Source of the DNA: a virus
Length of the DNA stretch: 29,544 nucleotides
IMG/VR virus record: IMGVR_UViG_3300043464_000913
Span: 1 to 29,544 of that record
Strand: one strand, 5' to 3'
Shown here: positions 1-29,544 of the stretch, in pieces
Position numbering within the stretch: position 1 is the first letter of the stretch
Layout: each line of letters starts with the position of its first letter
Made by a program: the position numbers and the translations under genes
Notes under the pieces: model-generated
The model's database searches: none
Told to the model about the DNA's origin: nothing
The model's input: the letters and a program-made list of their open reading frames with translations, nothing else

Positions 1-3000
1 AAAGATTGGTGCAAAGTCGATTGAAATCTTTACAGACATAGGAGCCCTGGCATTTTGACGACCTGTTTCCCAGCGTGCATCACTCCAATCAAACCTCAGC
101 CCCCTGATAAACCCAGCAAGGCCCTTGCCTTGTGTGCTTTCAAAAGCTTTGACAATGGAGTTTCCGTTATTCCCAGCACCGTTGAAAAAGCCAGAAACAA
201 CACTCTGCGTGTTTGTCTGTTGAGCAGATGAAGACACGCTTGTCTGTGAACTCACTCGGTTGAAAGCAACTCTTGCTATCTCGGCAGGATCAGCCATCAA
301 ATCATATTGACTGCAAGCATAGACTCCATCTCTTCCAACACCACCACCTGGGATTGTGAAACGATAAACCTTCATTCCATTACGTTCTTCTGCTCTGTTG
401 ATCAAAACTCTCATTTGGTGAGTTACCTGGAGGGGCGCTCCAGCAGGCGAAGGAACAAAACCAACAACAGTTCCTCCGGCTGATGAGATTGACCTGATGA
501 ACCCACGCGCTCCTGCACCAGCCCTTCCGCCCACTCCGTTTCTTGCTGTCTGTCCTGGCTGTGATATTGAATCAGTCAGGTTGTCCACTCTTGGATAGCC
601 TCTGAGTCTCTGGCTGGCCCCACGCTGCCCCCGTCCATCTGGCAAAGGTATTAAAAGTGCATACTCTCCAGGTTCAAACACGCCTTGTCGTGACATTCTA
701 TCCGTCACGCTTTCTCGTGCTGTCAAAAAGTTTGTGTTGCGAGATGTTGCAGCTTCTTCTCCTTCTAGTGAAAACTGACTTGATCCAACTCCAAAGAGTT
801 TGGCAAGTCCAAACTTTGAGTAGTTTGTCTTGAACAAGTCACCCAATCTCAGCCTGATCAAAGGCGAAGCTGAAGGAACTTGTGAGAATGGTTGAATGAA
901 CTTGTCAGTCGCAGTTCCAACTTGTCTACCCTCTGAGTATTGTGGATATACCAGTGTTATCAGTTTGTTGATCTTGAACCACATGTGATCAAAGTCTTTG
1001 TGGTTTGTTGCAACAACGCGAAAACTCAAAGATATGCTTCTTTTTGTGTTTTTATAGATTGGAACAGATCCAATCCTTCCATAACCCTCGGTTTCAACCA
1101 AGTCTACGTCAAAACCGTCATTGACATCTTCAAGAAAGGCATGAAATGAGATGATTTCGTTGGTTCTGAGATCATGGAAGTAGAAAGGCATGTAGTCAGC
1201 ATCCAGGTGCTCTTCCATGGCTTTGACATCTTCGGCATTGATCCTGTTACCATCCAGTTTGTCTGGTCCTTTGACAACGTTGAGTCTGTTTCCTGTCAAG
1301 TCCGCTGCCAAGATCTCTGATGGGTTGTTTGCTTGGTTGTCTGCACCAAGGTAGTTCATCTCCGCTCTTGATAGACCGTTCGGAATCATGTACATGGATT
1401 TGGTTGTGTTGGAACCCCAAGCCAGTGCGTTTCTGTATTGACCTGGAAGTCTATCAACAGATTGCAGAACTGATGGATTCAAACTTATCTCTCGTTTTGG
1501 ACCAACATCAGCTTCCACAACGATACGGTCAATGTCAGATATGAACTCTGCTATGCCGCCATTACTACCAACAACAAATCCGTCTGCTTCGTGTGAAAGC
1601 GCAATGTCACCTATGTTCGCCAGGATGTTGCAAAACTTCAACAACTGAGATTCGTTGATCTTTTGAATGATCTCAATGGGACCAACAGGGTTTCCAAGCA
1701 AACCAACATCGTTGATGGATGTCACACCTTCAACGTTTGCCACTCCTCCTGCTATCTGCATAACCATGTCTCGTGTTCCACGAATCAGCGAGCGCAGCAC
1801 AGTGTTGTAATAGCCGTGGTTTTGAAGGATTTCCAATGCTTCAGCGCGTATGTCTGAAGCACCAAAGAAAATGTCAACACCTCTTGAAACGCATTGAAAG
1901 TAATCGTTTTTTGTTGGAGTTGCCCTTATGACATAGGTTGCGTTTCTGTATGCTGAGACTTGATCGAGTTTTCCAAGATAAGAACCAAGGCGCCTTCTTC
2001 TGTCATCTGCCGAAGGGTTGGCTCCTGGTTGAATCAGTGATGCTGGTTCTCTTGGTGCCACGATCAATGCAGCCGCCTTGATCAAACCACCCACCGTCAA
2101 AGACAGCAACGCAGCACAAGCCACAGAAGCAGTTGAACTCAACCCGGCAAACGGAGTCATCCAGTTGTTTACGTTTCCGTAAGAAAGAACATCGTTCTTT
2201 TTGATGTTGTCATCCAGAGATGGCTTTTGAAACTCTGGGTTGATGTCCTTCATGATCTTGATTGGGCTTGTTCTGGCGATGTTGATCTTTTGACCAATTC
2301 TTGCCAATCCGGGTGCTAGAGCAGCACCCCTGGCAGCAACTTGCTGTCCTGCGTTTGTTGGATCTTTTGGAATGTAATACTCGCCTGAAGCTTCAAGCAT
2401 GGTCAAAAGACCAATCTTCTTGAGGTCTTTCAGTTTGACAAGAACCGATGTGTTTCCTTCAACCCTTGGAAACTTTCTTGGTCCGTGTTTTCCAAATTCC
2501 AACTGCGAATATGCAACACCGATGTTTGAATCATCTTCTGCGACAGAACTGGTTCCATCAGAACCAGGTGTTCTAACAGTCACACCATCAGCAAGTTCCA
2601 AGCCAACTCTTGGAACGAATGTTTTCCCAAGAGTGAACCTGTTGTTGTCAAACTGAACCTGCCTAACTCTTTTAACAAAGTCGGCAGCTTCCCCACGAGT
2701 GTTGACATCTTGAAGGATCTCGGTCCCAGTTGGTGCATCAATGGACGACTTGCCTTTTTTTATGGCAAACTTTCCACCACGAGAACTATCAACGTCCAAC
2801 ATACCACTGTTGGATGTTTGATTCAGTTCTTGCTTGGCTGAGACACCTTCTGGTGAAGGTTGGTTGAACATCCCCGAGTGATGTGCTTGGTTGTTTTCGC
2901 CTGGGTTTTGCAAAGCGGTTGGATTGCCATTCGCATCCTGAAGGGACTGTCTTCCCAAGACGTTGGTGACAACATAGTCGTTTTGAACAGCAACCGTTAT

Positions 3001-3162
3001 GTTGCTGGCATGTTGTGCCAACCTTGCAATGATCTCTGGCTTGAGGTCATCTCGCTCGAACTCGACCGTGTTCCCAGGACCAGAGTTTTCCAGAATTGGA
3101 ACAAGTCTGTTTGGTCCTGTGTTGTGAATCAATTCAGAGAGGCGACGGGAGGTTCTGGACAT
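1..3162 (-). CDS. Large tail/baseplate structural protein, C-terminus cut by window edge
   Basis: The minus-strand frame is open from the ATG at 3162 to base 1: 1054 codons with no stop, so the gene continues off the left edge. The start MSRTSRRLSELIH follows the preceding small gene's stop by 34 bases; a G-rich stretch lies upstream but is not well spaced. Residues about 335-370 form an alanine/leucine-rich hydrophobic segment (around ACAALLSLTVGGLIKAAALI), unusual in a soluble virion protein. Further on come YGRIGSVPIYKNTKRSISL and MWFKINKLITLVYPQYSEG, and near the edge PMSVKISIDFAPIF, patterns I associate with tail and baseplate proteins of large marine-type phages. It lies directly downstream of the tape measure gene, where T4-like phages encode baseplate hub and tube-initiation proteins. 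Coding status is very sure; the exact structural role is inferred from position and composition. Confidence 0.85.
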   Translation of the reverse strand, partial: MSRTSRRLSELIHNTGPNRLVPILENSGPGNTVEFERDDLKPEIIARLAQHASNITVAVQNDYVVTNVLGRQSLQDANGNPTALQNPGENNQAHHSGMFNQPSPEGVSAKQELNQTSNSGMLDVDSSRGGKFAIKKGKSSIDAPTGTEILQDVNTRGEAADFVKRVRQVQFDNNRFTLGKTFVPRVGLELADGVTVRTPGSDGTSSVAEDDSNIGVAYSQLEFGKHGPRKFPRVEGNTSVLVKLKDLKKIGLLTMLEASGEYYIPKDPTNAGQQVAARGAALAPGLARIGQKINIARTSPIKIMKDINPEFQKPSLDDNIKKNDVLSYGNVNNWMTPFAGLSSTASVACAALLSLTVGGLIKAAALIVAPREPASLIQPGANPSADDRRRRLGSYLGKLDQVSAYRNATYVIRATPTKNDYFQCVSRGVDIFFGASDIRAEALEILQNHGYYNTVLRSLIRGTRDMVMQIAGGVANVEGVTSINDVGLLGNPVGPIEIIQKINESQLLKFCNILANIGDIALSHEADGFVVGSNGGIAEFISDIDRIVVEADVGPKREISLNPSVLQSVDRLPGQYRNALAWGSNTTKSMYMIPNGLSRAEMNYLGADNQANNPSEILAADLTGNRLNVVKGPDKLDGNRINAEDVKAMEEHLDADYMPFYFHDLRTNEIISFHAFLEDVNDGFDVDLVETEGYGRIGSVPIYKNTKRSISLSFRVVATNHKDFDHMWFKINKLITLVYPQYSEGRQVGTATDKFIQPFSQVPSASPLIRLRLGDLFKTNYSKFGLAKLFGVGSSQFSLEGEEAATSRNTNFLTARESVTDRMSRQGVFEPGEYALLIPLPDGRGQRGASQRLRGYPRVDNLTDSISQPGQTARNGVGGRAGAGARGFIRSISSAGGTVVGFVPSPAGAPLQVTHQMRVLINRAEERNGMKVYRFTIPGGGVGRDGVYACSQYDLMADPAEIARVAFNRVSSQTSVSSSAQQTNTQSVVSGFFNGAGNNGNSIVKAFESTQGKGLAGFIRGLRFDWSDARWETGRQNARAPMSVKISIDFAPIF

Positions 3163-3196
3163 GAGTGTAACTATCTTTCCACCCCCAGTTCAGAAG

Positions 3197-3355
3197 CTAT
3201 CTTCTGTTTATAGCCTGTAGTGGTCCGATCACGTTCTTTTCAAAGTCTTCCACCATGACCTTCAGAGCTTCTTCTACTCTTTGACGCTCTTCGGCAGGTA
3301 CTTGCTGAAGAAGCTCTTGGAATCTTTTGGTTTCTGAAAGTTCTTTGTAGTTCAT
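3197..3355 (-). CDS. Small acidic helical protein, unknown function
   Basis: A 52-residue open frame starting MNYKELSETKRFQELLQQV and ending PLQAINRR. It is almost wholly predicted helix, rich in Glu, Gln and Lys. It sits between the plus-strand small gene at 3374 and the large structural gene, whose ATG is 34 bases after this stop, so it fits the tight right-to-left spacing of the tail operon. No ribosome binding site is visible. An AATAAATA element (bases 3362-3369, minus strand), one base from the T4 late-promoter consensus, lies only 6 bases before the ATG, which would give an almost leaderless message. I do not recognise a family. It could be a small tail accessory or chaperone, but nothing in the sequence shows this. 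Confidence 0.6.
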   Translation of the reverse strand: MNYKELSETKRFQELLQQVPAEERQRVEEALKVMVEDFEKNVIGPLQAINRR

Positions 3356-3373
3356 AATTGATATTTATTGCTC

Positions 3374-3574
3374 ATGAAAACATTAAAAGAAATGTTCAAC
3401 TGGTTACTGTTGGAAGGAAAGATAGACAACTTAAAATTGCAATACCCAGACGTTGCTGACAAAATTGGGTTGTTTGCAAATACAAACCCCAAATATCTTT
3501 CTTGGGTTGCAAAACAATTGAAACCAGAAACTTCGCCTGAAGAACTAGAACAGTTGAGGGCAGGTTTTTACTGA
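3374..3574 (+). CDS. Small protein with N-terminal LxE tag, unknown function
   Basis: A 66-residue protein, MKTLKEMFNWLLLEGKID to QLRAGFY. I chose ATG 3374 over an in-frame TTG two codons earlier. The first 15 residues match the amphipathic N-terminal tag seen on many genes here, with LLE followed by Gly as a possible protease site. The remainder carries YPDVADKI and KYLSWVAKQL, a small helical pattern I have the impression of seeing in other large phages, but I cannot name a family. The gene runs against the tail operon: its stop overlaps the tape measure stop by 7 bases and its start is 18 bases from the divergent start of the 52-residue gene. No clear promoter or Shine-Dalgarno sequence is visible. 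Confidence 0.7.
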   Translation: MKTLKEMFNWLLLEGKIDNLKLQYPDVADKIGLFANTNPKYLSWVAKQLKPETSPEELEQLRAGFY

Positions 3575-6500
3575 GTTAAGTCTCCATGTGTTATTCTTGT
3601 GTTGTTAGGCCCAACTCTGCGAAGCAGAGCCAATTCAAATGCATCCAAACCATTGTTGTCGAACTTCACTGTGAAGTTCACATGGATGTTGAAGTTTCTG
3701 TTTTGAATCATGTACTCGCCATCAGCACCAAGACCAAGACTGTCTCCAAGCTTTCTCAGACCAGTCTCAATGTTGATAGGTGTCAAATTGTTGATGTTTG
3801 TTGTAAGTTCATTGGTTTTAGATATCATGTTGGTAACAACAGCGTTCACTCTTCCAAAGTGAATGCGCTCTATGTTTGTAATAAAACTAGAAACCGTAGC
3901 TTCCAAGGATGTTGAACCAATCAACTGTGTTGCGATCTGACTCATGCCAATCTGCAAAGAAGCAAGAACAGAACTCAAACCATTGAACTTTGTTTGAATT
4001 TCTGTGGAGCTGAGGGTGTTCGTGGAAATCAACTGAGTAACGGTTGACAGAATGCTGTTAAGGGCTTTTGCTCCAACATCGAACTTTCTTAGGTTTGAAA
4101 GAGGTATGTTGCTAAACACAGTGTTCATGTCTCGCATCAGTTGAGGAAAGGTGCTCTGGATTCTTGAGAAGAAATTGCTAACAAAATCAGTTAGTTGTGC
4201 AATAGTTTCAGCGTTTGATCCGGGAACGCCACCGCTGTTTTTTGACAATCCGGCAACGATTGTGGCGATTTGAGAGATGGTAGTAAACACTGGGCCGACA
4301 ATTGGTGCAAATGCTTCGATTGCTTTTAGTTGAGCAGGGTTCAACGCAGCCATACTTGTACTCAGAACAGTCAGGATGCCTGCAATCTTATCAAAAAGAT
4401 TAGATTTAGTCAGACCATCGAGCAAAGAACTCATATAAGTTCCAACAGCAGAAAGAACTTGGGTTTGGTTGCCATTCGCTGCAAGTTGCAAGATAGCAGA
4501 GCTGCCTGAACGAAGAGAGTTCATGAACTCTCCCAAACCACCAAGAATACGGACAAACACCAAACCAACTCTTGCTTGATCAGCCGTAAAACCTTGGCCA
4601 ACAATAGGAGAGGCCAAGAAGCCTCTGATCTCGTTCATCAAGATCGAAAGGTTGCTTGTCATGATTGAGATGAAAGAGCGAATTGATTCCAATCTCCATT
4701 CAACTCGTTGTCCCAACAAAGCTTGAATGTCAGACTGCTGCAATGCTTCTGTTGGCGGTTTCAAAGCATTAGCAAACTCAGCAACGGCTCCAATAACCGT
4801 TACAAGCAATTGTGCCGACTGAATCCGCTGTTCGCCGCCACCAAGTCCTTGAACGGCATTTGACAGTGAAGTAACAATCAACATCAGTTGATTGGTCAAG
4901 TTCGTAATTGTGTAATTTACAGAGGATAAGGTTTCTCTTTGCTCTTGCTCTCCATTCAAGAAGCTTAGAATTCCCGGTCTGGTTGCTGTAATCAGTTGAG
5001 CAACTGATGCCGCAAAAGATCCAATTCCTTTCATGATATCCACGAACACCCCAGCTTTTTTCACAAATTCAGCCAGCCCACCACTTGGACGGAATCTGTC
5101 AATAGACTCCATGATTTTAAGTCCTTCAGATGCCATCCCTCTAACGGTAAATGCAATTACAGCAAGACCAGCAGCCACGGCTGCTGCCCCAGCCAAACCA
5201 AAAGAAGCAACACCAATACCGATTGCGGCAGCTATTCCAACAACTGCCGCAGCAGACAAGAAGAAAGCTCCTGTTGCAGTCATGATCATAACGGTTTTTC
5301 CAATGTTGGCAAAAGGCACATCTTCAAATGCCCAAACTATGCCTCTAGCACCAATTGCCATCGCAGCACCAACAAGACCCACTACCAACAAACCACCAAG
5401 AATTCGCGGAGTCATTCCAGGGGCCAGGTTGATCGTAGACAAAAGTTTTACTGCCCCTGCTATTGCAACCATCGAGGTTGCTGTTGTGATCATTGCAAGA
5501 GAAGCAGTTGCAATAGAAGCTGGAGTGATCTTGTTTTCTTGGATGGCTTTTGCAAACCTAAAGATTGCATATAGCACTCCAACCATACCAACAACAATGA
5601 ATGCTGTGATTGCAACCATCTTCACCAGGGCTTGTCCCCAGTTTGCCTTGGAGTCTGTTGCTGCCTGAGCAGCTTGGTCAGCACTTTCAATAACACCAGC
5701 GATTGCTTGACCAGATCCACCACTGCTTGATGTTTGTGGAGCGTTTGACATGGCTCTGGAAGCGGTTGCTGCTTGACCCATGAATCTGTCTTTAACAGAC
5801 TCAACTGCGGTCCTGATTCCACCACCTCGTGCAAACTCAATCAAACCTTGTGTGAACATTGCAGCAAACGAAGTTGCAATGGCTCTGCCAATCATCCCAA
5901 CAAACGCTGGTCCTGCCAGAACTGCTGCGATTTCAAGAAGGTGAGTTCTTAGCCACGGCTCTGCTTTCTTCCAGATCTCTCCAAACAGTCCTTTAACAGC
6001 ACTCCAGAGAGATGGGCCAAATTCCTTAAGAGCATCAACAATTGGGCGAATCAGAGGTTCAAGAAAACCAAGACCGCCTTCAGCACTTGATAGATCTATA
6101 GATTTTCTTCCCGATATCAGATCGGTGATATATTCTATACCTTCTCGCAACCCTTTCATTGCGATTCTCAGCAAACCACCAGCAATCTGACTGATTGCCA
6201 TGAAAAACTTCCTGAAGCCATCAAGAACTCTCTGACCATTCTGCGAGTTGTTCTGGAACCAAGAGAAGAAGTTCTTCTTCAGGTTTTCTAAGAGTTTCGG
6301 CAATGCGGTCTGCGGGTCCGTTGTCATCGTTTTAAAGAACTCTCGGAATGCATCAGCAGCCCCACGAAACAACTGTCTGAACTTTCTTCGATCAAACAGA
6401 TCCGAAAGACCCTGGAACACGTCTTTAACTCCAGGGAACATGGCAACAAACGCTTTGCCTACTTTTATGCCCTCCCTATACGCAATCCTCAGATCAACTC

Positions 6501-8031
6501 TGAGTTCTCGCATCAGATGTCTGAACTCTTGGCTTCTCTGGATACCAACAGTGAAGCCCTGGATGAACCGATCAATGAAACCACCGCTACCTTGACTGCC
6601 GGACTTAACAAGTCGCTCAATGGAGTCAGCAAGCGCCTTCATGGCTTGAACCTGCGTCATCTGAGTCTTCTTGGCAGCATCAGCCTTCCTTGTCACTTGG
6701 TCATATGTCATTCCCTGGTTCTTCATAGAGAAAGCCAGGTCCAGGGCAGAGTCATCCAATCCAGTTTGTTGAGCCAACAAAGCTCTTTCTTGGCGAGTCA
6801 TGTTCTCAACAGAACGACCTGCTGCAAAGAAGGACTTTCTAAGCATCTCAACCCTCTCTGCTGGGTTCTGTGCCTTCATCATTTCCAAAGCATCAACGTT
6901 TAAGTTGAATGCCTGTGACAGATGTGCAGCCCCTTGTGCGGCATCTTCGAAGTTGTCATACTTCTCAATCACACCCATGACCTTAGAAACTTCAATACCA
7001 AGTCTTCTGAAGTAAACAACAGCCTGACCGATCTCCTTTGTGGATATTCCTCCAAAGTGTTTGAAATCAGCCATCAGGGTGGCCATGTCTCTGGATATCT
7101 CTTTCGCTGACCCGGCAGCACCATTGAAAGCTTTGCTAAGTTGTAGAGAGTAGTTTGCGATCTCTCGCAACTCATCTGTCAAAGCTGTCTGAAGAGCATA
7201 AGCTCTTGTCGCCACTGCTTTCTGACCTTCTTCTGTTAAACCCAGCCCTTTGTAGTAGGCACCTATAGCCTCAGAGTTTTTAACAAACTGACCAGCAAGA
7301 GCAGCAAAGAGAGGTCCGAGGTTGTGAGCATATTCTTGCATGAACTTCAAACGTTCGGCAAGGTTGCCAAAAACACGATAGACAGAAAGACCTGTTTGAG
7401 CCAGTTGTCCTTTAAGGTTTCTGGCCATTGAGATGATTGCTTGACCTGATGTGGCATGAAGAGCACCAAACTCTTTACGAATGTCTTCCAAAGCTTGTCT
7501 TAAACCAGTATCACCTCCACCAGCATCAGCCATGTTGATCAACCCGGTAAGCATCTTGAATGGTATGGCTATGATTGAAGCAGCAAGGTTGCCAAGTGTT
7601 TCAACCACACCAAATCCAAGGTTCTTGATGGTGTGGAACATGTTTGCTGTCATTCTCAAACCCTGAACAAAACCATCAATAGAAGAAGCAGCCACGGAGA
7701 AGCGTTTCACCTTCTTGGTCATGTCTTCCATGCCTCTGCCGGTTTCATCTTCTCTCTTGACAGCTTCTTTCAATGCAGAGTTCAGCTTGTCAAACACATC
7801 TTGGTTGGTTGTTCCAAGACCTCTCGTGGCATCCGAAGCTCCTGCCACTGCTTGCGAGGCATTCTGAATGTCTGTTGCAACGTCCTTGAAGTTTGCAGAA
7901 CGCAACGTGTTGACCATATCTCTTGTCAGAGATGCTTGATCTTTCGTCAACTTGGTGCTTTCTTCCAAAAGCTTGTTCTGGGCAGAAAGAAGTTGATTCA
8001 ACTGAGCTTGTAGGTCGAGATTGGTCGCCAT
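3568..8031 (-). CDS. Tail tape measure protein
   Basis: Sets tail length during assembly: the tube polymerises around it on the baseplate, and it is later released toward the host envelope. It is 1488 residues from the ATG at 8031 (an in-frame TTG at 8043 would add four); neither has a good Shine-Dalgarno. The first 110 residues are a coiled-coil-like stretch rich in Gln, Leu and Lys. The middle is long and helical with frequent Phe/Met. Residues about 700-970 contain several hydrophobic helices, for example near AAVLAGPAFVGMIG and VAITAFIVVGMVGVLYAIF, typical of tape measure proteins that may enter a membrane. The C-terminal third is Ser/Thr/Asn-rich and helical. I see no lysozyme or peptidase motif. 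Size, composition and location downstream of tube and chaperone genes make the call firm. Confidence 0.92.
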   Translation of the reverse strand: MATNLDLQAQLNQLLSAQNKLLEESTKLTKDQASLTRDMVNTLRSANFKDVATDIQNASQAVAGASDATRGLGTTNQDVFDKLNSALKEAVKREDETGRGMEDMTKKVKRFSVAASSIDGFVQGLRMTANMFHTIKNLGFGVVETLGNLAASIIAIPFKMLTGLINMADAGGGDTGLRQALEDIRKEFGALHATSGQAIISMARNLKGQLAQTGLSVYRVFGNLAERLKFMQEYAHNLGPLFAALAGQFVKNSEAIGAYYKGLGLTEEGQKAVATRAYALQTALTDELREIANYSLQLSKAFNGAAGSAKEISRDMATLMADFKHFGGISTKEIGQAVVYFRRLGIEVSKVMGVIEKYDNFEDAAQGAAHLSQAFNLNVDALEMMKAQNPAERVEMLRKSFFAAGRSVENMTRQERALLAQQTGLDDSALDLAFSMKNQGMTYDQVTRKADAAKKTQMTQVQAMKALADSIERLVKSGSQGSGGFIDRFIQGFTVGIQRSQEFRHLMRELRVDLRIAYREGIKVGKAFVAMFPGVKDVFQGLSDLFDRRKFRQLFRGAADAFREFFKTMTTDPQTALPKLLENLKKNFFSWFQNNSQNGQRVLDGFRKFFMAISQIAGGLLRIAMKGLREGIEYITDLISGRKSIDLSSAEGGLGFLEPLIRPIVDALKEFGPSLWSAVKGLFGEIWKKAEPWLRTHLLEIAAVLAGPAFVGMIGRAIATSFAAMFTQGLIEFARGGGIRTAVESVKDRFMGQAATASRAMSNAPQTSSSGGSGQAIAGVIESADQAAQAATDSKANWGQALVKMVAITAFIVVGMVGVLYAIFRFAKAIQENKITPASIATASLAMITTATSMVAIAGAVKLLSTINLAPGMTPRILGGLLVVGLVGAAMAIGARGIVWAFEDVPFANIGKTVMIMTATGAFFLSAAAVVGIAAAIGIGVASFGLAGAAAVAAGLAVIAFTVRGMASEGLKIMESIDRFRPSGGLAEFVKKAGVFVDIMKGIGSFAASVAQLITATRPGILSFLNGEQEQRETLSSVNYTITNLTNQLMLIVTSLSNAVQGLGGGEQRIQSAQLLVTVIGAVAEFANALKPPTEALQQSDIQALLGQRVEWRLESIRSFISIMTSNLSILMNEIRGFLASPIVGQGFTADQARVGLVFVRILGGLGEFMNSLRSGSSAILQLAANGNQTQVLSAVGTYMSSLLDGLTKSNLFDKIAGILTVLSTSMAALNPAQLKAIEAFAPIVGPVFTTISQIATIVAGLSKNSGGVPGSNAETIAQLTDFVSNFFSRIQSTFPQLMRDMNTVFSNIPLSNLRKFDVGAKALNSILSTVTQLISTNTLSSTEIQTKFNGLSSVLASLQIGMSQIATQLIGSTSLEATVSSFITNIERIHFGRVNAVVTNMISKTNELTTNINNLTPINIETGLRKLGDSLGLGADGEYMIQNRNFNIHVNFTVKFDNNGLDAFELALLRRVGPNNTRITHGDLTQ

Positions 8032-8073
8032 CTGTTGTTTCAACTGATAATTACACCAAGATCGGAAGTTCGC

Positions 8074-8340
8074 ATGAGCAATTACAAACTCTCAGCAACA
8101 GGAAAACTTTTCTTTGCATCCCTTGTCGCTTATCTGGGCGGCGCAAAATCAATCATCAAACTAAAAGCCACACCTGAACAAGTGAAGGCAATCTCTGATG
8201 CTGTGATGGCCTCAAAAGAGTTTCAGGATGAAGTTAAGCGTGAGGGTGCAACCATTGAATCAGTCATTGAAAAGATGAGGTTGAAAAACCTCACCGCCGC
8301 AGAATTCAAAAAGATCACAGGAAAACCCTGGCCTTTGTGA
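8074..8340 (+). CDS. Small conserved-looking phage protein, unknown function
   Basis: An 88-residue protein, MSNYKLSATGKLFFASL to ITGKPWPL. The ATG at 8074 is preferred to the longer frame at 8035 because GGAAG lies 5 bases before it and the longer version would run into the divergent tape measure start. It has a hydrophobic N-terminal helix (FFASLVAYLGG), a basic strand-like stretch (IIKLKATPEQ), then helices with EFQDEVKREGATIESVIEKM. It looks like a compact domain rather than noise, and codon use matches its neighbours, but I cannot name a family. It opens the plus-strand island ending at 11131 and lies head-to-head with the tape measure gene with 42 bases between starts. Confidence 0.78.
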   Translation: MSNYKLSATGKLFFASLVAYLGGAKSIIKLKATPEQVKAISDAVMASKEFQDEVKREGATIESVIEKMRLKNLTAAEFKKITGKPWPL

Positions 8341-8359
8341 TCTTCCTGGTTAACAACCC

Positions 8360-9265
8360 ATGAAAATCAAAGCAAAAGAGTTGTTTGGCTTAATTGCCGA
8401 AGCAACAAAACAACACTTGTTGGAAGCTGATATAACAAAAGTCGATCCCATGTGGATTGGGACTTATGCTTTTGTTCAAGCTTACAACCAAGCTCTTGCT
8501 GCGGGGCTGTTTCCAAGAAACCAAAAGCTTGGAGTTGAGTTCTCTCTTACAGACAATGGATTTCGCAATGGAGTTCTGTTGATCTCAGCATATGACAGAC
8601 CCACACCAAGGTATTTTAAAAGTGGTCATGGCCATGACTTGCTTCATGGTTTGACTCAGAACTCACAACCTCACTTTGGAACATTTCGTGGAGAAGAAGC
8701 ACAATCCACAAACAACAAGTCCTCTTTCAAAAAGAAACTCTTCAATCTTGCCTTTAAAGAAATCAGAGATAAATTTGGCATTGATCTCTTCAAGAGATTC
8801 CCAGAGGTTTCAATGAACAAGTCATTAACCCAAGAGGAACTCCACAAGATTCAAATTGAAGCAATCAAGTTTCTTAGAGAAGAAGACTACGATGCTTACG
8901 AGTTGTTCAACAAACACACAGCACGAACAAACTATTTCACAAGAATAACATCAAAGGGTTCTAGAAGAGACAACCCAACCCATGCTTACGAAGAGGAAAT
9001 GGGGAACATCGTGAGTGATGCTTTGGTGCCCTATGTTTCTGGTTCCCAGCCAATACCACCTGATCTTTTTGATTCTCTGATGAAGAGCCTGCAAAACTTT
9101 GAGGAACCACAAGACTTTAGAACTTACGACCATCCATCCAACGAACAAACCAAGCAAAAGTGGCTGACACACTTTCAGAAAGTTCTCCCAGAGTTCTTCC
9201 AACTTTACAATGCCTCTCTTGAAAGACTGAAAAGAACCGGGTTCGGTAGAGATCAAAAAATATAA
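8360..9265 (+). CDS. HDxxH protein, paralogue 1, with N-terminal targeting-like tag
   Basis: A 301-residue protein of no family I recognise. Residues 1-23 form the shared N-terminal tag with LIAE followed by Ala (residues 11-15), an excellent match to a T4-type prohead protease site. The body is homologous to the 314-residue gene at 10187: shared blocks are GTYAFVxAYNQ, GLFPRNQ, GHDLLHGLTQNSQPHFGTF (H92, D93, H96, H105), NPTHAxEEExGNxVSD (H208, E211-213) and HPSNE. The clustered His, Asp and Glu conserved in both copies suggest a metal site, perhaps hydrolytic. HDxxH recalls the Coq4 zinc motif, but the Coq4 spacing to Glu is not met, so I do not assign it. It starts 19 bases after the previous stop with no clear ribosome binding site. 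Confidence 0.85.
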   Translation: MKIKAKELFGLIAEATKQHLLEADITKVDPMWIGTYAFVQAYNQALAAGLFPRNQKLGVEFSLTDNGFRNGVLLISAYDRPTPRYFKSGHGHDLLHGLTQNSQPHFGTFRGEEAQSTNNKSSFKKKLFNLAFKEIRDKFGIDLFKRFPEVSMNKSLTQEELHKIQIEAIKFLREEDYDAYELFNKHTARTNYFTRITSKGSRRDNPTHAYEEEMGNIVSDALVPYVSGSQPIPPDLFDSLMKSLQNFEEPQDFRTYDHPSNEQTKQKWLTHFQKVLPEFFQLYNASLERLKRTGFGRDQKI

Positions 9266-9268
9266 ATA
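9261..9268 (+). promoter_or_regulatory. T4-type late promoter candidate (TATAAATA)
   Basis: The exact octamer TATAAATA, the T4 late-promoter core read by the gp55 sigma factor, begins in the last codons of the 301-residue gene and runs into the 25-base gap before the ATG at 9291. The core ends 22 bases before that ATG, compatible with a short leader. By base composition about two exact copies are expected by chance on both strands of this window, so position rather than sequence alone supports it. No -35 element is needed for this promoter class. Confidence 0.45.
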
Positions 9269-9290
9269 CCTATTTAGGTTTTGGTGAAAA

Positions 9291-9644
9291 ATGAAAGCAA
9301 CGAAAACACAACTTGAAGCTATGATTCGTGAAAGTGTCCAAAAAGCTCTTGAAGGTTTGGACTATGGAGACAAGGATTGGTTGTCTACAAGACAAGACGA
9401 CGATGCAATCAGACAGAACCTCATGAGAAAAGGATCTGGGTCACCAATCTTTGGTCAAATGATTCAAGCAGCACAAGCAGCACAGAAGAAGATTCAAACT
9501 TCAAACAACCAGGAGAGAATTGCTGTGGCTGCACGCCTGAAAACAGAACTAGAGCAGTTGTCACAAGCACCTGAGAGTGGTGCTGTTATCATGAAGGCAA
9601 GATTGATCACTGGGAAACTAATTGCTCTTGCAAAGCAGGGATGA
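9291..9644 (+). CDS. Small tagged helical protein, unknown function
   Basis: A 117-residue protein opening MKATKTQLEAMIRESVQKAL, a clear version of the shared amphipathic N-terminal tag with IRE then Ser as a potential protease site. Residues 24-50 are polar and charged; the rest is Ala/Gln/Lys-rich helix (QAAQAAQKKIQTSNNQER) ending in a second helix. No enzymatic motif is visible. It follows the TATAAATA element and precedes the Nudix gene by 6 bases, so the two are probably co-translated. It could be a small internal head protein, since those are also short, helical and tagged, but this rests on the N-terminus only. Confidence 0.8.
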   Translation: MKATKTQLEAMIRESVQKALEGLDYGDKDWLSTRQDDDAIRQNLMRKGSGSPIFGQMIQAAQAAQKKIQTSNNQERIAVAARLKTELEQLSQAPESGAVIMKARLITGKLIALAKQG

Positions 9645-9650
9645 AAAGCC

Positions 9651-10181
9651 ATGTTTACAAAACTGGCTCAAAAAATCCTGAAGCTGGTCAACCCAGACGG
9701 CTATCATAAACGAATTGCGGTTAAGAGATTCCAGTTGCCCAACGGTCTTGAGGAGACTTTCTTCATTGATCAAGACAAAGACTCTGTTCAGGTGTTTTGC
9801 ATCACCAAAGAAGCAGATGTTGTCTTGGTTCAACAATACAGAGCAGGACCAGAAGAACTCATGCTTGAGCTTCCTGGTGGTGGCATGGAGGAGGGCGAAG
9901 AACCTCTCGAAGCAGGCATCAGAGAGCTTCAGGAGGAGACGGGATACGTTGGTGATGCAACATACCTTGGCAGTCTGTCATACTCCCCCTATTCGTCTGG
10001 TAGACGCCACTGTGTTCTTGTGATCAACGCAGTTAGAGTGTCAAACCAGAAGCTAGACCCAAATGAGTTTGTGACAATGCTCAAGATGCCACTTAGGGAC
10101 TTTAGATCCAAGATCAAGTCTGGTGAGATCCGAGGTTTTGATCTTGCTTACATGGGCCTTGACTACATTGGAAAGCTCTAG
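9651..10181 (+). CDS. Nudix hydrolase, ADP-ribose pyrophosphatase-like
   Basis: A 176-residue Nudix hydrolase. The complete Nudix box is present: G77, E83, R91, E92, L93, E95, E96, G98 and Tyr99 in the canonical Gx5Ex7REUxEExGU spacing. Upstream, VQQYRAG and ELPGGG are characteristic of the ADP-ribose/ADP-sugar pyrophosphatase branch, where Tyr-Arg and Pro-Gly-Gly contact substrate. The box glutamates bind Mg2+. The likely reaction is cleavage of a nucleoside diphosphate linked to another group; ADP-ribose is a reasonable guess, relevant to NAD turnover in infected cells, but the substrate is not provable from sequence. The ATG lies 6 bases after the previous stop, with AGGGATGAAAAG ahead as ribosome binding region. 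Unlike its neighbours it lacks an obvious N-terminal tag. Confidence 0.93.
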   Translation: MFTKLAQKILKLVNPDGYHKRIAVKRFQLPNGLEETFFIDQDKDSVQVFCITKEADVVLVQQYRAGPEELMLELPGGGMEEGEEPLEAGIRELQEETGYVGDATYLGSLSYSPYSSGRRHCVLVINAVRVSNQKLDPNEFVTMLKMPLRDFRSKIKSGEIRGFDLAYMGLDYIGKL

Positions 10182-10186
10182 AAACA

Positions 10187-11131
10187 ATGAAAGTAACAAT
10201 CAAACAACTCAGTGAGATGATCACCAGAGCCATTCTACAGGAAGTCGATGCAAGAAAGATTCCCAGATGGTGGTTTGGAACTTATGCTTTTGTTCTTGCC
10301 TACAACCAAGGACTGAAAGAAGGGTTGTTTCCCAGAAACCAACCCATTGAAATAGAGTTTACAGTTGGACAAAAAAACATCTGGGCTAATGGTATGTTGA
10401 CAATAGACATAACAAGCCCCCGCCCAGACAGAGACTTCTTTACGGGCGGTCCAGGTCATGACTTACTACACGGTTTGACTCAGAACTCCCAGCCTCACTT
10501 TGGAACATTTCCTAAAAACGACTTGTCTGTTTCAACCGGCAACAAATCCGACTACAGGTATCGAAACATCAAACGTGCTTTTGATTCCATCAAGAAAGAC
10601 TTTGGAGTTGATCTGACCACTGTTTTTGGTAAGAATTCCTATACTGGAGAAATAGAAGACTTCACCAAGAAGATAGAGAGCTACCTGCTGAAAAAAACCA
10701 GAGAAGCACAGGGGGAAGACTTGGAATCTGGCGACACTCACAAGTGGGAGAAAATCTATTACAGGTTTGATAGTTTTACAAGACCGTCAAACTACTTCTC
10801 CAACAATCACATCAAGAAGGGTGGAAAAAACAACCCTACTCATGCAATTGAAGAAGAAATAGGAAATGTTGTTAGCGATCAACTCGCAAACTTTTTGGCT
10901 AATTCTGAACCAGTTGGCAAAGAGATGGTTGCATTCATTCTTGATCAGGTTGATAGGTGGGAAGAGGCAAGTGAGTTTGGCTTTTATGACAACCCATCAA
11001 ATGAGAAAACCATTCAAAGATGGAAACAGCACATGAGGAATGTGCTTCCTCGTTTTGTGGCGATCTATAATCAAAAGCTTGCAATGCTTGAAAAAACCAA
11101 CTTGGGCTCTGTATCAAGTGTCAACGTTTAG
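10187..11131 (+). CDS. HDxxH protein, paralogue 2, with N-terminal targeting-like tag
   Basis: A 314-residue paralogue of the gene at 8360, starting 5 bases after the Nudix stop. It opens MKVTIKQLSEMITRAILQEV, a diverged version of the tag with LQE as possible site. The shared core is GTYAFVLAYNQG, GLFPRNQ, HDLLHGLTQNSQPHFGTF (H91, D92, H95, H104), NPTHAIEEEIGNVVSDQL and DNPSNE; the middle (residues about 110-200) differs strongly between the copies and is longer here. Conservation concentrated in His/Asp/Glu blocks points to a retained activity rather than a decaying duplicate. The last 11 bases overlap the convergent thymidine kinase gene. Function unknown; a metal-dependent enzyme is the best guess. 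Confidence 0.87.
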   Translation: MKVTIKQLSEMITRAILQEVDARKIPRWWFGTYAFVLAYNQGLKEGLFPRNQPIEIEFTVGQKNIWANGMLTIDITSPRPDRDFFTGGPGHDLLHGLTQNSQPHFGTFPKNDLSVSTGNKSDYRYRNIKRAFDSIKKDFGVDLTTVFGKNSYTGEIEDFTKKIESYLLKKTREAQGEDLESGDTHKWEKIYYRFDSFTRPSNYFSNNHIKKGGKNNPTHAIEEEIGNVVSDQLANFLANSEPVGKEMVAFILDQVDRWEEASEFGFYDNPSNEKTIQRWKQHMRNVLPRFVAIYNQKLAMLEKTNLGSVSSVNV

Positions 11132-11690
11132 GAGTTGGACTCCAACAGCCCAAGCAACGTGGCTCATAGACTTCACTACCACCCACCGCAACCGCAACAC
11201 CACTGGCAGCATATGGTTTCTCTCTAAATGTCCTGTTTGCTTCCTTGTGACAGACTTTACAGATAGAAGTAAGTTTCGTTACATTGTCAGCCAAGGCTAG
11301 AAGGTCTGGTGTTGAACCAAATGGCTCTCCATAGGAATTCAGATCAAGACATGTGCAGATAACGCGAACATTAGCTCTGATCAAACCTGAAACAATAGGG
11401 CTGATCCAAGAAGAGTCAAAAAACTGTGCTTCGTCAAAAGCCACAACCTCGGTTTCATCATCAATCACAATCCTGTCACCCTCTGAGATTGCAAATGGAA
11501 CTACGCCAGTAGCAACTTCAAGGTCTGTCTTGTTGTGAGATGTGATTCTGTCAACACCATAACGGAAATCCATTGATGGTTTGAATACCTGAACCTTCTG
11601 ATTGGCAATCACACATCTCTTAACTCTACGAATCAACTCCTCGGTTTTTCCGGCAAACATTGGCCCACAGATCACTTCTAGTTTTGACAT
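11121..11690 (-). CDS. tdk: Thymidine kinase (type II)
   Basis: Phosphorylates thymidine to dTMP with ATP, a salvage step feeding dTTP for phage replication. The 189 residues show the Walker A loop GPMFAGKT (9-16), the DEAQFF motif (86-91) that carries the Walker B and catalytic Glu region, and two cysteine pairs (C144/C147 and C179/C182) forming the structural zinc site of type II enzymes. Length is normal for the family (about 190). The start MSKLEVICGPMFAGK is fixed by the P-loop position; no strong Shine-Dalgarno is seen. It is the last gene of a minus-strand run and overlaps the end of the convergent 314-residue gene by 11 bases. Confidence 0.97.
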   Translation of the reverse strand: MSKLEVICGPMFAGKTEELIRRVKRCVIANQKVQVFKPSMDFRYGVDRITSHNKTDLEVATGVVPFAISEGDRIVIDDETEVVAFDEAQFFDSSWISPIVSGLIRANVRVICTCLDLNSYGEPFGSTPDLLALADNVTKLTSICKVCHKEANRTFREKPYAASGVAVAVGGSEVYEPRCLGCWSPTPKR

Positions 11691-11747
11691 GTTGAGATAA
11701 TATAGTGGGCGGAATTTGTTTTATTCCAAGGAGACAAGTTTTAAGCC

Positions 11748-12287
11748 TCACGGCTTCCATTCTTGTTTGAGAGCTTTGTAAGGTGGGAGTTTGTAATCTG
11801 CAAGAGGTCGCTTTAGCAAAAGCATCTTGTGATTTGGAATGAATGCAACTTGGTGATTGGCAAGCACTACCAAGTGAGCATTCTCGTTGTCTTTGTACCA
11901 ATCAACCGTACAAATGTAACGCTCAATCTCAATCCACTTGTTCTTGTTTGGAAACCAAGATGTTCGGGTGTTGAAAGCGCCCATGAGAACTTCATGAGTT
12001 GAAACAGTTACATGAAAATCTGGACATGCCTTGTAAAAACAAAGATCCCCAAGAGAAAGCTCTGTCACAAGCTTGCTTGTGCCAACCGAAAGAGCATGTG
12101 CTGGGATGTAATCAAACAAGGCGCCGTTCTTCAGCAGGATCTTGAATGTCAGATAGTGGCCCTTGTACGAAGAAACAGCAAAGACTGTGCAGGGCTCTGT
12201 TTGTCCTTCAAATGACTCATCCATGTCATACAAGAACTTTGTTTGAACAAAAGCGGAGAATGCTGGAATATCAACGTGGACGTTCAT
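11748..12287 (-). CDS. Unknown protein upstream of thymidine kinase
   Basis: A 179-residue protein starting MNVHVDIPAFSAFVQTKF and ending KALKQEWKP. It is rich in alternating hydrophobic residues and aromatics (FKILLKNGALFDYIPAHAL, HLVVLANHQVAFIPNHKM), suggesting mainly beta structure. I see no catalytic motif, signal peptide or membrane helix. It starts 12 bases after the stop of the 188-residue gene (also a beta-like unknown), so the two form a translationally close pair and may act together. Its stop codon lies in the loop of a small 5-bp inverted repeat (11743-11756). Codon use resembles the neighbours. Role unknown. Confidence 0.85.
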   Translation of the reverse strand: MNVHVDIPAFSAFVQTKFLYDMDESFEGQTEPCTVFAVSSYKGHYLTFKILLKNGALFDYIPAHALSVGTSKLVTELSLGDLCFYKACPDFHVTVSTHEVLMGAFNTRTSWFPNKNKWIEIERYICTVDWYKDNENAHLVVLANHQVAFIPNHKMLLLKRPLADYKLPPYKALKQEWKP

Positions 12288-12299
12288 GTGTTGCTTTTC

Positions 12300-12866
12300 T
12301 CAGAATGGATTCTTGGCAGGATGCCACAGTTTGTTTTTATTGTCAAACTCTGCAACGATAGCGAACAGGATGTTACCCTTGGAAATATGAAAGCTGGTTT
12401 GCCGACAGATCAGGCCAACTCCCTCACGTCGCGTTCCATCAGCTTCCTCAGCAATGATGTACTTGACTTCGAACTTGTCTTCCTCAAAGATTGACAGATT
12501 GATATAACGCTCCATGAACCAACCTGCCTCTGTGATGGAATGACAATCGCCTTCCGAGATTGCATCGCTGTAAACGACACGAGTTCGTGGAAGAACCTCG
12601 AATGCATATCCGAACTCGTAAGCAACCCGCTCATGAAGGTACTGAGACATCCAAGCAAAGCCAATCCGCTTGTTCTTGCGAAGGGTTCCAGAGCCATGTG
12701 TCTCAATCCACTCTTCGGCAGGCATCATGCGATTGTTCTTGCGAAGGGTTCCAAAGCCATGTGTCTCAATCCACTCTTCGGCAGGCATCATGCGATACCA
12801 AAAACGGTTTGCAACAGCGTTTGGCAGGTTTCCGGTCAACTTTGTTGGGACAACTTTGGTTTCCAT
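12300..12866 (-). CDS. Unknown protein with an internal 21-residue tandem duplication
   Basis: A protein of 188 residues from ATG 12866 (METKVVPTKLTG); an in-frame TTG at 12917 would add 17 residues. Neither has a good ribosome binding site, so the start is uncertain. Near the N-terminus, RMMPAEEWIETHG followed by GTLRKN appears twice in tandem (21-residue unit), encoded by two nearly identical 63-base units, so the second copy is a recent insertion that kept the frame. The remainder contains FGYAFEVLPRTRVVYSD and ISEGDCHSITEAGWFMERYINL. I do not recognise the family. It stands 12 bases before the 179-residue gene. Confidence 0.83.
   Translation of the reverse strand: METKVVPTKLTGNLPNAVANRFWYRMMPAEEWIETHGFGTLRKNNRMMPAEEWIETHGSGTLRKNKRIGFAWMSQYLHERVAYEFGYAFEVLPRTRVVYSDAISEGDCHSITEAGWFMERYINLSIFEEDKFEVKYIIAEEADGTRREGVGLICRQTSFHISKGNILFAIVAEFDNKNKLWHPAKNPF
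12670..12795. repeat. Direct tandem duplication, two 63-base units
   Basis: Units 12670-12732 and 12733-12795 differ by a single internal substitution (at 12691 versus 12754, changing Ser to Phe) plus the junction base. The period is a multiple of three, so the reading frame of the surrounding gene is kept and 21 residues are duplicated. Near identity indicates a recent event by slippage or unequal recombination, or an assembly artefact. Confidence 0.95.
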
Positions 12867-12934
12867 GTCACTGACATTACCAAAAACACGGATGGAGTCA
12901 AGAGGTAATCGCAACAAAAACGGTTTTGTGGTTT

Positions 12935-13219
12935 TTATGTGAATCTTTGAAGTTTTGCTGGCACCATGGATCTTTGCTTGCCAGTTAGTTCTCTGATGTC
13001 TGGGGTGTTGTTGTGAACACCCTTGCTTGTTTGCCCATTCTGGTTTTCTGCGGCTGTCTTGATTTCTTGATTGATCCTTTCAATCAGCCACTTTCTATAA
13101 GAAATTGGGAACTTATAGTAGTCTTTCCAGTCCATCCCGAAGTAGTAACCAAGAAGGAAGAAAGGCTCAAGGATTACCTTGGTTTTATCCTCCGGCGTTA
13201 GGCCAAAAAAAGCTAGCAC
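12935..13219 (-). CDS. Probable frameshift extension of the gp26-like tail/baseplate chaperone
   Basis: An open frame lying one base ahead of the gp26-like frame and overlapping its 3' end. The meaningful protein appears to begin at the slippery site with FFGLTPEDKTKVILEPFFLL, then GYYFGMDWKDYYKFPISYR and KWLIERINQEI, and ends in a polar tail. Available separate starts are TTG 13267, GTG 13219 (used here as the boundary) and an internal ATG 13135; none has a Shine-Dalgarno at useful spacing, and the conserved-looking part begins well before the ATG. The simplest reading is translation as a fusion by frameshifting, as for tail assembly chaperones encoded between tube and tape measure genes. 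Independent translation from 13135 (66 residues) is the alternative. Confidence 0.7.
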   Translation of the reverse strand: MLAFFGLTPEDKTKVILEPFFLLGYYFGMDWKDYYKFPISYRKWLIERINQEIKTAAENQNGQTSKGVHNNTPDIRELTGKQRSMVPAKLQRFT

Positions 13220-14063
13220 CCATAGGGACAGCCACCACCTCCGAGTGGCCACACGACTTACACTCAAAAGGATGCCTCATGTCGATGCCAGGTTCATGCT
13301 GATCAATATACTTGCGAAGTGCAAGTGAATCTCTTGCTGCCATGTACTGAATGAACCTGGAGACGAAAGCTCTGTCAGAGTTTCCATCAACCGAAACAAT
13401 GGAGAAGAACAAACGTGTTGTAACAACGTTGTCGTTTGCCAAACCCTTCTTCTTCTTGTTTTCCATCATTGCGAGAATCTCTTCTTCTTCTTTACCTGTC
13501 AAGAATCTGAAAACAACCTTCTTGTTCGAGACAGGAAGAATGAATTCAAACTGATTGACACCAAGAGCAGAAGGTTCGATCTCAAGTGGTTTGATTTCCA
13601 GTGCAGAAAGATCAATGCTGTACTCTTGACGTGCTTCACAAGCTGGACATGCTACTTGTGCAATGTACTCAGGACCATAGCCAGTAATACGAACAGCAAC
13701 CATCAAGGCGTTCCTGTCACCCGACAAAAGATCGTTGACCTGAACACCTGGGTCCATCAAACAAGATCGAATGAGTTCAGTGATCACTGTGCCTTTTTTG
13801 ATCAAGGCACGACTCATCAGAATGTCTTCTTCTTGAGTTGTCATTCCTTTGATTTCAACTTCTTCTTTCCCATGCAACGGCGAGTTAGCAGGATAGACAA
13901 GACCACGAGAAGGAAGTGGGACCAAGGCGCTTGGGATCTCTATTCCCATCTCTTGCCTTGCTGCTTCTGCTCTTGAAATGGCTTGAGCACCCTCAACTGC
14001 TTGCCTTGCTGCAAAAATAGAGTTCTTTATTTCTCTCTGCGTGTCTGAAAAATCTTGTGACAT
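13185..14063 (-). CDS. T4 gp26-like baseplate/tail assembly protein with zinc ribbon
   Basis: A 292-residue protein resembling the T4 gp26 baseplate family. Characteristic blocks are LVPLPSRGLVYPANSPLHGK (48-66), EIKGMTTQEEDILMSRALIK (70-89) and SGDRNALMVAVRITGYG (114-130). Two cysteine pairs, CPAC (139-142) and CKSC (268-271), make a split zinc ribbon. The ATG has GGAG at ideal spacing; TATAAAGC (14079-14086) upstream is a weak late-promoter match. In T4, gp26 helps assemble the baseplate hub; position between tube and tape measure genes also matches the tail assembly chaperone locus of other phages. The gene ends GASFFWPNAGG across a seven-T run that would allow a shift into the downstream frame. 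Confidence 0.85.
   Translation of the reverse strand: MSQDFSDTQREIKNSIFAARQAVEGAQAISRAEAARQEMGIEIPSALVPLPSRGLVYPANSPLHGKEEVEIKGMTTQEEDILMSRALIKKGTVITELIRSCLMDPGVQVNDLLSGDRNALMVAVRITGYGPEYIAQVACPACEARQEYSIDLSALEIKPLEIEPSALGVNQFEFILPVSNKKVVFRFLTGKEEEEILAMMENKKKKGLANDNVVTTRLFFSIVSVDGNSDRAFVSRFIQYMAARDSLALRKYIDQHEPGIDMRHPFECKSCGHSEVVAVPMGASFFWPNAGG
13205..13211 (-). promoter_or_regulatory. Putative programmed frameshift site (seven-T slippery run)
   Basis: On the minus strand the gp26-like frame reads AGC TTT TTT TGG, nine codons before its stop. A +1 slip of Phe-tRNA from TTT to TTT at the Trp codon, or a -2 slip, re-pairs perfectly and enters the frame reading FFGLTPEDKTKV. A GGAGG sequence lies about 9 bases downstream, inside the overlap. 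Tail assembly chaperone genes commonly use such shifts (-1 in lambda, -2 in Mu). Support is from frame logic only. Confidence 0.6.
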
Positions 14064-14155
14064 TCTTTTCTCCGAATTGCTTTATATTGAATGAAGATAC
14101 AGGTTTTGTGTGCCTTCATTGCCTAGATAGCATTCAACCACAGTTTTGGAGACAT

Positions 14156-14590
14156 TCATCCTTTGCTGTTTTCCAAAGACAGCAAAACAATCATGTTCAT
14201 CAGCTTGCGTGGCTGTTGGAATGGAAAACCTGGAAGATTCATCATTGTTCTTGCAGCAATCATTGCTTCATGCTTTGTGACAGGAATGCCACGAAGTATC
14301 TTGGTGGTGATATTCGTTTGTGGAATTGCCTCAAGAGTGGTGTTCAAAAACACCTTGACATTTGGTGCCACTGCATAAGCAGGTTCGTTGTATTCATCGC
14401 TTGTGTTTTTTTGCTGGATTGCCTTGAGCCTCTTCTGCTTTTCCACTTCATCAGGATGAAGCTTGCTTTTACGATACTTGTCAATGTGTCGTGTTTTTGG
14501 CCGATAAAGCTTGGTTGTTTTTTCTGTCATCTCCAACAGAGTTGATGCGACAACTCTGGCAATCCATTCAGAAAGATCTTGTTTTTTCAT
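14156..14590 (-). CDS. Small tagged basic protein, unknown function
   Basis: 144 residues from ATG 14590, MKKQDLSEWIARVVASTLLEM, chosen over a longer frame from 14692 because AAAGGG lies just upstream and the start is one base after the preceding stop. The N-terminus is the shared amphipathic tag with LLE. A very basic segment follows (KLYRPKTRHIDKYRKSKL), then PNVKVFLNTTLEAIPQTNIT and a helical C-terminus (KHEAMIAARTMMNLPGFPF). I cannot assign a family. It is translationally linked to the kinase-fold gene upstream and stands 92 bases before the gp26-like gene. A basic, tagged small protein could bind DNA inside the head, but that is a guess. Confidence 0.8.
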   Translation of the reverse strand: MKKQDLSEWIARVVASTLLEMTEKTTKLYRPKTRHIDKYRKSKLHPDEVEKQKRLKAIQQKNTSDEYNEPAYAVAPNVKVFLNTTLEAIPQTNITTKILRGIPVTKHEAMIAARTMMNLPGFPFQQPRKLMNMIVLLSLENSKG

Positions 14591-14591
14591 T

Positions 14592-15248
14592 TTACCCTTT
14601 GCTTCCTTTTGCAGTATAACCAGAATCAACAACCACTGGTAATCCCCTTGCCAGCCCCCAAGAATCAATCTTGACAAGATCTCCAGGTTCATAGTTGCAG
14701 TTTTTGATCAAGTTAACAACACGTCTGAAAAAGGGATTTGTGTAGTGCTTTTCAAATGCCAACTGATATTGTCTTAGTTCTCCAGTTGAAGCATCGGAGG
14801 CTGTTCTTGGGAAAGCACCACCAAGTGCAAAGATGAACTCATTCCACGGAACACCAGTTAGACTCTTGAAAGTCACTCTTGTCATTGGGGCTGCTTCTTC
14901 AGCAACCAGCCAGTATCCCTGGTTGTTGGACTCATAGATCTCAGGGAAAATATTGATGTTTTCAGGAGTTTTGCACACAGAGATCTCTGCAACGTTTTGT
15001 TGTAAACCACTATGGCTGTTGGCCACTTTGAGAACTTTTGCATTTCCAAGACTATAAACAGTTCTACCTTGCTTTTGTCCTATCTTGGCTGAACCAAGCG
15101 TTTGGGAACAGTAACCTATAATTTGTTGCAACTGGCTTAGAGATCTAAGTCTATCCATGCTGAATGTGTGCTCAATGGGTTGGTTTGACGTTTCTTCAAG
15201 AAGGTAAGTCTCCAGAACTGTTTCGATATATGTTCTTAACTGGTTCAT
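14592..15248 (-). CDS. Kinase-fold protein, diverged paralogue, N-terminally tagged
   Basis: 218 residues from ATG 15248 (MNQLRTYIETVLETYLLEE); an in-frame GTG at 15269 is possible but the ATG restores the shared tag. The body follows a minimal protein-kinase-like order: a loop with GRTVYSLGNAKVLKVA carrying the VLK lysine (K74), a glutamate helix (VAEI, E89), a hinge-like GYWLVAEEAA (111-120), TGVPWNEF, then GDLVKIDSWG and VVVDSG in place of DFG (D208). The second copy at 25462 shares these blocks in the same order with better-kept residues. The glycine loop is poor and no HRD motif is seen, so this copy may bind nucleotide weakly or be a pseudokinase. Confidence 0.82.
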   Translation of the reverse strand: MNQLRTYIETVLETYLLEETSNQPIEHTFSMDRLRSLSQLQQIIGYCSQTLGSAKIGQKQGRTVYSLGNAKVLKVANSHSGLQQNVAEISVCKTPENINIFPEIYESNNQGYWLVAEEAAPMTRVTFKSLTGVPWNEFIFALGGAFPRTASDASTGELRQYQLAFEKHYTNPFFRRVVNLIKNCNYEPGDLVKIDSWGLARGLPVVVDSGYTAKGSKG

Positions 15249-15264
15249 CAAAATTAAATAGGCG

Positions 15265-15293
15265 TTCACCCCTTCGGCAAAACCGTTTATACT
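15265..15293 (+). promoter_or_regulatory. Candidate sigma70-type promoter for the zinc-finger/HNH gene
   Basis: TTCACC (15265-15270) and TATACT (15288-15293) are separated by exactly 17 bases and lie just before the plus-strand ATG at 15303. The -10 matches the consensus at 5 of 6 and the -35 at 4 of 6. Transcription would start about 4 bases before the ATG, giving a nearly leaderless message, consistent with the lack of a Shine-Dalgarno sequence. Confidence 0.4.
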
Positions 15294-15302
15294 GTCTGTG
15301 AT

Positions 15303-16223
15303 ATGTCAATCAAAAAAAAACCATTTGTCAACTTGTTGCAAGAAGTCAGAGAGCTTGAAAAAAACGAAGTAATTGATCAACTGTCAGAAGCCACTGACAT
15401 GAACAACGGAATTCGTTGCCCGGTTGTTGGTTGCTCATGCAAAACCGTCTTCAAACGGTGGGGAGACATGCGTGGTCACTTTCTTGACAACACAACTCAC
15501 AAAAAAGACTTTTTTCGCATATACATGGAGAAAACCAATGAACCATTTTGCGACTTGAGAGGTGCAGGGTTCAACCATGGAGTAAACTCTCTGATGCTTG
15601 CGTTGATTCGTCAACCAACCTCAGTAGAAGAGTTCACCAACGAAGGTAACAAGAAAACATCAGCAAAAAACACAGAACCAGCGGCCACTACGAAGCCAAA
15701 GAAGGCCCGACCGATCTTAGAGCAACAGATTCTAGGGTATACAGTTCAAGAGCCGATAGAAGCCCCGCCAGAGGCCACTGTGACACTGTTTAAGCAAGTG
15801 CAAGAGGAAGCGCAGACAAGAACCACTTCAAACAGGAGTTCATTCAGTCGTGTATCGGAGATGATTCGAGAGAGTGATGAGATCAACAAGGTTTGGAGAG
15901 GAAAGGTTCTTGAAGAGTATGTTGACATGTTTCATGGGATTCCTCCTTGTTTTCACTGTAGGAGTGAAGAAGGAAAACAGATTCATCACCAGAATCCCTT
16001 GTTTCATGAAATTGTCCTTATCAGCTTGAACAAGCTTGGAACCACTGCTGAAAGGGTTATTGAAGAACGAGAAAAAGGAGATGAAGGACCACTGAAAGCA
16101 GTCCTTCAAGATGTGTTTGCTTACCACATGAAACCTGGAAGGGTTTGTGCGGTTCCTTATTGTCAAGGATGCAACCAAGATGCAGAGATTAAGAGAAGAA
16201 AAGGAAGAAGGAATGCGGAGTGA
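15303..16223 (+). CDS. Zinc-finger protein with C-terminal HNH-like nuclease module
   Basis: 306 residues. Near the N-terminus, C39-x4-C44 followed by H59 and H66 in a pattern like a C2H2 zinc finger (CPVVGCSCKTVF, MRGHF). A disordered linker rich in Lys, Thr, Pro and Glu spans about 110-165. The C-terminal part holds CFHC (216-219), IHHQNP (H228, H229), H235, H275 and CQGCN (287-291), the order expected for an HNH-type ββα-metal nuclease with zinc-binding cysteine pairs. The gene is on the strand opposite to the surrounding tail operon, as free-standing homing endonucleases often are. Family assignment is by motif only; a DNA-binding structural or regulatory protein is possible. Confidence 0.85.
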   Translation: MSIKKKPFVNLLQEVRELEKNEVIDQLSEATDMNNGIRCPVVGCSCKTVFKRWGDMRGHFLDNTTHKKDFFRIYMEKTNEPFCDLRGAGFNHGVNSLMLALIRQPTSVEEFTNEGNKKTSAKNTEPAATTKPKKARPILEQQILGYTVQEPIEAPPEATVTLFKQVQEEAQTRTTSNRSSFSRVSEMIRESDEINKVWRGKVLEEYVDMFHGIPPCFHCRSEEGKQIHHQNPLFHEIVLISLNKLGTTAERVIEEREKGDEGPLKAVLQDVFAYHMKPGRVCAVPYCQGCNQDAEIKRRKGRRNAE

Positions 16224-16227
16224 AGGA

Positions 16228-16248
16228 TGCCTTCGTTAAAAGAAGGCA
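16228..16248. terminator. Hairpin between convergent genes, possible bidirectional terminator
   Basis: A 7-bp perfect stem (tgccttc, 16228-16234, with gaaggca, 16242-16248) with a 7-base loop lies in the 32-base gap between the convergent ends of the zinc-finger/HNH gene and the tail tube gene. No long U-run follows on either strand, so intrinsic termination would be weak. Position is the main support. Confidence 0.35.
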
Positions 16249-16255
16249 AACCAGA

Positions 16256-16744
16256 TCAGTATTGCAGAACACAGTTGTCAAATCGAATAGTCAGGGTGAT
16301 TTCAACCTGATCAGAACCTTCATAGGTATGGTCGTTGAAGTTTGCTTCTTGACACCAAGCACCTTTGATGTCCCAGAGGCTAATAACAGTTCCAACTGGA
16401 TCAAGAGACTTCAGTTGGATGTCTCTTTTATAGAAATCAGCATAGCCAGAACGACCTGAGACAGATTCGTAACACAAGCGAAGCCACTCCATAACCTGTT
16501 GAGCACCAGCGGGAGCAATAGCATCATGCAAAGTAACACTCATTGTTCCGAACGTAGTTCGACCAGCAATGTAACGTGTGGTGTTGATCCATGGGATCGC
16601 CACTTCTTCTGTGGTAATTTGAGGGCGTGATGCCGACTTTACAAGAAAGGCATCAATGCCTTCAATTGCCAAAATAAACTGACGTTTAGCGATTGGTTGA
16701 AACTTCGTCGCCAACATGTCTTCTACGCCTAGAGTTGTTGCCAT
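16256..16744 (-). CDS. Tail tube protein (T4 gp19-like)
   Basis: Forms the inner tube of the contractile tail, through which DNA passes. The 162 residues contain the hallmarks of the gp19-type family: FILAIEGIDAFLVKSASRP (23-41), INTTRYIAGRTTFGTMSVTL, then APAGAQQVMEWLRLCYES, SGRSGYADFYKRDIQLKSLD and the C-terminal SLWDIKGAWCQEANFN and QVEITLTIRFDNC. Length is close to T4 gp19 (163). An AGGA element precedes the ATG by 8 bases. It comes after sheath and before chaperone and tape measure genes in transcription order, as expected for tail assembly. Confidence 0.93.
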   Translation of the reverse strand: MATTLGVEDMLATKFQPIAKRQFILAIEGIDAFLVKSASRPQITTEEVAIPWINTTRYIAGRTTFGTMSVTLHDAIAPAGAQQVMEWLRLCYESVSGRSGYADFYKRDIQLKSLDPVGTVISLWDIKGAWCQEANFNDHTYEGSDQVEITLTIRFDNCVLQY

Positions 16745-16775
16745 GTGATTATCCTATTTGATCTTAAGTATGCTG

Positions 16776-17171
16776 TTATAGCTTGTTTGCGATGGCTTCA
16801 AGGTTTGCTACCATCACTGAAAGCGAGCCATCTGGTATGTGAGAGAATTGAATTCGTGTAGAAATTCTCTTGGTTAGGTTTTGAACCTGACCAATCAAAA
16901 GTTTTCTATCATGAACCAACGCCTCATCCATTGTTCCGTATTGGCTGAGTAGGCTGTCAGCTTCCTCAACGTTCTTGATGGCTCTGGCAATCACTTCTGA
17001 GTCAGCACCAGCTTTCTGGGCTGATTTAAACTTGACACAGACTCCCATTAACAAAGATTCAACTTCTTGGATGTCCTGATCAGAGATCTGACTAGAAGAA
17101 TCCGAGTTGACTCCTGTTAGGCTTTCCCTGACAGCTTGTTCAATTATTCTTGCCAGATCTTCTCGCTGCAT
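16776..17171 (-). CDS. Small tagged helical protein, unknown function
   Basis: 131 residues from ATG 17171, MQREDLARIIEQAVRESL, chosen over a longer frame at 17189 because it starts 2 bases after the upstream stop and restores the shared tag (VRE then Ser, IIE then Gln). The rest is nearly all helix: DIQEVESLLMGVCVKFKSA, then EVIARAIKNVEEADSLLSQY and LLIGQVQNLTKRISTRI. No enzymatic motif is visible. It is translationally coupled to the 226-residue gene and precedes the tail tube gene by 31 bases. Perhaps a small virion-associated protein. Confidence 0.8.
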   Translation of the reverse strand: MQREDLARIIEQAVRESLTGVNSDSSSQISDQDIQEVESLLMGVCVKFKSAQKAGADSEVIARAIKNVEEADSLLSQYGTMDEALVHDRKLLIGQVQNLTKRISTRIQFSHIPDGSLSVMVANLEAIANKL

Positions 17172-17173
17172 CT

Positions 17174-17854
17174 TCAGACCCACTCCCAACCAAGTATATC
17201 AAGAATGCTCGATGCCAAACCTTGTGCTCTGTCTTCAATCTTCTCTTCGCTTCTTCCATAACGAACATGCCAAGAGTTGAGGGTTTTGTTAAGATAAGAG
17301 TGAGGGTTTTCGATCTCTTCATCATCAACTGTTTCTGGTAGCTCTTCTGGAGATGGAGCGTTCGAAAGAGCCGTGAGAACCTTATGCATACCAACACCAG
17401 TGTTCATGTCTGGGTTGCCTACGCCTGCCACTTCAAGTGCGTATGCAAAGGCAAGATAGTCACCACCTTTAAGGTCCATGTCCCAACCACCTTGTTCATC
17501 CAAAGCTGCTTGGAGTTCCTCTGGCGATGGAACATTGCCATAGGTAGAAGTACCACGCTTGGTCACATCACCGTCTGACAAGCCTTCTTGAGCGTAACCT
17601 GATGCTTCTTTCAAAGCCATTCTCAGGGCTTTGCGAACACCTTCGGCAAGTTGTGATCGAGTGATCTTCTTTGCCTTCTTGATTTCCTTGTTGGCTTCCT
17701 TCTTGGAGTTTTCATCCTTCAGGTGTTTTTTACCAACACGGTCAAAGTTATCTGACTTGTCTGTTGACTTTCCTTTACCTTCAACAAGGGCAGACTCAAT
17801 ACCCTTTTTTACGGCTTCGGCAATAAAACTTTCAAATGTTTTTATGTTGTTCAT
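17174..17854 (-). CDS. Protein with T4-like capsid-targeting N-terminus, unknown function
   Basis: 226 residues starting MNNIKTFESFIAEAVKKG. Residues 5-14 (KTFESFIAEA) closely match the T4 internal-protein capsid-targeting sequence MKTYQEFIAEA, including the IAE/A cleavage site. A very Lys-rich segment follows (30-64), then a second copy of the helix motif, ITRSQLAEGVRKALRMALKEA (64-84, counted as a motif, not a start). The C-terminal half has two short repeats around NxPSPEEL (108-114 and 166-172), each followed by an acidic stretch. AGG is well spaced before the ATG. The gene sits 21 bases after the first sheath gene. A packaged internal head protein is the best inference. Confidence 0.85.
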   Translation of the reverse strand: MNNIKTFESFIAEAVKKGIESALVEGKGKSTDKSDNFDRVGKKHLKDENSKKEANKEIKKAKKITRSQLAEGVRKALRMALKEASGYAQEGLSDGDVTKRGTSTYGNVPSPEELQAALDEQGGWDMDLKGGDYLAFAYALEVAGVGNPDMNTGVGMHKVLTALSNAPSPEELPETVDDEEIENPHSYLNKTLNSWHVRYGRSEEKIEDRAQGLASSILDILGWEWV

Positions 17855-17875
17855 TTTCTACCTATTTGTGGTTAA

Positions 17876-20863
17876 TTAGCCCTGGATGAAGTTCCCACGA
17901 TTTGTAAGCGTGAAATCAATAGACAAAAACTCAAGTGTCTTGGTTGGAACAAGGAAGATCTTTCCTCTGATGATCTTGTTCTCGATGTCTGCTTGGGTTG
18001 TTGTTGTTGTGTCAATGACAACCTTGAAGTTGTCAATTCCACGTTTATCTTGCACGTCTTTAAAGATTGGGTTTACCAACTGGGAGAACCTTGCAAGAGT
18101 TGCTTCCTTGTTCTGATCAAACAGAATCCTGTTTGCAACTTGACGAACTTGACGACGCAGCGAGATAAGAAGTCTACGAACGTTGACTCGATCCAATGAA
18201 GATTGACGAGCAAGAACAGTCTTCTGACCCCAGACAACTGGACCCGTGCTGCCAGCAAAGCTGACAATTGGGTTGATGTTCACAGAATACAAAGCGTCCA
18301 TGTTTGGCTTTGTCAAACGAACAACTGGTTCGTTTGTGGTGTCCAATGCGCCTCTTGTGAAACCGGCTGGAGCGTTCCAAGGGAATGCAACAGCGTCGTT
18401 CTTACTGAAAGCTCCAAGCACAGCAACCGTAGGAGGAACTCTGACAACAGAGCGGTTGGTTGCATCTCTCAAAGTCACATCAGGGAAGTATGCTGCACCG
18501 AAACTGCTGTTAACTCCACGGCTAGCGAAGTCAGTTGCAGTAAAGCCAACACTGATGTTTTGAGTGTTAGTCGTAACAAGCAAGTTGTTAACGTCTCTCT
18601 CTTCAATGTCAAACAAGAACAAAGCGTCGAAACGATTCTCGGTTGTACGCAATGCTGTGTCGGTAACAAAACGGTGGCGAATGCCTGGGATTGCCAGAAG
18701 TTGAATGTCAATTTCTGACGTGTCACCCATCAAAGCCAGTGCTTTGGTGTAAGCCGAGACTGTTGGACCAGAAGAAAGACCTCTATCGGTGTAGTTCATC
18801 TCTTCCACAATGGCTTTGTTGGTCAACTGTGCTGTATCAGCATTGAAGATCCTTGTGCCATCGAATCCACCTTGAAGGTAAACAGTAAACTTTGCTACTG
18901 CTCTTGCCGAAGGATCTGTGAGATCTTCCACCTTGAAAGCTCTGGTGCGAGCAACAGAGTCAAGCGGAATAACTCCACTCCTAACATAAGTCCAAGCATC
19001 CAAGTTTGTTACGTCAGCCAACTCGCTTGTTGAGTTGTAAACAACTTCAATGTTTTCAAGCGAGAAGTAGTTGTTGCAGAATCTATCCGCATCAACAATT
19101 CCGTTTTGTGCTGTATCAACAGCACCTTCATTGGCAGAAACAATTGGGTTCATCCACTCGGTGTGATATGAACCAAAGTATTTCGACAAAGACTTGATTG
19201 TGTCGTTTGGAACATAGCTTGAGTTTGGATCTGTTGCAGATTCCTGACGCTCAAACTGAACACCCCAATACAAAGACTTGTCAGTCGAGGTTGTAGTAGA
19301 TGTTCCTCTGGTCAAACTAAGTCTGAATGGAACAGGAGGCTGAACCATTCTTTGTGCAGGATTGGTGATAGACCAAGTGTTGCTATCCGAGAATGAAGGC
19401 ATTGGAGCAGAACCAGATGTCATCAAGTGAGGGAAACCACGGCATCCCAGTGGAAGAGCAGACTGTGGCGTTTCACCATTCAAAACATCGTCTGACAGAA
19501 CAACGCGAATATATCTGCTACGAACAGGGTAGTTGCCTGTTGTGGTGAGCTTCTGCTTGCCAGTGGTTGCATCAAAGTTGAAAAACACTCTCGTGTCACC
19601 AATGATGTTTCCAATGAACCTTGGGTTTGATGGATCAAGAGACAAACCTCTCCACTGCTCCAAGACAACCTTGTTGTTGTCATTGTCGTTGAAGTCTCTA
19701 ACCAACAAGTCGAACGTACCAAACTCGGTGGTGTCTGTGTTGGATGGCTGGATGTTCTCGATGCTGATCTTCAGCTTTGTGTTTGGTTCTTCACCATCAC
19801 TAAGAGCATAAACCTGGAACAAGTTGACAGGGCGACCACCGAACTTCTGAGAAGTAAACCAAGGTGTTTTTGCGGTTTGGAATCTGTCTTCAAAACCTTC
19901 AAAGTTTGGAGCATATGCACTACCAGAGTTCCAAGCCTGACTACCAGTGAGCAAGAATGCAACCTTCTCACGAGGTCCAGGTGAAACTGCGGAAGCAGAG
20001 GTTGTCAGAACACCCGCACCAGTAACAACTGCCAAAGCAGGATGAATGTCATATTGCGAGTAAAGAACATATCCAGCATTCTCCAACTTCAAAGGATCTT
20101 TGTTGAAGATCTTTCCAAAGTAGTTTGGAGCACTTACGTCAAAGGACGCAGTTAGAACGTTTGTGTAAGAAGAGTCGGCTCCGTTCCAGCCGTTCAAAAA
20201 CATGACAAACTCTTGCAAACCGCTACCAAGATAGACGGAACCCGTTACAGCACCAGTTCTCGTGGCAGATGAAGAAAGTGTGCTTGGTGCTGTGCTTGGT
20301 GCTGTGGAGCTTGAAAGAGTCAAAACAACTCCCGAAGCTGCCATCAACACGCCACGAAGAACCATCTGACCAGAAGAGGAAAGACCAGCCCCAGAAAAGA
20401 TTTCTGAGTTTGTTGATTGAGACATGTAAGTTGCAAGGAAGTAAGACCTTCCAAGCTCTCCACCAGCAACCGCATAGCGATTGTTGCCAAGGTTGCCAGA
20501 AAGAGTGCTTTGTGGTTGACGGTCACCCGCTACAAAACCAGCATACTGCACTTTGCCCTTGTTGTTCCCGGTTGATGTTCTCTGAGTACCATCACCAACA
20601 CCCAAGACTCTAAGAAACGTAACTGCCTGAGCATTACGAAGCCACTCAGCAACAGCCAGAGGTGCATTCTTGTAAATGCTTGATGGAGCACCAAACTTTA
20701 CGTTGAAGTCGCTTGTGGTTGGTAGTGTAAGTGGAACAAAGGCTGGCCCTTTAGGTGATGTTCCGATGATACCCGCTGGGATACCTACTGGTTCAATGGA
20801 AGTTGGCCCAGTAAGATCTATCTCTCTTGTGGTAACTCCTGCGCTTGCAAATCCTTGTGCCAT
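17876..20863 (-). CDS. Tail sheath protein, copy 1 (gp18-like, 995 residues)
   Basis: Forms the contractile sheath around the tail tube. The N-terminus REIDLTGPTSIEPVGIPAG, IGTSPKGPAFVPLTLP and DFNVKFG are sheath hallmarks. The C-terminal part (about 800-995) has the strongly conserved order FPWNAPAGFTRGALD, YSVNINPIVSFAG, VWGQKTVL, SLDRVNVRRLLISLRRQVR and FLVPTKTLEFLSIDFTLTN. At 995 residues it is much longer than T4 gp18 (659), with the extra length in the middle, probably surface domains. GGAAGG at good spacing precedes the ATG. The gene upstream in transcription order is a diverged second sheath, so the tail may use both. Confidence 0.95.
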   Translation of the reverse strand: MAQGFASAGVTTREIDLTGPTSIEPVGIPAGIIGTSPKGPAFVPLTLPTTSDFNVKFGAPSSIYKNAPLAVAEWLRNAQAVTFLRVLGVGDGTQRTSTGNNKGKVQYAGFVAGDRQPQSTLSGNLGNNRYAVAGGELGRSYFLATYMSQSTNSEIFSGAGLSSSGQMVLRGVLMAASGVVLTLSSSTAPSTAPSTLSSSATRTGAVTGSVYLGSGLQEFVMFLNGWNGADSSYTNVLTASFDVSAPNYFGKIFNKDPLKLENAGYVLYSQYDIHPALAVVTGAGVLTTSASAVSPGPREKVAFLLTGSQAWNSGSAYAPNFEGFEDRFQTAKTPWFTSQKFGGRPVNLFQVYALSDGEEPNTKLKISIENIQPSNTDTTEFGTFDLLVRDFNDNDNNKVVLEQWRGLSLDPSNPRFIGNIIGDTRVFFNFDATTGKQKLTTTGNYPVRSRYIRVVLSDDVLNGETPQSALPLGCRGFPHLMTSGSAPMPSFSDSNTWSITNPAQRMVQPPVPFRLSLTRGTSTTTSTDKSLYWGVQFERQESATDPNSSYVPNDTIKSLSKYFGSYHTEWMNPIVSANEGAVDTAQNGIVDADRFCNNYFSLENIEVVYNSTSELADVTNLDAWTYVRSGVIPLDSVARTRAFKVEDLTDPSARAVAKFTVYLQGGFDGTRIFNADTAQLTNKAIVEEMNYTDRGLSSGPTVSAYTKALALMGDTSEIDIQLLAIPGIRHRFVTDTALRTTENRFDALFLFDIEERDVNNLLVTTNTQNISVGFTATDFASRGVNSSFGAAYFPDVTLRDATNRSVVRVPPTVAVLGAFSKNDAVAFPWNAPAGFTRGALDTTNEPVVRLTKPNMDALYSVNINPIVSFAGSTGPVVWGQKTVLARQSSLDRVNVRRLLISLRRQVRQVANRILFDQNKEATLARFSQLVNPIFKDVQDKRGIDNFKVVIDTTTTTQADIENKIIRGKIFLVPTKTLEFLSIDFTLTNRGNFIQG

Positions 20864-20879
20864 TTTTAAACCTTCCTAT

Positions 20880-20906
20880 AAGGGCTATACGGTAAGTATA
20901 GCCCTT
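20880..20906 (-). promoter_or_regulatory. Perfect 11-bp hairpin in the leader of sheath copy 1
   Basis: Arms aagggctatac (20880-20890) and gtatagccctt (20896-20906) with a 5-base loop, 17 bases upstream of the sheath 1 ATG. The ribosome binding site lies just outside the stem on the minus strand. No U-run follows, so a standard intrinsic terminator is unlikely; message processing, stability or an attenuator role is possible. Confidence 0.7.
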
Positions 20907-21004
20907 CAAACCAATTGTAATTATTGCTGAACAATAAGGGTCCACTCGCAAATTTGTTGATAGGTTTCATTGAATGGTTTTCTCAAGTTACCCATGAGAG
21001 TTCA

Positions 21005-21031
21005 CACCACTCTCACTTGATGAGAGTGGTG
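21005..21031 (-). terminator. Perfect 11-bp hairpin after sheath copy 2
   Basis: Arms caccactctca (21005-21015) and tgagagtggtg (21021-21031) with a 5-base loop, 13 bases after the sheath 2 stop. It is G/C-rich and well placed for an end-of-gene structure, but no U-run follows on the minus strand, so it may instead protect the 3' end of the sheath 2 message or reduce readthrough partially. Confidence 0.5.
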
Positions 21032-21044
21032 GAGCCTTTCCAAA

Positions 21045-24000
21045 TCACACGAACTGGACACCACTGTTTGTGATGATGAAGTCGATTGCGATTGTTTCCG
21101 CAGATCTTGTTGGGACAAGGGAGATCTGCACATTCATGCGGTTTGCGTTGCTGTCTTCTTCGGTGTTGTTGGTGTCATCACAGATAACATCAAACTGCTC
21201 AAGACCAGCTTTGGTTTGAACACTTCCAAGAACAGAAGAGAAACGCTTAACAACGTCGCTTCGTGTGTCAGATGTGACTTGTTCAAAGATCACTCGGTTG
21301 CCGATCTCAACAATCACACGCTTGACTTCCAAGATCATTCTCTTTACGTTGATCGAGCTCAAAGCACTCTTTGCTTGTTGCAAAGTGTTCTGAGACATGA
21401 TCACATAACCCTCTCTTGGGAACTTAACGATTGGGTTGAGTTTAACCTCAGTCAGTCTATCTCTCTCTGGCTGGTTGATACGAACCTGGGAGAGCGTGAC
21501 GAAGTTCAGAGCAGCCCTGTTAAAGCCCGCTGGAGCAAACCAAGGGTACGCAACCCTGTCGTTGTAACCAAGCGCCGCCAAAGCCCCCACAGAGGCAGGA
21601 ACAGTCACCTTGCGGTTGTTCGCTGTGTCGTTGATGACAATGTTTGGGAAGTAAGGTGCAACAGAGTTGTTGTCAATCACCCTTGACTCAAAGTTGTCAG
21701 CAGTTGTAAGCACATCAATGAACCTGTTGGTGTCTGTGTCAAAAACACGAACTCCGTTAAAGTCATAGTAAGGAACATCCATGATATACATGGACAGTGA
21801 GTGTTCCTTGGTTTGAGCAGAAGCAAAGTCAGTCACAAACGAATCTCTGATACCAGGGATTGCCAACAGGTTGTGTTGAGACAGCAATGGATCTGTGATG
21901 ATCTTCACGGCTGTTTGGTAAGAGAAGATAGCGTTGTTAGACTTTCCTACACCACTCTGGTTGGTTGAGAACCCTGGGCTTGTGTAAGAACCATTTGCTC
22001 CTCCACCTGTTTCAGTAGAAGATGCCTTGTCGTTCAGCTTTGAAGCATTCTTGTCAAGAATGTTCACGCCATCATATCCACCGTACAGAACGGTTGTGAA
22101 CTTGGCGTAGTCTGAGAATCTGTTGAACACAGAAGCCGTGGTGCCCTTCATCAACAAAGTTGCCAAAGTAACACGAGAAGTACCGTTGTCAGAAACACGA
22201 TAGTCAGTTGGATCAACAGCACCATTTCTGATGTAGGCAGTTTCTCTCATGTGGGCATCTGCCGATGCTGTCACATCAGCAATTGTTGTGTTGCTAAGAG
22301 CAACCTTTGCCAAGGTGAACTTGTTGTTGGAGAACGTGTCAACGCTTGAACCAGTCACAAGAACATCCAACAAGGACAATCCTTGGAACTTAGTCAAAGA
22401 ACTAACCAACGGGTTGATCTCGTTCGAGACGTTTGAGTTCAGAACGTTTGTGTTTCTTTCGGTTTTCACACCCCAGAAGAATCTGGTGTCAACAATTTCA
22501 TTTGCACCAGGAGCACCCTCAAGAATTGCCGTGGTAGAAACTTCACCTCTAGTGACCTTAAAACGATAAGGAAGTGGAGGAATGATGGCTCCAAGCATCA
22601 ATGGATCAACTCCCGAACCAAACGAACCCGATGCACCAAATCTCGTAAGAGAAGTTCCAGGTCCGAAGTCGGTCAAGTATGGGTTTGTGTTCAAAAACTC
22701 AAAACCTCTGAAGCCAAACGGAAGAGCATTCTCTGGAAGAACTTTGCGCTCCACTTGCTCATCCATCACAACACGGATATACTTCGACTTGTTTGGGTTG
22801 TTACCAGACTTAACCAATCTACGATCATCTGGATCTACAACATCAAACAAGAAAGACACCTTTGTGTCTCCAATGACTTTGGCAACATAGTTGTCGCTGT
22901 CTGGGTCCAGTGTAAGGTTGTTGAACTGCTCAATGATTCTTGGCTCAACATCTGTGTCTGCGAAATCACGAACAATCAAAGAGAATGTTCCGTATTGATT
23001 TCTTGGGTTGGTTGAAGCCAAAACGTTAGCAATGCTTACCTTGATCTTGTTGTTGGCATAGGCACCGTCATCCAGCGACTCAACGTAGAACAAGTTGTAT
23101 TCCGTCAAACCAAAAGGCTGAGAGATGAACCAAGGTGTTCTTGGTGTCTTGAACCTTGTGTCAAACCTTCCAAACGCATCTCTTAGAGTCAAGGACGTGT
23201 CGCCAGAAGTGGTAGAAGTTGCTGAGCTGCCAGAAAGAATTCCAACAAAGTCAACATAGCTTCCAGAGCTATCAACAACACGAGCTATTTCGTTGTCAAC
23301 TGCAAAGTCACAGTAAAGCAAGTGCTTCTCTGTTTCGAACTTGTCTGGATCTGTGTTCAAGATCTTACCAACATAATCGTTGTCAGATGGGTTCAAGGAA
23401 GCAGTGAGAATACGCAGACCAGCATATCCGTCTGTGGTTGCAAACGAAGAACCAGCAGATGAAGAGATGACAAGCTTGAACTTACCAGAAGTAGGATTGG
23501 TTGCACTTTGATCAATAGCCGCAAAGTCGTCGATCAAACTTCCAAAGGTTTCGGAAGCAGACATCACCATCACTCTTGTGTCGTAAGCAGAAAACAACAT
23601 TCCACGAACAAGATAAGTGTCTGTTGCACTTCCGTTCTGGAAAAAGCTGTTGTTGTCAGTGAACATTGGCATTCCATAGACTTCAGTTCCAGTAACAACA
23701 TGTTTTGCTACCAAGAACTGCACTGAACCCTGATATCTGCGATCAGTGCCAGGAAGAACTGCGGAACCAGAGATCTTGAAACCTGCATTGACAACCCTAC
23801 CAGTTGTTCTGGTGTCGTCCATGTGTGTCTGAGTGGTGTTTGCACCAGCACCCAAGACTTTCAAGAAGGTGCAAGCAAACCTGTTGTCAAGCCACTTCTC
23901 AACTGCGTATGGAGCAGCCATCTTGGTGTTCAGTGATCCAAACTTTGTTTGAAAATCAGAGAACGACCCAAGAGTTACAGGAACAAAGGCTGGTCCTTTT

Positions 24001-24110
24001 GGAGAAGTGCCAATAACGGCTGCGGGTATTCCAGATGGTTCTACTACACGAGCCGAGAGGTCAATCTCACGGTCGAAGAAGCCTGGGCTTTTGAATGTTT
24101 GATCTGCCAT
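21045..24110 (-). CDS. Tail sheath protein, copy 2 (gp18-like, 1021 residues)
   Basis: A diverged paralogue of the adjacent sheath gene. The ATG at 24110 (MADQTFKSPGFFDREIDL) is chosen over a frame opening at 24158 because GAGGAA lies 6 bases upstream and the N-terminus then aligns with copy 1 (REIDL, EPSGIPAAVIGTSPKGPAFV). C-terminal blocks match: AYPWFAPAGFNRAALN, VKLNPIVKFP, SSINVKRMILEVKRVIVEIG, RVIFEQ and ISLVPTRSAETIAIDFIITN. Central regions differ widely. The 119-base gap upstream has a TAAATA-containing element (CGTAAATA, 24227-24234) that could be a weak late promoter. Both copies are long and intact, suggesting each is used. Confidence 0.95.
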   Translation of the reverse strand: MADQTFKSPGFFDREIDLSARVVEPSGIPAAVIGTSPKGPAFVPVTLGSFSDFQTKFGSLNTKMAAPYAVEKWLDNRFACTFLKVLGAGANTTQTHMDDTRTTGRVVNAGFKISGSAVLPGTDRRYQGSVQFLVAKHVVTGTEVYGMPMFTDNNSFFQNGSATDTYLVRGMLFSAYDTRVMVMSASETFGSLIDDFAAIDQSATNPTSGKFKLVISSSAGSSFATTDGYAGLRILTASLNPSDNDYVGKILNTDPDKFETEKHLLYCDFAVDNEIARVVDSSGSYVDFVGILSGSSATSTTSGDTSLTLRDAFGRFDTRFKTPRTPWFISQPFGLTEYNLFYVESLDDGAYANNKIKVSIANVLASTNPRNQYGTFSLIVRDFADTDVEPRIIEQFNNLTLDPDSDNYVAKVIGDTKVSFLFDVVDPDDRRLVKSGNNPNKSKYIRVVMDEQVERKVLPENALPFGFRGFEFLNTNPYLTDFGPGTSLTRFGASGSFGSGVDPLMLGAIIPPLPYRFKVTRGEVSTTAILEGAPGANEIVDTRFFWGVKTERNTNVLNSNVSNEINPLVSSLTKFQGLSLLDVLVTGSSVDTFSNNKFTLAKVALSNTTIADVTASADAHMRETAYIRNGAVDPTDYRVSDNGTSRVTLATLLMKGTTASVFNRFSDYAKFTTVLYGGYDGVNILDKNASKLNDKASSTETGGGANGSYTSPGFSTNQSGVGKSNNAIFSYQTAVKIITDPLLSQHNLLAIPGIRDSFVTDFASAQTKEHSLSMYIMDVPYYDFNGVRVFDTDTNRFIDVLTTADNFESRVIDNNSVAPYFPNIVINDTANNRKVTVPASVGALAALGYNDRVAYPWFAPAGFNRAALNFVTLSQVRINQPERDRLTEVKLNPIVKFPREGYVIMSQNTLQQAKSALSSINVKRMILEVKRVIVEIGNRVIFEQVTSDTRSDVVKRFSSVLGSVQTKAGLEQFDVICDDTNNTEEDSNANRMNVQISLVPTRSAETIAIDFIITNSGVQFV

Positions 24111-24229
24111 TTCTGTTCCTCGTAGATTGCAGGATGCTGTTGGTTGGTCAGCAATCAACTACCAATTTTGTCTTGGATAATTATGGTCCTATAGAGGCGA
24201 TTCCCTGGAAGACTCTTCTTCCGCTATAT

Positions 24230-25450
24230 TTACGAGCTTTTAATGGCTGTGATGAACTCTTCCAAAGAATGAAACCCGGAAGCGTAATAAACTGTCTCGC
24301 CTTGTTTTTGATTCGTTTCAAGTATTTTAGCAAACTTGTTTTCCGACTTGTTGGTAACTGGGTTGAACACTGTTTTTTGAACCAAGAGTCTTTGATTGGT
24401 TGTTGGTGTTTGAGCAGTTGACAAGTCTGATTCAATGTCTGTTAAAGAAAACCCAGGATTCACATCATGGTGTGGTCCTTGAGGAACAACGATGGTTCCT
24501 GGTGGTTCTTCAAGAGTAAAGGCAATGTCGGTTGCTGATATTGTTCTTCTTACTGGCACTGGCAAACCAGCACCACTAGAAGCAAGGATGAAAGCTTTCA
24601 CGGTCAGTTGGAACGTGTAACGTATCACACGTTTTTCCTCAGTGAATTCATCAAAGTTGTCGGAAGAGCCAATCTCATCAGCAATGGTTGCTATGAACCA
24701 ATAACCTTTGGGTGTGTTTAACCTGAACATCTTGCCTTGTGGCAGTTGTGCAGTAAGCAAGCTGGTTATCAAGTAGTTCATGTGAAGAGTGTGAACTGTC
24801 CAGAATGTCACTTCGTAAGTTGCAGTGTAGAACTGTGGCTGTGGGATGGAGATGATCTCCCAGACGTTGTTTCCAAGCTTGGAATCCAACAACGAACCCT
24901 GAGCAACACCAAGGTCTTTGTTCGGTCCTGAACTGCCTTGTGGCCTTGTAGAAGAAGCATTGCCAGGGTTCAGGTTGTCAATAGCCAGTTTGTTCAACAA
25001 GCTCTGATAGTCTCTGTCTTGAGATGACAAACGCCTCTTGATAACAATGTCTCCAGAGAACTGGTTCATTCCCCTGCTTGTGAGGTCTTCTGGGGATTGG
25101 GTGATAGACTTTCTTCTGATTGATATTGCTGGCAACATCAACTGCTTGCTCTTATCTCTTGGTGGTCTTAGCTTCTTGATCAAAGCAAACCTCTCACCAA
25201 CTGGGAAGATCACATATGGCTTGTTGATGTTAAGAGGACCATTCTCACCATCAGGAATAACAGTGTTCCTGAAGCCAATCTGTTTATCAAACAAGTTGTA
25301 AAGACTGATATCCACATCTTCGATATCACATGATGGAATCGTGTAATCTGTTGGACTTGATCCTTCATAACCTGAAGACAGGTGATCTACAGGATTTCGT
25401 TCGTCCCTTTCAATGTCAAACCTTGTGCTGTTTTTGGTTTCATCACTCAT
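24230..25450 (-). CDS. Tail completion/sheath stabiliser protein, T4 gp15-like
   Basis: 406 residues. The middle (about 208-300) matches the T4 gp15 pattern: YEVTFWTVHTLHMNYLITSL corresponds to the gp15 YELSIFT block, and IADEIGSSDNFDEFTEEKRV with IRYTFQLTVKAFIL corresponds to its GDNLSRRRIEWSLTFEV block. gp15 caps the finished tail and holds the last sheath ring, forming the joint to the neck. The protein is longer than T4 gp15 (272) with a Pro-rich C-terminal tail. AGGGG precedes the ATG by 7 bases. Location between neck genes and sheath agrees. Homology is from remembered T4 sequence, not a search. Confidence 0.78.
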   Translation of the reverse strand: MSDETKNSTRFDIERDERNPVDHLSSGYEGSSPTDYTIPSCDIEDVDISLYNLFDKQIGFRNTVIPDGENGPLNINKPYVIFPVGERFALIKKLRPPRDKSKQLMLPAISIRRKSITQSPEDLTSRGMNQFSGDIVIKRRLSSQDRDYQSLLNKLAIDNLNPGNASSTRPQGSSGPNKDLGVAQGSLLDSKLGNNVWEIISIPQPQFYTATYEVTFWTVHTLHMNYLITSLLTAQLPQGKMFRLNTPKGYWFIATIADEIGSSDNFDEFTEEKRVIRYTFQLTVKAFILASSGAGLPVPVRRTISATDIAFTLEEPPGTIVVPQGPHHDVNPGFSLTDIESDLSTAQTPTTNQRLLVQKTVFNPVTNKSENKFAKILETNQKQGETVYYASGFHSLEEFITAIKSS

Positions 25451-25461
25451 TACTTAACCCC

Positions 25462-26166
25462 TCAGCCAAGACGAACATCTTCATAAAAACGTTGATAAAC
25501 ATCCTCCGTAAAACCATAGTCAAGAAGCACCACATTTTGCTGAGGTGTCTTACCCCAGTGATCTATCAATGTTAAATCGCCAGAAAGCAATTCGGTGTTT
25601 CTCAATCCTTTTATGGTACTAAGAAACCACGGATTCTTCAAACAATCATTTATCTGCTTCTCTGATTCTTCGCCAAACCTAGTTCTTAGGTTGGCTACAG
25701 CTTGTTCCAGGGTTATTTTTCTCAATCCAAATAATTCTGATAAAAAAGCCCTAAACATTGACCATGAACAACCAGTAAGGTTTTCGAATTCACCCCCACT
25801 AACCAGCGGTTTAACAAGCTCTGAAACAAGCCATTCAAAGTTGGGATCATAATCAAGGATCTTTGCGTACAGGTTTCCTGTTCTGCTGTCAGTTGAAATT
25901 TCCATTTCCGCTTTGTTCTGACCCAGACCTTTTTCATTGATAGCAATTTTCAAAACTCGTTTGCTGTCAATAGCATAAACAGTTCTTGATGAGCCTTCTC
26001 CGAGAAAACGTGCAGACGGGTCTTTTCTCAAAAATGCAACTATAGAACCAATGTTTGGAAACCTGGAACGGTTTGAGAAGATCCTTGGGTTGATCTTTGC
26101 CTCTGCAAAAACTTTGGCTACTTCTTCATTGATAAGTTTTTTTATTTCAAATTCTGTCAATTTCAT
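25462..26166 (-). CDS. Kinase-fold protein, N-terminally tagged
   Basis: 234 residues starting with the tag MKLTEFEIKKLINEEVAKV (INE). The rest follows protein-kinase order: glycine loop FLGEGSSRTVYAI (G56, G58, V63), VLKIA with K73, a helix with AEMEI (E89), hinge FEWLVSELV (110-118), then GDLTLIDHWG, N211 and LLDYG (D216-G218) in place of DFG. The usual HRD motif is absent; IDHWG may stand in for it. The paralogue at 14592 shares the whole order. It sits in the neck module, 11 bases before the gp15-like gene, although it is not a structural protein by sequence. It may be an active small kinase, perhaps delivered with the virion; activity is unproven. Confidence 0.85.
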   Translation of the reverse strand: MKLTEFEIKKLINEEVAKVFAEAKINPRIFSNRSRFPNIGSIVAFLRKDPSARFLGEGSSRTVYAIDSKRVLKIAINEKGLGQNKAEMEISTDSRTGNLYAKILDYDPNFEWLVSELVKPLVSGGEFENLTGCSWSMFRAFLSELFGLRKITLEQAVANLRTRFGEESEKQINDCLKNPWFLSTIKGLRNTELLSGDLTLIDHWGKTPQQNVVLLDYGFTEDVYQRFYEDVRLG

Positions 26167-26199
26167 AATAAACCTGTTCTGTGACTTAGGTAAATAACT

Positions 26200-26862
26200 T
26201 CACTCATCATAAAGTTTGTTTGCTCTCAAGGTAAAATCAAGATCAACTCTTCTTGGGCCTTCACCCAATGCAATCGGAGCAAGGTCATCACCAAGACGCT
26301 CCCGAACATCTCTGACATCTCCAGTTGGACCTTCTCTGTTTTCTGGCAAACCTCTTTGCTGCTCAAACGGAGTTGGAGAAGGTATTGCAGAGTCTTCTGT
26401 TGGTTTGAAAAACTTCTTGGGATCAAACTCGCCAGCCTTGGCCAACAACCCAACCAACTTGATTCCAATGTCATGTTCAACTTGACCAAAGAAGTTATTC
26501 ACGTTTAAACATGACACGATCTCATAAGCTTCTTTGCCATAGGTGAAGAAGTCTCCTTCTGAGACTTCAATCCCCTTCTGCAACATGTCTCTTGCTTGAA
26601 CAAAAACTTCAAGTTTGTTGTATTGCTCAGGACCAAAATGAGTCATCTTCGTTTCCCACGAAGGCTGACTAACAAGAGCATCAATCCTGATTGGATTCTC
26701 AAAGATCTTCCTCACAGCCTCGTTGTAAACCGGATGGATCTGGGTCTTCAAGGTTGAAACCGGCCAGTAGATGATCTGTTGACCAATGATGTCTTTAACG
26801 ATCTCTTTTCCAATATCGTTGAAAAAGTCAATCTCTCTCTGAGTTACAAATAGTCTTCCCAT
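26200..26862 (-). CDS. Neck protein, T4 gp14-like
   Basis: 220 residues starting MGRLFVTQREIDFFNDIGKE behind a very strong purine-rich ribosome binding site (GGAGGGAGAGGGAG). FVQARDMLQKGIEVSEGDFF, YGKEAYEIVSCLNVNNFFG and QVEHDIGIKLVGLLAKAGEF resemble the central beta part of T4 gp14, where EGD and ExxW/N-x-F elements occur. The C-terminal third is polar and probably disordered. gp14 joins the portal vertex with gp13 to receive the tail. Assignment rests on this partial resemblance plus position between the gp13-like and gp15-like genes, the T4 order 13-14-15. Confidence 0.68.
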   Translation of the reverse strand: MGRLFVTQREIDFFNDIGKEIVKDIIGQQIIYWPVSTLKTQIHPVYNEAVRKIFENPIRIDALVSQPSWETKMTHFGPEQYNKLEVFVQARDMLQKGIEVSEGDFFTYGKEAYEIVSCLNVNNFFGQVEHDIGIKLVGLLAKAGEFDPKKFFKPTEDSAIPSPTPFEQQRGLPENREGPTGDVRDVRERLGDDLAPIALGEGPRRVDLDFTLRANKLYDE

Positions 26863-26910
26863 CTCCCTCTCCCTCCCTGGTTATGTTCCACGAATATCCT
26901 TGAATAGCCA

Positions 26911-28170
26911 TCAGAACATCCTGATCGTGTGAGTTGGAGGCATAGGCATGAAGCTTAACTGCTTCATGAGATTCTCTGCTTGTTGAGCTTGCTGTTCTTG
27001 AAGTTTTGAATAAGACAAACTTTCAAGTTTCTCTTTCAAAGACTCCAACAACTTCTCCTGGTCTTCTCTAGCCTCTGTAACCAAAGCTGAACCATCAAGC
27101 TCAACCTCAGAACCCGGAATCGGAATTCTGGAAATCTTCCTTCTTGTTCTTCCAAGGACTTCTGTTGCAAGGGCCAGAGTCATTCTGGCAACCCAGTTCT
27201 TTGCCCATTGATTCAAAGTTGAATAGGTGATCAACCCCATCGGGATGTTGCCAGGGTTAGATGCCCCGTAAGACGGCCCAGAGAAGCCAGCAGCGACCGC
27301 AGATGAGTAGGAGCCACTAACAGAGCCACTCATGTTCAAGTCGATAAAAGCGGCCCCTGGAGCGGCAGAAAAGGTCACTCTGATCCAGACCTTGTTGTTC
27401 ACTCCCTCGATGATTGAACCTGGAATTGGAAACACTCGGATGTTTCTGCCAGAGATCTTATAGCTGTAATGAGATCTTCTAACTTTACCACCAAGCTTCA
27501 ACTGTCCTGATCTGAGAACATCTTCAAACAGTGGAAGAATGTGGAAACGTGTATCAGAGTTGAATGCGCCAAGCGGAACTCCAACACCACCAACACCACC
27601 CATGTTTGTACCAAAGGATGAATTGAACAGATATTGAATAGGAGCATAGTGGTAGACTTCAACCACTCTCATTTTTCCACCACTACCAGACAACATGTTG
27701 TACAGTGGATTCCCTGATTCATCCTTGAGATCTGTGAAAAGGTCGTAGTCTTGCTGACCCGTAACCATGTCAATTGAACCAGAGAAAGAGTTCTGAGTAG
27801 AACCCCAACCAATGATGTTGGCATAGGGCTCTGCCAACCTGTCAAGAAACTCAAGGTTTGGTGCGATGTAGGTGTTTGTCAGGTTGATGGTGTTCCTGCC
27901 AGTAGCAGGATCAAAAGAACCCGTTGGTGTTCCAAGAAGGTTGGCAAGGTTGCTGTTTGTTTGGTATTCAATAACCCAAGCATTGAACAACTTGGTTGCT
28001 TCCTCGAAGCAAGTCCAGATCTCTTTTTTTGTTAGTTCAACGGAAAGAACATCCTCGCCCAGTTTTCGTTTCACATAGACAACCATTGAATCCGCATCGC
28101 GTTGAAACGCAAGATCGGAATCATAAAGACCAAAGGGTGTTGGATTGAGAACTTGAATGAAGTTGGCCAT
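26911..28170 (-). CDS. Neck/head completion protein, probably T4 gp13-like
   Basis: 419 residues starting MANFIQVLNPTPFGLYDSD. The N-terminal part (YVKRKLGEDVLSVELTKKEI, then CFEEATKLFNAWVIEYQ) has the look of a head-tail connector helical bundle. The centre is beta-rich with GKMRVVEVYHYAPIQYLFN and YKISGRNIRVFPIP, and the C-terminus is helical, ending in a Gln-rich stretch and MPPTHTIRMF. It is longer than T4 gp13 (309), with a Gly/Ser-rich insertion near residues 275-300. Position before the gp14-like gene supports the role. A hairpin overlaps its start codon. The call is from context and pattern; the coding region is certain. Confidence 0.7.
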   Translation of the reverse strand: MANFIQVLNPTPFGLYDSDLAFQRDADSMVVYVKRKLGEDVLSVELTKKEIWTCFEEATKLFNAWVIEYQTNSNLANLLGTPTGSFDPATGRNTINLTNTYIAPNLEFLDRLAEPYANIIGWGSTQNSFSGSIDMVTGQQDYDLFTDLKDESGNPLYNMLSGSGGKMRVVEVYHYAPIQYLFNSSFGTNMGGVGGVGVPLGAFNSDTRFHILPLFEDVLRSGQLKLGGKVRRSHYSYKISGRNIRVFPIPGSIIEGVNNKVWIRVTFSAAPGAAFIDLNMSGSVSGSYSSAVAAGFSGPSYGASNPGNIPMGLITYSTLNQWAKNWVARMTLALATEVLGRTRRKISRIPIPGSEVELDGSALVTEAREDQEKLLESLKEKLESLSYSKLQEQQAQQAENLMKQLSFMPMPPTHTIRMF

Positions 28171-28196
28171 TTTCTCTAAACTTTAATTAGAGAAAA
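28170..28196 (-). promoter_or_regulatory. AT-rich hairpin covering the gp13-like ribosome binding region
   Basis: Arms ttttctctaa (28170-28179) and ttagagaaaa (28187-28196) form a 10-bp stem with a 7-base loop. On the minus strand the 3' arm holds the weak Shine-Dalgarno AGAG and touches the ATG, so the structure could limit translation until opened. The stem is AT-rich and only moderately stable. Confidence 0.5.
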
Positions 28197-28205
28197 ACAG
28201 GAAGA

Positions 28206-28526
28206 TTAGTGTTTCTTGGTCTTCTTCTTTGTGGGTCTAGCTTTTCTTCTTCTTTTTTGTTTGACAGGTGGTTCGGCAACAAGAGCGAGATCAGGTTCTA
28301 CTGGTTGCTCAACTGGCTGCTCTGCTGGTTGTTCAATTGGTGATGGAGGTGGAGCAGGGGTTTCCACTGGTTTCTCTTCCTCTACAACTGGAATGACGGG
28401 TGCAACACTTTGTTCGGTTTTAATGACTTCAAAGTTTGTTTTTTGTGTTGTGTACACAGGCTTGGTTTCTCTACAAGAGAGTTTCTCCAAAGCCCACACA
28501 AACAAGTCAACCAAGATCCTAATCAT
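28206..28526 (-). CDS. Pro/Glu-rich protein with hydrophobic N-terminus and basic tail
   Basis: 106 residues. The N-terminus MIRILVDLFVWALEKL is a hydrophobic helix, possibly a membrane anchor. The middle is a Pro/Glu/Val-rich stretch with repeats of the type EQPxEQPV, reminiscent of extended periplasmic linkers. The end is strongly basic (KQKRRRKARPTKKKTKKH). It overlaps the upstream gene by four bases (ATGA), so translation is coupled. A TonB-like or spanin-like linker, or a DNA-contacting virion protein, are possibilities; nothing decides between them. Confidence 0.75.
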   Translation of the reverse strand: MIRILVDLFVWALEKLSCRETKPVYTTQKTNFEVIKTEQSVAPVIPVVEEEKPVETPAPPPSPIEQPAEQPVEQPVEPDLALVAEPPVKQKRRRKARPTKKKTKKH

Positions 28527-28921
28527 TTGCCACTCTCTTTAACAACAACACCCTTCATACCAGCAATCTGGTCTGAGATCTTCTGAATCAGTTCGGCCTT
28601 CTTCTTGAAGTTTGGATCTTTGGCAGCAGCCTGCAAGCCTTGATTGATGTTCATGTTGCTTCCTGGGACCATCACGTTGCTGGCAATGTCTCCATTGCCA
28701 GGTTGTGTCTTGACACCAGACTTCGTTCCGCTCGTTCCCGTGGTTCCAGAAGTGCCAGTGGTTGGTTCCGAGAAGTCAGAACTCTGAGTGGACATAACCC
28801 CACCAAGCTCTTTTAGATTCAATCTTCTAAGCTCGTTGAGCATCTGTTCTTTTACAGCTTCATCAATCATTTCACGAACCATTGCGTGAAACTCATCTAT
28901 CGTGTAAAGCTCGGTTGACAT
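28523..28921 (-). CDS. Small protein with helical ends and Gly/Thr/Ser linker
   Basis: 132 residues from ATG 28921 (MSTELYTIDEFHAMVREMID); a GTG two codons earlier overlaps the upstream stop, but GAG is better spaced to the ATG. Residues 1-40 are amphipathic helix, a weaker version of the tag found on other genes here (VRE). A low-complexity linker with TSGTTGTSGT follows, then an Asn/Gly-rich part and a helical C-terminus (KKAELIQKISDQIAGMKG). It is coupled to both neighbours. Unknown; the modular shape resembles a small virion or scaffold-type protein. Confidence 0.75.
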   Translation of the reverse strand: MSTELYTIDEFHAMVREMIDEAVKEQMLNELRRLNLKELGGVMSTQSSDFSEPTTGTSGTTGTSGTKSGVKTQPGNGDIASNVMVPGSNMNINQGLQAAAKDPNFKKKAELIQKISDQIAGMKGVVVKESGK

Positions 28922-28923
28922 GA

Positions 28924-29544
28924 TCACTCTTTTCTTTTTGCAGGTCTTTTTGTTTTAAAGAGAGATTCCAATAGATTTGCATCTTGCAGTTCTTCAAGTG
29001 CTATATGGGCAATCTCCCAAGCAGTGTCAGAATCCAAGTCTTTTTCATACGAAAAGTCATCAATCAAATTATGAAAATCATCCATACGCAGTTTGCCGCG
29101 GTTAGCCTTCAGGACATCCTTGAACATTTCGATATACACTCTCGTGCCTGTTCTGTTTTTGTTGATCTTTGGGCCTGAGCCTTGGAATTCGGAAGAATCT
29201 GTTGATGTAACTGTGTCAAACCAACTTGGATCAGTTGGAACTTCAAGATTTGACATTGCTTCCGCAAACATTGTTTCATTCATGTGTGCATTGATCTTAT
29301 CAACGGCCTTGTCTAGAATCAGACTTGCTGCTTTTCCAACTTTGTCATTGACATCAGTAACTTCTTTGCTTAGTTGCGATAGAAGTTCGTCTTTCAGATC
29401 ATTGGAATCAACAGGGTATGCAAGTTCACCAGAAGGCTCAACAAACAAACTGAGGATCTGATCAAAGCATCTGGAGAGGGTGCTTCCTGTTTCTCCCTGT
29501 GGTCTTTGTTTGACACCAGAAAGAATAGCTGCACACTCAACAGC
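28924..29544 (-). CDS. Unknown protein, N-terminus cut by window edge
   Basis: The frame is open from the right window edge to a TGA at 28924, giving at least 206 residues; the true start lies outside. The visible protein is acidic and helical: LKDELLSQLSKEVTDVNDKV, LDKAVDKINAHMNETMF, then a Ser/Asp-rich middle and YIEMFKDVLKANRGKLRMDD, ending in a basic tail (FKTKRPAKRKE). No recognised domain. It overlaps the next gene's start region, so these three small genes form one coupled set ahead of the neck module. Confidence 0.8.
   Translation of the reverse strand, partial: AVECAAILSGVKQRPQGETGSTLSRCFDQILSLFVEPSGELAYPVDSNDLKDELLSQLSKEVTDVNDKVGKAASLILDKAVDKINAHMNETMFAEAMSNLEVPTDPSWFDTVTSTDSSEFQGSGPKINKNRTGTRVYIEMFKDVLKANRGKLRMDDFHNLIDDFSYEKDLDSDTAWEIAHIALEELQDANLLESLFKTKRPAKRKE

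Follow-up and report, generated by a model that had tools for sequence, protein, structure and literature searches.

Introduction

In phage T4, propeptides of 10-19 residues bring unrelated internal proteins into the head, where the protease gp21 cleaves them after an L/I-x-E site (PMC9026906). One such protein, IPI, is injected and blocks a restriction enzyme, and the targeting peptide alone is conserved among proteins of this kind (PMC3012670). A review has proposed the propeptide route as a general means of loading varied proteins in T4-like phages (PMC9026906). T4-like phages are common, and outside the classical T4 group head-carried proteins are hard to pick out by sequence.

Here, we analysed 29,544 nt of a virus (IMG/VR virus record IMGVR_UViG_3300043464_000913, positions 1 to 29,544; hereafter the window), which holds a cassette encoding two paralogous HDxxH proteins (HD301 and HD314), a small basic protein (S117) and a Nudix hydrolase. 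Like T4 IPI, IPII, IPIII and Alt (PMC9026906, PMC3012670), otherwise unrelated proteins of this phage and its relatives begin with a short peptide carrying an L/I-x-E site. A gp21-type protease is likewise present (here in relatives), and the tagged proteins are basic, variable and non-core. Unlike the T4 peptide, however, the tag is diverged (K-Q-L-x-x-M-I-x-E type), the bodies that follow it are unrelated to T4 proteins and packaging is a prediction. Flavobacterium phage immuto (MW353176, 101-119 kb) offers a second comparison, since unrelated genes with tag-like N-termini (e.g. MKKSQLRQIIKEAL) lie beside a phrog_3704 gene there. The immuto island, unlike our cassette, has no HD homologue and precedes the terminase gene instead of adjoining the tape measure; packaging is a prediction in both. 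Our favoured reading, which we hold with moderate confidence, is that this T4-like phage carries the HD pair inside its head as accessory proteins, targeted by the tag, clipped by a gp21-type protease, packaged and ejected into the host.

Results and discussion

The four cassette genes (301, 117, 176 and 314 aa; Table 1) lie where a preliminary description had placed them, on the strand opposite to the tail operon. Indeed, the sheath, hub and tape-measure genes of the window are all on the minus strand, and the cassette on the plus strand converges on the thymidine kinase (TK) gene. A second gene opposite to the tail operon (15303-16223, +; 306 aa) occupies the same place in two related records, G002 and G812, and had no match in Pfam or PHROG searches.

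Table 1. Features of the cassette and its borders, in window coordinates
Feature	Position	Strand	Remark
Tape-measure gene, left neighbour of the cassette	3568-8043	-	phrog_167
Conserved 88-aa gene, left border	8074-8340	+	95% identity in G001, 80% in G812
HD301, tagged HDxxH paralogue 1, 301 aa	8360-9265	+	
HD301 tag MKIKAKELFGLIAEATKQHLLE	8360-8425	+	possible gp21-type cleavage sites I12-A-E14 and L20-L-E22
HD301 block GHDLLHGLTQNSQPHFGTF, residues 91-109	8630-8686	+	
HD301 block NPTHAYEEEMGNIVSD, residues 205-220	8972-9019	+	
S117, tagged small basic protein, 117 aa	9291-9644	+	pI 9.7
Nudix hydrolase, untagged, 176 aa	9651-10181	+	PF00293, 4.9e-15
HD314, tagged HDxxH paralogue 2, 314 aa	10187-11131	+	
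HD314 tag MKVTIKQLSEMITRAILQE	10187-10243	+	possible gp21-type cleavage site L17-Q-E19
HD314 block GHDLLHGLTQNSQPHFGTF, residues 90-108	10454-10510	+	
Thymidine kinase, right border, outside the cassette	11121-11690	-	PF00265, 1.5e-41

The alignment of HD301 with HD314 runs from end to end, N-termini included, with about 41-42% identity (E 3e-73). The shared blocks and divergent middles reported earlier are real: the middle part of the alignment is gapped and dissimilar, the block GHDLLHGLTQNSQPHFGTF is identical at 19/19 residues, and NPTHA[YI]EEE[MI]GN[IV]VSD and D[HN]PSNE were both found. The 19-residue block is also identical in the HD314 orthologue of a related phage, G001 (contig 3300016665_000348), and no identical run of this length arose in 20,000 alignment-column shuffles. 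Since the G001 orthologue encodes the block with different codons at 13 of 19 positions, the block is under selection at the protein level; on the same ground gene conversion was ruled out as its origin, and these codons indicate that the amino acids are constrained beyond what gene conversion alone would give. Conserved histidines number five of ten (positions 92, 96, 105, 208 and 271), about as expected from 42% overall identity, and four of the five fall within the two conserved blocks. The histidine signal is therefore their concentration in two blocks, not their count.

Searches of PHROGs, Pfam, NCBIfam and PADLOC gave no credible match for either HD protein, as the earlier label of an unknown family implied. 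Credible relatives were likewise absent from 50,697 phage records, none was found in plasmids, and a PDB sequence search returned noise only. The pattern scan of IMG/VR yielded a single relative, that on the G001 contig, and, of eight GTDB pattern matches, none scored below E 1 against the profile. When 793 bacterial genomes of two phyla (395 and 398) were searched by profile, two matches with E above 0.003 per genome came up, which is chance level. We also took as noise the Aeromonas phage proteins (E 0.8) and phrog_11812 (E 0.025). By these searches the HD pair forms an orphan family, with nothing outside this phage and G001 in the databases covered; distant relatives may have escaped the viral and genome scans, because these relied on short exact motifs or a three-sequence profile.

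Gene content at the site differs among three phages. The order in the window is 88-aa gene, HD301, S117, Nudix, HD314 and TK. G001 has the 88-aa gene, a GIY-YIG-like ORF, a tagged 118-residue protein, S117, Nudix and HD314, so that HD301 is absent and the GIY-YIG-like ORF and the 118-residue protein take its place; the HD314 orthologue runs into the contig end (76% identity over 108 aa). G812 has the 88-aa gene, an S117-like gene (90 aa) and Nudix, followed on the opposite strand by a phrog_4301 protein and a tag-bearing 224-aa protein, and then TK; neither HD gene was found in this record. S117 is 66% identical in G001 and 27% in G812, and the Nudix hydrolase 84% and 77%. The HD genes are thus variable cargo, which bears out the proposed accessory cassette. 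As G812 keeps Nudix in its place without any HD gene, the Nudix gene is the stable partner and is independent of the HD genes.

The 224-aa protein at the HD314 site (L053:9070-9744, minus strand; phage contig 3300002925_000021) matches DUF3293 just above the cut-off of that model and S-AdoMet_lyase below its own. SAM lyases are anti-restriction enzymes in some phages, so this sub-threshold match is a hint, no more, that the site holds counter-defence cargo. Three GIY-YIG-like ORFs, recognised by eye (YIGSAKEFKSRW type), lie at G001:1605-2471, G002:1443-2324 and G002:15736-16704, all on the minus strand, one of these sites being the place of HD301 in the window; G002 was put with the same phage as G001 by sample and similarity only. 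Such ORFs may drive the exchange of cargo.

One kind of helix, M-K-x-T-x-K-Q-L-x-x-M-I-x-E, with [LI]xE sites, opens HD301, HD314 and S117 as well as unrelated proteins in related phages. The preliminary description was right about a tag on the small protein; it missed that both HD proteins carry the tag too, as do head-region proteins in related phages. In one register, HD301 (MKIKAKELFGLIAEA), HD314 (MKVTIKQLSEMITRAILQE), S117 (MKATKTQLEAMIRES) and the 118-residue protein of G001 (MRTTLKELRHLINES) all have Leu8 and Ile12, and most have Glu14; HD314 has I12 without E14. An L/I-x-E site falls within about the first 10-22 residues of the three cassette proteins (IAE14 and LLE22 in HD301, LQE19 in HD314, IRE14 in S117), this being a short motif that is common in amphipathic helices and weak on its own. 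Once the tag is stripped off, only HD301 and HD314 resemble each other and the other bodies are unrelated. Across three phages, ten of the 19 invariant residues of S117 sit in its first 27; the tag is its best-conserved part, which agrees with the tag being what is constrained. Tagged proteins are basic and the untagged Nudix hydrolase is acidic.

A strict form of the tag pattern matched 8 of 141 ORFs, where shuffles gave 0.05; because it was derived from these same ORFs and counts homologues, the other sets weigh more. With a looser pattern, G812 gave 16 matches, where shuffling gave 5.0 on average and 12 at most; some of the 16 are homologues of proteins encountered earlier, and a few are clearly chance. 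The looser pattern also matched 10 of 22 immuto genes in the stretch before the terminase (0.88 expected), compared with 4/73 in the replication half (2.5 expected, no significant enrichment) and 1/23 in the tail region (0.8 expected). As it was fixed after the immuto N-termini had been viewed, the p-value is optimistic and the contrast among regions within that genome is the safer reading. Tag-like N-termini also occur in the tail region of the window (genes 14156-14692, 16776-17189 and 17174-17854), and the gene between protease and scaffold is tagged in both G002 and G812. Upstream of the genes no shared promoter-like motif stood out, and a T4 late promoter, TATAAATA, before S117 (9261) was dismissed as chance, as the window has a single copy and both G001 and G002 have none.

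By its sequence and its analogy with T4, the tag is probably a diverged T4-like capsid-targeting sequence that loads the HD proteins into the head. The head genes fall outside the window, and the evidence for head machinery comes from relatives, where G002 has a gp21-type protease (Peptidase_S77, PF03420, 2.7e-27; G812 orthologue 83%) and a T4-type portal is present (Portal_T4, PF07230, 1.3e-64). The likely MCP propeptide, proposed by analogy with gp23, ends QLIQE. No virion proteomics turned up for this phage or its relatives; the packaging of the HD proteins, their cleavage and their ejection are inferences, as are a bound metal and a target. The targeting helix of ~14-22 residues, common to S117 and unrelated proteins of related phages, would pull the HD proteins into the prohead core, and the phage's gp21-type protease would remove it after an L/I-x-E site. 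The mature proteins would be packaged alongside the genome and reach the host together with the DNA. Their action there would probably be immediate, preceding phage transcription, and would serve host takeover or counter-defence. The active or binding site, possibly one for a metal, would most likely be built from the two invariant blocks, HDLLHGLTQNSQPHFGTF and NPTHAxEEExGNxVSD.

AlphaFold2 models built from three sequences reached pLDDT 54 for HD301 and 65 for HD314 (pTM 0.58). The HD314 model is mostly helical, with helix 27-44, a small sheet (55-74; strands 55-59, 65-67 and 70-74) directly before helix 89-95 bearing HDLLH, and helix 218-238 carrying most of THAxEEExGNxVSD; the stretch after HDLLH and the loop preceding THAxEEE fall below pLDDT 50. 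Fold searches with these low-pLDDT models gave no Foldseek match below E 0.5 and VIA-align Z scores of at most 5.0, to helical bundles, a null result that says little because the models are poor. In HD-domain phosphohydrolases a conserved His precedes HD (motif H...HD...D), and COQ4 has HDxxHx11E, with Glu 12 residues after the second His. We rejected the former, as no conserved His lies upstream of the HD pair at 92-93, and the latter, as residue 108 is Thr, not Glu, in all three sequences; neither family gave a Pfam match. A metal centre in an enzyme is plausible, and these models neither support nor refute it.

Could the tag have another purpose? It may be a helix that virion proteins (of neck, tail and baseplate) use generally for assembly or oligomerisation; the HD proteins would then be structural accessories that sit near the tail and are not ejected. 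The cassette does adjoin the tape-measure gene, and tag-like N-termini are also found on proteins between the sheath, tube and hub genes. However, in immuto the tagged genes are concentrated in the stretch before the terminase, not among the tail genes, one tagged gene sits between protease and scaffold, and the content of the site is variable, unlike that of structural genes; we thus regard an assembly helix as unlikely. We give still less credence to the proposal of the preliminary description, namely that the HD proteins are cytoplasmic metalloenzymes acting on nucleotides with the Nudix hydrolase, the helix having some other role. Nudix and thymidine kinase genes are indeed adjacent, HDxxH is present and the conserved blocks are rich in His and Glu. 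The Nudix assignment itself is sound, as the 176-aa protein has a full Nudix domain (PF00293, 56.2 bits against a cut-off of 21.1), its nearest NCBIfam model being NudE (6.5e-15, below its cut-off) and its scores lying under all NCBIfam equivalog cut-offs. Yet this protein is unrelated to the HD proteins, its gene persists in G812 where they are absent, the HD proteins match no nucleotide enzyme family and a cytoplasmic role would need no tag, so that the nucleotide role drawn from the Nudix neighbour has no independent support.

A further alternative concerns chemistry only and is compatible with head cargo: an HD protein could be a zincin-like hydrolase, with zinc held by HDxxH and H105, injected as a protease. 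The predicted order of helix, strands and HDLLH helix in HD314 recalls minimal zincins, which have a similar helix-strands-motif-helix order. Against this, the HD proteins carry HDxxH in place of the zincin zinc motif HExxH, with Asp replacing the catalytic Glu; a Pfam search with the isolated segment finds no peptidase even at E 10, Foldseek lends no support and residues 100-121 are below pLDDT 50. We therefore consider a zincin improbable. Returning to the internal-head reading, the broader idea that the HD proteins are a new head-delivered metalloenzyme family, which would modify or cleave some target in the host as infection begins, is a tentative one that we consider rather unlikely.

Should the tag prove to be a diverged capsid-targeting sequence, it would provide a simple rule for listing injected proteins, some of them likely counter-defence factors, and would find injected effectors outside the classical T4 group from sequence. 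It would further indicate when and where the HD family acts, making a search for function practical.

Several other features of the window were noted. Two large sheath-like genes stand in tandem (17876-20863 and 21045-24158, both -; 33% mutual identity) and both are retained in G002 and G812. The 205-aa protein at 12300-12917 (-) has an internal repeat, RMMPAEEWIETHGFGTLRKNN, in two copies, and its G002 orthologue apparently has one. The phrog_4301 proteins form a paralogous family (14592-15269 and 25462-26166, both -; several copies in G001, one in G002 and two in G812) that had no match in Pfam or PDB searches. They combine tag-like N-termini with kinase-like landmarks (GxGxxRxV[YF], VLK, an invariant Glu and DxG), and by these features are possibly head-delivered and kinase-like. 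Finally, a phrog_3704 protein, labelled 'ferredoxin', adjoins tagged genes both in the window (11748-12287, -) and in immuto (112531-113175).
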